Shown: in pieces, positions 1-64,000 of the stretch
How positions within the stretch are numbered: the stretch's first letter is position 1
Layout: each line of letters opens with the position of its first letter
Source of the DNA: Archangium sp.
GTDB lineage: Bacteria; Myxococcota; Myxococcia; Myxococcales; Myxococcaceae
Length of the DNA: 64,000 bases
Assembly: GCA_030695565.1 (NCBI GenBank)
Contig: JAUYRZ010000070.1
Coordinates: forward strand, 1-64,000
Reading direction: 5' to 3'
The notes under the pieces: model-generated
The model's database searches: none
What the model was told of the DNA's origin: nothing
The model's input: the letters and a program-made list of their open reading frames with translations, nothing else
Position numbers and translations under genes: made by a program

Positions 1-405
1 GTTCAGCACCGAGTCGCCGTCGATGTCGGCGTCGCAGCCGTCACCCTGGCCGTCGCCGTCAGCGTCGAGCTGGCTGAAGTTCGAAGCCGCCGCGCAGTTG
101 TCGCACGAGTCGCCCACGCCATCGCCGTCGCCGTCGAGCTGATCGCGGTTCGACGCGAAGGCGCAGTTGTCTTTGTCGTCGGCCTTGCCGTCACCGTCGG
201 CGTCGTCGGTGTACGCCAGCGTGATGCCGTCGTCGGTGTACGCCACCCAGACCGAGCAGCCACAGCCACAACCGCAGCCGCCGCCTTCTTCGCCGGGCTT
301 GCCGCACGACTCACCCAGACACTCCGGGTTGTCCGCACCTTGAGCAAAGGCGGGAACGGCGAACAGCGAGAGGGCAGTCATGAGCGCGAGCTGGGTGGTT
401 TTCAT
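1..405 (-). CDS. Secreted thrombospondin type 3 repeat protein, N-terminal part
   Basis: The gene begins at 405 and reads without a stop to the window edge, so only the first 135 codons are present. A good ribosome site (AGGAG, about 413-417) precedes the ATG. Residues 1-22 form a signal peptide ending AFA. A Cys/Gly-rich stretch (CGCGCGC near residue 45) is followed by calcium-binding type 3 repeats of the form DxDGDGxxDxxDNC at about residues 68-135. Such repeats bind calcium and make stiff extracellular spacers in secreted or outer-surface proteins of Gram-negative bacteria. In myxobacteria they often precede adhesion, hydrolase or sorting domains, but the C-terminus lies outside the window, so the function is unknown. 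The fold call is firm. Confidence 0.85.
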   Translation of the reverse strand, partial: MKTTQLALMTALSLFAVPAFAQGADNPECLGESCGKPGEEGGGCGCGCGCSVWVAYTDDGITLAYTDDADGDGKADDKDNCAFASNRDQLDGDGDGVGDSCDNCAAASNFSQLDADGDGQGDGCDADIDGDSVLN

Positions 406-427
406 TTCACTTCTCCTTGTGTGCGAG

Positions 428-444
428 TCCCTTAAGCAAAGGGA
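428..444. promoter_or_regulatory. Small inverted repeat in the leader of the type 3 repeat gene
   Basis: TCCCTT and AAGGGA form a perfect 6-bp stem around a 5-base loop, about 22 bases upstream of the start codon at 405. It could be a leader hairpin or a small operator. No function can be assigned. Confidence 0.3.
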
Positions 445-767
445 GGACCACATGGGTTCGTGAAGGAAACCAAAAGGTTAAGGCCGCAAACGAACTGCCA
501 AAGTGTGGAGTGCCTCCCACACCCTGGGGTGGTGATCCCAACGAAGCCGATCAGTCCGTTCCACGAAGCGCCCAGCTCACCTCCTCAACTCGACCCAGCA
601 GCTGCGGATTGGCCGGGCCGCGACGCGTCTGCGAGTCGACCTCAGCGGGGTGAGGATGTAAATCTTCTTGTCGCTCGTCGTGCCGAAGGGACCCGTCGCG
701 GAGTCACTGAGCGCGGACCTCAAGTCTCCTCACAACAAGCCTTGTCGAAGGTGATTTAACGCCAGCC
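445..767. other. Divergent intergenic region upstream of amt
   Basis: About 320 bases separate the two divergently transcribed genes. Short open frames here lack protein-like composition. The region contains short dyads, for example CCTCA/TGAGG around 638-654 and GTGTGG/CCCACAC around 503-522. I saw no convincing sigma-54 (GG-N10-GC) promoter, although one might be expected for an ammonium transporter gene. Confidence 0.5.
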
Positions 768-2021
768 ATGGAGACGACAGGCCTACAGGCCGCTAGTTCT
801 ATAGATTCCGGCTCAACGGCGTGGATGTTGGCCAGCTCGGCGATGGTGCTCTTGATGGTGCCCGGTCTGGCCCTCTTTTACGGCGGCATGGTGCGCCGGA
901 AGAACGTGCTCACCACCATGATGATGAGCTTCGTGGCGATGGCGGTGATCGGCGTGCAGTGGGTGCTGATCGGCTACGCGCTCGCGTTCGGCAAGACGGT
1001 GGGCGGCTTCTTCGGGTGGGACTGGGAGCTCTTCGCGCTCAACGGCATCGCGCCCACCAGGCTCTACGGCGACAAACACATCCCCGAGCTGGTGTTCGTC
1101 ATGTTCCAGGGAAAGTTCGCCATCATCACGCCCGCGTTGATCAGCGGCGCGGTGGCCGAGCGCATGAAGTTCAAGACGTACCTCGCCTTCTGCCTGCTCT
1201 GGAGCACCTTCATCTACGCGCCGCTCGCGCACTGGGTGTGGTCGGCCGATGGCTGGCTCTTCAAGCTGGGCGTGCTCGATTTCGCGGGCGGCACGGTGGT
1301 GCACATCGCCGCGGGCGTCTCTGCGCTGGTGCTCGCGTTGATGCTCGGTGCACGGCGTGACGTCGCGCGCGGCACCGCGATTCTTCCCAACAACCTGGTG
1401 CTCACGCTCACCGGCGCGGGGCTGCTCTGGTTCGGCTGGTTCGGCTTCAACGCCGGCAGCGCCGTCGCGGTGGAGTACCCGGTGGCAGGTGCCATCGCCG
1501 GTCTCGCGTTCACCACCACGCAGTCAGCTGCCGCGGCCGCCGGGTTGATGTGGATGCTGGTGGAGCGTTGGCACCACGGCAAGGTGACCTCGCTCGGGCT
1601 CGCTTCAGGAATCGTGGCGGGCCTGGTGGCCGTGACGCCGGCGGCAGGTCACATTCGCCCGGGCTCGGCGCTGCTGCTGGGCGCGATCGCTTCGGTGGTC
1701 TGCTACGGCGCGGTGCAGCTCAAGACGAAGCTCAAGTACGACGACTCGCTCGATGCGTTCGGCGTTCACGGCGTGGGCGGCATTCTGGGAGCGCTGATGA
1801 CGGGCCTGCTGTGCTTCACACCAGTGGCCGCGGGCTTCTCCCAGTTCGGCAAGCAACTGGTCGGCGTGCTGGTGGCGATCGGGTTCTCAGGCCTGGGCAC
1901 GTTCCTCATCGCCACCTTGCTCAAGCGCGTCTACGGGCTGCGCGTCACCGAGTCGGAAGAGCGAGATGGACTCGACCTTCACGTGCACGGCGAGCGCGGG
2001 TACCACTTCGATCAGACCTGA
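768..2021 (+). CDS. amt: Ammonium transporter, Amt/MEP family
   Basis: Inner-membrane channel that conducts ammonium/ammonia into the cell for nitrogen assimilation. The 417 residues and about 11 hydrophobic segments fit the family. Family hallmarks are visible: the pore twin histidines H179 (DFAGGTVVHI) and H334 (DAFGVHGVGG), the SGAVAERMKF segment at about 126-135, and the conserved cytosolic tail ending GLDLHVHGERGY, which in other Amt proteins couples gating to a PII protein. No glnK/glnB gene adjoins it here, unlike the common glnK-amtB pair. The ATG at 768 puts the first helix at residues 17-40; its ribosome site is weak (AAGGTG about 15 bases upstream). Confidence 0.95.
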   Translation: METTGLQAASSIDSGSTAWMLASSAMVLLMVPGLALFYGGMVRRKNVLTTMMMSFVAMAVIGVQWVLIGYALAFGKTVGGFFGWDWELFALNGIAPTRLYGDKHIPELVFVMFQGKFAIITPALISGAVAERMKFKTYLAFCLLWSTFIYAPLAHWVWSADGWLFKLGVLDFAGGTVVHIAAGVSALVLALMLGARRDVARGTAILPNNLVLTLTGAGLLWFGWFGFNAGSAVAVEYPVAGAIAGLAFTTTQSAAAAAGLMWMLVERWHHGKVTSLGLASGIVAGLVAVTPAAGHIRPGSALLLGAIASVVCYGAVQLKTKLKYDDSLDAFGVHGVGGILGALMTGLLCFTPVAAGFSQFGKQLVGVLVAIGFSGLGTFLIATLLKRVYGLRVTESEERDGLDLHVHGERGYHFDQT

Positions 2022-2130
2022 AGCGTGGACTGCGTCCTCGCGAATCGCAGGCTCTTCAGTGTGTTTGATCTGCGCTGCAGGGGTCTCCAGTCTCGACCGA
2101 ACGAAATCCGTCGCGGCGTGAGCGCAGCCT

Positions 2131-2802
2131 CTACAGACTCCCGCCCGTCGAACCGCCTGCGGGTGATGCCGCACGCAGCGGCCCAATCAGATCCGTGCTC
2201 GACACGTCGACGTCGACCTCGTCGAACGCCAGCTCGCGAATGAACACCGCGCCCGGCCCGTGCAGCAACACGCCGAAGGTGATCCGCTCGGCGTCGACCG
2301 GAACATCGAGCACCACCGAATACCACTGGAAGCTGGAGGTGCCGCGCAGCGCCCGGTTCTGCATGTTGTCGAACGCAAGCACCTTGTCTTTGCCGTCGAT
2401 GCGCATCCACAGGCCTGCCCAACCGCGCACCGCCCCGCTGCGCAGCTCGGCCTTCAGCTCCACGCGCCGGCCACGCCAGGTCTCCGCGCTCTCGGTGTGC
2501 GTGAGGCTGCCCATGCCGAACGGCTCTGACTTGAAGGCGCGCGTGCGCAAGATCGGCACTGCACAATCGGTGAACACCTCTTCACAACGCACCTCGTACG
2601 CATCGGGGCGGGTGCCGGTCAGACCCCAGCCCTGCACCCAGCTGCGCAGCCTGGGCTGTTTGCCGAAGTAGCTGCCGCCGACGGCCAGCGGCATGGGCTG
2701 AGCGACCGGCGCACGAGGAGCGCGCGCCGCGCGATACCGGAAATCGGACTGGGCGCCGGCCAACGAGGAACAACACAGAATGATGACGATGAGGTGCTTC
2801 AT
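2131..2802 (-). CDS. Secreted protein with carbohydrate-binding-like C-terminal domain
   Basis: The start at 2802 gives a clear signal peptide (MKHLIVIILCCSSLAGAQ) and overlaps the anti-sigma stop by 4 bases (ATGA), so it is the third gene of the sigma operon. The mature part is about 205 residues. The region with GWAGLWMRIDG, LAFDNMQNR and YSVVLDVP resembles a jelly-roll-like domain found in bacterial hypothetical and regulator-linked proteins, where the typical wording is GWAGLWMRVDG...AFDNMQ. Ligand and role are unknown. Its position suggests a secreted or periplasmic output, or a partner of the sigma/anti-sigma switch. A longer in-frame start at 2898 would lose the signal peptide and is rejected. 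Confidence 0.75.
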   Translation of the reverse strand: MKHLIVIILCCSSLAGAQSDFRYRAARAPRAPVAQPMPLAVGGSYFGKQPRLRSWVQGWGLTGTRPDAYEVRCEEVFTDCAVPILRTRAFKSEPFGMGSLTHTESAETWRGRRVELKAELRSGAVRGWAGLWMRIDGKDKVLAFDNMQNRALRGTSSFQWYSVVLDVPVDAERITFGVLLHGPGAVFIRELAFDEVDVDVSSTDLIGPLRAASPAGGSTGGSL

Positions 2803-3239
2803 GGCCCGACTCCAGGGGTGACGTCGTAACGGGGAATGATCGGCTCTCGATCGGGGCCGATGGTGATGACGCCATCGAACTGCCCCTGCGAGATGCACTC
2901 CGAAGCGGTGGATTGATCGACGCAGTGGCGCAGCTTCGGTTGCGCAGCAGGCGGCGGTTCGCCCTCGATGGAGAACACCAGCACCAGGCCCGCGGCGAGT
3001 GCGGCAGCGGCCGACGCGACGACCGCACCGATGCGCCGGCGGCGGGAGTTGAGCGAGACGACCTTCTTGCGGCGCACCACTTCATGCAGCGCGACTTCGA
3101 GCGCCGCTTCTTCCTGCAGCAACTTCGCGCAGGGAGCACACTGCGCGACGTGCCCTTCGACGAACCGCGCCGATTCAGCGTCGAGCGCGCCGATCACGTA
3201 TTGCTCGACGATGTCGGCGACCAGATGCTTGTTGATCAT
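2799..3239 (-). CDS. Membrane anti-sigma factor with zinc-finger motif
   Basis: Residues 1-60 carry an HxxxCxxC motif (HVAQCAPC) typical of ZAS-type anti-sigma domains, which bind and inhibit an ECF sigma factor in the cytoplasm. One membrane helix follows at about residues 69-90, then a short periplasmic part with two cysteines (HCVDQ, ECISQ). It overlaps the sigma gene by 4 bases upstream and the secreted-protein gene by 4 bases downstream, so the three are translationally coupled. The expected role is holding the sigma factor of 3236-3802 inactive until an envelope signal arrives. Confidence 0.88.
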   Translation of the reverse strand: MINKHLVADIVEQYVIGALDAESARFVEGHVAQCAPCAKLLQEEAALEVALHEVVRRKKVVSLNSRRRRIGAVVASAAAALAAGLVLVFSIEGEPPPAAQPKLRHCVDQSTASECISQGQFDGVITIGPDREPIIPRYDVTPGVGP

Positions 3240-3802
3240 CGCTGGGTCTCCAATTCAGCGCGCAACACCTTGCGCACCTCACACACGATTTGGCGCACGC
3301 GCTGAACCGACAGCCCGACCCGGGCCGCGACCTCCGCGTGCGAAAGTTGAGGGTCTCCGTAGAGCTTCTCGAAGACCGCGCGGGCGCCCGGCGCGAGCTC
3401 CTGCAAACGCTCGTGCGCCTTCTGCAGCCGCTCGCGATCGAAGAAGGCCGTTTCGGGTGACTCCCCGAACGCCTCGGGCACTTCGTCCAACGACTCCGTC
3501 TGCTGGCCCGGTTTGCGCGCCTCGCTGCGCGCCAGGAACAGCGCCTGGCGGATCGCCAGACCGGGCAGCTCGAGGCGGGCCAGCTTCTGCGCGTCGGCCT
3601 GGGTGATCAGCCGCAGCCACGCTTCTTGCGCCATCTCTTTGGCCTGCGCGGGCAACACGCCCTGCGCCAGCAACGCCAACATCACCCGCCGGTTGTGACG
3701 GGCGATCAGCTCCGTCCACGCGCTCCGGTCGCCGCTCCGCGCGGCCGCCTCGGTCGCGCTTTCCATCTCGGAACCCTCGAGGGTGATGTCCATCGTGGCC
3801 AC
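3236..3802 (-). CDS. ECF-type RNA polymerase sigma factor
   Basis: A 188-residue sigma-70 family protein with region 2 at about residues 18-85 (ARHNRRVMLALL, QEAWLRLI) and region 4 at about 125-180 (LSHAEVAARVGLSVQRVRQIV, a helix-turn-helix). It directs RNA polymerase to a regulon that probably includes its own operon. It is followed without a gap by its anti-sigma gene. Region 2 is rather divergent from classical ECF consensus, so the subgroup is not assigned. The start at 3802 is the first ATG; 3793 is an alternative. Confidence 0.9.
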   Translation of the reverse strand: MATMDITLEGSEMESATEAAARSGDRSAWTELIARHNRRVMLALLAQGVLPAQAKEMAQEAWLRLITQADAQKLARLELPGLAIRQALFLARSEARKPGQQTESLDEVPEAFGESPETAFFDRERLQKAHERLQELAPGARAVFEKLYGDPQLSHAEVAARVGLSVQRVRQIVCEVRKVLRAELETQR

Positions 3803-3888
3803 GCACTCATCAGAACGCGGCCACGGCGAAAAACATATCGGGCGGACTCAATCCACCCTCCCGAAGGAACAGCCCCACCGTTCCGAGA

Positions 3889-6800
3889 TCAGATGAACGG
3901 CAGCTTCTTGGCCAGCCCGCCCAACCCGCCGAGCACGTCTCCCGCGAGATCGCCCACCGAGCCGCCGAGGTCCGCCAGCGTACCGAGCGCGTCCTTCGCG
4001 GCGTCGAGGCCGTCTTCCGCGAGGTTCTTGAGCTTGCCCACGGTGTACTCGGCCAGCTCTCCACCGAACGAGCCGAGGTCCTTGAGTGCGTCGACGCCGG
4101 CTTCACCCAGGTTCTCCAGGTTGTCGACGACCGCCCGGGCCCCATCCGTCATGTTCTCAGCCCAGGCCTGCGCGACGTCCTTCATCGCTTCCACGCCGTC
4201 CTTGAGCAGCTCGGTGGCCGCGTCTTTCGCCCACTCGGCGCCCGCGTCGACCCCACGCGCGATCGCTTCGGCGGCCTTCTGGGCAGCTTCGCCCGGCAGC
4301 TTGGCGAGATCCTTGAGCGCGTCCTGTGCCTTCTCGGCAGCGGCCGCGGCGAACTCGCCCGTCGCCTTCGAGAGTTCCTCGAGCTTCTCCACACCGGCCT
4401 CGCCGAGATCCTTGAGCGCCTCCACCGCCTCGGCTGCGAACTCCACGAACTTGCCGCCCGCGGCTTTGATCAGATCCCACGCCTTGTCAGCGAGCTTGCC
4501 GCCCTGCCCGATGGCCCACTTCGCGTCTTCGAAGGCGCCCCTGGGCCCCTTCCGCTCGATGTACTCCGCCACGCCCAGAGGAGCGGTCGCGACGGCCGAG
4601 GCGATGTTGATGCCCTTCACCCAGCCAGGCGCTTCGTAGTCCTCTCCGTTCTTCGCCGCGGCCTCCATCTTCGCCCGCTCGGACGACAGGCCGATGTCGA
4701 GGGCCAGCTCGGCGATGCCGAAGCCCACGCCCACCGCGAGGTCGACCCCCACGCCCACGCCGGTCGCGTCGAGAATGAGCCCGCCCACCGCGTCGACCGC
4801 GTTGAGCTTGGCGCCATTGCTCGCCAGCAGTGAGAGGTCAGCGTTCTTGTCTTTGAGCTCGAACGACTGCCGGGTCAGCAGCGCGGCATCGACGAAGCCG
4901 GGAATGGCGCCGAGCACCGGCACCATCTTCGCGACGTTCTTGAGCACCTTGCCCGCGATGTCGGCCGTGAGCGAGACGCCCATCTTGCCGAGCAGGCCGC
5001 CGATGGCGCTGAAGCCCTTCGCGAGGCCATTGGCCAGCTCACCCAGGGCGCGGCCGTCCATCTTCTCCAGCAGCGGGGCAGCGCCCTTCATCAACTTCTG
5101 GAAGACGTCGCCTTCGGCCTTCGACGCGTACTTCGCCATGTCGGCGATGCCGCTCGCGTCCATGTTCTTCGTGATCTTCACGAAGCTGTCGAGCGCTTCA
5201 CCATCGAGGGACTTGAGCGTCTTGGTGAGGTCGGCCAGGCCCACGGGGTTCGCCAGCAGCTTGCTCAGCTGCGCGGGCTCGAGACCCTTGAGCGTCTTGG
5301 CCAGCTTGTTGGCGTCGGCGGGGGCAGCGCCATCGAGCGCGCCCAGCAGCTTGTTCACGTCGTCGGGGCTCTTCGCGTTCTTGAGCGCGCCGGCGAGGTG
5401 ATCGGTCGTCTGGTCCAGGGGCAGCTTCTTCGCCAGGTCGGCGAGCTTCTGCGCCGCCACGGGATCTTTGAGCACCTGCGAGGCGACCTTCGGGTCGAGC
5501 CCGTTGACCGCGCCGAGGAAACGTTTGGCCTCTTCCGGGGTGGCAGCGCCGTTGACGTGCTTGAGCACCTCGTCGAGCCCGGCGGGATCAGTCACGTCGA
5601 GCTTCTGCAGCAGCGGCTTCAGATCCGCGAGGTCGACCTTGCTCCCCGCGCGCGCCAGCTCGCTCACCTGCGAGCCGGTCAGCTTGCCCGTGAGTTCGTC
5701 GGGCAGCGTGGCGAGCGTGCGATTGGCGAGCGACTCGGCGTCTTTCACGAGCGCTTCAGGGTTGGGAATCTTCGCGTCCTTGAACGCCTGGGTGAGCGAC
5801 GAGAGGTCGCGCCACGCACCACGCGCTTCACCGGCCACCGTCAACGCCGCCAGCGCCTTGTCTTCGGGCTTGGCGTTCGGATCGAGCAGGGTCAGGCCCG
5901 CGCCCACCAGACGTGCCGGGCCATCGAGCTTGCGCAGCGCAGGGGCGAGCTCCTTGAACACCTCGTTGCCTGCGATGTTCTTGAGGGAGGTCGCCACGCC
6001 GAGCGCCGCTTTGGCCTTGGCCGCGTCGGAAGCGTTGGGGTTGGTGAAGGTGGCGTAGGCGTCGGTGAGGCCCTTGAGGCTGCCCAGGTTGGTGTTGAGC
6101 TTGTTGGCCAGATCGCTCGAGCCACCGATGCGCTGGAGCGTCTCCTTCACGCGTTCGGGCGGCAGCGCCTGGTTGAGCGAGCCGATGGTCTGCATCAGGC
6201 CGCTCGCGCGCTGAGCGGGCGTGCTGTTGGGGTTGAACAGCGCCTTCATGCCGTTGCGCGCGTTGGTGTTGCTCAGGAACTGAGTGGTCTCGCGATCGGA
6301 GAGCTTGAACTCCGCCTTGAAGTCGACCGCGTCGCGCGCGTCACGCGGGCTGTCGCCTGCCTGGAGACGCTCCGCGAAGAAGGGATCCTCGAGGGTCGCT
6401 TTGACCTTGTCGTCAGTGCGCGTCTCGGCCGCGGCGGTGAGCACCTCGTTGAGCGCCTTCGGGTCGTCGACGCTCTTGAGCGCGGCGTCGTTCCTCGGCG
6501 ACCGCTCGCCGGTCTTCAGCTGCCGCTCGAGGCGATCGCCGAGCTCGATCAGCTCTCCGCCGTTCTTCACCCCGAGCTTGTCGAGCGCCGCACGGTGGGC
6601 GGGGTTGCGCTGGAGGGCCTGAAAGTTCCGCTCGGCGTCGAGCTGGCGCTGGGTGTCGCTCGCCGAGGGTGCCTGCACACCGAATGACGTCGCGAGTGCA
6701 GCCGAACGTTTGGAGCCGTCGAACGCGGTGGCGACCTCCAGCTTGGTGGCCTCGACCGCCTTGAGGTCCTTCGGGGTGAAGGGCTTGGCGAGCTTCTCGG

Positions 6801-7146
6801 CGACGGCGGCCGTGTTCGCCTCTTCCATCGCGGTGCGCGCGGCCTTCGACTTGAGGGCAACGGCTTCTTCGGCCTTCTGCAGGTTCGCGCCCGCGGTGGT
6901 GTCGGCCTTCGTGAGCTTGGCGGTGACCACCGGGTCGGGCTTCTTCTTCGCGGCCTCGGCGCGCTTGGCGGCGGTCGCTGCGGCCTTCGCCGCCTTGGCT
7001 GCTTCGGCGGCCTTGCGCGCGGCTTCAGCTGCCTTGCGAGCCGCTTCGGCCCGGCGACGTGCTTCTGCCGCCCGCGCTGCTGCTGCTGCTGCTGCTGCCT
7101 GGGCCGCTGCTGCTGAAGAGCTCGAACTGCCAACGCGAGTGGTCAT
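3889..7146 (-). CDS. Large Ala/Lys-rich helical protein with central hydrophobic region
   Basis: A 1085-residue protein without a classical signal peptide. Residues 1-70 are a low-complexity Ala/Lys/Arg helix of repeated AARKAAEAARK type. Residues 150-720 are helical with loosely repeated units (LLGALDG, LAKTLKGLEP, LTKTLKSLDG) recurring about every 35-40 residues. A hydrophobic Gly/Ala-rich part at about 740-850 contains VPVLGAIPGFVDAALL and GVGVGVDLAVGVGFGIAELAL and could insert in a membrane. The last 200 residues are amphipathic 11-mer-like repeats (ALKDLGEAG, AAEKAQDALKDL) resembling apolipoprotein or LEA helices. I recognise no enzymatic domain. The layout recalls large myxobacterial proteins exported without signal peptides, or a pore-forming/effector protein, but that is inference. 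Confidence 0.8.
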   Translation of the reverse strand: MTTRVGSSSSSAAAAQAAAAAAAARAAEARRRAEAARKAAEAARKAAEAAKAAKAAATAAKRAEAAKKKPDPVVTAKLTKADTTAGANLQKAEEAVALKSKAARTAMEEANTAAVAEKLAKPFTPKDLKAVEATKLEVATAFDGSKRSAALATSFGVQAPSASDTQRQLDAERNFQALQRNPAHRAALDKLGVKNGGELIELGDRLERQLKTGERSPRNDAALKSVDDPKALNEVLTAAAETRTDDKVKATLEDPFFAERLQAGDSPRDARDAVDFKAEFKLSDRETTQFLSNTNARNGMKALFNPNSTPAQRASGLMQTIGSLNQALPPERVKETLQRIGGSSDLANKLNTNLGSLKGLTDAYATFTNPNASDAAKAKAALGVATSLKNIAGNEVFKELAPALRKLDGPARLVGAGLTLLDPNAKPEDKALAALTVAGEARGAWRDLSSLTQAFKDAKIPNPEALVKDAESLANRTLATLPDELTGKLTGSQVSELARAGSKVDLADLKPLLQKLDVTDPAGLDEVLKHVNGAATPEEAKRFLGAVNGLDPKVASQVLKDPVAAQKLADLAKKLPLDQTTDHLAGALKNAKSPDDVNKLLGALDGAAPADANKLAKTLKGLEPAQLSKLLANPVGLADLTKTLKSLDGEALDSFVKITKNMDASGIADMAKYASKAEGDVFQKLMKGAAPLLEKMDGRALGELANGLAKGFSAIGGLLGKMGVSLTADIAGKVLKNVAKMVPVLGAIPGFVDAALLTRQSFELKDKNADLSLLASNGAKLNAVDAVGGLILDATGVGVGVDLAVGVGFGIAELALDIGLSSERAKMEAAAKNGEDYEAPGWVKGINIASAVATAPLGVAEYIERKGPRGAFEDAKWAIGQGGKLADKAWDLIKAAGGKFVEFAAEAVEALKDLGEAGVEKLEELSKATGEFAAAAAEKAQDALKDLAKLPGEAAQKAAEAIARGVDAGAEWAKDAATELLKDGVEAMKDVAQAWAENMTDGARAVVDNLENLGEAGVDALKDLGSFGGELAEYTVGKLKNLAEDGLDAAKDALGTLADLGGSVGDLAGDVLGGLGGLAKKLPFI

Positions 7147-7236
7147 GCTGGAAGGTTCGCCCGAGACGGCCTTCAGTTACTGCGAGGGTCATTTACAGAG
7201 AAACCCGAAGGCGACACTTGAGGGTAAGTCTCCCAC

Positions 7237-7527
7237 ATGGTCTGGCGCGCGCTGCTGCTGGCGGTCTTGTTCGAAGGGTGTGCGGGAGCGGCCGCTGGGG
7301 CCGTCGCCAACGCGGCGATCAACACCGCGATCGCCGGCACGGTCTCGGGCGTGCGGCGGGCCAACGGCGAGTGTTTCACCATCTGCAACCCGGGCTCGGC
7401 CTGCAATCACGCCACGGGCCTGTGCGACCCGCTGCCCTGCGGGGGCCGCTGCCACTTCGACGAGAAGTGCGAGTCGACCTACCTGGGCGACACCTGCGTG
7501 AGCAACAAACCCATCGAGCCACGCTGA
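7237..7527 (+). CDS. Small Cys-rich secreted protein, possible lipoprotein
   Basis: A 96-residue protein. Residues 1-14 are hydrophobic and lead to a cysteine in the context LFEGC, an imperfect lipobox because of the Glu. A Gly/Ala-rich helix follows, then a C-terminal part with about nine cysteines spaced like short EGF/Cys-knot motifs (CFTICNPGSAC, CDPLPCGGRC, KCEST, TCVSN). These Cys patterns recur in myxobacterial extracellular proteins. It lies alone, divergent from the large helical protein and convergent with the isocitrate lyase gene. Function unknown. Confidence 0.7.
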   Translation: MVWRALLLAVLFEGCAGAAAGAVANAAINTAIAGTVSGVRRANGECFTICNPGSACNHATGLCDPLPCGGRCHFDEKCESTYLGDTCVSNKPIEPR

Positions 7528-7532
7528 CGTGA

Positions 7533-7560
7533 CCCTTTCCCCCGCGGGGAGAGGGAAGGT
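7533..7560. terminator. Imperfect GC-rich dyad between convergent genes
   Basis: The 60-base gap between the two convergent genes holds CCCTTTCCCCC facing GGGGAGAGGGAAGG. It can form an imperfect stem-loop and probably acts as a two-way terminator. Its core resembles the GGGAGAGGG palindromes at 38056-38080 and 38721-38839. Confidence 0.45.
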
Positions 7561-7586
7561 CGTGGGTGCAGTTTTCGTCGTCTGGT

Positions 7587-9848
7587 TCAGCCCTTGATCA
7601 ACGCCTCGAGCGCCGTGCGATCCGCCGCGAGTTCCTTCACGCGGGTCTTCGCCACGTCGGCCACGATGATCTCGCCGATCTCGGTCTGCACCGACTTGAA
7701 GATCCCGCGCGCCTTCATCGCCTCGCACTGCTTCGAGTTGTCATCGGTCGGGGTGAGGAAGTGCACGGTGTCCGCGCGGTACCGGTGCGCGAGGTACAGC
7801 TGCACCAGCGTCATCAAGCGCTTCTTCCGCAGCCCCAGGTCGAAGGTGTTCTGATCACGCACCGCCAGGATGCTGCGGCCGCGACGATCCGCGATCGCGT
7901 CGAACACCACGTTCACCAGCTTCGCTCCCTCAGGCGAGGTGATGGCCAACTCGAGCAACTGCGAACCCGCGGTGTGCGGCCGCAACGCGACCTTGAGCTT
8001 GTTCGGGTACGCGTGCTGCTTGCGCCACAGCTCGAGCCACTCCTCGAGCACCTTGGGCGGCACCTCGGTCTGCACCAGGTGCTGGAACTGCGTGGAGCCC
8101 TTGCCCATCGCCTTGGTCGTCGCGGTGCGGCCCGAGATCGCGCTCAAGCCCGCATCGGCGCGCGGGCCACCGACCAGGGTCTGCGGCGTGCGGTACGGCG
8201 ACTCGACCAGGCGGAACTTCCGCTGCAAACGCGCGAGGGCGAGCATGCCGTCCTGCTTGAGCGCAGTGGCGAACTCCTCCGAGGCGAGGCCATCGATCTG
8301 ATGACCACCGTAGGTGATGAAGTCGAACACGTAGCCGAGCTTGCCCAGCTCTTCCGGGAAGCGGCGCATCTCCTCGTCGCTCATGCCGGTGGTGTCCCAG
8401 TTGAACGAAGGCGAGAGGTTGTACGCGAGCATCTTCTCGGGGAACTTCGCGTGAATCGCCTCGGCGAACTTCTTCGCCTCGTGCAGGTCGGCGGTCTTCG
8501 TCTCCATCCACAAGAGGTCGCAGAAGGGCGCGGCCGCGAGTGACTTGGCGATGGCGTACTCGAGCCCGCCGCGCACCTGGTAGTAGCCGTCGGGCGTCTT
8601 GGCGTGTTCGCAATCCCACGCGACCTCGAGACCCAACGAACGCGCCTTCGCTTTCGCGGCGAACCACCCCGCAGTGTTGGCGAACGCGAGCCACTCCTGC
8701 GTGGTGATGGCGAAGTGCGCGCCTTCGGTGATGCGGAACTCCATCGCGGCGGCGACGGCCTCTGCGTACGTCTTCACGCCGGCTTCGGCCTGCCAGACGT
8801 CGACCAGCTTGTCGAAGCCCTTGTCGAGCGCGTCATCGACGCTCTTGAGCGCCCTGGCCTTGTACTGAGTGGCCGCCTCGGCGATCAGCGCGCTGATGCC
8901 GGTCTTCTGCAACCACGCCTCGGCCTGGGTGAACTCTTCTTCGGAGACCGCGTAGAGCAGGTGCCCGCTGAGCTCTTCGATGCCGCCGCGGTGGTACTGC
9001 CGCAACAACGCCAGCAGCGCCGCGCGGAAGGTAGGCAGTCGGATGTTGGTCGCGCCGAGCACGAACGGCTGATCACGTTCGTCGCCGCGGCCGTCGAGCA
9101 GGGTCGCCGACTCCGCGTCGGTGCGCGCCACGATGATCCCGGCCACGCCCATGATGTCGAGCTGGAAGCGCGCCGCGGAGAGCCGCTTGAGCTGCTCGTC
9201 TTCGCTCACCAGCACCTTGCCGCCCTGGTGACCGCACTTCTTCACGCCCGGCTTCTGATCTTCGATGTGGTACCCGGGCACGCCGACCTCGACGAAGCGC
9301 CGCACCAGGTTGCGCACGTGCGCGTCGCCGCCGTGGCCGGTGTCGGCGTCAGCGATGATGAAGGGGCGGAAGTCGATCTCCGGGCTCGCCTGGCGCTGCT
9401 CGTCGGTCATGCGCGCGCGCGCGTGAAACTGATTCTTGTCGGCCGTCAGGAGCGCGCGAACGATGGGCGCCGCTTCGTTGGGCACCTGGCTCAGCGGGTA
9501 GCTGGCGAGATCAGGGCCAGGGTCTTCGTGCATCGAGCCCTTCGCGCTGGTCGCCCAGCCGCCGAGGTAGATGCCTTCGATGCCGAGCTTCTTCATCGTC
9601 ACGGCCTGGCCCGGTGAGTACGGCCCGAACGTGGTGATGCACTTGCCCTGCGAATACAGCTCACGAAGCCGCAGCCAGAACCCCTCGGCTGCGCCCCGCG
9701 CCACCGCGTAGTCGGGGCGAATGGTGCCTCGCTGCTCGACCACTTCCCGAGCGGAGTGCACGCGGATGATGCCCTTGAAGCGAGGGCTCGCGAACCAGGT
9801 CTGGGTGCTCTGCACTTCTTGCTCGAAGGGGGTCATGGCGCAGCGCAT
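7587..9848 (-). CDS. aceA: Isocitrate lyase, long Icl2-like form
   Basis: Cleaves isocitrate to glyoxylate and succinate in the glyoxylate shunt, which allows growth on acetate and fatty acids. The active-site loop is KKCGH (residues 203-207, catalytic Cys 205), and Asp167/Asp169 ([10 protein letters not shown]) fit the metal site. At 753 residues it is far longer than the usual 430-550. Residues 560-753 form an extra C-terminal domain, a layout like mycobacterial Icl2, where the extension takes part in acetyl-CoA activation. No malate synthase gene adjoins. The start could also be the fifth codon (9836, MTPFEQEV); neither start has a strong ribosome site. Confidence 0.93.
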
Positions 9849-9901
9849 CCAACTTGACGCAAAGCGTTAAAGCAAGGCTGCAGGCTATGGTGCCGCGCTC
9901 C

Positions 9902-10798
9902 ATGCGAACCCTGCTCGCAGTCTGCCTTCTGGCGCTCCCCGCTTTTGGTCACATCAAGCTCACGAGCCCGGGGAACTTCCAGGTCACGGGCACCTCGGGA
10001 AACCCCAACAAGGACGAGCCGTGCGGCGGTGCGGGCGTGGCCACGGGGGTGATCACCGAGGTGATGGCGGGTTCGCAGCTCACCGTGCGCTGGACCGAGC
10101 CGATTCCGCACCCGGGTCACTTCCGCATCGGCATCGCGCGCGCGGAAGCGGACTTCGTCACGCCCATTCCCGTGGTCACCAACAACAACTGCGTGAGCGC
10201 TCCGATTCAGTCGCCGGTGGCGTATCCCACGCTGGTCGATGGGCTGTTCCCTCACACCAGCACGCAGGGGCCGTACACGACGATTGTGACGGTGCCGATG
10301 ATGAGCTGCGCGAACTGCACGCTGCAGGTGATGCAGTTCATGTCGTCGCATGCGCCGGGCTGTTTCTATTTTCAGTGCGCGAAGCTGCGCATCGTCATGC
10401 CGGATGCGGGACAGCCGATGGTCGATGCGGGTGTGGATGCTGGAGTCGATGCGGGTGTGGACGCAGGCTCGGCGGTGGATGCGGGCGTCGACGCGGGTAC
10501 GGGCGCTGGTGGCGGTGGAGGCAGCACGGCGACGGGTGGTGGCTCTGGCGGAAGCAGCGGAACGACGTGCGGCGCGGCTTCGTGCTCAGGCTGTTGTGTG
10601 CTCGATCGCTGCGAGCCGGGCACCACGGAAGCAGCGTGCGGCGCGGGCGGTGCGATCTGCAGCGCGTGCAATGACGGAGACACCTGTGAGATCGGGACGT
10701 GTCAGGCAGCACCGGTCGGTTGCGGCTGCACGTCGGCGCCCGTGGGCCTGCTCGCGTTTGCGCTCGGGCTGTGGGTGCTGCGCAGGTCGCGACGCTGA
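9902..10798 (+). CDS. Secreted LPMO-like protein with MYXO-CTERM-like tail
   Basis: The start at 9902 gives a signal peptide MRTLLAVCLLALPAFG whose predicted cleavage exposes His17 (HIKLTSPGNF). An exposed N-terminal His plus a second conserved His (about residue 73, PGHFRI) is the copper histidine-brace arrangement of lytic polysaccharide monooxygenases. The first 165 residues match what I know of the SCE4755-type polysaccharide monooxygenase-like family of myxobacteria. A linker of repeated VDAG (about 172-200) and a Gly/Ser stretch follow, then a Cys-rich segment, and finally CGC, a membrane helix (VGLLAFALGLWVL) and RRSRR, which is a MYXO-CTERM-type anchor. Copper-dependent oxidative cleavage of a polysaccharide is plausible but unproven. 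Two upstream in-frame ATGs would spoil the signal peptide. Confidence 0.85.
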   Translation: MRTLLAVCLLALPAFGHIKLTSPGNFQVTGTSGNPNKDEPCGGAGVATGVITEVMAGSQLTVRWTEPIPHPGHFRIGIARAEADFVTPIPVVTNNNCVSAPIQSPVAYPTLVDGLFPHTSTQGPYTTIVTVPMMSCANCTLQVMQFMSSHAPGCFYFQCAKLRIVMPDAGQPMVDAGVDAGVDAGVDAGSAVDAGVDAGTGAGGGGGSTATGGGSGGSSGTTCGAASCSGCCVLDRCEPGTTEAACGAGGAICSACNDGDTCEIGTCQAAPVGCGCTSAPVGLLAFALGLWVLRRSRR

Positions 10799-11076
10799 GA
10801 AAGGCGCCCCGGGAAAGACGGTGAACTCGGGACGCTCCAGGGAGCCATCCCCGAGCGGGCCTCTCGGCGCGTGCTTTCTTTGCGCTCGGTGAGCAGGGCT
10901 TCGACGCAAGTCACCGGCGTACAGGGCCGGCTGTGCGGCCGTCGCGACGGCGTCACATGAACGCAATTGTCCGTGGCAGAGAGGCCTGCGCGCGACGAGC
11001 AAGCACCTCTCCAGAAATTCCCGCGCTCCCTCAAGGCTGTGTGCGCTCACAGCGTGCACCGGTTAAGTCACGTGCC
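10799..11076. other. Intergenic region upstream of selO
   Basis: About 280 bases with no protein-like reading frame on either strand. It contains several short GC-rich dyads but no clear terminator or promoter that I can support. Confidence 0.4.
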
Positions 11077-12627
11077 GTGAACGTCCCCTCCTTCACCTCC
11101 CGTTTCATCGAATCCCTGCCCGGCGATCAGCTCGTGGCGAACGAGCCCCGCCAGGTGCGCGGCGCACTCTGGTCGAAGGCGATGCCCACGCCGGTCTCCT
11201 CGCCCACGCTGCTCGCGCACTCGAGAGAAGTGGCCGAACAGCTGGGCCTCACTGAAGCGCAGCTGAAAGACCCGGCCTTCCTGTCCATCCTCGCAGGCAA
11301 CGCGCCCGCGCCCGGCGTGACGCCCTTCGCGGCGAACTACGGCGGGCATCAATTCGGCAACTGGGCGGGCCAACTTGGAGACGGCCGCGCGATCGGCCTG
11401 GGAGAACTGAACGGCCTCGAGCTCCAGCTCAAAGGCGCAGGACCCACGCCCTACTCCCGGCGTGGTGACGGACGCGCGGTGTTGCGCTCCTCCATCCGCG
11501 AGTTCCTCTGCAGTGAAGCGATGCATCACCTCGGCGTGCCCACCACCCGCGCGCTCTCACTGGTGCTCACCGGCGATCGCGTGATGCGCGACATGTTCTA
11601 CGACGGCCACCCCGCGTTCGAGCCCGGAGCGATCGTCTGCCGCGTGGCGCCCAGCTTCCTGCGCTTCGGAAACTTCGAGCTGCCGACCTCACGTGAAGAC
11701 GTGGCGCTGCTCCGCCAGCTCGGCGCGTTCACGCTCCAGCACTACTTCCCCACCTTCGGACCGCCTTCGAAGGAAGCGTTCTCCCAACTGCTCACGGAAG
11801 TCGCCGTGCGCACCGCCAGGCTGATGGCGCACTGGCAGGCCGTCGGCTTCGTGCACGGCGTGATGAACACCGACAACATGTCCATCCTCGGGCTCACCAT
11901 CGACTACGGCCCTTACGGCTGGGTCGACAACTTCGATCCCTCGTGGACACCGAACACCACCGACGCCGAGCAGCGCCGCTATCGCTACGGCAATCAGCCC
12001 GCGATCGGTCTGTGGAACATCGAGCGGCTGGGCATCGCCCTGCTCCCATTGCTCGAAGACGACGAAGCCCTCGTGGAGCAGGCCCTGCTCGCCTACCAGA
12101 AGACCTTCGAGCTCGAAGGCGCGCGCCGGTACACCGCGAAGCTCGGTGTGACTCCGCGCGATGAAACGGTGGAGCTGACCTACGCGCTCTTCTCGTTCTT
12201 GAGCCAGCAGGAGACCGACATGACGATCTTCTTCCGCGCGCTCGGCGAAGTCGTGACGGGAGCAAAGCCCCTCGCGTTCCCTGAAGTGCTGCTCCCTGCG
12301 TTCTACAGTCCTCCGACTGAAGCGACCCTGCGTACCGGCACGGACTGGCTCCAGCTCTGGTGGCAGCGCACGCGTGAAGAAGACGCCGCGCCTTCAGTGA
12401 TCGCTCAGCGCATGAACGCGGTGAACCCGAAGTACGTGCTGCGTAATTACCTCGCTCAAGAAGTGATCGACTCCGCGCAGGCGGGAGATGCGAGTGGCGT
12501 GACGCAGCTGCTCGAGGTGTTGCGGCACCCCTTCGATGAACAACCCGGCCAGGAGCGTTTCGCGCAGAAGCGGCCCGACTGGGCGCGCTCGAAACCCGGC
12601 TGCAGCGCGTTGTCCTGCAGCTCTTAG
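11077..12627 (+). CDS. selO: SelO/YdiU family protein adenylyltransferase
   Basis: A pseudokinase-fold enzyme that transfers AMP from ATP to Ser, Thr or Tyr of target proteins; in other bacteria it is linked to redox stress. Conserved blocks are present: GGHQFGNWAGQLGDGRA, LKGAGPTPYSRRGDGRAVLR, REFLCSEAMHHLG and GVMNTDNMSILGLTIDYGP with the metal-binding Asn/Asp. The last residues, KPGCSALSCSS, contain Cys where vertebrate SelO has selenocysteine. The GTG at 11077 is preferred because homology begins just after it (NVPSFTSRF); the 48 upstream in-frame codons read as non-coding. Confidence 0.93.
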   Translation: MNVPSFTSRFIESLPGDQLVANEPRQVRGALWSKAMPTPVSSPTLLAHSREVAEQLGLTEAQLKDPAFLSILAGNAPAPGVTPFAANYGGHQFGNWAGQLGDGRAIGLGELNGLELQLKGAGPTPYSRRGDGRAVLRSSIREFLCSEAMHHLGVPTTRALSLVLTGDRVMRDMFYDGHPAFEPGAIVCRVAPSFLRFGNFELPTSREDVALLRQLGAFTLQHYFPTFGPPSKEAFSQLLTEVAVRTARLMAHWQAVGFVHGVMNTDNMSILGLTIDYGPYGWVDNFDPSWTPNTTDAEQRRYRYGNQPAIGLWNIERLGIALLPLLEDDEALVEQALLAYQKTFELEGARRYTAKLGVTPRDETVELTYALFSFLSQQETDMTIFFRALGEVVTGAKPLAFPEVLLPAFYSPPTEATLRTGTDWLQLWWQRTREEDAAPSVIAQRMNAVNPKYVLRNYLAQEVIDSAQAGDASGVTQLLEVLRHPFDEQPGQERFAQKRPDWARSKPGCSALSCSS

Positions 12628-12703
12628 AACGATGCGACGGTTCGAGCCCCGTCGCGTGAGCGCACGTGCGAAGAGAGTGGGGCGCGATTGCCGGGCGCTG
12701 CGT

Positions 12704-13324
12704 TCACGTTGAGGCATCGGCGCGAAGGCGTTGCGAGGCGTGCTGAAGGCGCTCTTGATAGCCGTGGTACGGCGTGTCTTCGGGGTGGCTGCGCAGCGCC
12801 GCCGAGGTGGCAGCCAAAGCCAGGCCGCTGAACAGCAGATCGAGCGCGATGAGCGTCGCTACGGCGGTGGGGGTCGCCATGCGCCAGCCCCACAGGGCCA
12901 GCACCGCGAGGCCAAAGGACACGCCGACCTCCAGCGCCTGGGCCAGGAGCGCCTGCGGCCGGTCGACGAACAGGTCGATCGCGCAGGCGATGGCCGTGCT
13001 CAGGAAGAACACCCCCAACAGCATCGTGCTCGTCTGCGCCTGGAACGCTCCCGGGTAGGTGAACCCCACGGCGAACAGCGTCAGACCCAGCGCGATCGCC
13101 ACGCCACCAATGATGGTGTGGGAGATGCCTGCGCCCCCCCGGCGAAAGAGAGCCAGCCCTCCCGTCAGCTCCAGGATCGCGCTGGCCGCCATCACCAGCC
13201 CCGACCACAACAAGGGCGGCTCGCCGGGTTTGAGCACGATCATGGCCGCCAACCCGAGGCCCGCTCCGGCCATCGCCAACCCAGCCCAGAAGGGCCACCG
13301 CAGCTTCACTGTCGTCGTGCTCAT
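12704..13324 (-). CDS. HdeD-like (DUF308) multi-pass membrane protein
   Basis: A 206-residue membrane protein with six hydrophobic segments arranged as three helical pairs (WPFWAGLAMAGAGLGLAA, LLWSGLVMAASAILELTGG, TIIGGVAIALGLTLFAVG and so on). This fits the HdeD/DUF308 group, whose E. coli member is involved in acid resistance. The cytoplasmic tail is short and polar. The ATG at 13324 (MSTTTVKLRW) is preferred over one six codons upstream. The role here is unknown. Confidence 0.75.
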   Translation of the reverse strand: MSTTTVKLRWPFWAGLAMAGAGLGLAAMIVLKPGEPPLLWSGLVMAASAILELTGGLALFRRGGAGISHTIIGGVAIALGLTLFAVGFTYPGAFQAQTSTMLLGVFFLSTAIACAIDLFVDRPQALLAQALEVGVSFGLAVLALWGWRMATPTAVATLIALDLLFSGLALAATSAALRSHPEDTPYHGYQERLQHASQRLRADAST

Positions 13325-13379
13325 GAAGAGCAGCGTGAGCATCGGGTGTGCCAGTCACGGCGCTGCGTTCTGACGTGGG

Positions 13380-13745
13380 CGTCACAGGCGAAAGCCGCTC
13401 GTCGCCGCGCACCTCACCGAGCTTCCGGGCGTTGCCGACGTCGTCGATCAGCAGCACCTTCACGACGTGCACCCGCGGAGCAGGAATATCGGTGGTGCCC
13501 GGTAGACGGGCGAGGTGGGCGAGGTCGAGGAGGACCGTGCCGGCGCCAGCTCGTTGCTGCGGCGGCTCACCGCCTGAAGACACGTTGGCATCGAGCGTCT
13601 CCCCGGTGCCCGACAGCCGCATCGAAGTGAGGCCGAGCGGCCCGAAAAAACGCCGCTGAAGTTCGTCTGCGTAGCGCTGGCCGGTGGCCTTCTCGATGAC
13701 CAGCCCACGCAGCACGTCGTTGGCCCGCGTGAGGCCGCTCCGCCG
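13380..13745 (-). pseudogene. Remnant of a serine hydrolase (class C beta-lactamase-like)
   Basis: On the minus strand a fragment reads ANDVLRGLVIEKATGQRY, then FFGPLGLTSMRL and AGTVLLDLAHLARL. These are typical mid and C-terminal pieces of penicillin-binding-protein-like serine hydrolases. The frame upstream is closed by a TGA near 13752, and the catalytic SxxK and YxN regions are missing. Downstream the same frame runs on with VLLIDDVGNARKLGEV, unlike the family, and into the neighbouring membrane-protein gene in a foreign frame. It is best read as a truncated and frameshifted gene. Confidence 0.55.
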
Positions 13746-14197
13746 GCATCACCTCGGCCACTCAAGCAGCAGCACGTCGCGCGGCACGCCGTGCCGGTGA
13801 GGCGGAGGCAACACGGCCCACAGGCTGCCCTCCATCGCAATCACAGCGACCTCGCCCGAAGGGTGGCCCGCCATCAGGGAGGGTGACATTCCGTGGCTAA
13901 AGAAGGGCCGCGAACGCCCGATGGCCGCCTCGTCGCGCAACGCCGATGGCGTCTTCACGCCGGTGGCGCGGCGCCAGGGCCGAGCGCAGCGAGCGCGGTG
14001 AGCGCGGTGAGCACCCAGGCGGCCACCTTCGACGACTGGCTGCGCAGCAGCGTCGCTGTAGGGAAGGCACGCCACAACACCAGGTGTACCCACGGCGTTC
14101 GCGACCACGGCGCAACGGCCACCAGACCGCGCGCTCCATACCCGCACAGCTTCCGCAGCCCCACGACGGGGAAGACTGACCTCGGCGGGGTGAAGCC
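13746..14197. other. Probable gene debris
   Basis: Several short overlapping frames on the minus strand have partly protein-like stretches, for example GEVAVIAMEGSLWAVLPP near 13780-13870 and a hydrophobic piece near 13960-14160. No frame is continuous and none gives a recognisable domain. With the hydrolase remnant beside it, this looks like a degraded segment of about 0.85 kb. Confidence 0.4.
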
Positions 14198-15097
14198 TCA
14201 CCCTCGTTGGCTGCGTCTCCTTCTTCGCAGCGCCCCTGCCGCCGTCAGGAGCATGAGCTCAGCGCCGGGCACCGCCCGACAACCTCCCGCGGGAACCTCA
14301 CCTGCGCCCGCGCCACCCCCTCCAGCCCCAATGCCACCCCCCGCGCCGCCTCCGCTGGTCCCACCCGTGCTGACGGTGAAGACAGCCTCGGCAGAGCGGA
14401 TGCCTGCGAACTCGAGCCAGAGCTTCACGGTGCCCGCGCTGGTGGGCGTGACGTTGGCCTGTGGATCTCTGCGGTAGGCAGCGACGATGGCGTCCTTTCC
14501 GCCTCCCGCTTCGCGCCGGTAGGCCTTCGAGAACGACACCCCCGCGCCCTCGACGCGCACCGTGACGTCTTCAGTGAGCGCCGGAAGCACCTCGAAGCTC
14601 GCAGAGAGGAAGACAGGCTGGCCGATGGCGAGGCGGTCGGGCTCTGCCGGTCCGATGATGGACACCCCGTTGCGAAGCAGGGCGCTCCGACTGTTCGCGT
14701 TCAACGTCGGCGCGAACACGACCGCCGCAGAGACCAGGCGAACGTCGCTTCCCCGGTTGTTGCAGCTCACCAACGCCGAGAACTGCACGTTGGCCCCGAA
14801 GAGGGTCTGCGAAAGGCCGGGCAGCGGCCCTTCACCCGAGGCCCCGCTCGAGCCCGTGCCCTGCCCCACGCGTTCGGCGCTGGTGGGGTCGGCCGCGAAC
14901 TCGGTGCGCAGGTCTCCGAGTGCGGCGCTCGGCACGTTGGGGCAGCTCGGCGGATTCTGGGGAGGGCAGCTGATGGTCCAGCGCACGAGCGGCAGCCGCT
15001 GCCCCAGGCTGTTGGTCGGACCCAGGGGGTCGATGGTGAGTGTCCCCGTCGCGGGCGGACACTGGGCTGACAAGAGCACGACGAGCGTGGTGAGCAT
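14198..15097 (-). CDS. Secreted protein with degenerate MYXO-CTERM-like tail
   Basis: A 299-residue protein. The N-terminus (MLTTLVVLLSAQ) is a short signal peptide. The middle contains beta-rich, Ig-like sequence (VTVRVEGAGVSFSKAYRR, GTVKLWLEFAGIRSAEAVFTV). A Gly-rich linker (about 240-268) leads to GGC, a hydrophobic stretch (AELMLLTAAGAL) and RRRRRSQRG. That is the order Cys motif, helix, Arg cluster seen in MYXO-CTERM anchors, although the helix is short. It is probably exported and surface-anchored. Ligand and role are unknown. Confidence 0.75.
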   Translation of the reverse strand: MLTTLVVLLSAQCPPATGTLTIDPLGPTNSLGQRLPLVRWTISCPPQNPPSCPNVPSAALGDLRTEFAADPTSAERVGQGTGSSGASGEGPLPGLSQTLFGANVQFSALVSCNNRGSDVRLVSAAVVFAPTLNANSRSALLRNGVSIIGPAEPDRLAIGQPVFLSASFEVLPALTEDVTVRVEGAGVSFSKAYRREAGGGKDAIVAAYRRDPQANVTPTSAGTVKLWLEFAGIRSAEAVFTVSTGGTSGGGAGGGIGAGGGGAGAGEVPAGGCRAVPGAELMLLTAAGALRRRRRSQRG

Positions 15098-15117
15098 GTT
15101 GACGCAGGCTACCCTTC

Positions 15118-16176
15118 TCAGCGCTCGAGCTTCGAGAGCCGGCGCTCGAGCTTCGAAAGGGCGGTGTGCAGCGCTGCGTTTTCACGCTCGAGCTTGTCGT
15201 TGAGCCCCTGAATCGCCGCGAGCGCCACGCCGCCTTCGTCGACGGTCGCGATGCGTTGAGCGTCTTTGCCGAGCGCGAAGGCGGCCGAGAAGTCTTCGGC
15301 CATCGGGCCCATGTGACGCCCTTCGACCGAGTCTTTGTATTCCCAGGTGCTCACCTTCAACGAGACGACCTTCTCCAGCACCGAGGCCGTGTTGACCGCC
15401 TGCAGCGCGTGCTTGAAGTGCCTCGACGAGGCGTTGGTCCACACGCCGCCCGGGGTGAGATAGGCGCCGTTGCCATTCGCGGTGTCGGTGCCCACCATGA
15501 AGGGCACGTTGCCCAGCCCTGCGATGAAGTTGTCGTTGCGATTGACCGACAGGCGGCCGATGTCGTCGATGCGCAGACGCCGCAGCTGGAAGGTGGGCGC
15601 CGAGAGGCTGCGGAACGCGTCGAGGTAGAAGTTCGCCTGCCCCGCGGCGTTCGCGTCACCGACGCTGATGAGAAAGCCGCCCTGAGTGGCCTGGTTGTTC
15701 CTCAGCATCACGTTCGCGAAGGCGTCGTTGGAGCCGACGACCAACTCGACGAGCTGCTCGAGGTTCGTGGTGTTGATGCCGACCTGGTTTGGCGAGAGGC
15801 GCATCACGCGCGCGGCGTTGACGCGGAGGTCGAGTGGCGTGTTGTCGGCCGTGCCGAGGTAGTCGGTCGCGGGGTTGGTGGCGAGATTGCCCGTGCGCCG
15901 CCAGGTCGTGTTGTTGAGCGTGGTGACGCTCGTGTTCAAACCCGCCACGCTCGTCTGCAGCGGCGGGAGTTGCCCCTCGACCGTCTGAAGGCGCCCGTGA
16001 TTGTCGTCGACCGCGGTCTTCACCGCCGTGAAGTTGGCGTTCACCTCGGCGGCGCGCGCAGGCGTGTTGGGCGTGAACGTATTGGGCAACGTGACGTTGC
16101 CGGCCAGGGCCGTCGCGCCGGCCAGCAGCGCCGTCGAGAGCGCAACCTTCATCTTCCGCTTCGCTTCGTGTGTCAT
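15118..16176 (-). CDS. Exported protein with C-terminal S74 intramolecular chaperone
   Basis: The start at 16176 has a strong ribosome site (CAGGAG about 8 bases upstream) and a signal-like N-terminus (KMKVALSTALLAGATALAG). Residues 30-80 form a short helical/coiled region. Residues 100-240 are beta-rich repeats of tail-fibre type. The last 110 residues (NASSRHFKHALQAV, STWEYKDSVEGRHMGPMAEDF, VALAAIQGLNDKLERENAAL) match the peptidase S74 domain, which drives trimerisation of fibre proteins and then cleaves itself off. The coiled-coil end (LSKLERRLSKLER) is usual for this domain. It lies 32 bases after a lipoprotein gene, suggesting one transcript. A trimeric surface fibre is the likely product, with no sign of a surrounding prophage. 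Confidence 0.82.
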   Translation of the reverse strand: MTHEAKRKMKVALSTALLAGATALAGNVTLPNTFTPNTPARAAEVNANFTAVKTAVDDNHGRLQTVEGQLPPLQTSVAGLNTSVTTLNNTTWRRTGNLATNPATDYLGTADNTPLDLRVNAARVMRLSPNQVGINTTNLEQLVELVVGSNDAFANVMLRNNQATQGGFLISVGDANAAGQANFYLDAFRSLSAPTFQLRRLRIDDIGRLSVNRNDNFIAGLGNVPFMVGTDTANGNGAYLTPGGVWTNASSRHFKHALQAVNTASVLEKVVSLKVSTWEYKDSVEGRHMGPMAEDFSAAFALGKDAQRIATVDEGGVALAAIQGLNDKLERENAALHTALSKLERRLSKLER

Positions 16177-16208
16177 GTGGTGTTGCTCCTGTTTTCGGTT
16201 GCTGGAAG

Positions 16209-16655
16209 TCACTGCCAAATCAGGGCATCCCAATCGCGGGAGTCCCAGTGGTTCGAAGGCGTCATGCCTGCGTCGGGCGTCATGCCTGCGTCGGGCGTCA
16301 TGCCTGCGTCGGGCGTCGTGCCTGCGTCGGGCGTCGCGCCTGCGTCGGGCGTCGCGCCTGCGTCGGGCATCGCGCCTGCGTCGGGCGTCGTGCCTGCGTC
16401 GGGCGTGACGCCGGCATCGGGCGTGACGCCGGCATCGTCCACGCTGCCACCACCGCCACCACCACCGCCGACGTTTCCGCCACCGCCCACAGGGGCCCCA
16501 CCCCCACCGCCGCTCGAGGGTCGGGGAAGGCACGCCTGCGACTGGCAAACCTCGCCCTCTGCGCAATCACGATCGGCGGTGCACACCCGAGGAGAAGAAC
16601 CTCCACAGGCAACCCAGAAGATGGACACCGCGAGCCAGGTCAGTCGAGTCTTCAC
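16209..16655 (-). CDS. Lipoprotein with MTPDAG-type tandem repeat tail
   Basis: A GTG start at 16655 is preferred because GAGGAG lies 8 bases upstream and the protein then begins VKTRLTWLAVSIFWVAC, a lipoprotein signal. A Cys-rich segment (VCTADRDCAEGEVCQSQAC) follows, then Gly-rich linkers and about ten copies of a six-residue unit xTPDAG. The tail ends in WDSRDWDALIWQ. Such Asp-Ala-Gly repeats are flexible cell-wall-spanning linkers in myxobacterial lipoproteins. The next gene, the S74 fibre protein, starts 32 bases later, so the two may work together. Confidence 0.75.
   Translation of the reverse strand: MKTRLTWLAVSIFWVACGGSSPRVCTADRDCAEGEVCQSQACLPRPSSGGGGGAPVGGGGNVGGGGGGGGSVDDAGVTPDAGVTPDAGTTPDAGAMPDAGATPDAGATPDAGTTPDAGMTPDAGMTPDAGMTPSNHWDSRDWDALIWQ
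16258..16440 (-). repeat. 18-bp in-frame tandem repeat
   Basis: About ten near-identical 18-bp units (GTCATGCCTGCGTCGGGC on the plus strand) encode the xTPDAG tail of the lipoprotein. Variation is limited to the first codons of each unit (Met, Thr, Ala or Val). The low divergence suggests recent slippage or recombination, so the copy number may vary between strains. Confidence 0.85.
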
Positions 16656-16748
16656 GAGAAAGTCTCCTCTTGCCGGAGACAAGCCGAGCCCTTCTGCTTT
16701 TCACGAAATCGACGAACCCCAGGCAATCCGTGTACATGCGCCGGTCAC

Positions 16749-17471
16749 ATGGACTGGGAGGTGACTGCTGAAGAGCTGGCTGCCTGGGCGCGGGCGCACC
16801 CCGGAGTCCCCGTCGGTGTCGACGTGCGCTTGAGCCTGGCTTGTGCGCGCGGCGACCCGCTGGCCCTCGCGTCGTTCGACGCGCAGTTCCGAGACCCCAT
16901 CGAGGCCATCGTGCGCCCGTTGGGCGACGCCGACTTCGTCAGCGAGGTCAGCCAGCGGGTTCGCCAGCGGCTCTTGATGCCCGACGGCGCCACGCCCCCG
17001 CGCATCGCCGGTTTCGCTGGCCGTGGCAGTCTCTTGAAGTTCGTTCAAGCCGTCGCGCTGCGAACGGCGCTCAACCTGAGGCAGGAGTCGCGGCGCTACG
17101 TGAGCCTCGACCCCGACGAGGCGATCCTCGAGCTGCCCTCGAGCGGCAACGACCCTGAGCTCGAGCTGCTCAAGCTGCGCTTCCGCGCTGAGTTCAAGGC
17201 CTCCATCTCGGCCGCGATGCAGACGCTCGAAGCCGATCTGCGCACCGCGCTGCGGCAGGTCTACCTCGACGGGCTCACGCTGGCAGAGGTCGGCAAGCTG
17301 CATGGGTGGTCGGTCGCCACGGCCTCTCGCCGCCTCGCCACCGCGCGCGCCGAGGTGCTCGCGCGCACCCGCTTGAACCTCGGCGCTCAGCTTCGGCTGG
17401 CCCCCCACGAGCTCGACAGCATGCTGCGCCTCATCGAGAGCCGGCTCTCGCTCGAGACGCTCGAGACCTGA
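16749..17471 (+). CDS. ECF-like sigma factor paired with a Ser/Thr kinase
   Basis: A 240-residue sigma-70-like protein. Region 2 (FDAQFRDPIEAIVRPL, VSEVSQRVRQRLL) and region 4 (ALRQVYLDGLTLAEVGKLHGWSVATASRRL, a helix-turn-helix) are recognisable, with a longer N-terminal part than minimal ECF factors. It has no anti-sigma gene. Instead it faces, tail to tail and only 13 bases away, a kinase that carries an anti-sigma-like zinc motif. In Myxococcota and Planctomycetota some ECF groups are controlled by adjacent Ser/Thr kinases, so phosphorylation or sequestration by that kinase is the likely control. The start at 16749 is the ATG that begins the homologous region. Confidence 0.8.
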   Translation: MDWEVTAEELAAWARAHPGVPVGVDVRLSLACARGDPLALASFDAQFRDPIEAIVRPLGDADFVSEVSQRVRQRLLMPDGATPPRIAGFAGRGSLLKFVQAVALRTALNLRQESRRYVSLDPDEAILELPSSGNDPELELLKLRFRAEFKASISAAMQTLEADLRTALRQVYLDGLTLAEVGKLHGWSVATASRRLATARAEVLARTRLNLGAQLRLAPHELDSMLRLIESRLSLETLET

Positions 17472-17484
17472 GCGCTGGAGCAGC

Positions 17485-20154
17485 TCACAAAGGCGAGCAC
17501 CCCTTGCTGTTTCTGGCTTCGTCGCGCGGGCCGTTCATCGCAGGAATCAACTGCCCCTTCGACTCGAGCGCCGCGAAGCGCTCGAGCGCCGCGCGAAACC
17601 TCGCGCACCCATCTTCACGGCGGCGCAGCTCGATGAGCACGTGCCCCTGCTCCACAAGGCAGATGGCCCTTCGCCCCACGAGGCGCGCGTTGTCTGGTTC
17701 GCGCTCGAGCAGCCTCGAGAACACCGCCTCTGAGGCCTCCAACTCGGTGAGGGCCTGGGCGAAGTGGCGCTGGGCCCGCAGCGCGCTCGCCACGCCATAG
17801 TGGCCGTCGGCCACCCACTCCTCGACGGTGCTGTTGGCGGGGTCTTCCGCGAGCATCGCCGTCGCGCGCCGGCTGACCTCCTGAAAGGCGAAGAGGCCCC
17901 GGTCGACCCGCTTGCCGTCGAGGGCCACGTACCCTTCTCGCAGCCTGGCGATCACGAGGTCACGCCGCGCGAGCGAGGTGGGGTCGTTCTTCGCCAGCCC
18001 CTCGAGCACCCGCAGGTCCTCGTCGATGGTCTCCAGCGCTTCGTCGAAGCGGCCCACCCCGCTGAGCGCCTGGGCGTGGTTCATCAACATCACGGCCAGA
18101 TCTCGCGACAAGATCGCGTTCTGCGGGTCATCGGCCAGCTCCTTGCGCGAGAGCGAAAGCGCGCGGGTCGTCAGCTCGAGGGCACGCGCGTGCTGCTGCT
18201 CGAAGATGAAGCCAGCCGCCAGCGAGCCGAGCACCGTGTTGCGGCCCCGCTTCGCCGCTGCCGACAGCGGCTCCTGGGCGAGCGCCTCTTCGAAGAGCGA
18301 AAGGGCCTCTTCCCAGTTCCGCAGCGCGTCGGTGTTGCGGCCGTCTTGCTGAAGCAGGCCTGCCACCGAGTTGAGCGTCGAGCCCAGCCCCATGACGAAG
18401 AGCGGCGTTCGCCGCAACGCGAGCACCGCGCGGCGTGAGGCGAGCGAAGCCTCGAGGGCCGTGCGCGCTTGCGCCAGCTGGTTTTGCTGCAGCCGCACCT
18501 GCCCGATGGCCAGCTGCACCCGCGAGAGCTCGAAACGCTGCTCGGCGTCATCGGGCTGCTCAGAGGCGAGCGCCAGCCCCAGGGCAGCGGCCCGCTGGTA
18601 GGCGGCGATGGCGCTCTCGAGCTGACCCGAGACCTCTTCGATCGCCCCGAGCTTCTCGTCGCTCATCGCCACTGCGCGACGGGCGTCACGATCTCCGGGC
18701 GCCCGCTGGAGCACCACCTGAGCGAGAGCCTGGCCCCGCTCATAACTGCGCCGGGCTTCATCGGTCTGGCCGAGGCTGGAGCCGAAGGGGTCGCCCTGAA
18801 CGTCACCTACCTTGAGCCAGGCGCGCGCGAGCTCGCGCTGCAAGGTCAGATCGCCCTGGGCCTCAGTCGCCAGCGAGTCGAGGTAGCCGATGGTGTCCTT
18901 CACGAGGCGCTCTCGCAGCGGCGTCGAGCCTGGCAGGTCGGCGATACCATCGTGGTAGTCGAACAGCACCGCGTGCGCGAGCACCCGCACCTGCTCGAAG
19001 CGCCGCTGGGCGCGGTCTCGTTCTTCCATCGCGACGCGGGCCTGAGAGGCAGTCGCCACCAGCCCTGCGCCGAGCGATGCGAGAACCACCACCGCGGCTC
19101 CGACGGCGAGCCGATGGCGACGCACGAAGCGCGTCACGCGGTAGCGGAGATCGCCCCGGCGCGCCAGCGTGCCCGTGCCCTCGAGCGAAGCCCGGAGGTC
19201 GTCGGCGAAGGCCTGGGCCGAGGCATACCGATCGCCGGGTTCCTTGCGCAGGGCCATCGCCAACACCGCGTCGAGATCGCCTTCCAGCGCGCGGGCTCTG
19301 GCTGGGGTCGTCGCGCTGCGGCTGCACGGCGCGGGCTCGGTCTGGCGAATGGCGCTCAGCAAGGCCTCGAGGTCACCGGGAGGGGTGCGCCAGGGTGAGG
19401 TGCCGCTCAAGAGTTCGTAGAGCACCACGCCCAGGGAAAAGACGTCGCTGGCAGTGGTGATGGGTTCACCGCGCACCTGCTCGGGCGAAGCGAAGGCCGG
19501 CGTCATCGGCTGCTGGCCAGTCTGGGTGAGGCGCAGGTCGCGCTCGAGCAGGCGGGCGATGCCGAAGTCGACGAGGCGGGGCTGGCCTTCGAGGTCGACC
19601 AACACGTTGGCGGGCTTCAGGTCGCGGTGCACCACGAGGTGCCGATGGGCGTGCTGAACCGCTGCCAGCACCGGGAGGAAGAGCTCGACCCGTGCGCGCA
19701 CCGAGAGGTGGTGTTGTTCGGCGTAGACGTCGATGGGGGCCCCGTCGACGAAGTCCATCGCAAACCAGGGCCGGTGATCGACCGTCTCGCCGCCGTCGAG
19801 CAGCCGCGCGATGTGGGCGTGCTCGAGGCCGCCCAACACGTAGCGCTCGTGCAGGAAGCGCGCGTCGCTGCCGGTGTGGCGCGCGTGCGCGATCTTCACG
19901 GCCACCCGGCGCGACAGCCTCGGGTCCCACGCAGACCAGACGGTGCCCATGCCGCCGGCGCCGACCTTCTCGCGCAGCTCGTAGCGGCCCACCCGGTTCG
20001 CGGCGGGTGGCTCCGCGCCGGTGAGCGCCGAGAGCAATGCGCGGCAGGCGTCGCACCCCGAGACATGCTCGGTCAGCCGTGCGACCTCTTCGGCCGGCAC
20101 GCTGCCGGTAGACCACGCTGCCAACGCCTCGTCGCTGGGGTGCTCCTCGTTCAT
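17485..20154 (-). CDS. Transmembrane Ser/Thr protein kinase with anti-sigma-like zinc motif and TPRs
   Basis: Residues 1-50 carry an HxxxCxxC motif (H30, C34, C37) as in zinc-binding anti-sigma domains. Residues 57-325 are a Hanks-type kinase with an intact set of motifs: GAGGMG 65-70, Lys87, HRDLKPAN from 176, DFG 196-198. One membrane helix lies at about 349-371. The remaining 500 residues are helical TPR-like repeats, predicted outside the membrane, probably for signal or peptide binding. The zinc domain and kinase are cytoplasmic, ideally placed to bind and phosphorylate the convergent ECF sigma factor. The group II intron remnant ends just upstream of the start codon, so the native promoter may have been displaced. 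Confidence 0.9.
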   Translation of the reverse strand: MNEEHPSDEALAAWSTGSVPAEEVARLTEHVSGCDACRALLSALTGAEPPAANRVGRYELREKVGAGGMGTVWSAWDPRLSRRVAVKIAHARHTGSDARFLHERYVLGGLEHAHIARLLDGGETVDHRPWFAMDFVDGAPIDVYAEQHHLSVRARVELFLPVLAAVQHAHRHLVVHRDLKPANVLVDLEGQPRLVDFGIARLLERDLRLTQTGQQPMTPAFASPEQVRGEPITTASDVFSLGVVLYELLSGTSPWRTPPGDLEALLSAIRQTEPAPCSRSATTPARARALEGDLDAVLAMALRKEPGDRYASAQAFADDLRASLEGTGTLARRGDLRYRVTRFVRRHRLAVGAAVVVLASLGAGLVATASQARVAMEERDRAQRRFEQVRVLAHAVLFDYHDGIADLPGSTPLRERLVKDTIGYLDSLATEAQGDLTLQRELARAWLKVGDVQGDPFGSSLGQTDEARRSYERGQALAQVVLQRAPGDRDARRAVAMSDEKLGAIEEVSGQLESAIAAYQRAAALGLALASEQPDDAEQRFELSRVQLAIGQVRLQQNQLAQARTALEASLASRRAVLALRRTPLFVMGLGSTLNSVAGLLQQDGRNTDALRNWEEALSLFEEALAQEPLSAAAKRGRNTVLGSLAAGFIFEQQHARALELTTRALSLSRKELADDPQNAILSRDLAVMLMNHAQALSGVGRFDEALETIDEDLRVLEGLAKNDPTSLARRDLVIARLREGYVALDGKRVDRGLFAFQEVSRRATAMLAEDPANSTVEEWVADGHYGVASALRAQRHFAQALTELEASEAVFSRLLEREPDNARLVGRRAICLVEQGHVLIELRRREDGCARFRAALERFAALESKGQLIPAMNGPRDEARNSKGCSPL

Positions 20155-20157
20155 TGG

Positions 20158-20178
20158 TAGATCCTGCCTCCGGCAGGG
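20158..20178. promoter_or_regulatory. Perfect 6-bp hairpin just before the kinase start
   Basis: CCTGCC and GGCAGG flank a 3-base loop a few bases upstream of the kinase ATG (minus strand). It could occlude the ribosome site or be part of the intron insertion target. No poly-T follows it. Confidence 0.4.
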
Positions 20179-20225
20179 ATTTCGATGTTGCGTTGAAATT
20201 CACTGCCTCGGGCAAGACCCCCGCT

Positions 20226-20259
20226 CAAACCGTACGTGCGGATTTCCCGCATACGGCTT
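20226..20259 (-). ncRNA. Group II intron catalytic domain V
   Basis: The minus strand reads AGCCGTATGCGGGAAATCC and then GCACGTACGGTTT. It contains the invariant AGC triad, a GAAA tetraloop and the mid-stem CG bulge region of domain V, folding into one hairpin of about 34 bases. This is the best-conserved part of any group II intron and makes the identification firm. The domain VI that should follow, with its branch-point A, is not clearly formed. Confidence 0.85.
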
Positions 20260-20314
20260 ACCGACAGCCCTTCTCGGACGGCTTGCGTCAGCTTCGACTT
20301 GGCCGCTCCGCGTA

Positions 20315-20528
20315 GCTGATCGATCGAGTCGAGCGCTTTTGACAGCACGACGGGCCTATGCCCGAAGGGGTGCTTAGCCTCGTTCACACGGGGCAATCCC
20401 TCGCGTCTCGGCTCTTCGTCAGCGCGGCTGAAGCAGAGGCCCTTCCCTCCGGTGACGTTCTTCTGCGTCACCATCACGGGTACTACGACCCCCTCGGACT
20501 CCCGCTGCACAACGACCCATTTCGCCAT
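20315..20528 (-). pseudogene. N-terminal stub of group II intron reverse transcriptase
   Basis: About 70 codons from ATG 20528 (MAKWVVVQRESEGVVVPVM) match the usual start of bacterial intron-encoded proteins, including TQKNVTGGKG and REGLPRVNEAKHPFG. They stop before the first reverse transcriptase motif. The frame then runs into the RNA-only domain V region. This is an internal deletion of roughly 1.2 kb relative to a normal intron ORF, not a functional protein. Confidence 0.75.
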
Positions 20529-21356
20529 CGGCTTATTGGGGCGCCTCTGTGGCCTTACCCACGGTGCAGACGAGCCTCTCGTGTTCCGCCCTGCTCCTTG
20601 CTCGCGTGCTGCTCCCAATACCCCGCCGAGACTTCCCGCCCATCCGGACTCCCGGGCAGAAAACATGGCCTTCGCCGCGACATGCTCGGCTCGGCTCTCG
20701 GATTGTGAGTCTTTCGAGGCGGCAGGCTTCACTTGATGTTGCGGCCCGCGAGCTTGCCTCCCGCTGTCGGCTTTCGCTTTCAGGGGCTTTCGACACCAGG
20801 CTTCACCCTTCGACCTCTCGGCCTTTGGTGCTGGTCTGCTACCGGGCTCTCCGGCGACTACCCGTGCGGGACTTTCACCCGCTGGAACAGTGCAGCGTGA
20901 CGCGGCTTCTCCGGTCGGTCGCCCTTCCGTCAGTTCCGAGTCTTCACGACGCACCATGGGGTGACGATAGCAACCAGGGCGGCGCGGGGACCGCAGCCGT
21001 GTCGCATCGTCTCTGCTGGCACCTCGGCAACGTGAAGATGGTCGCTTTGCCGCGGGTCGCACTTCGTCTGGAACCACCCGTCCTCCGAGAGCAGCTGGTT
21101 GCGACCGATTGTCACGAGGCGACGATGGCCGTGACGAGGGGCGCGGGGAACATTCGACCGGACTGCACCTCGATCGGTTCATCGAACTGCTTCGCTGATC
21201 CGGACTTCCTTCCGCGCAGCGCCTGCCCGACACGCGGGTTGTTCAGCTTGTTCTTTCGTCACCGCACTCAGCTCCCGACGCGCGCGAAGACCCACCTGAC
21301 GCCCCCGCGTGACAGGGCAACTTGCGTTTCGCGACCGCGCTCCGTACTCAGCCGCC

Positions 21357-21752
21357 ATGAGCACTGAAATCAAGTGGACGATGCTGCTCGGGGTGATCGT
21401 GGCGAGCGCAGCACTCGCCGAGTCGCCGCCGACGCCGCCGACGCCACCCATCGTCACGGGCAGCCTGGACAAGGCTCTCATCCGCGAAGTGATTCAGCGC
21501 AACCGCTCGCAGATTCGCTACTGCTACGACAAGCAGCTGCTGAAGAGCCCGACGCTGGCAGGGAAGGTCGCGGTCACCTTCCACATCTCGCCCGAGGGGC
21601 CGGTGAGCAGCGCGGAAGTCGCCCAGTCAACCGTCGCCGATGTAGAGCTGGAGAGCTGCATCGTCGAGCGAGTGCGCACCTGGGTCTTTCCCAAGCCGAA
21701 GGGCGGCGGAAAGGTGATCGTCACCTATCCGTTCATGTTCAGCGCAAAGTAG
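21357..21752 (+). CDS. AgmX/PglI C-terminal-domain protein (TonB-like)
   Basis: A 131-residue exported protein. Residues 1-22 form a signal peptide (MLLGVIVASAALAE). After a Pro-rich linker comes SLDKALIREVIQRNRSQIRYCYDKQL, GKVAVTFHISPEG and then CIVERVRTWVFPKPKGGG. This domain ends many myxobacterial gliding- and motility-associated proteins such as AgmX/PglI and resembles the energy-transducing TonB C-terminal fold. Here it stands alone, without the usual long N-terminal part, so it may be a periplasmic partner protein. The ATG at 21357 is chosen for the signal peptide. Confidence 0.82.
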   Translation: MSTEIKWTMLLGVIVASAALAESPPTPPTPPIVTGSLDKALIREVIQRNRSQIRYCYDKQLLKSPTLAGKVAVTFHISPEGPVSSAEVAQSTVADVELESCIVERVRTWVFPKPKGGGKVIVTYPFMFSAK

Positions 21753-21890
21753 TCAGAGGAGCCCCGCGAGCGGGCCGGTGCAGTGCGCGAATTCACCGAA
21801 CGTCGTGCCCGGCACGCCCATCGCGTTCATCAACGAGACGAGCAGGTTGTTGTGCGGCATCCCGAGAGGCGGTGCCTGCTTCTGGCAGTG
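21753..21890 (-). pseudogene. C-terminal fragment of a DUF1552 protein
   Basis: The last 45 codons of a minus-strand frame read CQKQAPPLGMPHNN, LLVSLMNAMGVPGTTFGEF and CTGPLAGLL, which is the characteristic end of DUF1552 family proteins. These are roughly 400-residue exported proteins usually paired with DUF1592/DUF1588 cytochrome-like proteins. Upstream the resemblance stops abruptly, so only a tail remains. The partner gene is absent. Confidence 0.6.
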
Positions 21891-21899
21891 GTTCGGCTC

Positions 21900-22165
21900 G
21901 AGCAAGTGAGCTCGTTTGATGATCCGCCGATCGGATCCTGGGTTCGGATCTCCGTGATGGAGTTCGGCCCGGTGATCGCCTTCGTCTATCTCGATGCTCA
22001 GGCCGGTCTCTCCGCGAAGGGCGGCGTCGAGGGCAAGATGGAGACCGGCATGACCGTGCGCTACCCGGTCGGCGCGCCGTGGATCGCGCTCGACGCCGCT
22101 GAGTGCAAGCGACTCGAGCTCCCGGCAATTCCTCCCTGGCTCCATCACTACGGGCTCCCGGTTTG
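21900..22165 (+). pseudogene. Possible fragment of an unknown protein
   Basis: The plus strand has protein-like sequence (WVRISVMEFGPVIAFVYLDA, GKMETGMTVRYPVGAPWIAL) but no start codon of its own. Upstream the frame is the antisense of the DUF1552 fragment; downstream it runs into the next gene in another frame. I do not recognise the family. It is probably a second piece of debris in this 0.5-kb gap. Confidence 0.35.
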
Positions 22166-22242
22166 TTCTTCTTCTTCACTGGTGATGACGCCCATCGACG
22201 AAGGCCCACCGACAGACTCATCAACCGCAATAGGCTCAGGGC

Positions 22243-23373
22243 ATGACGGAAGAGACGCAGTGGGTGGACGCCGGTAGCGAGCAGGCCCTCCGCAGCAAGC
22301 CGGTCACCGCGGTCAGAGTCGCCGCCACCAACCTCGCCATCACCTTTCGCGAAGGAGCGTTCGGAGCGATCTCAGGCGCGTGCAACCACGCGGGTGGGCC
22401 GCTGGGAGAAGGTTCCCTCGAAGGCGACTACGTCGTCTGCCCCTGGCACTACTGGAAGTTCCACGCGACCACCGGCCTGGGAGAGCCCGGCTACGAAGCC
22501 GACCGGGTGCCCGCTTACGCGGTGAAGGTCGAAGGCGGCCGGGTGCTGGTCGACCTGAAGTCCGCCACCAGGCGCAACAAGGCCAAGCACGCCCCGCATC
22601 CGCTCAGCCGCGAGGTGGTGCGGGCGCCCGGGCCGATTCGGGTGGTGGGTGTCTCCACCACCGCGATGGACCCCGCTCATCCCCGGTACAGCACCTCAGA
22701 CGTGCTGCTGACCACCGCGCTCGAGCACGCCAAGGCGATCGGCTGCGAGACCCAGAAGATCGATCTCTGGAAGCTGGGCTTCCGAAACTGCGAGGGCTTT
22801 TATTCCAAGGCCGCGCGCGCCTGCACCTGGCCCTGCTCCATCACGCAGATGGACAAGACTGATCAGATGGAGGTCGTCTACGAGGCCTTCGTTCACTGGG
22901 CCGACGCGATCGTCGTCGCGACGCCCATCCGCTGGGGCAACGCGAGCAGCCTCTATTACAAGATGGCCGAGCGGATGAACTGCGTGCAGAACCAGGAGAC
23001 CATCGCCAACCGGCACCTGATGCAGAAGAAGACGGCGGCCTTCATCATCACCGGCGGCCAGGACAACGTTCAGGCGGTGGCGGGGCAGTTGCTCGGCTTT
23101 TTCTCCGAGCTCGGCTGCCACCTCCCTCCGTTTCCCTTCATCGCCCACTCGCGTGGCTGGAGCGCGGAGGACATGCAGAACAACGTGCGCTCGGTGAAGA
23201 ACAGCGACTCGTTGCGAGACGGCGCGCGGGCGTTGATCGATCGCACGGTCTCGTTGTCGCGGCTCATCGTCGAGGGTGCGATGCCCGCGTCGCAGCTCGC
23301 ACGTGGTGGCCGCAAGGCGCACGCGCTGGAGCCGTTCGAGGAAGCGCCGGTCACGGGCGACGCGAAGGGCTGA
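22243..23373 (+). CDS. Rieske [2Fe-2S] / NADPH-dependent FMN reductase fusion
   Basis: Residues 5-105 are a Rieske ferredoxin domain with complete cluster ligands C47-x-H49 and C66-xx-H69 (ACNHAGG and CPWHYWKF). Residues 130-350 resemble the flavodoxin-fold NADPH-dependent FMN reductase family (IRVVGVSTTAMDP, WADAIVVATPIRWGNASSLYYKMAER, AAFIITGGQDN). Three extra cysteines (NCEGFYSKAARACTWPC) are inserted in the second domain. The fusion implies electron transfer between flavin and the 2Fe-2S cluster inside one soluble cytoplasmic protein. Substrate and partner are unknown. It stands alone, with debris before it and the big surface operon after. Confidence 0.88.
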   Translation: MTEETQWVDAGSEQALRSKPVTAVRVAATNLAITFREGAFGAISGACNHAGGPLGEGSLEGDYVVCPWHYWKFHATTGLGEPGYEADRVPAYAVKVEGGRVLVDLKSATRRNKAKHAPHPLSREVVRAPGPIRVVGVSTTAMDPAHPRYSTSDVLLTTALEHAKAIGCETQKIDLWKLGFRNCEGFYSKAARACTWPCSITQMDKTDQMEVVYEAFVHWADAIVVATPIRWGNASSLYYKMAERMNCVQNQETIANRHLMQKKTAAFIITGGQDNVQAVAGQLLGFFSELGCHLPPFPFIAHSRGWSAEDMQNNVRSVKNSDSLRDGARALIDRTVSLSRLIVEGAMPASQLARGGRKAHALEPFEEAPVTGDAKG

Positions 23374-23551
23374 CGTGTCACAGCCAACGTGCCCGAGTTG
23401 CCAACGAGCGATGGAGCTCCCATCGTCTGGCCGGGGTCACAAGCGCCTACACCCGCGCACCAATAAGTTGAGCTGAGTCAATCCATTCGTTGACGCGCAG
23501 TGCTCGGCACCAAATGATTCACAGCTTCGTCGCCCTGAAGTGGAGTCCCGA

Positions 23552-26500
23552 GTGCGTGTTCTGACAGTGAGTCTGTTGGTGTTGAGCTTTGGGTGTGCCC
23601 CGGAAGTCCCCAAGCAGCTCGACTCTCCCTTCTCGATGGCGAGCCACTCCATGGCGTTCGCCAACTACGCGGACGGCTACCCGTTCTCGGAGTTGGACGC
23701 CGATCTCGCGGTGCGCATGTTCGGCGCGGAGGTCTGCCAGAACGCGGCCTCTCCCTGCGAGCTCACCCCGGCGGCCCGGGCCTTCGTCAAGCGCGCCAAC
23801 CGCGCGATGGAGGGCGGCCGCTGCGAAGGCTTTGCCGTCTTGTCTTCGCTCTTCGAGGCAGGCCAGCTCGACCCGGTCGACTTCGAGGGCGCGACCGCCC
23901 GCGAGCTCACCCTGGAGGGCAACGCCCGGCTGCAGCGGGAGCTGGCCTACTGGTTCGCCACCCAGCTCGTACCGGAGGCTTCGACCGAGAAGACCAAGCA
24001 GTACATGGCCAAAGACGTGATGCCTGCGCTCGCCAGCGCCCTGGCCAAAGACTCGAAGGAGCGCTGGCGCATCGGCATCGTCCGCAAGAAGGGGAAGACC
24101 ATCTCGGGCGGCCACGCCCTGACCCCCATCGGCTACTACTCAGACCCCACCCAGAAGGGTGTCTATTGGCTGCGCGTCTACGACAACAACCGCCCTGACG
24201 CCGAGCGGCTGATGAAGATCGACACGGTGAACAACCGCTGGGAGTTCGAGGCCTCCGAGAACCCCGAGAAGTCGCCGCGGCTGTACTTCGGGGACGCCAG
24301 CAACAAGAACCCCCTCTACCTGGCGCCCGTCTTCACCCGGCAGGGCACGCTGCCCTGCGAGTTCTGCAAGAGCGGCGGTTCAGTGCAGGTCAGCACCACC
24401 GGCGGGGCCCAGGTGTCGGCCTCCGGGGTGGGCGTGTCTGACGGCGAGCTCACGGGCCCGGTCTCGCCGGGCTTCTCGCAGGGCCTCGACGACGCGCCCG
24501 CGACCTTCATCTACAACTTGCCCGCAGCTTCGGCGCAGAACTTCGTGCTGACGCACCCGGAAGACGCCGACTACCCGTTCGCCGAACAGGGCGTGGAGAT
24601 CGCTGGCGGCACCTTCACCGTCTCGGTGGACGACCTGCAGATCACCGCCACCGACCAACTGCAGCTCCAGAACAACGGCGGGGCGGTCAAGTACACCAAC
24701 GCCTCCGGGAGCAGCCTGAGGCTCAAGACCGAGCTCGCGCTGACCGACGGCGGCGCGCTCTCGGTCGCGGCCGTGGTGAGCGGCGCGTCGAGCGACGTGT
24801 CGGCCAACGTCGATCCCCTGACGGGCCAGGTCTCGATCGCGGCGGGCAACTCCGCAGGCGCGCAGGTCACGATGGTGGTCACCACCACCAACGGCGCCGG
24901 CGAGGAGACCACCGGGCAGCTCACCTTCACGTCCAACGGCGACGGCGGCATCACCGCCGACACCAGCGCCTGGGCCGGCGGTGACCCGCTGACCGGCACC
25001 GTCACCAACAACGGCATGACCATGACCGTCACCAACGCCTGCGAAGACGGGGTGCGCTCGGGCATGGAGACCGACGTGGACTGCGGCGCCGTGTGCATGA
25101 CGAAGTGCGACGTGGCGAAGGGCTGCAGCACCGGCGCCGATTGCGCGTCGACCTTCTGTCACGCGACCACGAAGCTGTGCGTGGCCACGTCCTGCGAAGA
25201 CGCCACCCGCAGCGGCGACGAGAGCGACGTGGACTGCGGCGGCTCGACCTGCGCCCGCTGCGCGCTCGGCCAGGCCTGCGCGGGCAACGCTGACTGCAGC
25301 TCGAACGCCGCCTGTGTGGGGAGCGTGTGCGCCGCCACCTGGGTGGTGGGCCTCACCGTCAACGGCCTGCCCAGCACGGCGCAGGTGGTGGTGCAGAACA
25401 ACGGCGGCGACGACCTGACCCTCTCGGGCAACGGCAGCTTCGCCTTCCCCACCCGGGTGGTGGGGCCGTACGCGGTGACCGTCTTCAGCCAGCCGCTCAT
25501 CGCCACTTGCACCGTGGTCAACGGCGCGGGCACCGCCACCGCTGACGTCTCGAACCTCCAGGTGAACTGCACGCCGACCTGGGCGCTGGCCGGCACCGTG
25601 AGCGGGCTGCCCATGGGCGAGTCAATCGTGCTGCAGAACGGGGCCGACGCACTCACCCTCACCGCCGACGGCGCCTTCACCTTCAACAACCGGGTGACCG
25701 GCGCTTATGCGGTGACGGTCCAGACGCAGCCCACCAGCGCGAGCTGCGTGGTGGCCAACGGCTCGGGCACCGCGACCTCGAACGTCAGCGGCGTCACCGT
25801 GACCTGCGCCACGGGCTACTCCATCGGCGGGGCGCTCACAGGCCTCCCCATCGGCCAGCAGGTGACGCTGCGGAACAACGGCGGCGATGATCTCACGCTG
25901 CTGGGCGACGGCCCCTTCACCTTCGCCACGCGCGTCAGCGGCGCCTACGCGGTCACCGTCTCGGCCCAGCCCATGGGCGCGGCCTGCACCGTGAGCAGCG
26001 GGTCAGGCACTGCGAGCGCCAACGTGACCAGCGTGACGGTGGGCTGCGTCGCCTCGGGGGACCTCGACCCGTCCTTCAACATGGTGGGCTGGCTGGCCTC
26101 GCCACAGGGCACCGGCTCCGACTTCTGGACCGACAGCGTGCTCAACCCGGACGGCACCATGACGCTGGCGGGGCAGATCACCGTCGGCGCCGGTGACACC
26201 GACTGGGTCATCAGCAAGGTGACGGCGGCCGGCACGCTCGACCCCAGCTTCGGGCTCGGTGGCCACGCCACGCTCGGTCGGGGGGCGGGCATCGAATACC
26301 CGCGGGGCATCTTCCGGGACGGCTCGGGCAACTTCGTGGTCGTCGGCGGCCTCTGGGGGGCTACTGACCCCGACCTGGGCGTCGCCCGCTTCACGCCCAC
26401 CGGCAGCCTCGACACCACCTTCGGCATCTCGGGGACCCAGATCAGCGACCCGGGCCAGTGGGAATACTTCGAAGACGTCGCGCAGGACGCCACGGGCCGC

Positions 26501-27232
26501 TACGTCGCCGTCGGGCGCCGCTCCATCGCCGGGGCCGGCCCCCATGACGCCCTCATCGTGCGGGTCAACGCCAACGGCACGCTCGACAACGGCTTCGGGA
26601 CGAATGGCGTCGTCACCTGGAACGCCGGCGGTGACGAGTCGGCCACCTCCGTCGCCATCGACAGCGCCACCCAGGACATCCTGGTGACGGTCGCCGCCGG
26701 CGGAGACACCGTGGTGCTCCGCTACAACTCCATCGGCGGGCTGGTCTCTGGCTTCGGCACCGGCGGGGTCCTCACCGTGGATCTCAGCGGCATCATCCTC
26801 GACGATTGGCCGTACCGGGTCGTCATGTCCGGCACCAACTTCCTCGTGGTGGGCCGCGTGGACAACCCCGTCAACTCCGACCTGGTGGTCGCGCGCTTCA
26901 CCAGCACCGGCGCGCCTGACACCGGGTTCGGCACGAACGGGAAGCGGGTCATCGACAACGGCGGCAACGAGGTCGGCTATGCCATCACGCCGGGCCCCGC
27001 CGGCGGCTGGTACGTCGGAGGCCACAGCGACGGCTCGATGCTGGTCAGCCGCATCTCGGGCTCCGGGGTGATCGACACCACCTTCGGCACCGCGGGCCTC
27101 TTCGCCCAGCCGCTGGCAAACTCTGCGCTCGCTTACGACCTCCTGGTGGACGGTTCGCAGCGCATCGTCGCGCTCGGCACCATTCGCCTCACAGGCACCG
27201 AAGACCTCGGCGTCTGCCGCATCTTGCCGTGA
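23552..27232 (+). CDS. Surface lipoprotein: papain-like domain, Cys-rich and delta-60 repeats
   Basis: First gene of a four-gene operon. The GTG at 23552 is preferred (GGAG 6 bases upstream); the lipobox is LSFGC (Cys15). Residues 30-225 hold a candidate papain-fold triad: Cys91 (GRCEGFA), His188 (SGGHALTPIGYY) and Asp211/Asn212 (VYDNN). Residues 290-500 are beta-rich. Two Cys-rich modules (CEDGVRSGMETDVDCG, CEDATRSGDESDVDCGG) follow at about 505-600, then three 75-residue beta repeats (GLP...DDLTLxGxGxFxF...YAVTV). The C-terminal 390 residues are delta-60 repeats (LDPSFG, GTLDNGFG, TGAPDTGFG), which usually form a propeller. The product is probably a cell-surface protein that processes or binds a protein or glycan. 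Peptidase activity is inferred only from the triad. Confidence 0.88.
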   Translation: MRVLTVSLLVLSFGCAPEVPKQLDSPFSMASHSMAFANYADGYPFSELDADLAVRMFGAEVCQNAASPCELTPAARAFVKRANRAMEGGRCEGFAVLSSLFEAGQLDPVDFEGATARELTLEGNARLQRELAYWFATQLVPEASTEKTKQYMAKDVMPALASALAKDSKERWRIGIVRKKGKTISGGHALTPIGYYSDPTQKGVYWLRVYDNNRPDAERLMKIDTVNNRWEFEASENPEKSPRLYFGDASNKNPLYLAPVFTRQGTLPCEFCKSGGSVQVSTTGGAQVSASGVGVSDGELTGPVSPGFSQGLDDAPATFIYNLPAASAQNFVLTHPEDADYPFAEQGVEIAGGTFTVSVDDLQITATDQLQLQNNGGAVKYTNASGSSLRLKTELALTDGGALSVAAVVSGASSDVSANVDPLTGQVSIAAGNSAGAQVTMVVTTTNGAGEETTGQLTFTSNGDGGITADTSAWAGGDPLTGTVTNNGMTMTVTNACEDGVRSGMETDVDCGAVCMTKCDVAKGCSTGADCASTFCHATTKLCVATSCEDATRSGDESDVDCGGSTCARCALGQACAGNADCSSNAACVGSVCAATWVVGLTVNGLPSTAQVVVQNNGGDDLTLSGNGSFAFPTRVVGPYAVTVFSQPLIATCTVVNGAGTATADVSNLQVNCTPTWALAGTVSGLPMGESIVLQNGADALTLTADGAFTFNNRVTGAYAVTVQTQPTSASCVVANGSGTATSNVSGVTVTCATGYSIGGALTGLPIGQQVTLRNNGGDDLTLLGDGPFTFATRVSGAYAVTVSAQPMGAACTVSSGSGTASANVTSVTVGCVASGDLDPSFNMVGWLASPQGTGSDFWTDSVLNPDGTMTLAGQITVGAGDTDWVISKVTAAGTLDPSFGLGGHATLGRGAGIEYPRGIFRDGSGNFVVVGGLWGATDPDLGVARFTPTGSLDTTFGISGTQISDPGQWEYFEDVAQDATGRYVAVGRRSIAGAGPHDALIVRVNANGTLDNGFGTNGVVTWNAGGDESATSVAIDSATQDILVTVAAGGDTVVLRYNSIGGLVSGFGTGGVLTVDLSGIILDDWPYRVVMSGTNFLVVGRVDNPVNSDLVVARFTSTGAPDTGFGTNGKRVIDNGGNEVGYAITPGPAGGWYVGGHSDGSMLVSRISGSGVIDTTFGTAGLFAQPLANSALAYDLLVDGSQRIVALGTIRLTGTEDLGVCRILP

Positions 27233-27246
27233 CCCCGGAGCACACC

Positions 27247-30200
27247 ATGAACCTGCTTACCCGAAGGAACTCCCTGGTCTGCGTTTGCGCCCTGGTCTTC
27301 GCCGCCTGCGAGACCCAGGAACAGCCGCCACCGCTCTTCAACGCGAAGGATCTCTCGGTGCAGTGCCCCACCGGCCAGGTCGGCTGGGACTTCAGCACCG
27401 GCGGCAACGACACCGACATCGTCGAGAACAGCGTCTCGCGCGAGATCACCATCGACAGCGCCACGCTGGGCAGCTGCAACTACAAGGACGACTTCGCCGT
27501 CAGCTGCGACGGCAAGAACGAGTGCACCCGGCTGGCGAAGAACAGCACCTCACCTTCCTGCAGCGGCGGCGCGCTCAACCTCACCTACCACTGCGGTGAA
27601 GAGGCGCCCCGCTACAACGTGGTCATCCCCGGCGACGCGAGCGGGCAGATGGTGAACCTGGCCTGTGGAGAACCCATCACCATTCTCTCGGCGGTGTATT
27701 CGTCGAACGGGCCCACCGCGGCCAACCAGCGGAACATCACCACCGCCGTGGCCTCGGCGTGCACCGGCAGGCGCCGCTGCTCCCTCGATGACCCCTACGT
27801 GCTGAACAACCGGGAAGACCCCTGGCCCAACAACCACAAAGACACCCTCATTCGGTACTACTGCGGCGTCGATCCCTCCATCAAGGAGACCACGGTCGGC
27901 AGCGGTCAGCGGGTGGACCTCCAGTGCCCGAAGAACGAGGTCAAGCCGCCGGAGTTCAAAGACACGCTGCGCGTCGTCTCGGTGGAGTGCTTCGGGAGGA
28001 ACCCCGGCGAGCAGGCAACTTGCGCCACCGCCAACTCGACCCGAGACGCCACCGTCAAGGACTTTGAGCGGCGGATCCGCCTGGCGTGCGAGGGCAAGCG
28101 CTACTGCAAGGTGCCCGCGACGCCTTACACCTCGGGGCTGATCAGCGTGTCGATGTCGCTCACCTACTTCTGCACCAGCCCAGAGGCGCCTGAGACCAAG
28201 CTGTTTCACAACTACGAAGCCCCCTTCGTCGAGTTCTACTGCAGCACCCCCATTCAGATCGTCAATGTGTCCGGGAACGGCGCCCAGCCCGAAGCGGCGC
28301 GCGCAGCGTGCGACCACAAGTCGGCCTGTGTCCTGCCGCCTCTGCAGAACGACGGGGGGTTCGGCTACTTCTCGGCCACGTATTCGTACACCTGCGGCGA
28401 GAACGGCTTTGACGTTCGGGGGAAGCAGTACGGAGTCTCGTCGATCTACTCCAGTTCCGCCCGGGCCCACGTGGTGGTGGGCCCCGACCCGCTGACCCGT
28501 CAGATCCAGTGTGACGCGCCCAACAACAACCTCTTCGCCGGCATTCGCATCGCGAGCGCGCGGCTGGGCGGGGGTGACGGTCTGCTGGAGGCGACCCGCC
28601 AATGTTACGGACGAGACACGTGCTTCATCCAGACCAACAACTCGGGCGACACCGCCACCTACCGCTGCGGGAGCAGCAACGCGACCCAGACGGCGGCGCG
28701 GAAGTCGATCCTCCCCGCGGGCCTGATTCTGAGCTGCAGACCCGACGTGGTGGTGAAGTCGGGCGTCTGCGACCTGGTGGGGTCCGGCGCGCCGATCGCT
28801 GAGTACCCCACCCAGTGCATCGACGGCACCACCCGGAGCTACATCGCAGGGGCGGTCACCTGGTGCTTCCCGGGCAACAACGGCAGGTGTGAGATTCGCC
28901 TCCGCCGGCTGTCGCAGAACGCGGTCGCCCAGACCATTCGGCTCAAGTACCAGTGCGGCGGCGACCCCAAAGAGTACGAGTACTACGGCCAGGGCGAGAA
29001 GGAGAACGACTTCTACAACCTGGTGAAGCTCGAGTGCGCCGTGCCCGATCAGCCCTACGTCGAGAAGGCCTGCATCCCCGAGTCCTGCCCCGTCAACACG
29101 CGCCGCGACGCGAAGCTCGGCTGCATCCCCGACTCCACCAAGACCGCCGCCACCGTCTTCACCGCGCCCATCCTCAAGGAGTGGATGTCTGACGGTGATG
29201 GCGGCACCTCGCAGTGGGGCGGGGCGGTGGTCACCACCCTGCGCGAAGACTTCCCCTACCAGGTCTTCGGCTACACCCAGTACCGGGCGACGGGCGGCGC
29301 GCAACTGCCGCCCAGCACCCAGAGCACGCTGTGGGCCTACGACGAGTTCACCGCCATCGCGGGCGCCGGCGTGCCCTCCAGCCAGGCCAGCACCCTCGGG
29401 TTCCGCTGTATCCTCTCGAACGCGACGCTGCGCGACGCGGAGTACTCCAGCGTCACGCCGGGCTACCGCCGGGTCATCAACGGCGGCAAAGGCGCGGTGA
29501 TCCCCACCTCCTGCTACCGGCAGAACGTCGACGACGGCCGCAACGCCTGGGCTGACGCCGCCCGGCGCGTGGGCATCCCCGAGTCGCAGTTCCGGGCGAA
29601 GTACACCCGCCAGGCGTCGTGGGTGGTCTCCGCCTTCGACCCCACCGGCAAGACCACGGCCTGGGCCTACCCCGGGCGCCCCGCGGTGGCCCCCAACCCC
29701 ATCGGCTTCTTCTACAACTCGACCAACGGGTGGATCGATCAGGTCGGCTTCTACGCGCAGACCACCGACTTCCGCTTCAAGACGCAGGTCACCTTCGAAG
29801 AGAGCAACTCGCTGGAGCTGGCGGCCTTGTCCGCGAGCCTCCGGCAGTCGCTGCTCAAGGTCGACGTGGCCAATCGAAGCCTGCTCCCCACCTTCGACGT
29901 CGACTTGACCTGGTCGCAGCGGGGCGACTCACCGGCCCGCAACCCGCTCTCGCCGAACACGCTGCTCTCGACCAACCCGGCGACGCCGCTGAGCCGCCGT
30001 GATCTTCGCGCCACCATCGAGATGGCCCGGCTCGACGCCACCGCCCCCAACGAGTGGATCGCGGTGAACGCCACCCAGTTCCCCAACCGCAGCCTGGGCG
30101 AGGGCAACGCGTTCTCACAGACCGTTCGCATGACCGCGGCCTTCACCCCTGCGCTGCGTGAGCGCGCGCTGAGCGTCAGGGGCACCGAGTCGTACCAGAC

Positions 30201-31938
30201 CAACAACGGGTGGATGCGGGGCTTCGAGGAAGACCTGACCACCTTCAAGGTCCGCGTGTGCATGGACTTCAACGAGGTCTCCCACGTGTTGGGTGACACC
30301 GCCCTCGACGACAAGTGGGTGACGGCGGCCCGCGACGGCACCACGTACCGGCTGGGCTTCACCAAGCGCTGCGCAGACGCGGGGCTGGTGGTGCTCGAAC
30401 GCGAGCTCTTCATCTACCCCACCACCGCGGTCGCGACCGTCGAGACCCCGGCCAACAGCGCCTCGAGCTCCAGGCAGGGTGACCGGGCGGCCGGCAGCAC
30501 CAACGACATGGGCAACCAGAGCGGCTGCGCCGACACCGGCCAGACCGGCCAGAGCTGCAACGGGCAGTCGCGCAACAACATGGTCACCGGCGGCCAGTTC
30601 TCGCTCTCGGTGATCCAGTCCTCCACCGACGACCAGGCCGTGCAGGAAGAGACGACCAGGACCACCAAGCTCAGCAGCAACATGACCCTGTTCGGCTTCC
30701 GGGTCTTCGACCTCTCGGGCGGAGGCAACGCAGAGCCGCAGTCGTCGGGCGCGTGGGAGGTGAACATCAACCTCACCCCCAACCTCGACGGGATCGCCGC
30801 CCTCATCAAGAACCGGCGCACCGTGGCGGTGAAGACCAGCGCCAAGAAGGTGAAGACGAAGCCCAAGGCGAAGAAGGGCATCTTGAGCAAGTTCGAGCGC
30901 GACGGCCTGGCCATGTCGCTGAGCAAGGAGTTCCCCTTCACCATCGGCCCCTTCCCCTTCGAGCTCGAGGTGGGCTTCTCGGTCGGCTTCGGCTTCAGCG
31001 TGGGGGTGAAGATCGCTGGCGACCGACAGAGCGTCACCAGCATGGTGAACCCCAAGTACCCCTGCCTCAAGTCCACCGCTGGCAACTGCGTGATCGCCTA
31101 CTCGGCCACCAAGGGCTTCGACGACGCGCTGCGCGACTGCAACTACAAGGGGGGCCGGCTGGCCGAGGTGCGCACCGCGACCGATCTCACAGAGGTGACC
31201 GGCGCGATCAGCACCCTGGGCTCCACCAACCGGTACTACTGGCTGGGCGGGCAGCTCGCCTACATCTACGCCGACCCCCGCTGCGACACCGCCTACTCGC
31301 CCGGCTGCGCCACCGTCTCGCGCACCCGCTACTCCTGGCTGGTGGGCAACACCTCGATCGCCAACCAAAACCGGCTCGAGACGCCCCTGGTCGACCCCCA
31401 GCGGTTCATCGGCAACCACGCCTTCGGCAACAACCTGGGCGAGCTGATCACCCGGGTGCCCAACAAGGCCAGCGTGCTGCTCGACAAGGACACCAGCCGG
31501 CTGGCGACGGCCACGGTCGCGACCACCGCGCCCTATATCTGCACCTTCGAGCCCGCCTCGAAGTACATCGAGAACTCGATGGGCATCGAGGTGAAGGTGG
31601 AGTTCTCGATGGGGTTCAGCGCGTCGATCTGCACACCCAGCTCGAAGATCGGGTTCTGCCTCACCGCGGCGCTCAACCTCATGACCGCGGGGGTGAACGT
31701 GAGCGCCACCCGCTCGCGCGTCGTGGTGTTCAACAACAGCAACCTCAAGGTGAGCTTGCTGGGCGAGTCGAGGGTCGAAGGCACCTGGGAGGTGGCCTTC
31801 ATGTCGGGCTCGTTCTCAGCCGAGATCCGCGCCCTGCTGTGGGACCGCTCGTGGGAGATCGCGTCATACAAGGGCCTGTACGCCGTGGAGGGTGACCTCT
31901 TCGCCCCCATCGTCAGCCCGTACTGGAGGAAGTTCTGA
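27247..31938 (+). CDS. Giant lipoprotein with SUEL-like lectin repeats and a C-type lectin-like domain
   Basis: Second gene of the operon, 14 bases after the first, with GGAG 8 bases before the ATG. Lipobox LVFAAC (Cys21). Residues 35-570 contain about six Cys-rich repeats with the plan of SUEL/rhamnose-binding lectins: C...I.I.SA...C...C.GK..C...L.YxC. They end at LTYHC, IRYYC, LTYFC, YSYTC, TYRC and LKYQC. Residues 640-1260 are beta-rich without a recognised fold and include a Lys-rich stretch (KKVKTKPKAKKG). Residues 1270-1437 look like a C-type lectin domain (ALRDCNYKGGRLAEVRTATD, YYWLGG, APYICTFE). The last 125 residues are amphipathic beta-rich. This pairing of animal-type lectin folds on one bacterial lipoprotein suggests sugar recognition on prey, kin or matrix. 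Confidence 0.85.
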   Translation: MNLLTRRNSLVCVCALVFAACETQEQPPPLFNAKDLSVQCPTGQVGWDFSTGGNDTDIVENSVSREITIDSATLGSCNYKDDFAVSCDGKNECTRLAKNSTSPSCSGGALNLTYHCGEEAPRYNVVIPGDASGQMVNLACGEPITILSAVYSSNGPTAANQRNITTAVASACTGRRRCSLDDPYVLNNREDPWPNNHKDTLIRYYCGVDPSIKETTVGSGQRVDLQCPKNEVKPPEFKDTLRVVSVECFGRNPGEQATCATANSTRDATVKDFERRIRLACEGKRYCKVPATPYTSGLISVSMSLTYFCTSPEAPETKLFHNYEAPFVEFYCSTPIQIVNVSGNGAQPEAARAACDHKSACVLPPLQNDGGFGYFSATYSYTCGENGFDVRGKQYGVSSIYSSSARAHVVVGPDPLTRQIQCDAPNNNLFAGIRIASARLGGGDGLLEATRQCYGRDTCFIQTNNSGDTATYRCGSSNATQTAARKSILPAGLILSCRPDVVVKSGVCDLVGSGAPIAEYPTQCIDGTTRSYIAGAVTWCFPGNNGRCEIRLRRLSQNAVAQTIRLKYQCGGDPKEYEYYGQGEKENDFYNLVKLECAVPDQPYVEKACIPESCPVNTRRDAKLGCIPDSTKTAATVFTAPILKEWMSDGDGGTSQWGGAVVTTLREDFPYQVFGYTQYRATGGAQLPPSTQSTLWAYDEFTAIAGAGVPSSQASTLGFRCILSNATLRDAEYSSVTPGYRRVINGGKGAVIPTSCYRQNVDDGRNAWADAARRVGIPESQFRAKYTRQASWVVSAFDPTGKTTAWAYPGRPAVAPNPIGFFYNSTNGWIDQVGFYAQTTDFRFKTQVTFEESNSLELAALSASLRQSLLKVDVANRSLLPTFDVDLTWSQRGDSPARNPLSPNTLLSTNPATPLSRRDLRATIEMARLDATAPNEWIAVNATQFPNRSLGEGNAFSQTVRMTAAFTPALRERALSVRGTESYQTNNGWMRGFEEDLTTFKVRVCMDFNEVSHVLGDTALDDKWVTAARDGTTYRLGFTKRCADAGLVVLERELFIYPTTAVATVETPANSASSSRQGDRAAGSTNDMGNQSGCADTGQTGQSCNGQSRNNMVTGGQFSLSVIQSSTDDQAVQEETTRTTKLSSNMTLFGFRVFDLSGGGNAEPQSSGAWEVNINLTPNLDGIAALIKNRRTVAVKTSAKKVKTKPKAKKGILSKFERDGLAMSLSKEFPFTIGPFPFELEVGFSVGFGFSVGVKIAGDRQSVTSMVNPKYPCLKSTAGNCVIAYSATKGFDDALRDCNYKGGRLAEVRTATDLTEVTGAISTLGSTNRYYWLGGQLAYIYADPRCDTAYSPGCATVSRTRYSWLVGNTSIANQNRLETPLVDPQRFIGNHAFGNNLGELITRVPNKASVLLDKDTSRLATATVATTAPYICTFEPASKYIENSMGIEVKVEFSMGFSASICTPSSKIGFCLTAALNLMTAGVNVSATRSRVVVFNNSNLKVSLLGESRVEGTWEVAFMSGSFSAEIRALLWDRSWEIASYKGLYAVEGDLFAPIVSPYWRKF

Positions 31939-34001
31939 TGAAAGCGCGTCACGTAGGACTGGGTGCAGCCCTCGTCGTCGGCCTCGCGGGCGGCGCGCTG
32001 TGGCTGCGGGCAAGCCAGGAGCACGCTGAGCGTTCCGGCCCCGACGCCACGCCGGCGGCTCTGGCTGGAGCAGGTGCGACGCAGGTCGAGGCCTGTCGCT
32101 TCGAACCCGGAGCGCTGCACGCGTTCAACTACCGCAACGAGACGCACTTCCGCCTCAACACCCTGCTGCCCGGCGCGGCGGCCGCGGTGGCCCAGCCCGG
32201 AGAGGCTGAGCTCTCGGGCCTGCTCACCTTCGAGGTCTTGTCCTCCCACGGCACGGAGGCGGTGTTGCTCGGCCGGTTGACCCAGTCGAACGACAAGGCG
32301 CGCCTGGTGGCCGGCCAGGCGCTCGAGAACGGCTTCCTCGCGCGCATCGACCAGCGGTGCCAGGTGGTGGCCTACGCCAGGCACCAGCAGACCCCCCGGC
32401 TCACCTCGCGCGTCCAGCACGTGATGCTCAGCGATCTGGGCTTCTCGGTGGCTGACGGTACGCCCGTGGCCGAGGCCTCCTTCCCGACCTCCGTCGGCAC
32501 TCTGCGGGCGATGATCTCGCGCGGGCCCGAAGGAGAGCTGCTGCGCAAGCCGCTCAACTACCTCTCGCGCTGGTCTCCCCGCATGGAAGGCGTCGACGTG
32601 GTGGACGGCCTGGTGGAGGTGCGCCGGGCTGAGCGCGCGTGGTTCGAGACTCTGCACGGCGCGGAGGAGGTCGCGGGCGGCGCGGTGGAGTTCTCCCGCA
32701 CCGAGTGGGACGTCAACGCGACGCCGGCGGCGGCGGCGCCGCTGGCGGGCGTCTCGCGCCAACTCGCCGACTACGTGTGGGTCAACGCGCTGGCCGAGGT
32801 CGCTGAGGCCCGCGTCGAGGTGGGCGGCCAGCAGGCCGATCACGATCGCCGGGTGCAAGCGATGGCGCAGGTCACCTGGCCGGTGGCGATCGAGCGCTTC
32901 ACCGCGCTGCTCGAAACGGGGGCCAACATCAACGAGCAGTGGCGGGACATGGCGGCCTTCCTCGACGCGCACCCCGAGCAGGTGGAGACCTACGTGGAGC
33001 ACATCATGGACGAGGACTACCCCCCGGGGTTCAAGGCCCCCGCCTTCCTGGCGCTGGGTCAGGCGCGCACGCCGGTGGCGCGGGAGGCCCTGCTGGGCAT
33101 CTACCGGGAGCGGCAGAACGCCCCGGCAGATCGCATCCGCGGGAGCCTGGCGCTGGTGACGCGCGCCGACGTGGGCAAAGCGCTCGCCCAGGAGCTCCGC
33201 TCAGAAGCGACCCGCACCAACGCCGATCCCGCTGAGGCGGCGGTCGCGCGCCAGGCCCTGCTCCACCTCGGCATCCTCTCGGGCACCCGGCCCCACCAGG
33301 CCGACGTGGTGCAGGAGTCGATGGCGGTGGTGCAGCAGCTGGCCGCTGCCGCGAAGAGCCCGGAAGACTACTCGGTGCTCTGCGGCATGGTGGGCAACAT
33401 GGCTGAGCTCGCGTTGCTGCCCAGCATCGAGCAGTGGACGCACCTGCCCGACCCGCAGAGCCGCAAGTCAGTCCCCGCGGCGTTGCGCCGCTACAAGGTC
33501 GAGCGGGTCTACCCGTTGGTGACGGACTGGCTCGCGCGCGAGACCAGCCCCGACGTGAAGCGCGAGCTCTTCGACGCGCTCTTCCACATGTACGTCGACG
33601 CCGGCCGTCCGGTGGACGAGGCCATTCGCCGCAAGGCGCTCGAGCACCTCCAGGAGCAACCGATGGTGCTCACCCGCCAGTCGCTGCTCCACATCCTCGG
33701 GCCGTTCGCGGGCTCCGACCCCGAAGTGAACGCGGCGCTGCGCACCCAGCTCAAGCTCGAGCTGGAGGAGCGCTCGGGGTTGTATTCGCTGGTGGCCCAG
33801 TACCTGCCGGCCCGCAGCGTCTACGAGGTCCTGGCCACGGTGCCGAAGCTGCGCACCCAGTTCGGCGGTGCCCTGCAGCCCACCGTCGAGTCCACCCCGC
33901 CGCGGGGCCGGGAGATCCCCATCCCCGACATGCCGCAACCTCCGGGCTTCGAGGCCGCCATGCGGGAAGCGCCGCGTGGTGAGCCAGGAGGTGCACCGTG
34001 A
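31938..34001 (+). CDS. Vitellogenin N-domain-like / HEAT-repeat membrane-anchored protein
   Basis: Third gene; its ATG overlaps the previous stop (TGATG). Residues 1-25 are one hydrophobic helix, either an anchor or a signal without a clear cleavage site. Residues 52-250 look like a beta-barrel starting FEPGALHAFNYRNETHFRL, comparable to the opening FxPGxxYxYxY of vitellogenin/MTP-type lipid transfer proteins. Residues 270-640 are a helical HEAT-like array including LCGMVGNMAELALLPSIEQW, SVPAALRRYKVERVYPL and DVKRELFDALFHMY, which matches the layout GN...LLP...AA..ALRR...R..A of the vitellogenin helical domain. The Pro-rich tail is disordered. Lipid or lipoprotein binding is a reasonable guess; plain HEAT scaffold is the alternative. 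Confidence 0.8.
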   Translation: MKARHVGLGAALVVGLAGGALWLRASQEHAERSGPDATPAALAGAGATQVEACRFEPGALHAFNYRNETHFRLNTLLPGAAAAVAQPGEAELSGLLTFEVLSSHGTEAVLLGRLTQSNDKARLVAGQALENGFLARIDQRCQVVAYARHQQTPRLTSRVQHVMLSDLGFSVADGTPVAEASFPTSVGTLRAMISRGPEGELLRKPLNYLSRWSPRMEGVDVVDGLVEVRRAERAWFETLHGAEEVAGGAVEFSRTEWDVNATPAAAAPLAGVSRQLADYVWVNALAEVAEARVEVGGQQADHDRRVQAMAQVTWPVAIERFTALLETGANINEQWRDMAAFLDAHPEQVETYVEHIMDEDYPPGFKAPAFLALGQARTPVAREALLGIYRERQNAPADRIRGSLALVTRADVGKALAQELRSEATRTNADPAEAAVARQALLHLGILSGTRPHQADVVQESMAVVQQLAAAAKSPEDYSVLCGMVGNMAELALLPSIEQWTHLPDPQSRKSVPAALRRYKVERVYPLVTDWLARETSPDVKRELFDALFHMYVDAGRPVDEAIRRKALEHLQEQPMVLTRQSLLHILGPFAGSDPEVNAALRTQLKLELEERSGLYSLVAQYLPARSVYEVLATVPKLRTQFGGALQPTVESTPPRGREIPIPDMPQPPGFEAAMREAPRGEPGGAP

Positions 34002-34573
34002 TGCTCCGACGCGCGTGGTGGCTGGCGCTGGCGCTGGTGCTCGCCGGGTGCCCGGAGCCGGTGCCGGTCGAAGAAGAAGACGCCGGCGTCGAGCCCTACG
34101 ACGGTCCCACCCAGTCGAGCGTGATCCCCACGTTCGATCCCGACGCGATCGACGCGGGTGACCCCATCATCGACGCGGGCATGGTGACCATCGACACCCG
34201 GTGCTGTGACACCCAGTTCGCCATCACCGACGAAGAGCCTGCCGACGCAGTCGGTCTGTTGGAGGGGCAGCACACGCTCTTCGGGGCGGGCCTGCCACTG
34301 ACCCGCAGCGACGCGGGGTGGTCGGTCGCGGCCTGCTTCCCGCTCAACGCCTCGGCCTTCTACTGGTACCGCTTCACCTGGGACGGAGGCGTGTTCGACG
34401 CGGGCACCACCGACCTGGAGGACGGCGGCCAGGAGACCCTGTTGGTGCCCCTGACCGGTGAGTCGCTCCGGGCCAGCGCTTCGGAGCCCGGCTTCACCGA
34501 CGCTGACGGCGTGCGGCGCAACTACTACCGGGCAGTGGAGAGCTGCGACGGGCTGGACGGCGCCGTGCCTTAG
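33998..34573 (+). CDS. Small lipoprotein, last gene of the lectin operon
   Basis: The start overlaps the previous gene by 4 bases (GTGATG context). Lipobox LAGC (Cys18), then an acidic linker with DAG motifs, then a domain of about 120 residues with cysteines at RCCDTQF, AACFPLN and VESCDGL. Short aromatic beta strands (SAFYWYRFTWDGG) suggest a small beta sandwich. I do not recognise the family. The strict coupling says it is needed in proportion to the vitellogenin-like protein. Confidence 0.78.
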   Translation: MMLRRAWWLALALVLAGCPEPVPVEEEDAGVEPYDGPTQSSVIPTFDPDAIDAGDPIIDAGMVTIDTRCCDTQFAITDEEPADAVGLLEGQHTLFGAGLPLTRSDAGWSVAACFPLNASAFYWYRFTWDGGVFDAGTTDLEDGGQETLLVPLTGESLRASASEPGFTDADGVRRNYYRAVESCDGLDGAVP

Positions 34574-34600
34574 CCCGTCGGAGAAGCCCGCCGGAGTGGG

Positions 34601-35437
34601 TCAGCCGAACTGAACCGAGCGGCGGGTCATCGAGCCCACCCAGAATCCCTCGATGGGAAACGCAGGTTCTTCTTCATCGAGCGCCGCGCCCATCGCCACC
34701 AGCAGCGGCACGAAGTGTTCGTGCGTGGGCAACGCGATGCGCACGCCCGGCGCCTTCTCGCGGTACTGCATCAGCGCATCGACGTCCTTCTTGATCAGCG
34801 CCTCGGCAGTCCACTGATCGAACTCGGCGGCCCACTGCGGCGTGGGGTGCTGGTTGTTCCAATCGATGTACCGAAGGTTGTGGGTGATGAACCCGCTGCC
34901 GATGATCAACACGCCCTCATCGCGCAGCGGCGTGAGCGCCTTGCCGAGCTCGAGCAACTCTTTCGGCTCCATCGACGGCAGTGACGCCTGCAGCACCGGC
35001 ACGTCGGCCTTCGGGTACATCGCGACCAGCGGCACGTACGCGCCGTGATCGAGCCCCCGCTTCGGCTCATCGACCGCGTTCTTCACCAGCGAGTGCAGCC
35101 GGGCCGCCAGCGCAGGCGCTCCGGGCGAGGCGTACTTCTGCTCGGAGTGGTGCTTGGGAAATCCGTAGAAGTCGTAGACCAGCGGCACCGGCGTGGTGGC
35201 GCCGAGGGTGAAGGGGCGGGCCTCCCAGTGGGCCGAGAGCATCAGGATGGCTTTGGGCTTCCCCAGCTTCGTTCCCCACGCCGCCAGCTCACCCACCCAC
35301 GAAGGCATGTCGAGCAGCGGCGGCGCACCGTGGGCCACGAACAAGGTCGGCAGACGCTTCTTGGGCTCCGCGGTCACGCTCACTCCGGTTGCTGCAACGG
35401 CCGCAAGGACTTGCCGGCGGGTCAGGTCGACTTTCGA
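34601..35437 (-). CDS. DODA-type extradiol ring-cleavage dioxygenase with Tat-like signal
   Basis: Class III extradiol dioxygenase of the LigB/4,5-DOPA dioxygenase group. Metal-ligand His residues are visible at VAHGAPP, SAHWEAR and THEHFVPLLV, plus the conserved GSGFITHNLR. Length (about 278 residues) fits the family. Unlike most members it has an N-terminal twin-arginine signal (TRRQVLAAVAATG), so export of the folded metalloenzyme to the periplasm is likely. A GTG at 35437 with a GGGG ribosome-site-like run is preferred; an upstream ATG at 35473 would overlap the haem-binding protein gene by 17 bases. Both genes read the same way and may be co-transcribed. The true substrate is unknown. 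Confidence 0.87.
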   Translation of the reverse strand, partial: SKVDLTRRQVLAAVAATGVSVTAEPKKRLPTLFVAHGAPPLLDMPSWVGELAAWGTKLGKPKAILMLSAHWEARPFTLGATTPVPLVYDFYGFPKHHSEQKYASPGAPALAARLHSLVKNAVDEPKRGLDHGAYVPLVAMYPKADVPVLQASLPSMEPKELLELGKALTPLRDEGVLIIGSGFITHNLRYIDWNNQHPTPQWAAEFDQWTAEALIKKDVDALMQYREKAPGVRIALPTHEHFVPLLVAMGAALDEEEPAFPIEGFWVGSMTRRSVQFG

Positions 35438-35456
35438 CACGGCCCCACCATAACCG

Positions 35457-35894
35457 TCACGGTGCGGGAGCACCGTCGCGCCTGGCCCACTCCACCAGCA
35501 AGGTGGTCTCGGCCGGGGTCAGCTTCGCTTCGGGGTGGAGCGGCAGGTAGATGGCCATGGGCATCTCGCCATCGCCCACTTCCTCTGCGATCTCCTTGAA
35601 CTTCTTGAGCTTGCGGCCCTCCTCGGAGCCCTGCCACACGGAGAAGTTGAGGTGTTTGCGGCCGTCGTTCACGTCCTTGGTGACCAGCCACGACACCGGC
35701 GCCACCTGCGAGTACCAGGGCCACTTCGTCTCGTTGGAGTGGCAGTCGTAACAGGACCGCTTCAACAGGCTCATCACCTCGGCGGGCGCCTGAATCTCAC
35801 CGGTGACGGGCGGGTTGGACTGGTCGGGGCGCACGACCTGAATGAGCACCAGCAACCCGCCGAGACCCAGCGCCACCTTCGGAAGCAACTTCAT
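35457..35894 (-). CDS. Small haem-binding-domain protein
   Basis: A 145-residue protein with an N-terminal membrane helix (residues 5-22) and one CxxCH haem attachment motif (CYDCHSNE) followed by WPWYSQVAPVSWLV, which is the signature of the haem-binding domain family PF14376. The rest (LNFSVW, MPMAIYLPLHPEAKLTPAE, LVEWAR) also matches. It is likely a periplasmic, inner-membrane-tethered cytochrome. It precedes the exported dioxygenase gene, but no direct link is known. Confidence 0.88.
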   Translation of the reverse strand: MKLLPKVALGLGGLLVLIQVVRPDQSNPPVTGEIQAPAEVMSLLKRSCYDCHSNETKWPWYSQVAPVSWLVTKDVNDGRKHLNFSVWQGSEEGRKLKKFKEIAEEVGDGEMPMAIYLPLHPEAKLTPAETTLLVEWARRDGAPAP

Positions 35895-35955
35895 CTCACC
35901 CGCCTACGTCCGGACCGCCCGCGGGGGCAACAAAAGTCAGCGTGCGGGGCCCAGA

Positions 35956-35983
35956 AGCCCTGCTCATGCGCAGCACGGCTTTT
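35956..35983 (+). terminator. Hairpin followed by a short T run between divergent genes
   Basis: AGCC-C-TGCT and AGCA-C-GGCT form a stem with one mismatch around CATGCGC, followed by TTTT. It looks like a weak intrinsic terminator on the plus strand, but no plus-strand gene ends just before it. It could be an attenuator in the leader of the atp operon. Confidence 0.3.
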
Positions 35984-36023
35984 GCGTTGTGCCCCTGAGG
36001 ACCCTCTGGTACGCGGCGCGCGC

Positions 36024-36275
36024 TTGAAAGACCCCGACGAAGGGTTGTCCCCGCTCGCCAAGTCGTACCGAGCGGCAGAACCGTGGTTGAGCGCTGTCTG
36101 GCAGTTCACGGGGTCGGCGTTGTTCGGAGTGGGTGCGGGGTACGGGTTGGACAGGTGGTTGGGGATCGGGCCGTGGGGCCTGATCATCGGAGGGATGGGT
36201 GGGAGCGCGGTCGGCTTCTACGCGTTCATCCGCAAAGCCAACAAGTTGATGGACGAGCAGAAAAAATCGAAATGA
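36024..36275 (+). CDS. atpI: AtpI/AtpZ-like ATP synthase accessory membrane protein
   Basis: First gene of the F0 operon. Two membrane helices (WQFTGSALFGVGAGYGLDRWL, GPWGLIIGGMGGSAVGFYAFI) separated by the conserved GxxLDRWLG turn place it in the AtpI/AtpZ family, which assists c-ring assembly or forms a Mg/Ca pore. The C-terminus is Lys-rich (ANKLMDEQKKSK). No ATG is available in frame; TTG at 36024 is the chosen start, and a CTG at 36006 with GAGG just upstream is possible. It overlaps the next gene by 4 bases. Confidence 0.8.
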   Translation: MKDPDEGLSPLAKSYRAAEPWLSAVWQFTGSALFGVGAGYGLDRWLGIGPWGLIIGGMGGSAVGFYAFIRKANKLMDEQKKSK

Positions 36276-36670
36276 AGAGCCTCAACACCATGCTGCCTCT
36301 GACCCTCGCACTCGGCGGCGTCGTCGCGGCATTGGCGTTCGTGGTGCCCATGGATTCCGGCAGCCGCACCTCGGCGCTCATCGGCGCGCTGGTGGCTTCG
36401 GCGCTGGGCGCGGTCTCGCTGGTCTTGAAGACGCAGCTGGGCAAGGGCCTGACCGGTACCGCCGCGCTCAAGGTCACCATGACCACCCTGGGCCTGTCCT
36501 TCATGCTCCGGCTGATGGCCGTGGGCCTGGGCGCCGTGGTGATGAAGCAGAACCCCGCGCTTTCTCCTTTCGCGTTCGTCATCGCGTTCTTCGTCGTGTC
36601 GCTCTCGCAGCAAGTGCTCGAGACGCGCAGCCTGCTCAGCAGTGCAACACCAGTGAAGGTGATCTCATGA
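36272..36670 (+). CDS. F0 operon membrane protein (AtpI-like, second)
   Basis: A 132-residue protein with four hydrophobic segments and an ATGA overlap with the gene before. The arrangement of the helices and its place between the AtpZ-like gene and atpB fit the ATP synthase subunit I type of accessory protein found before F0 genes in many bacteria, though sequence identity is not obvious. It overlaps the start of atpB by 4 bases (ATGA), so translation is coupled. Confidence 0.75.
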   Translation: MKSLNTMLPLTLALGGVVAALAFVVPMDSGSRTSALIGALVASALGAVSLVLKTQLGKGLTGTAALKVTMTTLGLSFMLRLMAVGLGAVVMKQNPALSPFAFVIAFFVVSLSQQVLETRSLLSSATPVKVIS

Positions 36671-37683
36671 AGAAGTTGGCCCTCATCGTTCTCGCGCTGT
36701 TCGCGGCACCGTCTTTTGCCAATGACGAGCACGCCGTCGACCCGAATGCCCCGGTCGACAAGAAGAAGGAAACGGCCGACTTCATTCTCCACCACGTCGC
36801 AGACGACACCGTCTTCGAGATGGAGATCCCCTTCCCGCCGTACCACCTGCCCGCCATTCACATCGCCGAGGCCTTCGAGTTCCTGAAGATCGAGCGCGTG
36901 CCGGGCGCGTGCAGCGGCCACGCCCCCGCGGGTTTCGAGAGCTTCCCGTCGCTGGGCCTGTTCATTCACGGCTGCTGGGATCTGCGCCCCACCAAGGCCA
37001 TCTTGATGATGTGGGTCGCCTGCGCGGTGTTGTTCACCCTGCTGTTCTTCGGGCGCAAGCGTGACTCGAACGGCGTGCCCAAGGGCACCCTGGCGCACCT
37101 CATCGAAGTGCTCGCCCTGTTCGTGCGCGACGAGATCGCGGTGCCCAACCTCGGCAAGGAAGAGGGCAAGCGCTACACGCCGTACCTCACCTCGTTGTTC
37201 TTCTTCATCCTGGCCATCGACTGGCTCGGCCTCATCCCCGGCATGTTCGCGGCGACGGGTGTGGTCACCGTCACGGCGGCGCTGGCCATCATCACCTTCG
37301 TGATGATTCAGGTCGCCGGCATCCGCTCGGCGGGTCTGGGCGGCTACCTGGCGCACCTCACCGGCGGCGTGCCTGCCTTCCTCTGGCCCATCATGATTCC
37401 GGTCGAAATCATCGGCCTGTTCACCAAGCCCTTCGCGCTGCTCGTTCGTCTCTTCGCGAACATGCTCGGCGGCCACATGGTCGTCTTCTTCCTGCTCTCG
37501 CTCATCTTCGTGTGGACGCTGGGCGCCGCGGTGGTGGCCCTGCCGCTGACCGTGGCGATCTTCCTCCTCGAGATCTTCGTGGGCATTCTTCAGGCGTACC
37601 TCTTCACCCTGCTCACCAGCCTGTTCATCGGCCAGGGCGTCGCGATGGGTCACCACGCGCACGCAGACGACCACGCTCACTGA
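36667..37683 (+). CDS. atpB: ATP synthase F0 subunit a
   Basis: Stator half-channel subunit of the F0 motor in the inner membrane. The essential arginine is R261 in KPFALLVRLFANMLGGH. Further conserved motifs are TPYLTSLFFFILAIDWLGLIPG and VFFLLSLIFVWTLGA. At 338 residues it is longer than the E. coli protein (271) because of an N-terminal signal peptide (ALIVLALFAAPSFA) plus about 80 periplasmic residues, a layout known from several proteobacterial and myxococcal subunits a. It starts within the stop of the preceding gene and ends in a His-rich tail. Confidence 0.96.
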   Translation: MKKLALIVLALFAAPSFANDEHAVDPNAPVDKKKETADFILHHVADDTVFEMEIPFPPYHLPAIHIAEAFEFLKIERVPGACSGHAPAGFESFPSLGLFIHGCWDLRPTKAILMMWVACAVLFTLLFFGRKRDSNGVPKGTLAHLIEVLALFVRDEIAVPNLGKEEGKRYTPYLTSLFFFILAIDWLGLIPGMFAATGVVTVTAALAIITFVMIQVAGIRSAGLGGYLAHLTGGVPAFLWPIMIPVEIIGLFTKPFALLVRLFANMLGGHMVVFFLLSLIFVWTLGAAVVALPLTVAIFLLEIFVGILQAYLFTLLTSLFIGQGVAMGHHAHADDHAH

Positions 37684-37708
37684 GTCGGTACGACTCGAAA
37701 CGGAACCC

Positions 37709-37726
37709 CGCGGTGAAGTCACCGCG
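37709..37726. promoter_or_regulatory. Perfect 8-bp dyad between atpB and atpE
   Basis: CGCGGTGA and TCACCGCG are separated by two bases. The hairpin lies just upstream of the ribosome site (GGAGG 37729-37733) of the small leader ORF. It could stabilise the atpE message against decay or tune initiation. Confidence 0.5.
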
Positions 37727-37742
37727 CTGGAGGTAGTACCCG

Positions 37743-37805
37743 ATGGGAACGTTCTTCGACCCCCCCGAGAAGCGGGTCACACAACAGAAAGTATCGACAC
37801 CATGA
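37743..37805 (+). CDS. 20-codon leader ORF coupled to atpE
   Basis: A short ORF (MGTFFDPPEKRVTQQKVSTP) starts 9 bases after a perfect GGAGG and its TGA overlaps the atpE ATG as ATGA. atpE itself has no ribosome site of its own within 20 bases. The simplest reading is translational coupling, with ribosomes loaded at the leader restarting on atpE. Whether the peptide itself has a role is unknown. Confidence 0.6.
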   Translation: MGTFFDPPEKRVTQQKVSTP

Positions 37806-38035
37806 ACCTCACCTCAGCAATGCTCGCTTACCTCGGCGCCGGTCTCGGCGCTGGTCTCGCCATCATCGGTGCCGGCAACGGCATCGGCCGCCTCGCCGCC
37901 TCGGCGATGGATGGCATCGCCCGTCAGCCGTCCGCTGGTGGCGACATCCGCGGCGCGATGATCGTCGCGGCCGGCCTCATCGAAGGCGCGACGTTCTTCG
38001 CCCTCGTGATCTGCATCCTGCTCGCGCTCAAGTAA
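37802..38035 (+). CDS. atpE: ATP synthase F0 subunit c
   Basis: The 77-residue hairpin that forms the rotating c-ring. Helix 1 carries the GAGLGAGLAIIGAGNGIG glycine pattern, the loop is ARQPS, and the ion-binding carboxylate is E61 in GLIEGATFF. The residues after it lack the Ser/Thr and Gln signature of sodium-binding rings, so proton coupling is expected. Translation probably depends on the overlapping leader ORF. Confidence 0.96.
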   Translation: MNLTSAMLAYLGAGLGAGLAIIGAGNGIGRLAASAMDGIARQPSAGGDIRGAMIVAAGLIEGATFFALVICILLALK

Positions 38036-38055
38036 TTCGTCGTGACTCAACTCTT

Positions 38056-38080
38056 CCCTCTCCCTGAACAAGGGAGAGGG
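38056..38080. repeat. Perfect 10-bp palindrome between atpE and atpF
   Basis: CCCTCTCCCT and AGGGAGAGGG flank a 5-base loop. The strong hairpin lies within the operon and may attenuate transcription or protect the highly translated atpE message. The same GGGAGAGGG core recurs twice downstream of atpF. Confidence 0.75.
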
Positions 38081-38119
38081 TCGAGTGATGCAAACGTCGT
38101 TCTTGTAAGGAAACACAAA

Positions 38120-38650
38120 ATGAACTTCCTCGTGCTCGCCAGCAACAGCTTCACCGACGTGAAGCCCGGCCTCATCATCTGGACGTGGATCACCTTCATC
38201 ATCGTGCTCTTCATCCTCCGCCGCTTCGCGTGGGGCCCGCTGCTGTCGGCGGTGGAAGGCCGTGAGAAGAACATCACCAACGCCATCGAGAGCGCCAAGC
38301 GGGAGCGCGCCGAGGCCGAGAAGCTGCTCGGTGAGCAGAAGACGGCCATCGCCTCTGCCCGCCAGGAAGCGGCCGACGCGGTTCGCAAGACCCAGGCCGA
38401 CATGGAGAAGTTCCGCGAGGAGCTGATGAACAAGGCCCGCAAGGAGGCCGACTCGCTGAAGGCCGACGCCCAGCGCGCCATCAACGACGAGCGCGTGAAG
38501 GCCATCGCCGAGCTCAAGGGTGAGGCCGCCAAGCTGTCGATCGCCATCGCGGAGAAGCTGCTCGGCGAGAAGCTCGACGACGCGCGGCACCAGGCGCTCG
38601 CGCAGCAGTTCGTGCAGGACCTCGGCAAGAACCAGACGCCGCTCGCGTAA
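38120..38650 (+). CDS. atpF: ATP synthase F0 subunit b
   Basis: Peripheral-stalk subunit: one N-terminal membrane helix (GLIIWTWITFIIVLFIL, residues 14-30) and a long charged coiled coil (AIESAKRERAEAEKLLGEQ and onward). The C-terminal part (AIAEKLLGEKLDD) is the usual dimerisation end. The start has AAGGA 9 bases upstream. The operon stops here: no atpH, atpA, atpG, atpD or atpC follows, so the F1 genes must lie elsewhere. Confidence 0.94.
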   Translation: MNFLVLASNSFTDVKPGLIIWTWITFIIVLFILRRFAWGPLLSAVEGREKNITNAIESAKRERAEAEKLLGEQKTAIASARQEAADAVRKTQADMEKFREELMNKARKEADSLKADAQRAINDERVKAIAELKGEAAKLSIAIAEKLLGEKLDDARHQALAQQFVQDLGKNQTPLA

Positions 38651-38720
38651 AAGCGAAGGTCAAACGCTCAAAGTGAACGGCGTGCCCCTTTTTGAGGAGC
38701 ACGCCGTTTTCGTTTGTGAA

Positions 38721-38839
38721 ACCTCTCCCTGCGAGCGTGCGAGCGGGGAGAGGTCGGCCGCCAGGCTGGGTGAGGGGCCCGGCTCTGGAGCTTCGACGGC
38801 CCCTCACCCCGACCCTCTCCCCGCTTCGCAGGGAGAGGG
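38721..38839. repeat. Cluster of three palindromes between convergent genes
   Basis: Three stem-loops stand in a row. ACCTCTCCC pairs with GGGAGAGGT (38721-38752). GGGTGAGGGGC pairs with GCCCCTCACCC (38768-38809). CCCTCTCCC pairs with GGGAGAGGG (38813-38839). They fill the gap between atpF and the convergent gene ending at 38844, so they probably terminate both transcripts. The modular form suggests a dispersed intergenic repeat family. Confidence 0.7.
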
Positions 38840-38843
38840 AGAT

Positions 38844-39725
38844 TCAGTCGAGGCCGATGTTCTTCAAGAACGCGGCGTCGGTGGGGGCCTCGATGCTGAA
38901 GTGCGCCATCAAGCCGCTGAGCGCGTGCACGCCCGACTCCCAGGCAATGTCGATCTTCACCTTGCCGTTCTTGTCCGTCGACAGCGCGAAGTTGTTGTTG
39001 ATGGTGTCGCGCAACGCCGCCTTCTCCCCCCCCGCACCGAACGCCTCGGGGCCGATGTCGTCAGGCCCCTTCATTTTGTTGAGCCGCGCCGAGATGTCGT
39101 TGACCAGGTCGTTCATCTGTTTGGGTGAGAGCAACGAGTCGAGCTTCACCTGCTGACCGGTGCGCGCATCGAAGGTGCTGATGGCCGAGCCGTTCGAAGG
39201 GTGAGCGCCGCCGGTGTAGAAGCTGCCGCCCTGCGAGACGCTGAACAGCTTGCCCGCGGTGCCCGCACCCGAGACGCCGCTCGACGAGCTCCAATCGAGC
39301 TGCATCCACTCTTCTTTCGGCGCCTTCTTCGCGGCGTCGACTTCGGTGCGCCACTCGCTGGCGGTCTGCTTGAGCGAATCGGCGCCTTCGCCGATGGAGA
39401 ACTTCTTCCCGCCAGGCCCGGTGAGGGTGAGCGTGGTGGCGTCCTGCTCGATGGAGGCCGCCTTGCCGTGCACGGTGTCCGAAGCTTTCTGCACCACGTT
39501 CTTCAGCTCGGCCGTGTAGCCCTTCGGCACGGAGACTTTGGTGCTCAGCTGCGGGCCATCACCGATGCTCGCGTGGGTGATCTTGAGCCCGTTGCCCTTG
39601 TTCGCTCCCAGCGCCCAGCCGGTGGGCGCGGTCTTCTCGGCCTGAAGCGCCGTGGGGGCTTTGGCAGGAGCAGCGGACGGCGGTGCGGTGCGGACCTGCG
39701 ACGTGTTCACTTTGCTGATGGCCAT
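38844..39725 (-). CDS. DUF3298/RsiV-like protein of unknown role
   Basis: A 293-residue protein without a signal peptide; the first 40 residues are Ala/Pro/Thr-rich and probably disordered. Residues 60-290 show the arrangement of DUF4163/DUF3298 proteins: SFYTGGAHPSNGSAISTFDA, then a tGxxVxLDSLL motif, a helix, and a terminal strand region (NFALSTDKNGKVKIDIAW). Related domains occur in RsiV and in polysaccharide deacetylase PdaC. The export route is unclear. The low-complexity start resembles that of the 1085-residue helical protein in this window. Function unknown. Confidence 0.75.
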   Translation of the reverse strand: MAISKVNTSQVRTAPPSAAPAKAPTALQAEKTAPTGWALGANKGNGLKITHASIGDGPQLSTKVSVPKGYTAELKNVVQKASDTVHGKAASIEQDATTLTLTGPGGKKFSIGEGADSLKQTASEWRTEVDAAKKAPKEEWMQLDWSSSSGVSGAGTAGKLFSVSQGGSFYTGGAHPSNGSAISTFDARTGQQVKLDSLLSPKQMNDLVNDISARLNKMKGPDDIGPEAFGAGGEKAALRDTINNNFALSTDKNGKVKIDIAWESGVHALSGLMAHFSIEAPTDAAFLKNIGLD

Positions 39726-39804
39726 GGAGGTTCCGGGGTGGAGGGAGAGCGGCAGTCAAGCCAAGCGGTTCGCGGAGCGCAAGTGCCCCCTCGCACATGC
39801 GGCG

Positions 39805-40497
39805 CTACTCCACCGTGACCAGCGCGTAGTTCACCCGCACCTGGCCCCGCTCGCGATCGAAGCGGATGCGCGCGCCGTCGGTGCCGGTGACCTCGACCGA
39901 GAACGCTTCAGGCAACCCGTCATCGCCCGCGGCATCAGGGCTCCACTCCGGGGGCGTCTTCGTCACCCGCCACTGCCCGTTGGCCACCAGCAGCGTGACC
40001 GCCTGCCGAACGCGAATGACGCAGCGCTCCGACGACGAGCTGTAGTGAAGATCGAGCTCGAAGGTCTCCTTGCCGATGGGCAGCTGCCGCGGCAGGTACA
40101 TCGACATCTCCATCGACGAGAGCCCCGCGGGCGCCAAGTACAGATGGCCCACGTCTTCCACGCTCAGAGGCAACGAGAGCACCAACGTCTCGGGCGCGGT
40201 CTGCTCGAGATGAAACGTGTTCAAGTCCCACCCGGAGCCCGCGTCGGACACCGCCCAGCGCAACTTCGCGAGCGCCTCGTCACGTGAAGCCGGGGTGAGC
40301 CCCGGAATGGTCCGGGTCACGCGCACCCGGCTGTCGAGCAGCGCCGTGTCGCGGTACTCCGGGTACGACTGAATGAGCGCGTTGCGCAGGTCGGTGCTGC
40401 GGCGCACACGCGCGCCGGCGTCGACGCCGGCATCCACCGCGCTGCCGCCGCACTTCGTGCAGCCCGAGAGGATCAAGCCCAACAGCAACCACCTCAC
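39805..40497 (-). CDS. Lipoprotein translationally coupled to glpK
   Basis: A GTG start at 40497 overlaps the glpK stop as GTGA. Signal LLLGLILSGC (lipobox LSGC, Cys13), then a DAG linker and a domain of about 190 residues with no family that I recognise. Beta strands (ETLVLSLPLSVEDVGHLYLA, TFELDLHYSS) dominate, with a single Cys. The coupling with glycerol kinase could simply reflect compact packing. Confidence 0.75.
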   Translation of the reverse strand: MRWLLLGLILSGCTKCGGSAVDAGVDAGARVRRSTDLRNALIQSYPEYRDTALLDSRVRVTRTIPGLTPASRDEALAKLRWAVSDAGSGWDLNTFHLEQTAPETLVLSLPLSVEDVGHLYLAPAGLSSMEMSMYLPRQLPIGKETFELDLHYSSSSERCVIRVRQAVTLLVANGQWRVTKTPPEWSPDAAGDDGLPEAFSVEVTGTDGARIRFDRERGQVRVNYALVTVE

Positions 40498-41978
40498 GCT
40501 CGCTTCACCGCCTCACGCCACTTGCCCAGGTGTTGGGCACGCTCCCCTTCGCTCATCTTCGGCTTGAACACCTTGTCGGCCCTCCACACCCGGCGCACGT
40601 CATCGGCGCTCTTCCAGAAGCCGACCCCCAGGCCACCGAGGAACGCAGCGCCGAGGCTGGTGGTCTCCACGTTCTTGGGGCGCACCACGTTGGTGCCCAG
40701 GATGTCGGCCTGGTACTGCATCAGCAAATCGTTCCGCGCCGCGCCGCCATCGACCTTGAACGCAGGAATGTCGCGGCCGGAGTCGAGCTTCATGGCCTCG
40801 GCGAGATCCTGAAGCTGCAGCGCTACGCCTTCGAGCACCGCGCGCGCGAGGTGGCCCCGATTGGTGCCGCGATCGATGCCCGCGAACAGGCCCCGCGCAT
40901 CAGGCCGCCAGTGCGGCGCGCCCAGGCCCGCCAGCGCCGGCACGAACACCACGTCGCCCGAGCTCTTCACCGTCTTCGCCAGCGCTTCGATCTCACTGGC
41001 GTTCTTGATGATGCCCAGGCCATCACGAAGCCACTGCACGGCGGCGCCGGCGATGAAGCACGAGCCCTCCAGCGCGTAGGTGGTCTTGCCGTCGAGCTTC
41101 CAGCCCACCGTGGTGAGCAGGCCCGACTTCGATGCCACCGGCTTGTCGCCCACGTTCATCAACAGGAACGCGCCGGTGCCGTAGGTGCACTTCGATTCAC
41201 CGGGCGTAAAACACGCCTGGCCGAAGAGCGCGGCCTGCTGATCGCCCGCCATGCCGGAGACCGGAATGCCGTCGGGCAACGACTTCATGCCGCGCGTCAT
41301 GCCGTACACCTCGGAGCTCGCGGCGATGCGCGGGAGCACCGAGCGCGGCACGTCGAGCATCGAGAGCATCGCGTCGTCCCACTCGAGCGACTCGAGGCCC
41401 ATCAACAGGGTGCGGCTCGCGTTGGAGACGTCGGTCACGTGCGAGCCGTGGCCCGTCAACTTGTAGACGAGCCAGGTGTCGATGGTGCCGAAGGCGAGCT
41501 CGCCCGCGTCGGCCTTCTTCCGCGCGTCCTTCACCGAGTCGAGCAGCCACTTCACCTTGGTGCCGGAGAAGTACGGGTCGAGCACCAGGCCGGTGGTCTT
41601 CTTCACTTCGTTCTCGCGGCCGTGGGCCTTGAGCTCACCGCACAACGCGCTGGTGCGGCGGTCTTGCCAGACGATGGCCTTGTGAATCGGCTTGCCCGTG
41701 CCGCGATGCCACAGGCCGGTGGTCTCGCGCTGGTTGGTGATGCCGATGGCCGCGAGCTCAGAGCCCTTGATGCCCGCGCTGCGCAGCGCCTTGGCGATGC
41801 ACCACTCGGTGGAGGCCCAGATCTCGTTCAGGTCGTGCTCCACCCAACCGGGCTTGGGGAAGAACTGGGTGAATTCTTTCTGGCCCACGCCGCAGACGCG
41901 CAGCTTCGCGTCGAGCACGGTGGCGCGGCTGCTGGTGGTGCCCTGGTCGACGGACAAGACGTAACGCCTGGTAGCCAT
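40494..41978 (-). CDS. glpK: Glycerol kinase
   Basis: Phosphorylates glycerol to glycerol 3-phosphate with ATP in the cytoplasm. It is a FGGY-family sugar kinase of 494 residues, the usual length. Motifs are DQGTTSSRATVLD (phosphate 1 loop), the glycerol site NQRETTGLWHRGTGKPIHKAIVWQDRRT, and FKVDGGAARNDLLMQYQADILGTNVVRP with the adenosine region. No glpF or glpD adjoins; the only coupled gene is an uncharacterised lipoprotein. Confidence 0.97.
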   Translation of the reverse strand: MATRRYVLSVDQGTTSSRATVLDAKLRVCGVGQKEFTQFFPKPGWVEHDLNEIWASTEWCIAKALRSAGIKGSELAAIGITNQRETTGLWHRGTGKPIHKAIVWQDRRTSALCGELKAHGRENEVKKTTGLVLDPYFSGTKVKWLLDSVKDARKKADAGELAFGTIDTWLVYKLTGHGSHVTDVSNASRTLLMGLESLEWDDAMLSMLDVPRSVLPRIAASSEVYGMTRGMKSLPDGIPVSGMAGDQQAALFGQACFTPGESKCTYGTGAFLLMNVGDKPVASKSGLLTTVGWKLDGKTTYALEGSCFIAGAAVQWLRDGLGIIKNASEIEALAKTVKSSGDVVFVPALAGLGAPHWRPDARGLFAGIDRGTNRGHLARAVLEGVALQLQDLAEAMKLDSGRDIPAFKVDGGAARNDLLMQYQADILGTNVVRPKNVETTSLGAAFLGGLGVGFWKSADDVRRVWRADKVFKPKMSEGERAQHLGKWREAVKRA

Positions 41979-42031
41979 AGAGAGCGCACGCTATTCGGCG
42001 CGGGGGCACAGTCACTTCGAAAAGCGGGGCC

Positions 42032-42345
42032 TCAGGCCAGGGTGGAAGGGATCGCCTTGAGTCCTTGCTCGAAAGGGACCACCTCGATGGCGCCGAAGCG
42101 ATGGCCGCGACCGCGGTCATGTTGAGCACCTGACCCTGCGAGAGGGAAGCGGCTTCGAGGAACCGGCTGAAGCTCGAGAGGTTTCGCACGAGCGCCTCCT
42201 GCCGCAGATAGGTGCCGACGTAGCAGCGAAGGTATTCCTTCGGGTCTTGCTCCATCCACACCGTCGGCAAGAGGCCGAAGCGCAGCGCGTACTTGAGATC
42301 GAACCGCTCGCTCAGTTCAGTCGCCGTGAAGGGGTGCATCGACAA
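42032..42345 (-). pseudogene. Remnant of an AAA/DUF4143 ATPase
   Basis: On the minus strand FDLKYALRFGLLPTVWM, YLRCYVGTYLRQEALVRNL and FSRFLEAASLSQGQVLN match the middle of the DUF4143 domain that follows the AAA domain in a large family of prokaryotic ATPases. Shortly afterwards the frame shifts and runs out, and the N-terminal ATPase part is missing. It is a truncated relic about 55 bases upstream of glpK. Confidence 0.65.
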
Positions 42346-42676
42346 GGTGTGTTTCCCGCTTCGGCCTACTCCGCCGCGAGCGCGGAGAACACGTGCTGCT
42401 CGACCACGCGCGCGGCGCTCTGCCGGATGTGGTCTTTGGAGAGCGGAGCTGTTGTGTCGATGGAACAGGCAACCAAGTTGCCCTTTTTTTCACTAAAAAG
42501 GCAACGTGATTGCCAGAACACCACTCCCGAAGGAGATCGAGCTGCGGGCCGGCGAAGACCAGAGGATCACTGCACACGCCTTGTAAAGGTGTGCAGCGGC
42601 TTGCACACCGGCAGCTCCCGAGACCCGCGGATGCACTGACTTCCGCGTGGCCCGCGCGCTGCACACGTGGCGGCAC
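42346..42676. other. Intergenic region with operator-like dyads
   Basis: No continuous coding frame. A minus-strand stretch ending at a TAG near 42367 (KDHIRQSAARVVEQHVF) could be the tail of another lost gene. The region holds the AT-rich double dyad described separately, unusual in this GC-rich context. Confidence 0.4.
42468..42514. promoter_or_regulatory. Two similar 15-bp dyads 32 bp apart
   Basis: GGCAACCAAGTTGCC (42468-42482) and GGCAACGTGATTGCC (42500-42514) are near-perfect copies with centres 32 bp, or three helical turns, apart. They flank an AT-rich core CTTTTTTTCACTAAAAA. This is the geometry of a dimeric repressor operator pair. The first dyad plus its T run could alternatively act as a terminator. 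Confidence 0.5.
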
Positions 42677-43135
42677 ATGAAACGACGTGCCCTGACGCTG
42701 GTTCTGCTGATGTCCCCTGCCGCCTTCGCTGGTACCCGGCCCCTGGTCCTCGATGCGACGCCGAATGAAGCACCGCCCGCGGGCTACGTGCTCGAGACGA
42801 GGCCGCGCGTCGGCATGATGCTGGGCGGCGCGGGCATGTTCGTCACGGGCTGGGTCGTCTCGTTTGCCGCCGGCATGAACATCCTCTGTCACTTCGAGAC
42901 GCCACGATGCACAGGCCCGACGCAGGTCGGACTCATTCCCGTGGCCGGCGGCATCATGATGGCCAACCAGCGCTACCTGTCGCTGTTCGGCGGGGTGTTC
43001 TCCACCACGATGCAGGGCGCGGGGTTGATCCTCGGGATGATCGGGCTGTTTTCACCGGAGCGCGTCTGGGTGCTCGACCCCGCTCAGCAGGTGAAGCTGC
43101 AGCTCACCCCGACTGGGGTTGCCGGCACGTTCTAG
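42677..43135 (+). CDS. Exported membrane protein of unknown function
   Basis: A 152-residue protein; signal peptide MKRRALTLVLLMSPAAFAG, then a short polar part and two or three hydrophobic segments (GMMLGGAGMFVTGWVVSFAAG, VFSTTMQGAGLILGMIGLF) with cysteines at LCHFETPRC. The layout resembles small myxobacterial outer- or inner-membrane proteins. The ATG at 42677 is chosen for the signal. It converges on the LEA14-like gene with 5 bases between the stops. Confidence 0.68.
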   Translation: MKRRALTLVLLMSPAAFAGTRPLVLDATPNEAPPAGYVLETRPRVGMMLGGAGMFVTGWVVSFAAGMNILCHFETPRCTGPTQVGLIPVAGGIMMANQRYLSLFGGVFSTTMQGAGLILGMIGLFSPERVWVLDPAQQVKLQLTPTGVAGTF

Positions 43136-43140
43136 AGACT

Positions 43141-43968
43141 TCAGCGGATGAAGTTCACCAGCTGATCGATCTTGATCGGCACCGCCTGACCACCCGACTG
43201 CACCGTCGCGTTGAAGGTGACCTGCGCGTTGCCTCCCCGCACCGCGTTCGCCGCCGCACCCGCCGCGCTGAGGAAGTTGATGTTCAAAGGGATCGCCACC
43301 TGCCGCGTGCCTTTGCCATCCATCGCGCCCAGGTTGCCCGTCGACAGCGTGCCGATGTTGCTGCCGGCGATCGCCACGTTGCCCGCCACGCCCGCGATGG
43401 GCAGCGAGTACGTGTTCTTGTTGGTGACCGTGAGCGGGAACTCCACCGTCGCGCCCGAGAAGGTGACGTTGGTGACGCGCGGGTTGCCGAAGACGATCGC
43501 CGGGAGCTTGGGCACTTCGAACAGGCCCTCCTTCACGATGGGCAGGCGAATCACGCCGATGGGCGTCGAGACTCCCAGCGCGCCTTCGGCCCTCCAGCTC
43601 GCGTTGTCCTTGGTGAGGAAGGTCTCCACCACACCCACCACGTCGGTGAACTTGATGTTCGCGGGGAAGTGCAGCTCGCTCGAGCCGTTCGCGGCGATCT
43701 GCAGCCCGTTTTGCGGCTGACCTGCGACCACCTGCTTGTTCTCGATGAAGAGCGCGTAGTCGACCGAGGCCAGCGAGATGCTCACCGGGTTGGGGTTTCC
43801 GAGATCCCACACGGTGTCGAGGTTGAGCCCCGCGAGGGAGACGTCGTTGAGCACCATGTTGCGGAAGCTGAACGTGGGCTCCCGGCCCGACGTCTTGAGG
43901 AACTGCTGCAGGTACGCGCAGCCAGAGAGCGCAGCGAGGCAGAGGGCGGTGACGATGATTCGTTTCAT
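43141..43968 (-). CDS. LEA14-like (WHy domain) lipoprotein
   Basis: A 275-residue lipoprotein (lipobox LSGC, Cys16). Two copies of an LEA type 2/WHy-like beta domain are suggested by NMVLNDVSLAGLNLDTVWDL...NPNPVSISLASVDYALFI at about 35-75 and VTNVTFSGATVEFPLTVTNKNTYSLPI at about 165-190; NPN or NKN is the usual turn. In bacteria such lipoproteins are envelope-located and implicated in desiccation or stress tolerance. The start at 43968 is chosen for the signal. Confidence 0.85.
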   Translation of the reverse strand: MKRIIVTALCLAALSGCAYLQQFLKTSGREPTFSFRNMVLNDVSLAGLNLDTVWDLGNPNPVSISLASVDYALFIENKQVVAGQPQNGLQIAANGSSELHFPANIKFTDVVGVVETFLTKDNASWRAEGALGVSTPIGVIRLPIVKEGLFEVPKLPAIVFGNPRVTNVTFSGATVEFPLTVTNKNTYSLPIAGVAGNVAIAGSNIGTLSTGNLGAMDGKGTRQVAIPLNINFLSAAGAAANAVRGGNAQVTFNATVQSGGQAVPIKIDQLVNFIR

Positions 43969-44069
43969 GCGAGTCCCGGCAGGATGCATCAAATCGCCGC
44001 GATGCGGCACGGCCATCACACGGGCCCCCGGTCCTTGTATTCAGCGACGGTGAGTGAGTAGCTCCGCGC

Positions 44070-46502
44070 GTGCGTTTTGCAGCCGCTGCAATCTGGCTGG
44101 TGGTGATGACGGGCTGCCGCTGCGCTCCCCTGCTCACTCAGGTGCCCCCCGGCCAGCTCGTCGCGGATCCCCCTGCGCTCTCCTTTCCTGCGATCTTCGT
44201 GGGCCAGCGCGCTTCGGCGGAAGTGACCATCACCAACGTCGGCGGCGCAACGGCCGCGCTGGAGCTCACCCTCGACACACCGTTCGCGCTGACGCAGACC
44301 CGGCTCGAGCTGGGGCGCGGCGAATCGCAGACGCTGGTGGTGCAGTTCGCACCCGAACGACAAGGCCAGGCCAATGGACTTCTTCGAGCAGGGCCTCTCG
44401 AGGTGACGCTCAGGGGCGAAGCGCTCGCGGTGCCAGCGTGCGCGGCCAACGGAGTCTGCCTCGAGGCGCACTTCGACTTCGACGCGCAGCAGTGTGTGGA
44501 GACGCGAAAACCCGAAGGCATCGCCTGCGAATCTCTGTGCGCCACGGGCACCTGCGTGACCGGCATGTGCGTGGGTCAGCTCAAGAGCTGCGACGACGCA
44601 GACGCCTGCACCACCGACGGCTGCGGTGAAGCACAGGGCTGCGTGCACACTCCACGCGTCTGCACCCCGCCGAGCTCGGCGTGCCAGGTCGCGCGCTGCG
44701 ACTCGGTGCGGGGCTGCGTGGCGGAGGACGCGCTCGACGGCACGCTCTGCGGCCCCGACAACTGCGCAGCTACCGAGGTCGACGTCTGCCTCTCCGGGCA
44801 ATGCCTGCGGCGGCCGCGCCCCGCCACCGGTCGCTGCGCCAATCGCTGGGTCCCCACCTCGATCCCTGCACGCTCGATGCACGCGATGGCGTGGGACGAC
44901 GCGCGAGGAAAGCTCGTGCTCTTCGGCGGAGCAGGCCCCGCGCCGCTCTCCGACACCTGGGAATGGGATGGTGCGAATTGGGCGGAACGCACGCCGGCCA
45001 GTTCCCCGCCCGCAGTGCGCGGCGCAAAGATGGTCTACGACGACGTGCGCAGACGCCTCGTGCTCTTCGGGGATCAAACCTGGGAGTGGGACGGCCTGAC
45101 CTGGGTGCGCCGCCTGCTTCCGCTCTCACCTCTCCCGCGCGAAGGCCACGCGATGGCGTGGGACGCGGTGCGAAAGCGCGTGGTGCTCTTCGGGGGCATC
45201 GGCGCCGGAACGTATTTGAACGACACCTGGGAGTTCGACGGCACGCAGTGGACGCAGCTCTCGCCGCCCACATCACCCTCGAGCCGGTGGCACGCTTCGG
45301 CGGCGTGGGATCCTCAGGCGCTGCGGGTGGTGCTCTTCGGCGGTGCGAGCAACTTTGGCGCCTTCTCCGACACCTGGGAGTGGGACGGCGTGCGCTGGGT
45401 ACAACGCATGCCCGTCACCTCGCCCACCGCGCGGTGGGGCGCTGCGGCCGCGTACGACGTGAACCGCCAACGCCTGGTGCTCTTCGGCGGAAGACTCGGA
45501 GGCAGCAGCACGGTCGCAGACACCTGGGAGTGGGACGGCGTCACCTGGAAAGAACGGACGGCGCCGCTCGCTCCCTCCGCCCGGCTTCAGCACGCGATGG
45601 CATACGACCCGGTCAGGCGGCGCGTGGTGCTGTTCGGCGGCGGCGACGATCACGCCGATACCTGGGAGTGGGACGGCTCGACGTGGACGGAGCGCGCGAA
45701 GGTGATCGCGCCTCCGAGCCGCAATCACATGGCGCTCGGCTGGGACGCGGCGCGAGAGCGGGTGATCCTCTTCGGTGGTGAATCGACGATCGGCACGGCC
45801 CTGAACGACACCTGGGAATGGAACGGCGCGCGTTGGTTGCAGCTGATGCCGAACACCTCGCCGCCCGCACGCGCCAGTCACGCGCTTGCTTACGACTCGC
45901 TCAGGCAGCGGCTGGTGATGTTCGGTGGCAGCGCGAGCGATCTGCTCGACGACACGTGGGAGTGGGACGGCACCCATTGGACGAAGGCACTTCCCGCGAC
46001 TTCTCCTGCTGGGCGGACCTCGCATGGCATGGCGTGGGACGGTGTTTCTCAGCGCGTGTTGTTGGTCGGCGGTCGCACCACGCTGAACCAGAACGACACG
46101 TGGGCGTGGGACGGCACGTCGTGGGTCGAGCTGATGCCGGCCACGCCCGCGCCGAGTCGTCATGAACACGATCTCGCCTGGGACTCCGTGCGGCAGCAGG
46201 TGGTGCTCTACGTGGTATCGACGTGGTCGTGGGACGGCGCGAGCTGGTCCGCTCGCAACGTCGCCTCTCCACCCATTCGTTCGCGCAGCACGATGGCCTT
46301 CGACGTCGATCGGCAACGCGCCGTGCTCTACGGCGGAACCTTCATGACCGACACCTGGACGTGGGACGGCACGAGCTGGCAGCAGCTCATGCCCGTCACT
46401 TCTCCTCCCAGTAGGTTGAGTCCCGCGATGGTCTACGACTCGACCCGGCGGCGCATGACGCTGTTCGATGGCGTCGGTACCTGGGTGTTCCTTCCGCCCT
46501 GA
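44070..46502 (+). CDS. Kelch-repeat lipoprotein with ASH-like N-terminal domain
   Basis: A GTG start gives a lipoprotein signal (IWLVVMTGC, Cys16). Residues 25-125 form an ASH/choice-of-anchor-type Ig domain (SFPAIFVGQRASAEVTITNVG). Residues 130-265 are Cys-rich (CDDADACTTDGCGEAQGC), a module common in myxobacterial surface proteins. From 270 on there are about 12 kelch-like units of 45-55 residues with the pattern MAWDxxRxRVVLFGG...DTWEWDGxxWxxxxP, enough for one or two beta-propellers; the last is incomplete. A surface protein with an interaction role is likely. Confidence 0.87.
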   Translation: MRFAAAAIWLVVMTGCRCAPLLTQVPPGQLVADPPALSFPAIFVGQRASAEVTITNVGGATAALELTLDTPFALTQTRLELGRGESQTLVVQFAPERQGQANGLLRAGPLEVTLRGEALAVPACAANGVCLEAHFDFDAQQCVETRKPEGIACESLCATGTCVTGMCVGQLKSCDDADACTTDGCGEAQGCVHTPRVCTPPSSACQVARCDSVRGCVAEDALDGTLCGPDNCAATEVDVCLSGQCLRRPRPATGRCANRWVPTSIPARSMHAMAWDDARGKLVLFGGAGPAPLSDTWEWDGANWAERTPASSPPAVRGAKMVYDDVRRRLVLFGDQTWEWDGLTWVRRLLPLSPLPREGHAMAWDAVRKRVVLFGGIGAGTYLNDTWEFDGTQWTQLSPPTSPSSRWHASAAWDPQALRVVLFGGASNFGAFSDTWEWDGVRWVQRMPVTSPTARWGAAAAYDVNRQRLVLFGGRLGGSSTVADTWEWDGVTWKERTAPLAPSARLQHAMAYDPVRRRVVLFGGGDDHADTWEWDGSTWTERAKVIAPPSRNHMALGWDAARERVILFGGESTIGTALNDTWEWNGARWLQLMPNTSPPARASHALAYDSLRQRLVMFGGSASDLLDDTWEWDGTHWTKALPATSPAGRTSHGMAWDGVSQRVLLVGGRTTLNQNDTWAWDGTSWVELMPATPAPSRHEHDLAWDSVRQQVVLYVVSTWSWDGASWSARNVASPPIRSRSTMAFDVDRQRAVLYGGTFMTDTWTWDGTSWQQLMPVTSPPSRLSPAMVYDSTRRRMTLFDGVGTWVFLPP

Positions 46503-46506
46503 TTAG

Positions 46507-47421
46507 TTACGGGAGGAAACCTTCGACCGAGAGGTACCGCTCGCCCGTGTCGTAGCAGAACGTCAGCACCTTGCTGCCCGCGGGCAACTCGCTGAGCTTC
46601 TGCTTCACCGCCTGCAGCGACGCACCGGAAGACGCGCCGATGAACAGGCCCTCTTCTTTCGCCGCCCGGCGCGCCATCTCGAACGCGTCGGTGTGCTCGA
46701 CCTGAATCACCCCGTCGAGCAGCTCCTTCTTGAGGTTCTTCGGAATGAAGCCGGCGCCGATGCCCTGAATCGGGTGCGGGCCCGGAGCACCACCGGAGAT
46801 CACCGGCGACTTCACCGGCTCGACCGCGAACACCTTCAGCTTGGGCCACTTCGGCTTGAGCACCTCGGCGAGCGCCGTGATGTGACCGCCGGTGCCCACG
46901 CCCGTGATGATGGCGTCGAGGCCTTCGGGGAAGTCTTTGAGAATCTCCTGCGAAGTGGTGCGGCGGTGCACCTCGATGTTCGCCTCGTTCTCGAACTGCT
47001 GCGGCATCCACGCGTTGGGCGTCGAGGCCACGAGCTCTTGCGCGCGCGCGATGGCGCCCTTCATGCCCTTCTCACGCGGCGTGAGATCGAACTTCGCGCC
47101 GTACGCGGCCATCACCCGGCGGCGCTCCAGCGACATCGACTCGGGCATCACCAGCAGCAGCTGGTACCCCTTCACCGCGGCCACCATGGCCAGGCCAATG
47201 CCCGTGTTGCCCGAGGTCGGCTCGATGATGACCGAGTCTTTCGTGAGCAACCCCTTCGCTTCGGCGTCTTCGATCATCGAGAGCGCGATGCGATCTTTGA
47301 TGCTCGCGCCGGGGTTCGCCCGCTCCAGCTTGATCCACACTTCATGGGTCGAACCGAAGAGCCGGTTCACCTTCACGTGGGGAGTGTTGCCGATGGTCTC
47401 GAGAATCGATGGGGCACGCAT
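46507..47421 (-). CDS. cysK: Cysteine synthase (O-acetylserine sulfhydrylase)
   Basis: PLP enzyme that makes cysteine from O-acetylserine and sulfide. PLP lysine K42 lies in GASIKDRIA; the substrate loop is [12 protein letters not shown]; the phosphate cradle is GVGTGGHI. Length 304 residues is normal. The ATG at 47421 begins the homologous region ([14 protein letters not shown]), though the frame is open further upstream. It lies 74 bases after the serine acetyltransferase gene, which supplies its substrate. Confidence 0.96.
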
Positions 47422-47495
47422 GGAAAAGGCCTCGTCCGTTTGGGTGGATGGAAATCCGTTGTAATGGATGCCCGTCACTTCGGCAACAACGGGCT

Positions 47496-48341
47496 TCAAA
47501 TCACCCAGTCGTACTCCTCGAACATCGGCCCCGCCTGCCGCTGCCTGACTTCGCTGCGCCGGCTCACCACAGAATTCGGAGGAACCGACTGGGTGAGCCA
47601 CGCATTGCCGGCGACCAGCGAGTGATGGCCCACCACGGTGGTGCCGCCCAGGATGGTGGCGCCCGCGTAGATGACCACCTCGTCTTCGATGGTGGGGTGA
47701 CGTTTGCTGTCGGCCAGCGCCTTTTCGACCGTGAGCGCGCCCAGGGTGACGCCCTGGTACAGCTTCACGCCGTCGCCGATGTGCGTGGTCTCGCCCACCA
47801 CCACGCCGGTGCCGTGATCGATGCAGAAGCGCCGGCCGATGGTGGCGCCCGGGTGAATGTCGATGCCCGTCTTCTCGTGCGCGAACTCGGTGAGCAGGCG
47901 CGGCAACAGCGGCAGCCCCAGGGTGTGGAGCAGGTGCGCCACCCGGTACATCGCGATGGCGTAGAAGCCCGGGTAGGTGAGCACCACCTCGTCGTAGCTG
48001 CGCGCCGCGGGATCCCCCTCGAGAATCGCGGCTGCGTCGGCCTCGAGCGTGCTGAGCACTTCGGGGAGCCCGAGGAGAAACCGCTCCACCAGCTTCTCGG
48101 GCATCTTCTCGTGCAGCGTGCCGATGGCGCGCTCGAGGTGACCCAACGCTTCGGCCACGCGCAGCACGTCGTCTTCCACCGCGTCTTCGCTGCACACCAC
48201 CGCGCCCGAGAAGTGGGGGAACAACATGCCCAGCACCTGGGGCCCGAAGGCCAGCGCCATCGGGCGGAGCTGCGCGGGCAGCGAATATTTGCGCCGGGTG
48301 AGCAGCAGTTGATCCAACAGGGCTGAAGGTACGGACGCCAT
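47496..48341 (-). CDS. cysE: Serine O-acetyltransferase
   Basis: Makes O-acetylserine from serine and acetyl-CoA, the step before cysK. The C-terminal left-handed beta helix is clear ([41 protein letters not shown], catalytic His/Asp in DHGTG), followed by the acyl-binding end. The N-terminal helical domain is longer than in E. coli CysE, like the EpsC/SatA group. The start is uncertain: 48341 (MASVPSALL) is used here; 48407 and 48452 are open but approach or overlap the divergent gene. Confidence 0.9.
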
Positions 48342-48432
48342 GGCGGGCTGACTCACCACCAGTCCGCGGCGCTGACAACAGCGGAAGGTGTGATTGCGCT
48401 CGCCCATCTGATTGGGCAGCGTGACCCGTCGA

Positions 48433-49302
48433 ATGAAACCGGCAGAGCTCATGCAGCGTTCGCTGGAAGGCCTGTCGGTGGGAGACGCGTTCGGGGAGCG
48501 CTTCTTTCAGCCGCCCGACGTCCTCGAAGCGGCGCTGCGGGATCGCCGGGTGCCGGTCAAACCGCCCTGGGCGTGGACGGACGACACCGCGATGGCCTTG
48601 AGCGTGGTGGAGACCCTCACGGCCCGAGGCACCATCGACCCCGATGAGCTGGGTCGACGTTTCGGTCGCCGCTACACCGCCGAACCCTCCCGCGGGTACG
48701 GCAGCGGCGCGCACGACGTGCTCGCCCAGTTGTCGATCGGCGTGCCGTGGTCGAAGGCGGCCGGCTCCCTGTTTCAGGGTCAGGGTTCGATGGGCAATGG
48801 AGCGGCGATGCGGGTGGCGCCGCTGGGCGCATTCTTCGCGCAGGCTTCACTGTCCACCGTGGTCGAAGAAGCGCATCGGTCAGCCGCGGTGACGCACGCC
48901 CACCCCGACGCGCAAGCGGGCGCAGTGGCCGTGGCGGTGGCCGCGGCGTGCCTGGCGCGCAAAGAAAGCCGCGCGATGGTGTGGACGCAGGTGCTCACCC
49001 GCACGCCCCACGGCCTGACCCGCGACGGGCTGGAGCGCGCCTCGCGGCTGGGCTTCGACGTGCCGGTGGCGCACGCGGTGGAGCAGCTGGGCAGCGGGAA
49101 GAAGGTGCTCAGCCACGACACCGTGCCCTTCGCGTTGTGGTGCGCGCTCAAACACCACGACGACTTCACCGAAGCGATGTGGACCACCGTGTCGGGGCTG
49201 GGCGATCGCGACACCACCTGCGCCATCGTCGGCGGGCTGGTGGCCTTGAACGATCCACCGCCGCGCGCCTGGGTTGAGGCGCGTGAGCCGTTACCGCTGT
49301 AA
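48433..49302 (+). CDS. ADP-ribosylglycohydrolase family protein
   Basis: A DraG/MacroD-unrelated ADP-ribosyl hydrolase that removes ADP-ribose from proteins or small molecules, using a binuclear magnesium site. Metal-ligand motifs are [11 protein letters not shown] near residue 50 and [16 protein letters not shown] near the end; [17 protein letters not shown] and [11 protein letters not shown] are also diagnostic. Length 289 is typical. Start candidates are 48421, 48433 and 48451. It is divergent from cysE. The target is unknown. Confidence 0.9.
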
Positions 49303-49376
49303 CGAGCGGTCACACCTCGCCATTGGTCTGCCGCTGGCAGTAGCCTCGCTGACATCCATCGGGTTGGGGGCTCACC

Positions 49377-51176
49377 ATGCAAAAGCTGCTCGTCGCGGTC
49401 GTCGTGTCCGTCGTCGCCGTGAGTTGCGCGGAGCAGCAGCCGGGTTCGCCGGGCACGCCGGGAAATGGTTCGACGCCCCAAAGCACCGCGCAGCCGCTGA
49501 TGCCCTTCCGCCCGGTGGTCGGCGGCCACCTGCTGGTCACCGCCGACAAACAGCGCGTGGTGATGGCCGACGTGGAAGGCGATCGGTTGCGCGTGTTCGA
49601 CGCGAATCGTGCGACCCTCGACTACGACGTGGCGCTGCCTGAGAAGAGCTGGCCCACCCGCGTGGTCGAGGGAAAGAACGGCGAGCTGTTCGTACTCCTG
49701 CGCGGCGCAGGGGCGGTCGCCACCGTCAAGCAGCAGGTGGTCACCGTGCTGCAAGTCTGCGCCGAGCCGCGCGCGCTGGCCCTCGACGCGGCCACCCATG
49801 AACTCAACGTCGGTTGTGCGGGTGGTGAAGTGGTGCGCGTGTCGGCCGAGGGCGCGATCGTCGACACCGCCCAGACCGGCGTCGAGTGGCGCGATCTCGC
49901 CGTGACGCCCACCGGCGTGACGGGCACCTCGTTCCGCGCGGCCGAGTTGATCTCGCTGAGCGCCACCCGGCAGGTCGCCACGCGGCTCAAGTCGCCTGCG
50001 CAGGCGCTCGACCCCAGCCCCGTCAAGGCCGAGCTGCACCAGAGCCAGGTGGCCTGGCGCATGGTGAACGCCGGCGCGCGCACGTTGCTCATTCACCAGC
50101 TTCACGCTGAGCAGCTGACCGTCGAAGGCACCCCTGACGCGGGCTTCAACAACCCGTCGGGCGGCAACAACCCCTACGGCGGCGGCGGCTCGAGCCCCCC
50201 CGGGCAGATGGTGGGCTGCACCAACTCGGCGGTGGTCACGGCGATCTCCACCGTTCAGAACGGCATGGTGACCAGCGTGCAGCGCACCAACGACGTGTTG
50301 CCCGTCGACGCGGCGCTCTCGCCCGATGGCACCGAGCTCGCGGTGGTCGGCGCCGGCGGCACGGGTCTGAGCATCTACCCGTTGGTCGCCTTCAACAGCA
50401 CCACCTCCTGCTTGTTCGCCACGGCAGGGCTCACCGGCCTCGCGCTCAACAGCGTCGCCTGGATCTCGCCGACCAGGTTGGTGGTGGTGGAGTCGCTGCG
50501 CGGTTCACCCATGACCTTCGACCTGGCCACCGGCCTCTCGCGCACCTTCGGCAACGACTCGAACCGGGGCTCTTCGGCCCACTCGTTGTTCCACGAAGCG
50601 CCGCGCGGTGGTGCGCCGCTGGCCTGCGCGTCGTGTCACCCGGAAGGTGGCGAAGACGGCCACACCTGGATCATCGACGGCAAGGCGCGCCGCACGCAGA
50701 CGCTCGCGGGTGGGGTGATGAACCGCGCGCCGTTCCACTGGCAAGGCGACCTCACCGACCTGAGCAACCTGATGACCGACACCTTCACCAAGCGCATGGG
50801 CGGCACGCCGGTGCCCGCAGAGCAGATCGTCTCGCTCGGCGCGTGGCTCGACACCATTCCCGCTCCGAAGCCGTCGCGGGTGCTCTCGGCTGAGCTGCGT
50901 CAGGCCGGGCTCGACGCTTTCCAGAAAGGCCAGTGCGCCCACTGCCACCCGGCGGCGGGTCACCAGGAAGGTCCGGCCAGCGACATCGGCACCGGGGAGA
51001 GCGTGCGAGCGCCCAGCCTGCTCGGCGTGGCGGCGCGGGCGCCGTACCTGCACACCGGAGAGGTGCCCACCCTGCGCGCGCGCGTGAATGGCGGGCTGCA
51101 CCCGAACCACGGCAACCTGGGTGCGCTGAACCCGGCGGAGCGCGAAGACCTGATCGGGTACCTCGAGTCGCTCTGA
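49377..51176 (+). CDS. Dihaem cytochrome lipoprotein with beta-propeller domain
   Basis: A 599-residue lipoprotein (lipobox AVSC, Cys17). Residues 45-400 look like WD40/YVTN-type propeller blades (LLVTADKQRVVMADVEGDRLRVFD, DAALSPDGTELAVVG). A low-complexity insert (FNNPSGGNNPYGGGG) interrupts them. The C-terminus has two c-type haem sites, CASCHPEGG and CAHCHPAAG, and resembles the MauG/cytochrome c peroxidase-type electron-transfer domain (RAPSLLGVAARAPYLHTG). It is likely a periplasmic redox protein on the outer or inner membrane. The gene is followed by prs in the same direction. Confidence 0.87.
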   Translation: MQKLLVAVVVSVVAVSCAEQQPGSPGTPGNGSTPQSTAQPLMPFRPVVGGHLLVTADKQRVVMADVEGDRLRVFDANRATLDYDVALPEKSWPTRVVEGKNGELFVLLRGAGAVATVKQQVVTVLQVCAEPRALALDAATHELNVGCAGGEVVRVSAEGAIVDTAQTGVEWRDLAVTPTGVTGTSFRAAELISLSATRQVATRLKSPAQALDPSPVKAELHQSQVAWRMVNAGARTLLIHQLHAEQLTVEGTPDAGFNNPSGGNNPYGGGGSSPPGQMVGCTNSAVVTAISTVQNGMVTSVQRTNDVLPVDAALSPDGTELAVVGAGGTGLSIYPLVAFNSTTSCLFATAGLTGLALNSVAWISPTRLVVVESLRGSPMTFDLATGLSRTFGNDSNRGSSAHSLFHEAPRGGAPLACASCHPEGGEDGHTWIIDGKARRTQTLAGGVMNRAPFHWQGDLTDLSNLMTDTFTKRMGGTPVPAEQIVSLGAWLDTIPAPKPSRVLSAELRQAGLDAFQKGQCAHCHPAAGHQEGPASDIGTGESVRAPSLLGVAARAPYLHTGEVPTLRARVNGGLHPNHGNLGALNPAEREDLIGYLESL

Positions 51177-51197
51177 AGCCCTGGGAGCGAAGTCGAG

Positions 51198-52160
51198 ATG
51201 CCACTTGAACCCTTCGATTCGCGCAGGTCAGCTGCGCCCATGCGCCCTGTCCTGCTCGCTGGTTCTTCGCACCCCGCTCTGGCCAGGAACGTCGCGGCCG
51301 CCCTGCAGCTCCCGCTGGGGCGTTGCGGCCTCGAGCGGTTCCCCGACGGCGAGCTCGACGTGCAGCTCGAAGAAAATGTGCGCGGCGCAGAGGTCTTCAT
51401 CCTTCAGGCGTTGAACGCGCCCGTGGGTGAACACCTGCTCGAGCTCGCCCTGATGAGCGACGCCTGCCAGCGCCTGGGCGCCCGCTCGGTCACCGCCGTC
51501 ATCCCCTACCTCGGCTACGCGCGCCACGATCGCCGGGTCTCGGGCGTCGAGCCGCTGGGTGCGCGCGTGGTGGCCGAGCTCATCGCCGCGGGCCGGGTGG
51601 ATCGCGTCATCTGCCTCGATCTGCACAGCCGCGCGGTCGAAGGCTGTTTTCCCCGCCCGGTGGAACACGCCGACGCCCTGCCGCTGCTGATCGCGCACCT
51701 GCGCTCGACGCTCACCTTGCCCGCGGTGGTCGTCTCGCCCGACCTGGGCGCGGTGAAACGTGCCGAGGCGTTCGCCCAGCCGCTCGGTCTCCCCGTCGCG
51801 GTGGTGCACAAGCAGCGCATCTCGGGCTCCGAGGTGAAGGCGATGGGCGTGGTGGGCGACGTGAAGGGCCGGCACGTGATCGTGGTCGACGACATGATCG
51901 CCACCGGCGGAACCCTCGCGGCGGCGGTAAAGACGGTGATCGAACACGGCGCGCTCTCACCCGTGACGGTGGTCGCCTCGCACGGCCTCTTCGTGGGCCC
52001 GGCGCAGGAAAGGCTCTCGGTGCTTCCGCTCTCCCGCGTGGTGGTGACCGACAGCGTGCCGTTCGTGGGCACCGCCCGTTTCCCGCTCGAGGTGATCGGC
52101 GCTGCGCCTGCGTTGGCCGACGTGATTCGCCGTTTGGTCGCTCCGCCGAACGCTGCCTAG
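51198..52160 (+). CDS. prs: Ribose-phosphate pyrophosphokinase (PRPP synthetase) homologue
   Basis: Makes PRPP from ribose 5-phosphate and ATP for nucleotide, His and Trp synthesis. The PRPP-binding loop is VVDDMIATGGTL. The FPDGELDVQLEENVRGAEVFILQ region and the flexible loop YLGYARHDRRVSG are present; most bacterial enzymes have RQDRK here, so the catalytic loop is variant. GGGAG lies 10 bases before 51198; the homology begins at about codon 15 (51240), which is the alternative start. It may be a second, specialised copy rather than the housekeeping enzyme. Confidence 0.9.
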   Translation: MPLEPFDSRRSAAPMRPVLLAGSSHPALARNVAAALQLPLGRCGLERFPDGELDVQLEENVRGAEVFILQALNAPVGEHLLELALMSDACQRLGARSVTAVIPYLGYARHDRRVSGVEPLGARVVAELIAAGRVDRVICLDLHSRAVEGCFPRPVEHADALPLLIAHLRSTLTLPAVVVSPDLGAVKRAEAFAQPLGLPVAVVHKQRISGSEVKAMGVVGDVKGRHVIVVDDMIATGGTLAAAVKTVIEHGALSPVTVVASHGLFVGPAQERLSVLPLSRVVVTDSVPFVGTARFPLEVIGAAPALADVIRRLVAPPNAA

Positions 52161-52172
52161 AGTTCAGTCACC

Positions 52173-52523
52173 ATGACCATCAAAGGTGTCGAAGGCCTCA
52201 CCGTCGGCGACGTGCAGGAGCAGGTCCGCCAGGGCGCGAAGTTCGTGGTGTTCGGCTACTGCGTCTCGTTTCTGATCATGACGCTCCGACGTTCGAGCGA
52301 CGTGACCTTCATTCGCGCGGGCCAGAGCGCTTTCGCCGCGGGGCTGCCCTACACCTTGCTCTCGTTCTTCGTGGGCTGGTGGGGCTTTCCCTGGGGTCTG
52401 ATCTACACGCCGATGGTGCTCATTCAGAACCTGGGCGGCGGCACCGACGTCACCTCGCAGATCATGGCCAGCTTCGGGGCCGGTGAGCCTCCGCAAGGCC
52501 TACCGCCCGTCCAGGTGCGTTGA
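52173..52523 (+). CDS. Small membrane protein
   Basis: A 116-residue protein with two membrane helices (FVVFGYCVSFLIMTL, AGLPYTLLSFFVGWWGFPWGLIYTPMVLI). The GWWGFPWGLIYTP motif is shared by a family of uncharacterised small membrane proteins. It starts 12 bases after prs, so the two are probably co-transcribed. Function unknown. Confidence 0.72.
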   Translation: MTIKGVEGLTVGDVQEQVRQGAKFVVFGYCVSFLIMTLRRSSDVTFIRAGQSAFAAGLPYTLLSFFVGWWGFPWGLIYTPMVLIQNLGGGTDVTSQIMASFGAGEPPQGLPPVQVR

Positions 52524-52569
52524 CGAAAAAACTTCGCCCTCCGGGAGCAGTGATCCGTACTCTCGGGTC

Positions 52570-52980
52570 ATGCGAATCAGAACCCTCGTCGTTGTTGCTT
52601 CGGTGGTGGCCCTGCCTGCGTTCGCGCAGGTGCAGATCAGCGTTCAGCTGCCCACGGTGACCTTCAACGCGCCTCCGCCGCTGGTGGTGGTGGAGCCCGG
52701 AGTTCAGGTCGTCGAGGACTTCGACGAAGAGGTCTACTTCGTCAGCGACTACTACTGGGTGCGCCGCGGGCCGCGTTGGTACCGCACCAAGGATCACCGC
52801 GGTGGCTGGGTGGTGGTCGACGGGCCCGGCGTGCCGGCGTCGATCGTGCGCGTGCCCGAAGGAAAGTACCGCCGCTACAAGCGCGGCAAGACGGTGATCA
52901 TCGATACGCCCGGCCCGGGGAAGGTGAAGGTCAAGAAGCACAAGGGCAAGGGCAGAGACCGCGACGGCGACGACGACTGA
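52570..52980 (+). CDS. Exported Lys-rich protein of unknown function
   Basis: A 136-residue protein with a clear signal peptide (RTLVVVASVVALPAFA). Residues 50-95 (EVYFVSDYYWVRRGPRWYRTKDHRGGWVVV) repeat Tyr/Trp pairs as in small periplasmic YXWD/YXXW-type proteins. The C-terminal 40 residues are very basic (YRRYKRGKTVIID, then a KVKVKKHKGKGRDRDG run). DNA, polysaccharide or cell-wall binding is possible but unsupported. The ATG at 52570 is chosen for the signal. Confidence 0.72.
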   Translation: MRIRTLVVVASVVALPAFAQVQISVQLPTVTFNAPPPLVVVEPGVQVVEDFDEEVYFVSDYYWVRRGPRWYRTKDHRGGWVVVDGPGVPASIVRVPEGKYRRYKRGKTVIIDTPGPGKVKVKKHKGKGRDRDGDDD

Positions 52981-52987
52981 GGTCGGC

Positions 52988-53749
52988 TCACTGAAGCGGG
53001 CGGGGCGCGGCGATCTCCAGGGTCGGCCGCTCCGTCGCTTTGTTGCCCGCGGCATCGAACAGCTCGAGCGTGAGCTTGTACGCACGCCCGTCGTCGAAGC
53101 CGAAGTTTCCGCTGCACGCGTCGTGGCCGATGGTGAACGTGTCACCTTCGACCGCGACCGGGTACTGCTGGCGCGCCGAACCACCCCGCGCGCGCTGCAT
53201 GCTCACCAGGAACCACGCAGGGCTGGTCTCGTCGATCAACGTGCGCAGCCGCAGCTTGCGCGTGAGGCCGCCCGCTTTGTCCTGCTCGTAGAAACCTTCT
53301 GACGACGAAGGCCGCTCCTTGAAGCGCGGCGACTTCTTGTCGGGGCCTGCGCCCGCCAGCCAGCGCAACGAGCCGTCGCCGAGCTGGTCGGTGAGCAGGG
53401 CCACCCCCGCCATCTCGGAGGGCAGCGCCAACGAGTACTCCACGTTGGCCTCGAGCGGCTTGAGCGGCCGCAGGCGAATGGCCACCCGCGAGACCTGCGA
53501 GACGAAGCCCTTCTCGGCCTTGACCTGAATGGCGTCTTTGCCCTGGGCGACCAGGGCGATGGCGTTGCTGGTGAGCAGCGCCTGCACCTTCGCCTGCGCT
53601 TCACCGGTGCCCTGAATGATGAACTGCACGTTGGTGGGCACCACGGCGCCCGGTGAAGGAAAGAGCAAGAGCCCATCCTTCACGCAGGGCTCAGCAGCCC
53701 ACGCTCTCAGCGCCACGAGACTCAAGAGGGCCAAAGAGCGGGCGCGCAT
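52988..53749 (-). CDS. Exported protein with Ig-like domains, unknown
   Basis: A 253-residue protein with a signal peptide (LALLSLVALRAWA). The sequence is beta-rich (FPSPGAVVPTNVQFIIQG, VSRVAIRLRPLKPLEANVEYSL), suggesting two Ig-like domains, the second ending FGFDDGRAYKLTLELFDAAGN. Cysteines at PCVK and ACSG may pair. Its start directly abuts the stop of the DUF3467 gene (TGA then ATG), so the two are coupled. Function unknown. Confidence 0.7.
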   Translation of the reverse strand: MRARSLALLSLVALRAWAAEPCVKDGLLLFPSPGAVVPTNVQFIIQGTGEAQAKVQALLTSNAIALVAQGKDAIQVKAEKGFVSQVSRVAIRLRPLKPLEANVEYSLALPSEMAGVALLTDQLGDGSLRWLAGAGPDKKSPRFKERPSSSEGFYEQDKAGGLTRKLRLRTLIDETSPAWFLVSMQRARGGSARQQYPVAVEGDTFTIGHDACSGNFGFDDGRAYKLTLELFDAAGNKATERPTLEIAAPRPLQ

Positions 53750-54037
53750 TCAGTGCACCGGCGTGCCGGGGTCGGTCACTTCGATGGGCCCGAACTTCTG
53801 CTCGAACTTGGCCACGTTGTCCTGCATCGCCAGCATCAGCCGCTTCATGTGCTTGGGGTTGGTGATGATGCGCGAGAGCACCTTCGCGCGGGGCTGCTGC
53901 GGCTGCACGTAGATGAAGTCCAAAGTGAACTCCGTCTCGGTGTGGTTGACGAGGGCCATGTTCACGTACTGGCCATTGGCGATGGCGTCATCGAGCTGAA
54001 TCTGGAGCTGCACCTCGGGCGGCTTCGGGTCGGACAT
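53750..54037 (-). CDS. DUF3467 family protein
   Basis: A 95-residue cytoplasmic protein with the DUF3467 pattern: IQLDDAIANGQYVNMALVNHTETEFTLDF, then FIYVQPQQPRAKVLSRIITNPKHMKRLMLAMQDNVAKFE. The family is widespread and uncharacterised. It immediately precedes the exported Ig-like protein on the same strand. Confidence 0.85.
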   Translation of the reverse strand: MSDPKPPEVQLQIQLDDAIANGQYVNMALVNHTETEFTLDFIYVQPQQPRAKVLSRIITNPKHMKRLMLAMQDNVAKFEQKFGPIEVTDPGTPVH

Positions 54038-54121
54038 GGCTCTCTGCCTATTCCCCTCGGTGGCGTTCGTCGAGCGATGTTGAGTTGGTTCTGAGCATCA
54101 CAGCACTATGGTTCGGGTCCG

Positions 54122-54901
54122 ATGTCGCAGCGACTCGACGAGGTGAAGACCGCGCCATTCACGCTGGGCCCCCCCGTGGGTGATGCCGAGGTGGCGGTGC
54201 TGCTGCTCCATGGCTTCACCGGCAGCCCCTGGGAGCTGCGCCCGGTCGGTGAATCGTTGGCCGCGCGCGGCGTGCACGTGCTCTGCCCTCGCCTGCCCGG
54301 CCACGGCACCACGCCCGAGGCGATGTTGTTCGCCGGCCTCACGCAGTGGCTCGACGCCGCCAGCGCCGCGCTCGGTTCCCTCTCGGGGGCGAAGAAGGTG
54401 GTGCTGATCGGCCTGTCGATGGGCGGGCTGCTCGCGATGGTGCTGGCGGCGCGAAATCCGCGCGTGAGGGGGCTGGTGTTGTTGGCGCCCGCGCTGAAGT
54501 TGAAGGCGTTCGGGCCCCGGTTGCTGCGCCGCATTCGCCACCTGCCCGGCCTCGACGTGCGCGAGCAGTGGATTGAGAAGAAGGGCACGGACATCGAGTC
54601 GGCCGAGGTGAAGGCGGGAGCGCCGGTGTTGGCCCGCTACCCGATGGCTCGGGCGATCGAGCTCTTCGCCCTGGCGGATCTCGCCCGGAAAGCCGAGACG
54701 CGCATCACCTGCCCTTCGCTCATCATCGGCGCGGTGAATGACCACGTGGTCGACACCGACGCGGTGATGGCGCTGCAGCAGCGGTTGCCCTTCTCGCGGC
54801 GCGTGTTGTTGCAGCGCGGCTTTCACATCATTCCGCGCGACACCGATCGCGCCGTGGCGCTCACCGAGATCGCACACTTCGTCGAAGGGCTCTCGTCATG
54901 A
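54122..54901 (+). CDS. Alpha/beta hydrolase (carboxylesterase / monoacylglycerol lipase type)
   Basis: A 259-residue serine hydrolase. Oxyanion region LLHGFTGSPWELRP, nucleophile elbow GLSMGG (Ser near residue 99), acid Asp in GAVNDHVVD and catalytic His in FHIIPRDTD. Length and motifs fit the Est30/monoacylglycerol lipase group, which hydrolyses short acyl esters. No signal peptide. It is followed after 52 bases by the large kinase gene. Confidence 0.92.
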   Translation: MSQRLDEVKTAPFTLGPPVGDAEVAVLLLHGFTGSPWELRPVGESLAARGVHVLCPRLPGHGTTPEAMLFAGLTQWLDAASAALGSLSGAKKVVLIGLSMGGLLAMVLAARNPRVRGLVLLAPALKLKAFGPRLLRRIRHLPGLDVREQWIEKKGTDIESAEVKAGAPVLARYPMARAIELFALADLARKAETRITCPSLIIGAVNDHVVDTDAVMALQQRLPFSRRVLLQRGFHIIPRDTDRAVALTEIAHFVEGLSS

Positions 54902-54953
54902 CCGCTTCCTCGTTCGCGCCACCACGGCCAGCGCGCTGCGATCGGCTGCGCTC

Positions 54954-57900
54954 ATGACGCCCTTCGCGGGCCGGTACACCCTGCTGCAGAAGCTCGCTTC
55001 GGGCGGCATGGCCGAGGTCTTCCTCGCGCGGCAGGCCGGCATCGACGGCTTCGAGAAGCTGGTGGTGATGAAGCGCATCCTCCCGCACCAGTCGGACAAC
55101 CCCGACTTCGTGCGCATGTTCCTCGACGAGGCGCGCATCGCCGCCGACCTGAGTCACCCGAACGTGGTGAACATCTACGACGCGGGCCAGGCCGACGGCC
55201 TCTACTTCATCACCATGGAGTACCTGCGCGGGCGCGACATCGCGGCGGTGTTCCACGAGATCGCCAAACGCGGAGAGCTGCTCCCGCTCCCGGTCGCGCT
55301 GCACTGCCTCATCGACGCCGCCCGCGGGCTGCACGCCGCGCACACCAAGACGGACTTCACCGGCCGCGCGTTGCACATCGTGCACCGTGATATCTCGCCG
55401 CCGAACCTCTTCGTCACCTGGGACGGCATCACCAAGGTGCTCGACTTCGGCATCGCGCACGCTGCGACCCGCAGCACCAAGACCGAAGTGGGCGTGGTGA
55501 AGGGCAAGCTCGCCTATCTCTCCCCCGAACAGTTGGAGGCGCAGGAGCTCGACGGCCGCTCGGATCAATTCGCCCTGGGCATCGTCGCGTGGGAGCTGCT
55601 CACCGGGCATCGACTCTTCTTGAAGCCCTCCGACGCCGAGGCGCTGCGGGCGATCCTCGAGCACCGCATTCCGTTGCCGAGCACGCTCGTACCCACGTTG
55701 CCCAAAAGCGTGGAAGACGTGGTGATGCGCATGCTGGAGGCCGATCGTTCGGCGCGTTTCCCCGACTGCGCGGCTGCGGCCGATGCCTTCGAGGCGCACC
55801 TCGACGAGACGGGCAGCGCGCACTCCGCCCACCGGGTGGCAGGCGCGCTCAAGGCGCTCTTCCCCGAGCCCACCACCGTTCCTCAGAATGGACCGGCGCT
55901 GATTCCGACCAAGGAGACCATCGCGGTCAAACGCGCGGAGCCCACCACCAAGCCGGGCCGCAAACGCGCGCCGCTCCCGCAGGAAGATCAGTTCCTCGCC
56001 GCGGTCTCCGAGTTCCTCAACGAGCACCCCGGGCGCACCAACCTGCTGCCGCCCAACGGACCCTTCGTGGGCCGCGAAGCCGAGCTCAACGCGCTGACCA
56101 CCGCCTTCGAAGAAGGCGCGCGGCTGGTCACCGTGGTGGGTTTTGGCGGCGTGGGCAAGACGCGGCTCGCCCGTGAAGCGGCGTGGCGGCAACGTGAACG
56201 CTGGGCGAAGAATGGCGGCACCTGGTTCGTCGACCTGGCCCAGGCGCGCAGCGCGGAAGACGTCTGCAAGGCCGTGGCGCGCGCGCTCACCGTCGACCTG
56301 CCGTTGGATGCGAGCAACGACTCGGTCACGCAGACCGGGCGCACCTTGCGCAGCCTCGGGCCCGCGTTGGTGGTGTTGGACAACTTCGAGCAGGTGGTGG
56401 TGCACGCAGAGCGCACCCTGGGCCAGTGGATGGAGTTCGCGCCCGAGACACACTTCCTCGTCACCAGCCGCGAGTCGCTGCGTCTGCCGGGTGAGGCGGT
56501 GCAGCCACTCAAGGCGCTGACCACCACCGGTGGCACCACTTCGGAAGCGGTGCAGCTCTTCATCGCCCGCGCGCAGTTGGTGGGCGCCCGGCCGGCGGCG
56601 AACGACCTGCCCATCCTGGTGCAGATCTGCGAGCGGCTCGAAGGCCACGCGTTGGCGATCGAGCTGGCGGCCGCCCAGCTTCAACACGACAGCCCGCAGT
56701 CGCTGCTCGATCGACTGTCCGCGCGGTTCGAGGTGCTCGGTGGTCAGGCGCCCGGTCAGGGCCGGCACGAGACGTTGTGGAACACCATCGACTGGTCGTG
56801 GCAGCTGCTGACCGCGGTGGAGAAGTCGGCGCTGGCGCAGCTCTCGGTCTTCCGCGGCGGCTTCACGCCCGACAGCGCGGTGGAGGTGATCGATCTCACC
56901 TCGTTCCAGGTGGCGCCGCTGCGGCTCGAGGTGGTGGCCGCGCTTCACCGCAAGTCGCTGCTGACGCACTCGGTGGCGCCCGAGCTGCCCAACACGCTGC
57001 GCCTCGGAATGCTGGAGAGCGTGCACGAGTTCGCCGGCCAGCAGCTCGAGGCCCTCCAGGGCGTGGCCGCCGCGCGCACCCGCCACGCCGCGCACATTCT
57101 CGAGCTGGGCCAGGCGTCGCTCGACAAGCTCGGCACCGAGCGCACCGAAGAGGGCATGAACGAGCTCTTCGTCGAACGGCAGAACCTGACCGAGGTCTTC
57201 GAACGCGCGCTCTCGACGCTGCCGCCTTCGAAAGAGAGCGCGAACGCGGCGCTGCGCGCGCTCACCGTGCTCGAGCCCGTCATCGTGCGCACCGGGCCGT
57301 ACGCTTCGCACCTGGCGTTGCTCGACGACGCGATTCGGGTGGGCCGCTCGGTGGGCATCGACGCGCGGACCCTGGCAATTGGACTGCGCCAGCGCGGCAA
57401 TGCGTGGCGGGTGCGAGGCCGGTTGACGCAAGCGGTGGAGGAGCTGACCCAGGCGCTCACGCTCGCGCGCACCACAGATGACCGTTCGTTGCTCGCGCGG
57501 GTGCTCACGGATCTCGCGGTGGCCCGCTTCGTCTCGGGGAACATCGACCCCGCGCTCGAAGGACTGGAAGAGGCGCTCGGGCTCGCGCGCGACGCTGGCG
57601 ACAAGGCCACGCAGATCGAGACGCTCGCGTACATGGGCATCGTGCGCGTGGCGCGGCATGAGCCGACCGAGGCGATCATGCATTGTGACGAGGCGCTGCC
57701 GCTCGCACGTGAACGCGGTGACCGGCTCAACGAAGCGCGCCTTCTGGGCACCATGGGCGGGATCTTTCAGGATCAAGGCCGGCTCGAGCTGGCCCACGCC
57801 TTTCTGCGCGACGCCGTGCAGCGCTGCCAGGCGATCCGCGAGGTGCGGTTGCAGGGGTACTTCCTGGGCAAGCTCTCGCACCTGCAAGGTGAACGCGGCG

Positions 57901-58304
57901 AGCTGAGCAAGGCGCACAAGACGGTGGGCGAGGCGCTCGCGCTGCTCTCTGAGGTCGGCGACGTGCGCCATGAGGGGCTCTTCCTCACGTACCTGGCGGC
58001 GCTCGAGTCGCTCAACGGCAAGGCCGAGGCAGCGCGCACGGCGCTGGGGTCGGCGAAGGTTCGGCTGGAGAGCGTGAAGGATCCGCTGCTGCTCACGGCG
58101 CTCGCGCTGCGCAGCATGTTCGTCGAGCTGCGGGCGGCGAACGCGAGCCGTACCGAGGCGCAGGCGCTGCTCGATGACGTGAAGGCGCCGCGCGGGAATC
58201 GCAGGGCGCGGGTTGATCAGAGCGAAGAAGTGCGGCTGGCGGCGCGCATGCTCGAGCGCAACCTCATCGTGCCCGGTGGTCCTCACCCATCTGCGCCGCG
58301 CTGA
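54954..58304 (+). CDS. Ser/Thr protein kinase fused to STAND-like NTPase and TPR array
   Basis: A 1116-residue soluble protein. Residues 7-285 are a Hanks-type kinase (GGMAEVF, Lys40, HRD 144-146, DFG 164-166); the catalytic loop reads HRDISPPN, so the usual Lys after HRD is replaced, as in many myxobacterial kinases. Residues 370-680 are a STAND/NB-ARC-like NTPase (VGREAEL, P-loop GFGGVGKT 396-403, LVVLDNFEQ as Walker B, LVTSRESL as sensor, and GHALAIELAAAQL). Residues 770-1080 are TPR-like helical repeats. This is the architecture of signalling and some defence NTPases, in which a ligand on the repeats triggers oligomerisation. Here the output is probably phosphorylation. No sequence partner adjoins. 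Confidence 0.92.
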   Translation: MTPFAGRYTLLQKLASGGMAEVFLARQAGIDGFEKLVVMKRILPHQSDNPDFVRMFLDEARIAADLSHPNVVNIYDAGQADGLYFITMEYLRGRDIAAVFHEIAKRGELLPLPVALHCLIDAARGLHAAHTKTDFTGRALHIVHRDISPPNLFVTWDGITKVLDFGIAHAATRSTKTEVGVVKGKLAYLSPEQLEAQELDGRSDQFALGIVAWELLTGHRLFLKPSDAEALRAILEHRIPLPSTLVPTLPKSVEDVVMRMLEADRSARFPDCAAAADAFEAHLDETGSAHSAHRVAGALKALFPEPTTVPQNGPALIPTKETIAVKRAEPTTKPGRKRAPLPQEDQFLAAVSEFLNEHPGRTNLLPPNGPFVGREAELNALTTAFEEGARLVTVVGFGGVGKTRLAREAAWRQRERWAKNGGTWFVDLAQARSAEDVCKAVARALTVDLPLDASNDSVTQTGRTLRSLGPALVVLDNFEQVVVHAERTLGQWMEFAPETHFLVTSRESLRLPGEAVQPLKALTTTGGTTSEAVQLFIARAQLVGARPAANDLPILVQICERLEGHALAIELAAAQLQHDSPQSLLDRLSARFEVLGGQAPGQGRHETLWNTIDWSWQLLTAVEKSALAQLSVFRGGFTPDSAVEVIDLTSFQVAPLRLEVVAALHRKSLLTHSVAPELPNTLRLGMLESVHEFAGQQLEALQGVAAARTRHAAHILELGQASLDKLGTERTEEGMNELFVERQNLTEVFERALSTLPPSKESANAALRALTVLEPVIVRTGPYASHLALLDDAIRVGRSVGIDARTLAIGLRQRGNAWRVRGRLTQAVEELTQALTLARTTDDRSLLARVLTDLAVARFVSGNIDPALEGLEEALGLARDAGDKATQIETLAYMGIVRVARHEPTEAIMHCDEALPLARERGDRLNEARLLGTMGGIFQDQGRLELAHAFLRDAVQRCQAIREVRLQGYFLGKLSHLQGERGELSKAHKTVGEALALLSEVGDVRHEGLFLTYLAALESLNGKAEAARTALGSAKVRLESVKDPLLLTALALRSMFVELRAANASRTEAQALLDDVKAPRGNRRARVDQSEEVRLAARMLERNLIVPGGPHPSAPR

Positions 58305-58347
58305 CTCCAGCTGTCTCACAACCGAAGTCGCACCACCATCGAATGGG

Positions 58348-58704
58348 CTACCTCAGGCGCCCATCGAGCCAGGCAAAGAAGTGCTTCGTGGTCGCCTCGC
58401 CCTCGGGGAGCTCGTAGTCGCCCACGCCGAGCACCTTCGCGTACGCCGCGACCTCGTCCAGGTACGCGCCGTATTCCTGCTTCGCGAACGCGTTGCCGCG
58501 CTCGTTCAGATCTTCCTCCCACAGCTTGGCGTCACACTCCGAGAGGAAGTGCTCCGTGGGATCGCGCCGCATCGATTCCAGCTCGTGAAGGTCCGACGCA
58601 AGCCCGCGCTCGGCCGCCCACCACAGAAACAAGCCCATGTGCCGGCACGCGCGCTGCCACGTCTTCGCGTCTGCCAGGTGTGCATCCCCTCGATCGATCG
58701 ACAT
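58348..58704 (-). CDS. DUF7832-like small acidic protein
   Basis: A 118-residue acidic protein. CRHMGLFLWWAAERGLASD, RRDPTEHFLSECDAKLWEEDL and the end YELPEGEATTKHFFAWLDGRL resemble the DUF7832 group, in which ATHIGMFLAWA-type motifs open the domain; some relatives act as polymorphic-toxin immunity proteins. The start at 58704 is preferred; 58716 is an alternative. It converges with the kinase gene and is divergent from ychF. No toxin gene adjoins, so immunity is speculative. Confidence 0.75.
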   Translation of the reverse strand: MSIDRGDAHLADAKTWQRACRHMGLFLWWAAERGLASDLHELESMRRDPTEHFLSECDAKLWEEDLNERGNAFAKQEYGAYLDEVAAYAKVLGVGDYELPEGEATTKHFFAWLDGRLR

Positions 58705-58798
58705 GACCCTGATCATGGGGGCCTGGAGCCCCGAGGTCACCCTCCTTTCCCGAGAGCCCGTGCGCCCGGGGGAGGGAGGTGGTATCGGCCTGACTGCT

Positions 58799-59914
58799 AT
58801 GGGTCTCTCCATCGGAATCGTCGGGCTCCCCAACGTGGGCAAGTCCACCCTCTTCAACGCGCTGAGCAACGCCGGCGCGCTGGCTGCCAACTACCCCTTC
58901 GCCACCATCGAGCCGAACGTGGGCATCGTGCCGGTGCACGACGAGCGCCTGACGGCGATCGCGGCCAAGGTGAAGCCGCTCAAGCTCATCTACACGACGC
59001 TCGAGTTCGTCGACATCGCAGGCCTGGTGCGGGGCGCCTCGAAGGGTGAAGGCCTGGGCAACCAGTTCCTCGCCAACATCCGCCAGGTCGACGCGGTGCT
59101 CTACGTGCTGCGCTGCTTCGTCGACGACAACGTCACCCACGTCGAAGGCAGCGTCGATCCCGAGCGCGACAAAGACGTGGTCGACACCGAGCTGTGCCTC
59201 AAGGACCTCGAGACGGTGGAGAAGCGCCTCGAGAAGACGGCGCGCAACGCCAAGGGCCCCGGCAAAGAAGGCGAAATCGCCAAGGCCGAGCTGGCCGTGC
59301 TCCTCAAGGTGAAGGCCAAGCTCGACCAGGGCATGCCGGTGCGTGGGCACGACCTGATGGACAACGAGCAGGAGATCATCAAGGAGCTCTTTCTCCTCAC
59401 CAACAAGCCGGTGCTCTACATCGCCAACGTGGCCGAGTCGCAGCTGGCCACCCAGGACACCGAGCCGCTGGTGCTCAAGGTGAAGGCCATCGCCGCGAAG
59501 GAGAAGGCCGAGGTGGTGGTGCTCGCCGCTGCGCTCGAGGCCGAGATTCAGCAGCTGCCCGAAGAAGATCGCCCCTCGTTCCTGAAGGACTCAGGCCTCG
59601 ACGAGCCGGGCCTCAACAAGGTGGTGCGCGCTGGCTACCGCATGCTCGGCCTGCAGACCTACTTCACGGTCGGCGAGAAGGAGTGCCGCGCCTGGACGAT
59701 TCACAAGGGCTACACCGCGCCGCAAGCCGCCGGGGTCATTCACACCGACTTCGAGAAGGGCTTCATCAAGGCCGAGGTGATGTCCTGCAAGGACCTGCTG
59801 GAGCTGGGCAGCGAAGCCGCCGTGAAAGAGAAAGGCCTGCTGCGTATCGAAGGAAAAGAATACGTGGTGCAAGATGGCGACTGCATGCACTTCCGGTTCA
59901 ACGTGACCACCTGA
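58799..59914 (+). CDS. ychF: YchF/OLA1 redox-regulated P-loop ATPase
   Basis: A universally conserved Obg-related P-loop protein that prefers ATP and associates with ribosomes. Motifs: NVGKST (residues 12-17), [34 protein letters not shown], and a C-terminal TGS domain ending [11 protein letters not shown]. At 371 residues it is of normal length. The ATG at 58799 gives the canonical start [14 protein letters not shown]. Its stop overlaps the next ATG (TGATG). Confidence 0.97.
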
Positions 59915-60900
59915 TGGCCCTCCGTCTCCACTTCCTCGCCCGTGCGCGGTTGTGGTCTGAGGTCGTCGTCTCCGGCGGAGAACGGGTCTTCGTGCCCACC
60001 ACCGTGGCGATGGCAATCGGGACTCGTGTGAGCGTGGAGATCGACGCTCCCGAGTTCGACGCGCCGATTCAGATCAACGCAGTGGTGCAGCAGGTGAGGC
60101 CCCTGGCCATCGGTCAGGCCGCCGGCGTGCTGGTGAAGCTCGACGAGCCTTCTCTCGAGAAGGTGCGCGCGCTGGTGGCTGATCACGACGACGCTGCGCG
60201 GGTGGCAGGCCGGGCTGAACCCCGGGCCGATTGTGATCTGCCCGCGCGGGTGGTGCGCCCCGTGCCGATGAGTGGCTGCTCGACCAAGAGCCTGTCGGCG
60301 CACGGCGTCACCTTGAAGACGCCCCAGCCGCTGCTGAAAGACGGGCAGGTGGCGCTCGCGCTCCAGCTGCCCGATGGCACCGAAGCCGCGCTCTCCGCCA
60401 CCGTGTTGTGGACGAGGGCCGACCTCTCGTTGGCCGGGCTCAAGCTGCTCGACGTCGACGCCACCATGGAGAAGCGGCTGCTCTTCGCGGTGGAGGTGCT
60501 GCTGGGTCAACGCACGCAGGGCCCGTCATTGGCGAGGACCGTGCTGGTCGCCGATGACGATCCCTCCATCCTCGACTTCACCTCGCGCGTGGTGACCAAG
60601 GCCGGGTATCGGGTGGTGCGCGCCGAGCGCGGTGACGTGGCGCTCGAGCTGATCCGCAAAGAGCGACCCGACCTGGTGTTCCTCGACGTGTTGATGCCCG
60701 GGCTCGATGGCCTCGAGGTCTGCAAGGCGATCCGCAGTGACGCCGCGCTGTCGCGTACGCCGGTGATTCTGTTGTCGGCGATGGGTGAAGATCGGCTGAT
60801 CGCGGCGGCCAAGTCGGCGAAGGCCGATGGCTACCTCACCAAGCCGATGCGTCTGGATGCGATGCGCGCCGTGTTGGCTGAACGGTTGATGCGTCGCTGA
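59914..60900 (+). CDS. PilZ-like / response regulator receiver protein
   Basis: A 328-residue cytoplasmic protein. Two beta-barrel domains at about 1-95 and 108-200 resemble PilZ, but the c-di-GMP RxxxR and DxSxxG motifs are not well formed (SAHGVTLKTPQPL is the closest). Residues 207-328 are a complete receiver domain: DDD 214-216, phosphate acceptor D258 in LVFLDVLMPG, Lys310. It lacks a DNA-binding output. The ychF stop overlaps its start, indicating a shared message. In myxobacteria such proteins act in motility and development signalling. No histidine kinase adjoins. Confidence 0.87.
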   Translation: MALRLHFLARARLWSEVVVSGGERVFVPTTVAMAIGTRVSVEIDAPEFDAPIQINAVVQQVRPLAIGQAAGVLVKLDEPSLEKVRALVADHDDAARVAGRAEPRADCDLPARVVRPVPMSGCSTKSLSAHGVTLKTPQPLLKDGQVALALQLPDGTEAALSATVLWTRADLSLAGLKLLDVDATMEKRLLFAVEVLLGQRTQGPSLARTVLVADDDPSILDFTSRVVTKAGYRVVRAERGDVALELIRKERPDLVFLDVLMPGLDGLEVCKAIRSDAALSRTPVILLSAMGEDRLIAAAKSAKADGYLTKPMRLDAMRAVLAERLMRR

Positions 60901-60909
60901 GCAGAAGCG

Positions 60910-61377
60910 TCAGCGCCAGGCGACGGCGGCACCACGCACCACACCGCGGGCCAGCTCGCTGCCTTTGACGTCGAGCAACACCACCTGCGCGCCACCGTGT
61001 TGAACCACCTGCGCCTGCCAGGTGCGGTGACCGTCGATGGTGCTCAGCGCAATTTCAGCGCGGCCTGCGTGGAGGTTCCGAAAGGCATCGAAGGCGGCGC
61101 CGACCGGGGCCGGCAGGGTCTCGAGCTTCTGCACCACGAACGCCGCCGGCAGCCGGGGCGCCTGGTGGAGGTCGAGCAGATCGGCGTAATCCTTGCGAGC
61201 TGCGCTGTTGAAAGCAGCGGTGCCGGGGGCGAGCTTCGAAGCAGGTGCCGCGCCGCCCTGGAGCCGGGTGAAGAGCGCCATCTCCCTGGAAAGACGGGTC
61301 GCTTTCTCGTGGTCGGAGGGGCTCAGCGCTCGCTGCGAGGGGCTGCTGGTGCGCTGAAGGAGAGGAGAAAGGCGCAA
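60910..61377 (-). CDS. Hypothetical protein, 155 residues
   Basis: An open frame with protein-like composition in its second half (YADLLDLHQAPRLPAAFVVQKLETL, IALSTIDGHRTWQAQVV, GAQVVLLDVKGSELARGVV), which suggests a small alpha/beta protein. The first 50 residues are low complexity and the start is uncertain. It converges with the PilZ-like gene after 9 bases and lies downstream of the acetyltransferase gene on the same strand. No family recognised. Confidence 0.55.
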   Translation of the reverse strand: MRLSPLLQRTSSPSQRALSPSDHEKATRLSREMALFTRLQGGAAPASKLAPGTAAFNSAARKDYADLLDLHQAPRLPAAFVVQKLETLPAPVGAAFDAFRNLHAGRAEIALSTIDGHRTWQAQVVQHGGAQVVLLDVKGSELARGVVRGAAVAWR

Positions 61378-61464
61378 TTGAGAGCTCTGCCTCCATTCTC
61401 GGAAGCAGCGCGTCAGAGGTTGCGTCCTGGCTCTCCCTCGCCTTGGAAAGAGAGTCGGGGCCGA

Positions 61465-61926
61465 CTACAGCGCCCGCCTGTACCCCCGGTTGCATCGGGA
61501 CGCCCGCCGCTGGCTGTCGTCGCGGATGAACCCGTTGCGCTCATAGAAGGCGATCGCCGCAGTCATCTTTTCGGTGGTGTCCAGGACGACACGCTGTCCG
61601 CCCCGGGCCCTCGCAAACCCGAGGCACGCGTCGAAGAGCTGCTGGCCCAGGCCCTTCCCGCGCACCGACGGCTCCAGAAACATCTTGCGCAGCTCGAAGA
61701 GCCCGGGCTCGAGCAACGCGATGCCCGCGGTGCCGAGCACTTTCTGCTCATCGAGAGCCACGAAGAAGGCGCCTCCGTGGGCGGTGTAGCTCTCGGGCAA
61801 CTGGAGCAGCTGCTCGTCGGTCGCCGCGCCTTCACCAAAACCGATGCCGAACTCGCTCAGGGTCGTCCGCACCAGCGCGATGACTTGCATCACATCCTTC
61901 AGCTCCACTGCGCGCACCGTGATCAT
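61465..61926 (-). CDS. GNAT family N-acetyltransferase
   Basis: A 153-residue acetyl-CoA-dependent acetyltransferase. The motif A region is FELRKMFLEPSVRGKGLGQQLFDACLGFARARG, with the RGKGLG pyrophosphate loop, followed by VVLDTTEKMTAAIAFYERNGF. The start at 61926 (MITVRAVELKDVMQVIAL) matches the family's N-terminus; the longer upstream frame is antisense to the divergent gene. Substrate unknown. Confidence 0.92.
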   Translation of the reverse strand: MITVRAVELKDVMQVIALVRTTLSEFGIGFGEGAATDEQLLQLPESYTAHGGAFFVALDEQKVLGTAGIALLEPGLFELRKMFLEPSVRGKGLGQQLFDACLGFARARGGQRVVLDTTEKMTAAIAFYERNGFIRDDSQRRASRCNRGYRRAL

Positions 61927-61950
61927 CGGCAGGTCATATACGCTCGCGGC

Positions 61951-63390
61951 ATGGGGATCAGGGGTTGGGTCGTGGTGCTCTTGTCGTCGTGTACCGAGGC
62001 GCCGCCGGTCGTGGTGGCCGCGACGGCGCCCGTGGTCGCGCCGAAGCCGGCGGAGCTCGTGCTCGAACTCCCTGCGCCCGCGCCCGATTTGATCGCCGGT
62101 TTCCCCGACGAGCGGCCGTTGCCCTCCGACGTCGACACCGACGAACGACTGCTTCAGCTGATGATGACGGATCCCGCGAGGGCGGAAGCCGCGCTCCACC
62201 TGCTGAGCTCGCCCGCGCCATGGCAGACCGCGGTCATCGCGCAGCTCGCCACCCGGCGCGGGGAGAAGAGCTTCGAGCTCGAGCCGGAGCCGCCGCTCCC
62301 CTTCGATGAACCCGAGGCGGTTCTGTCGACCACGCCGGGCCCCGCCTGGGTCCGTGAAGATGCAGCGCCGCTCGTCTCACCGGGCGGAAAGAAGACGACG
62401 CTGCCGCTCAACACGCAGGTCGAGGTGAAGGGGTTCACCGGCGAATGGGCCGAGGTGAGCGTCGCCTTCGCGCAGGTGGCGATCTACGGCGAGACGGAGC
62501 GCGAGCCTTTGCGCGTGGTCTCGTCGCCCGTGCTGGGGCGCGTGCGGCGAACACACCTGGCCCCAACGACGCTCAAGCCCGAGAGCCTGATGCTGCAAGC
62601 GATGAAGCAGCCCGCTGCACTCGAGGGAAAGCTGAAGGCGGTGGGGTTGTGGCAGCAGGCCTGGCGCATCGAACGAAGTGAGCGCACCCGCAGAGGCCTG
62701 CTGCGCGCAGCGTGGGCCGTTCAGCGCGCGTCGTCGATGGTGCAGGCGGCGCTCGCGAAGAACCTCGCGCCGGCGAGCGGGCTGCGCTTCGCGTGGGCGT
62801 GCACCACGGAGGATCCACCTTCGGCGAGCTGGCTCGATCTGACGAAGGCGCGGCCGAAGACGCTGGCGAAGTCCGTCTGCGTGAGCGGGCTCGATGCGCG
62901 CGCGCGGTGTCAGACCGACAGCCCGGCTGAGTTGAAACGTGCAGCCGCCACCCAAACGTGGCTCGAGCGCATCAAGCTCGCACCGCGTCCGTGGCTGCGC
63001 TTCACCGTCGATGCGAGAGCGCCACGCGAGGTCTTCCTGGTCACCACGCCCTTGGCGGTCGCCGATGCGTGCAGTGAGTTCGAGGAGTTCACGGTCGAGG
63101 CCAACAGCGGGCAGGTGCATCGGTTGGCGCTGCCGCTGGGCAGCCAGAGCCTGGTGGTGTGGGTGCCGGTGCCGCTTCACGCGGGCGTGGAGTACTCGGT
63201 GATCAGCGCGGCGTCTGAGAGTCAGGCGGTGTCGTGGCTGCGCAGCCGCGAGAAGTACCGGTGGACGTTGGGAGACCGGGGCGAGCTCGAGCCTTCACTG
63301 GGCTTGAACGCGAGCCAGTTCAGCATTCCACCCGGCGTCATCGCAGCGACGTTCGCGCTCGCGCCGGAGCGTGATTGTTCCTGTGAATGA
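61951..63390 (+). CDS. Lipoprotein with SH3-like segment, unknown
   Basis: A 479-residue protein. The ATG at 61951 gives MGIRGWVVVLLSSCTE, a short lipoprotein signal with lipobox LSSC. Residues 110-180 (WVREDAAPLVSPGGKKTTLPL, TQVEVKGFTGEWAEVSV) resemble an SH3-like domain. The remainder is mixed alpha/beta with scattered cysteines (FAWACTTED, KSVCVSGLDARARC, DACSEFEEF, DCSCE). I recognise no enzyme motif. It is divergent from the acetyltransferase gene with 24 bases between the start codons. Confidence 0.75.
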   Translation: MGIRGWVVVLLSSCTEAPPVVVAATAPVVAPKPAELVLELPAPAPDLIAGFPDERPLPSDVDTDERLLQLMMTDPARAEAALHLLSSPAPWQTAVIAQLATRRGEKSFELEPEPPLPFDEPEAVLSTTPGPAWVREDAAPLVSPGGKKTTLPLNTQVEVKGFTGEWAEVSVAFAQVAIYGETEREPLRVVSSPVLGRVRRTHLAPTTLKPESLMLQAMKQPAALEGKLKAVGLWQQAWRIERSERTRRGLLRAAWAVQRASSMVQAALAKNLAPASGLRFAWACTTEDPPSASWLDLTKARPKTLAKSVCVSGLDARARCQTDSPAELKRAAATQTWLERIKLAPRPWLRFTVDARAPREVFLVTTPLAVADACSEFEEFTVEANSGQVHRLALPLGSQSLVVWVPVPLHAGVEYSVISAASESQAVSWLRSREKYRWTLGDRGELEPSLGLNASQFSIPPGVIAATFALAPERDCSCE

Positions 63391-63454
63391 CGGGCTTGAC
63401 GGTGTGTCGGCGGCGGGAAATTCCCTCCTGCCAGCTTCGAACTCCGGAGAGCCC

Positions 63455-63523
63455 ATGGAATCCATGTCCATCAACCGTGACCCGTCGTCGAATCAGAAGC
63501 ACCTCGAGGGCTACGGCGAGTGA
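63455..63523 (+). pseudogene. Possible antitoxin remnant
   Basis: A 22-codon frame (MESMSINRDPSSNQKHLEGYGE) whose TGA overlaps the GTG of the PIN fragment, as in VapBC operons. It is too short for a DNA-binding antitoxin and is probably the relic of one. The assignment rests on position only. Confidence 0.35.
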
Positions 63524-63690
63524 CTCGCACGACCTTGATCGACACGGGACCTCTGGTTGCGTTCCTGTCGGCTGGAGATCGGAATCACGAGTGGGCTGCA
63601 GACGCCTTTGACGCGCTGACCGGACGATTGGTCAGCTGCGAGTCGGTCGTGAACGAAGCGAGGTTCGTCCTGGCGCGCAATCCGCAAGGT
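63520..63690 (+). pseudogene. Truncated PIN-domain (VapC-like) toxin
   Basis: From GTG 63520 the sequence reads TLIDTGPLVAFLSAGDRNHEWA and then LVSCESVVNEARFVLAR, the start of a PIN ribonuclease domain with the first catalytic Asp (IDTGPL) and Glu (VVNEA). After about 57 codons the similarity ends and the remaining acidic residues are missing, although the frame stays open to the window end. The toxin is almost certainly inactive. Confidence 0.6.
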
Positions 63691-63834
63691 CAGCAACACG
63701 GTGATGCCTCCGGAGGTCCTTCGCCCGGGGCCGATGCGAGGTGGCGTGCACACGATTGCGCAGCTTCATGCGCACGCCGCCACTTGGTCTCCAGTGACTT
63801 GCACCCGGCACGCTCCGTGCTCAGCCCGGCGCCC

Positions 63835-64000
63835 ATGCTCCGCACCCTCCTGCTCACCGCCGCCGTCACCCTCGCCTGCGCTGGCTGTGTGGCCGGCAAC
63901 GCCGCGGCCGGCGCGCTCCTGCTGCCCATGCGAGTTCCGGTGGTGGGCGACCCCGGCCTCGCGCACGACGCGTTCTCGGTCACCACCCGTGACGGCATCG
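63835..64000 (+). CDS. Lipoprotein, N-terminal part (possible alpha/beta hydrolase)
   Basis: The ATG at 63835 starts a lipoprotein signal, LLLTAAVTLACAGC, with lipobox CAGC. Fifty-five codons are present before the window edge. The visible end, AFSVTTRDGI, resembles the first strand before the HGxxG motif of secreted alpha/beta hydrolases, but this is weak evidence. The frame is open back to the PIN fragment; the lipoprotein signal decides the start. Confidence 0.6.
   Translation, partial: MLRTLLLTAAVTLACAGCVAGNAAAGALLLPMRVPVVGDPGLAHDAFSVTTRDGI

Follow-up and report, generated by a model that had tools for sequence, protein, structure and literature searches.

A conserved four-gene bacterial operon (P1-P2-P3-P4) in which a vitellogenin-type protein is combined with animal-type lectins is supported in the window, i.e., the whole stretch of 64,000 nucleotides that was analysed. 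The structure model of P3 supports the fold of the N-terminal module of the animal large lipid transfer proteins (LLTPs; vitellogenin, apoB, MTP), in which an N-sheet barrel precedes a superhelical domain. Computed here were the genes themselves, the fold match of P3, the homology between the C-terminus of P2 and a secreted beta domain ("partner"), the family-wide pairing of P3-type and partner genes, and the conservation of the four-gene order. In the preferred reading, to which a probability of about 0.5 is assigned, P3 and the partner domain of P2 would form a cell-envelope complex handling a lipid or another hydrophobic ligand, which in this cassette would be decorated with lectins. No description of a bacterial LLTP family or of a family of P3 and its partner was found in the open-access papers searched.

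All four genes are located on the + strand and are packed within 23552-34573 (Table 1), as the original prediction had described. P1 and P2 are 14 bases apart, P2 and P3 have a spacing of -1 base, and the spacing of P3 and P4 is -1 or -4 bases, depending on whether P4 starts at 34001 or at an alternative GTG at 33998. Each protein has a signal or an anchor, again as described: P1, P2, and P4 are lipoproteins with a lipobox, and P3 is membrane-anchored via a hydrophobic N-terminal helix. The promoter-like match given in Table 1 is the sole one in 23000-35000, where shuffled sequence would be expected to yield a mean of 0.4. The operon is preceded by a Rieske/FMN-reductase-like gene and followed by a gene for a LigB-type dioxygenase, both of which look unrelated to it. 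The host genome has a size of 8.5 Mb.

Table 1. Positions of the genes, domains, and further features of the four-gene operon within the window
Feature	Position	Strand	Description
Weak sigma-70-like promoter match 5' of P1	23490-23518	+	9/12 positions; not evidence of function
P1	23552-27232	+	1226 aa; lipobox LSFGC, mature from Cys15
P1 N-terminal domain	23621-24421	+	C91 (23822-23824), H188 (24113-24115), D211 (24182-24184)
P1 Cys-rich modules	25040-25330	+	DVDCGG type, many invariant Cys; alignment
P1 delta-60/DUF5122 repeats	26063-27229	+	repeat profile
P2	27247-31938	+	1563 aa; lipobox FAAC, mature from Cys21
P2 tandem SUEL/rhamnose-lectin-like Cys modules, about six	27352-29077	+	module profile vs PDB
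P2 partner domain, first half	30670-31071	+	hhalign to family-wide partner
P2 C-type lectin-like domain inside partner domain	31072-31554	+	fold of a relative; invariant Cys
P2 partner domain, second half	31555-31935	+	very long predicted strands; hhalign to family-wide partner
P3	31938-34001	+	687 aa; N-terminal hydrophobic helix, no lipobox or clear cleavage site
P3 hydrophobic anchor (residues 1-26), then disordered linker	31938-32015	+	sequence; pLDDT < 50 for residues 1-50
P3 beta-barrel, N-sheet-like (residues 53-288)	32094-32801	+	match to apoB barrel 9bd8_A
P3 superhelical HEAT domain (residues 297-642)	32826-33863	+	HEAT profile and AlphaFold model
P4	34001-34573	+	190 aa; lipobox LAGC

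The order P1-P2-P3-P4, which the original prediction had proposed to check in relatives, was kept in 13 of 13 loci of sufficient length to show it (P4 included), so that adjacency of the four genes by chance is rejected. The cassette spans several genera of the Myxococcaceae at 20-50% identity, the named relatives with matches being Myxococcaceae and uncultured Archangium MAGs, and the same genome holds a second, divergent copy of the entire cassette (L019). In a family scan of 96 genomes, 13 gave strong matches to P3 (E < 1e-40), each having one or two copies, and the identity of the relatives to the P3 of the window lay between 53% and about 26%. In the tree, the P3 proteins of the 13 cassettes formed one clade (support 100/100). 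For the 12 loci measured, P1, P2, and P3 either overlapped by 1-4 bases at their start and stop codons or were separated by up to 14 bases, and the distance matrices of the three proteins were concordant (Mantel r of 0.94, 0.86, and 0.88, with at most 1 of 2000 permutations reaching the observed value). An apparent frameshift or loss of P1 in two loci (L020 and L036) was rejected as a gene-caller artefact, the whole gene being found intact by tblastn.

By sequence, the P3 of the window matched HEAT alone (E-value 6.3e-5), Pfam Vitellogenin_N gave no match to it even at an E-value of 10, and matches of the P3 profile against PDB sequences were limited to proteins of the HEAT, ARM, and alphaRep type. 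Vitellogenin_N did match 6 of 16 P3 relatives (best E-value 3.6e-7), and two cysteines, C53 and C141, were invariant across 16 sequences. The AlphaFold model of P3 was of moderate quality (pLDDT 71.9, pTM 0.49), based on a shallow alignment of eight sequences drawn solely from the window and its related loci. When this model was searched against the PDB with Foldseek, ranks 1-7 were all occupied by LLTP chains over 598-751 alignment columns (MTP 6.7e-15, lipovitellin 1.9e-10, honeybee vitellogenin 8.7e-9, apoB 1.4e-7), and plain HEAT/ARM proteins appeared only from 5e-5. The beta domain alone (model 51..288) was superimposed with VIA-align on the apoB beta-barrel 9bd8_A (Z 15.8, 4.3 A, 219 residues). 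P3 as a plain HEAT-repeat protein was therefore rejected, LLTPs outranking HEAT/ARM proteins in Foldseek and the barrel fitting apoB on its own, and the vitellogenin-type fold given for P3 in the original prediction is supported by structure prediction. For both domains together (model 54..616), VIA-align against lipovitellin 1lsh gave a Z of 15.8 at an rmsd of 16 A, a value so large that the model does not establish how the two domains are placed relative to each other. The chain terminates about 45 low-confidence residues past the superhelix, where the C- and A-sheets of the animal lipid cavity would start, and P3 is accordingly not filed as a complete LLTP. In one cassette (L040, 9833-11026), P3 has 397 aa and a cleavable-looking signal peptide and is devoid of the beta-barrel, a natural deletion of the N-sheet, and the barrel is hence not always needed.

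Across 195 genomes of Myxococcota, Vitellogenin_N matched in 59, of which 53 passed the curated cut-off, whereas 14 control genomes gave no match; many bacterial P3-type proteins are already flagged by Pfam. The majority of these genome-wide matches span the helical part alone (profile positions about 300-585), and generic HEAT similarity may contribute to them. Of 22 neighbourhoods, 20 had near the P3-type gene a second gene for a secreted protein with the common C-terminal beta domain, which lay before or after the P3-type gene and on the same or the opposite strand. Since the pairing persists despite this shuffled orientation, P3-type protein and partner probably form a functional pair, and this two-gene pair is taken to be the core unit across the Myxococcota, of which the four-gene operon is a decorated version. 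In the simple pairs outside the cassette, no lectins were detected and the partner had a cleavable signal peptide. P3-type genes with no partner nearby were found in L073 (7942-11636) and L078 (5055-8424), both directly downstream of dnaA and the latter also adjoining rnpA/yidC, which places them at the replication origin.

The only Pfam family matching more than one of 21 partners was Vit_open_b-sht (PF09172, the open beta-sheet of LLTPs), with two partners matched below the cut-off (best E-value 0.0051). A scan of the 195 genomes yielded 28 weak sub-threshold matches to this family, four of which fell into partner genes beside Vitellogenin_N genes. These four share one profile stretch and represent about two independent loci, two of them being near-identical orthologues and two originating from one locus. 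The top sub-threshold matches (G186, G194, G090, G072, and G013) were set aside as probably due to chance, their loci having no P3-type gene. That the partner is the counterpart of the LLTP A-sheet would be suggestive only on these grounds, and the partner profile retrieved nothing relevant from the PDB sequences. A distant family of Myxococcota has one P3-type gene preceded by two partner-type genes in tandem (L077, 1-3855), both of which give sub-threshold matches to Vit_open_b-sht.

The C-terminus of P2 and the partner profile matched in hhalign with an E-value of 1.4e-7 after removal of the lectin columns, compared to 0.06-0.88 for ten column-shuffled controls and to a weaker 0.0015 with the lectin retained. 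Because the match is strengthened once the lectin columns are removed, the lectin is read as an insertion that splits the partner domain in P2. With plain hmmsearch, the P2 C-terminal profile retrieved one partner (L063) at 5.8e-4, and in L033 a partner-domain gene is located beside a P3 belonging to the larger clade of the window. By these computed comparisons, the P2 C-terminus is homologous to the family-wide partner domain. When the C-terminal domain of P2 was compared by structure, neither VIA-align nor Foldseek gave it a clear match of its own, since the results were dominated by the C-type lectin and by Ig-like regions, and no LLTP was found by Foldseek with the P2 model.

The description of P2 as a giant lipoprotein with animal-type lectin domains is supported. 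A profile of the SUEL-like modules, built from the P2 of the window and two relatives, retrieved the salmon rhamnose-binding lectin CSL3 first among PDB sequences (5.1e-6), followed by two more rhamnose lectins, and Pfam SUEL_Lectin matched P2 below its cut-off (E-value 0.019; 15.7 bits vs a cut-off of 31.4). Expansion of these modules is confined to the branch of the window. In the P2 of a relative (L034), the C-type lectin fold was recovered by comparison to mannose-binding protein 1bv4 (Z 10.5, 2.6 A, 103 residues), and structure prediction, which had been proposed as a check, thereby brought up both the vitellogenin-type and the C-type lectin folds. The Ca/sugar motif WND is absent from the C-type lectin domain of the window's P2, and sugar binding is for this reason not implied. 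The middle of P2 was Ig-like by weak fold comparison (Z 5.6-7.3). In another clade (L030, 4815-9268; L031, 81-4509), the gene preceding a P3-like gene codes for a lipoprotein that has a clear C-type lectin domain (Lectin_C 4.6e-12) and weakly matches EGF-like domains.

P1 starts with a domain containing Cys, His, and Asp, continues with Ig-like and Cys-rich modules, and closes with delta-60/DUF5122 repeats of a beta-propeller family. The repeats were identified with E-values of 7.9e-37 (NCBIfam) and 5.4e-13 (Pfam), the repeat profile scoring 124.9 bits vs a cut-off of 76.5, and the delta-60 and lipoprotein parts of the original prediction hold; its papain-like part would stand at the level of a motif only. 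C91, H188, and D211 follow the papain order, with the His and Asp invariant across relatives; the Cys is kept only in the branch of the window and replaced by Ser in all other relatives (the majority). The N-terminal domain matched neither Pfam families nor PDB sequences. The C-terminus of P1 is swapped between branches, with the delta-60/DUF5122 repeats in the window and a Gly-rich, ALK/LTK-like region in L034-L040 and L019. In L032 (226-4797), a P3-like gene is followed by a gene with the Cys-rich modules of the P1 type and no P1 N-terminal domain. P4, a small lipoprotein as predicted, matched no known family and was yet found in 13 of 13 cassettes.

Lipoprotein signals of M. xanthus have been described in which Lys at +2 directs to the inner membrane and Ala at +7 to the extracellular matrix (PMC3222651). 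The lipoboxes of P1, P2, and P4 come without either residue, which suggests an outer-membrane location for the three lipoproteins. P3 appears to be anchored by its uncleaved helix, probably in the inner membrane, with the N-sheet barrel and the superhelical domain projecting into the periplasm. Placement of the whole set at the surface, as originally put forward, is consequently not established. The lipobox signals and the anchor of P3 lead us to propose that P3 pairs in the periplasm with the C-terminal domain of P2. With this geometry we infer a location, a contact between P2 and P3, binding or transfer of lipid, binding of glycans, and a purpose: the C-terminal beta-sheet domain of P2, being the standard partner of P3-type proteins, would pair with P3, and the two would hold or pass a lipid or other hydrophobic ligand in the envelope. 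P2 itself would be an outer-membrane or surface lipoprotein bearing the SUEL-like modules and the inserted C-type lectin, and these lectin-like parts may couple lipid handling to a glycan-bearing surface, be it the own matrix, a sibling, or prey. P1 and P4 would be accessory lipoproteins of the same complex. If P3 is bound to the inner membrane and P2 sits on the outer surface, the two proteins may never meet.

In animal LLTPs, the N-terminal module and the lipid-cavity sheets work together in one chain. A more specific version of the proposed complex is a myxobacterial LLTP split into two chains, in which a subunit with N-sheet and superhelix, held by its anchor, would close on a periplasmic lipid together with a partner chain resembling the A-sheet, the cassette being its lectin-armed surface version. 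We put this forward tentatively, as a possibility.

The same proteins could instead form a complex for adhesion or recognition with no lipid handling, where the LLTP-like module would be a scaffold assembling lectin lipoproteins for contact with other cells, prey, or matrix. Such a complex would be in keeping with the richness of P1, P2, and P4 in lectin-like, Ig-like, Cys-rich, and repeat domains, with the branch-specific expansion of the SUEL-like modules, and with the P3 that has dispensed with its barrel entirely (L040). However, P3 and its partner also occur as a pair outside the cassette, where no lectins were detected and the partners carry cleavable signal peptides; adhesion is on this account unlikely to be the core job, and we regard an explanation by adhesion as doubtful. 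Proteolysis as the core function, with P1 processing surface proteins captured by the lectins, is highly improbable: the papain order of C91, H188, and D211 in the window would speak for it, but outside this branch Ser replaces the Cys while His and Asp stay invariant, and the N-terminal domain of P1 found no counterpart in PDB or Pfam.

MTP loads apoB, and P3 might in a similar manner help to fold or export a long beta-strand partner, as a chaperone or sorting device in envelope assembly. MTP being the top Foldseek match of P3, the beta-rich secreted partners encoded nearby in 20 of the 22 loci, and the export of the partner while P3 stays anchored are all consistent with this role. It is nevertheless thought unlikely, as the cassette showed no subunit with a thioredoxin (PDI-like) fold and the P3-type genes of L073 and L078 have no partner nearby.

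Compared to known systems, P3 resembles animal LLTPs (MTP, vitellogenin/lipovitellin, apolipoprotein B) in the succession of barrel (N-sheet) and superhelical domain; these are its best structural matches by many orders of magnitude, and Vitellogenin_N matches above its cut-off were obtained with P3 relatives. It differs in being bacterial, in having an N-terminal helix anchor, and in ending after the superhelix, with no C- and A-sheets on its own chain; a beta-sheet partner is encoded separately nearby, and the cassette adds lectin-like domains. The P2 modules share the Cys spacing, the C-x-GK-x-x-C core, and the closing YxC with SUEL/rhamnose-binding lectins (CSL3, the latrophilin lectin domain), but are looser, fall below the cut-off in Pfam, and are part of a bacterial lipoprotein. 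With C-type lectin-like domains (mannose-binding protein, LOX-1), P2 has the fold (via L034) and the Cys pattern in common, although its copy sits inside another domain. Lpt, Mla/MCE, AsmA-like, and Lol systems would share the general purpose of moving hydrophobic molecules across the periplasm, but the domains of the cassette show no resemblance to them, and we know of no bacterial envelope lipid transporter that uses an LLTP-type barrel and superhelix.

In animals, LLTPs are the proteins that load and transport lipid in bulk. If the two-chain split is true, the fold of animal yolk and LDL proteins has a bacterial relative whose parts are separate genes, by common origin or by transfer, and the system would be a new kind of envelope lipid handling in predatory, social bacteria. 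The common ancestor of the vitellins has been described as older than bilaterian animals (PMC3538542), and myxobacteria form triglyceride lipid bodies in development (PMC4048283). With a widespread bacterial family of LLTP modules and a separate beta-sheet subunit, it becomes testable in a tractable bacterium where this machinery came from and what its smallest functional version is, and the lectin-decorated cassette offers a concrete hypothesis for a coupling of recognition with lipid handling.

Outside the operon, the gene just 5' of it (22243-23373) encodes a Rieske domain fused to an NADPH-dependent FMN reductase-like domain, and the window further contains two big Ser/Thr kinase-TPR proteins (17485-20154 and 54954-58304), one of which also has AAA domains.

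Follow-up and report, generated by a model that had tools for sequence, protein, structure and literature searches.

The open reading frame at 31938-34001 on the plus strand of the DNA analysed here, a 64,000-nucleotide stretch from Archangium sp. (hereafter the window), encodes a protein of 687 amino acids that family comparisons place in a superfamily of Myxococcota whose other branches match PF01347, the family of the vitellogenin N-terminal module. We consider it quite probable, on the strength of profile comparisons, that this superfamily shares distant homology with the animal N-terminal module, comprising the N-sheet and the helical domain, and highly probable that the protein and the product of the adjacent gene are functionally paired. 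For the system as a whole we favour, tentatively and at slightly under even confidence, an anchored vitellogenin-N homologue that falls short of a complete lipid transfer protein and would act as a docking or assembly partner for the adjacent product.

The open reading frame is intact in the list of open reading frames and its translation, and the frame is kept in relatives with 25 to 53% identity. Four genes form a tight run in which it stands third: its ATG shares bases with the TGA that closes 27229-31938 (TGATG), and the open reading frame 33998-34573 starts inside its 3' end. A tally of neighbours showed that the genes starting at 23540, 27229, 31938, and 33998 are kept together in the window's subfamily. 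The features are as follows.

23540-27232, plus strand: gene 1 of the run, 1230 aa, with delta-60/DUF5122 beta-propeller repeats at the C terminus (TIGR02608, E 8.2e-37; DUF5122).
27229-31938, plus strand: partner gene, a 1569-aa lipoprotein with SUEL-lectin-like repeats in front (Pfam SUEL, E 0.017, sub-threshold; lipobox FAAC) and the common C-terminal beta domain.
30931-31935, plus strand: the partner's C-terminal beta domain, residues 1235-1569 (profile of the region).
About 31048-31550, plus strand: putative C-type-lectin-like stretch interrupting that beta domain (Lectin_C matches in relatives, and sequence).
31938-34001, plus strand: vitellogenin-N-like anchored protein P0001, 687 aa (open reading frame and translation; family alignment).
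31938-32015, plus strand: N-terminal membrane anchor, about residues 1-26, without a lipobox (sequence; hydrophobic segment at the matching place in relatives).
32094-32810, plus strand: beta-rich N-terminal domain, about residues 53-291, probable counterpart of the lipovitellin/MTP N-sheet (HEAT-free profile comparisons; invariant columns).
32850-33860, plus strand: helical (HEAT-like) array, about residues 305-640, probable counterpart of the lipovitellin/MTP helical domain (HEAT_2 match at residues 468-548; helical-half profile comparison).
33998-34573, plus strand: gene 4 of the run, a 191-aa putative lipoprotein (lipobox LAGC), kept downstream in many relatives of the window's subfamily.

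The initial annotation had placed the protein at the envelope and inside a lectin operon, and both statements are in keeping with the sequence. The protein carries a single N-terminal hydrophobic segment, MKARHVGLGAALVVGLAGGALWLRAS, without a lipobox, which is consistent with membrane anchoring, the topology itself being predicted; the expression lectin operon is reasonable in view of the four-gene run, the sub-threshold SUEL match of the upstream neighbour, and the C-type-lectin matches in relatives. The gene at 23540-27232 is a conserved neighbour of the window's subfamily. Directly after the region, at 36667-38650, lie ATP synthase-like genes (a-, c-, and b-type subunits), recognized from their translations only.

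Vitellogenin wording had also been read in the protein. The quoted words are indeed present (CRFEPGALHAFNYRNET starting at residue 53, GNMAELALLP at 486, AALRRYK at 514, and FDALFH at 545), but the sequence by itself gave no vitellogenin match: the Pfam scan returned HEAT_2 (PF13646) alone, at 23.6 bits and thus under its curated cut-off of 27.7, with no PF01347 even at E 10, and phmmer against the PDB found no relevant match. HEAT repeats often contain GN/GD-P and LR patterns, so single motifs (GN..., LLP, AALRR) were dropped as evidence. The vitellogenin similarity emerges only with family profiles, not from the single window sequence.

Relatives of the window protein were found in 25 of the 195 genomes of the phylum by single-sequence search. 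PF01347 matched over its curated cut-off in 53 of 195 Myxococcota genomes, mostly across the helical part of open reading frames of about 620 to 780 aa; since it also matched in 2 of 14 control genomes, one of them over the cut-off, we did not take helical-part matches alone as proof. Each of the 60 open reading frames examined among those selected with PF01347 had a match at E 1e-7 or better to one or more of three family profiles; for 51, the matching profiles included that of the window's own subfamily. With one PF01347-selected protein as the query, relatives appeared in 59 of 193 genomes, frequently with several in one genome, and extended to taxonomic families beyond the window's; the window's genome holds two family copies, and a search of viral contigs found none. 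The full-length profiles of branches A1 (the window's subfamily), A2 (the PF01347-matching branch), and A3 matched one another at 99.8% (A1 and A2), 100% (A1 and A3), and 99.9% (A2 and A3). With the helical half removed, the corresponding values were 99.1% for A1 and A3, 98.1% for A2 and A3, and 97.5% for A1 and A2, so that the window's branch joins the PF01347-matching one without the HEAT part, at a score of 81.4 compared with 28.0 for the best of 260 unrelated natural profiles. Among 17 close relatives of the window protein, 3 match PF01347 weakly (best E 0.001) and 15 match HEAT_2 at E <1 (best 1.2e-10).

Invariant positions in the alignment of the window's subfamily include C53, C141, R203, Y208, W212, and W235, along with many in the helical half. 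The two cysteines also occur in the A3 branch (C42/C129 of L010) and not in A2; a disulfide between them within the beta domain is conceivable and would fit a periplasmic location.

For the comparison with animal proteins, the sequences of lamprey lipovitellin, human MTP, bee vitellogenin, and apoB were taken from PDB alignments; the human MTP query proved identical to 8eoj_B. An unverified sequence of chicken vitellogenin-2 was used to retrieve the 1lsh letters and enters as one row in the profiles LLTP and LLTPH and in one single-chain comparison; the full-length profile test was repeated with verified chains only (lipovitellin and MTP). On those chains an 85-member bacterial profile matched at 95.4% over 450 collinear columns (96.0% over 503 columns with the unverified chicken sequence added), and the helical half of the family matched the animal helical domain at 87.6%, or at 94.8% with the unverified chicken row. 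The proposed vitellogenin order, a beta domain and then a helical array, is thereby upheld, since the superfamily profiles align with lipovitellin and MTP over both parts. The expected match to PF01347 or to animal profiles was realized for the superfamily, but not for the window's own branch, where a profile of A1 and A3 without A2 reached a probability of 1.4% against the animal proteins. None of the N-domains of that branch matched PF01347 in the Pfam scan either, and the window protein is consequently linked to the animal proteins via intermediates.

A collinear match of this kind might be produced by a common HEAT-repeat protein of the envelope whose beta domain is unrelated, its vitellogenin likeness being convergence or HEAT cross-matching. 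The window protein's sole Pfam match and the mostly helical location of the PF01347 matches, control genomes included, agree with this explanation, as does the higher score of HEAT_2 than of PF01347 in most members (e.g., 87.4 versus 66.4 bits); profile searches of the PDB with A1, A2, and A5 returned designed HEAT proteins or chance matches and no animal members. The window protein resembles HEAT_2 proteins in its C-terminal half, which is likewise a HEAT-like helical array, but it lies under that family's cut-off and its N-terminal half is HEAT-free and beta-rich. It is this half that makes the explanation unlikely in our estimation, because the signal persists without any HEAT sequence. The HEAT-free bacterial N-domain scored 32.6 against four animal N-sheets, above all 450 permuted and 260 natural decoys: the maxima were 14.3 for 150 column-shuffled and 17.4 for 150 block-permuted animal profiles, 19.1 with the bacterial side permuted (n = 150), and 24.9, over only 19 columns, for the natural decoys, which are mostly shallow profiles; deeper decoys built from the partner domain scored 10 to 14. 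The collinearity of the alignment across both domains speaks against HEAT cross-matching as well.

Other N-domain results are more uneven. Lipovitellin alone matched the bacterial N-domain at 62.7%, compared with 15.1% between MTP and lipovitellin in the same domain; MTP, apoB, and bee vitellogenin taken singly were not significant, with a similar register. For the HEAT-free N-domains of the divergent members L053 and L060, PF01347 was the sole Pfam family, at E 0.0015 over profile positions 1-148 and E 0.0023 over 84-150, respectively. In a plain Pfam scan of 25 diverse N-domains, PF01347 matched 3 (best E 0.0017), which by itself is modest support, as one unrelated family matched equally many. 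Taken at the level of the superfamily profile, the N-sheet thus stands above all decoys, and for the window's branch it follows by transitivity only; against the explanation we favour, neither the window protein nor its own branch matches PF01347 or animal sequences directly. The collinear profile match and the HEAT-free N-domain above all decoys nevertheless support the homology originally proposed. AlphaFold2 predictions made from two sequences only (the window protein and L001) reached a pLDDT of 47 over the whole protein and of 38 when confined to the N-domain, and a Foldseek search with a low-confidence model gave nothing at E <0.001; MTP (6i7s) came 10th (E 0.011) among HEAT proteins, which we do not count as evidence.

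The designation as a large lipid transfer protein did not survive. Animal members continue past the helical domain with two sheets lining a lipid cavity (1lsh, 6i7s). The window chain stops after the helical array, with no C- or A-sheets in the same chain, and so is not a complete large lipid transfer protein; the superfamily profile reached 0.2% against the C-terminal part of MTP/lipovitellin. Compared with the vitellogenin N-terminal module (PF01347; lipovitellin 1lsh, MTP 6i7s/8eoj, apoB 9bd1), the bacterial protein has the same succession of a beta domain and a helical array, with the collinear match extending over both and including the HEAT-free beta domain. It differs in several respects: (i) lacking the two sheets, it would have no lipid cavity of its own; (ii) it is predicted to be membrane anchored, whereas the animal proteins are secreted or luminal; and (iii) it is paired with a separate secreted protein, and the window member has no direct PF01347 match.

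One neighbour persists across the superfamily: it encodes a secreted protein whose C-terminal domain of alternating strands is related among the loci. This gene lies within 600 bp of 67 of the 75 family open reading frames, on the same strand in 61, although some of the 75 loci are closely related and the 67 pairings are not independent events. The window's genome has two partner copies and two family copies, side by side. The front part of the partner varies: SUEL-like repeats occur in the window and in L001 (E 0.017 and E 0.0037, both under the cut-off), a C-type lectin (E 4.8e-12) occupies the front part in A3-branch partners, and partners of the window-subfamily relatives bear C-type-lectin-like stretches near the C terminus. 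The C-terminal domains of A2 and A3 partners matched at 89%, whereas the match of A1 to the rest, at 69%, covered 76 columns. In the window's branch the domain is thus likely the one common to the superfamily, an assignment backed by position and gene order. The distant phylum member G191 carries two family members (L072 and L162), each adjoining a partner-type gene, and the pair thus extends well beyond the window's family. An orthologous group next to a dnaA look-alike, so named from its C-terminal protein letters, is the only branch without a partner (L134, L135, L141, L142, L154, L156, L165, and the second copy of L168).

What the pair does admits several answers. A split lipid carrier, in which the anchored N-sheet and helical arch are complemented by the amphipathic beta domain of the partner acting as the cavity sheets, so that the two together bind lipid or move it across or onto the envelope, is attractive in that the cavity sheets are just what the chain is missing, and a gene for an alternating-strand domain is kept alongside in nearly all branches. 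We rate it as rather improbable: the partner domain scored 12 to 14 against the C-terminal sheets of MTP/lipovitellin, no higher than the natural-decoy mean of 13.7, in a weak test that has no power, as MTP and lipovitellin miss each other there too. Somewhat less improbable, yet still doubtful, is a receptor or tether, in which the N-sheet would bind the secreted lectin partner and keep it anchored to the membrane, with neither a chaperone nor a lipid role; an anchor and a binding-type module adjoining a variable lectin protein would suit it, but the window's partner bears its own lipobox, which makes a tether unneeded.

The docking or assembly role that we favour is possible, although we hold it a shade more loosely than the overall reading given at the outset. 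The protein would be anchored in the inner membrane and face the periplasm, and its N-sheet/helical module may dock onto the C-terminal beta domain of the partner, an interaction suggested by gene order. Once docked, the module would retain the partner at the envelope, or assist in its assembly there, ahead of the display of this lectin-bearing protein. The docking can be likened to MTP meeting apoB, with any involvement of lipid conjectural. In both pairs an N-sheet and helical module is kept with a beta-strand-rich partner; this functional analogy has its limits, since the bacterial interaction is proposed from gene order only and the partner is lectin bearing.

To our knowledge, the vitellogenin/MTP/apoB module is regarded as a lipid-transport system of animals. 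The open-access papers that were searched name no bacterial counterpart of it; subscription papers and automatic database labels lie outside that scope, and earlier annotation is possible. The boldest interpretation, in which bacteria possess the animals' large lipid transfer machine in two-gene form, as an anchored N-sheet/helical protein and a secreted, lectin-fused cavity-sheet protein, widespread among Myxococcota and perhaps the animal family's source or its sister, seems improbable to us. No current family model describes the envelope system that the gene pair constitutes. If the homology is true, a bacterial homologue of the N-terminal half beside a dedicated partner in many genera would mean either a history of the module outside animals or a striking transfer, and the original function of the module would become testable in culturable bacteria.
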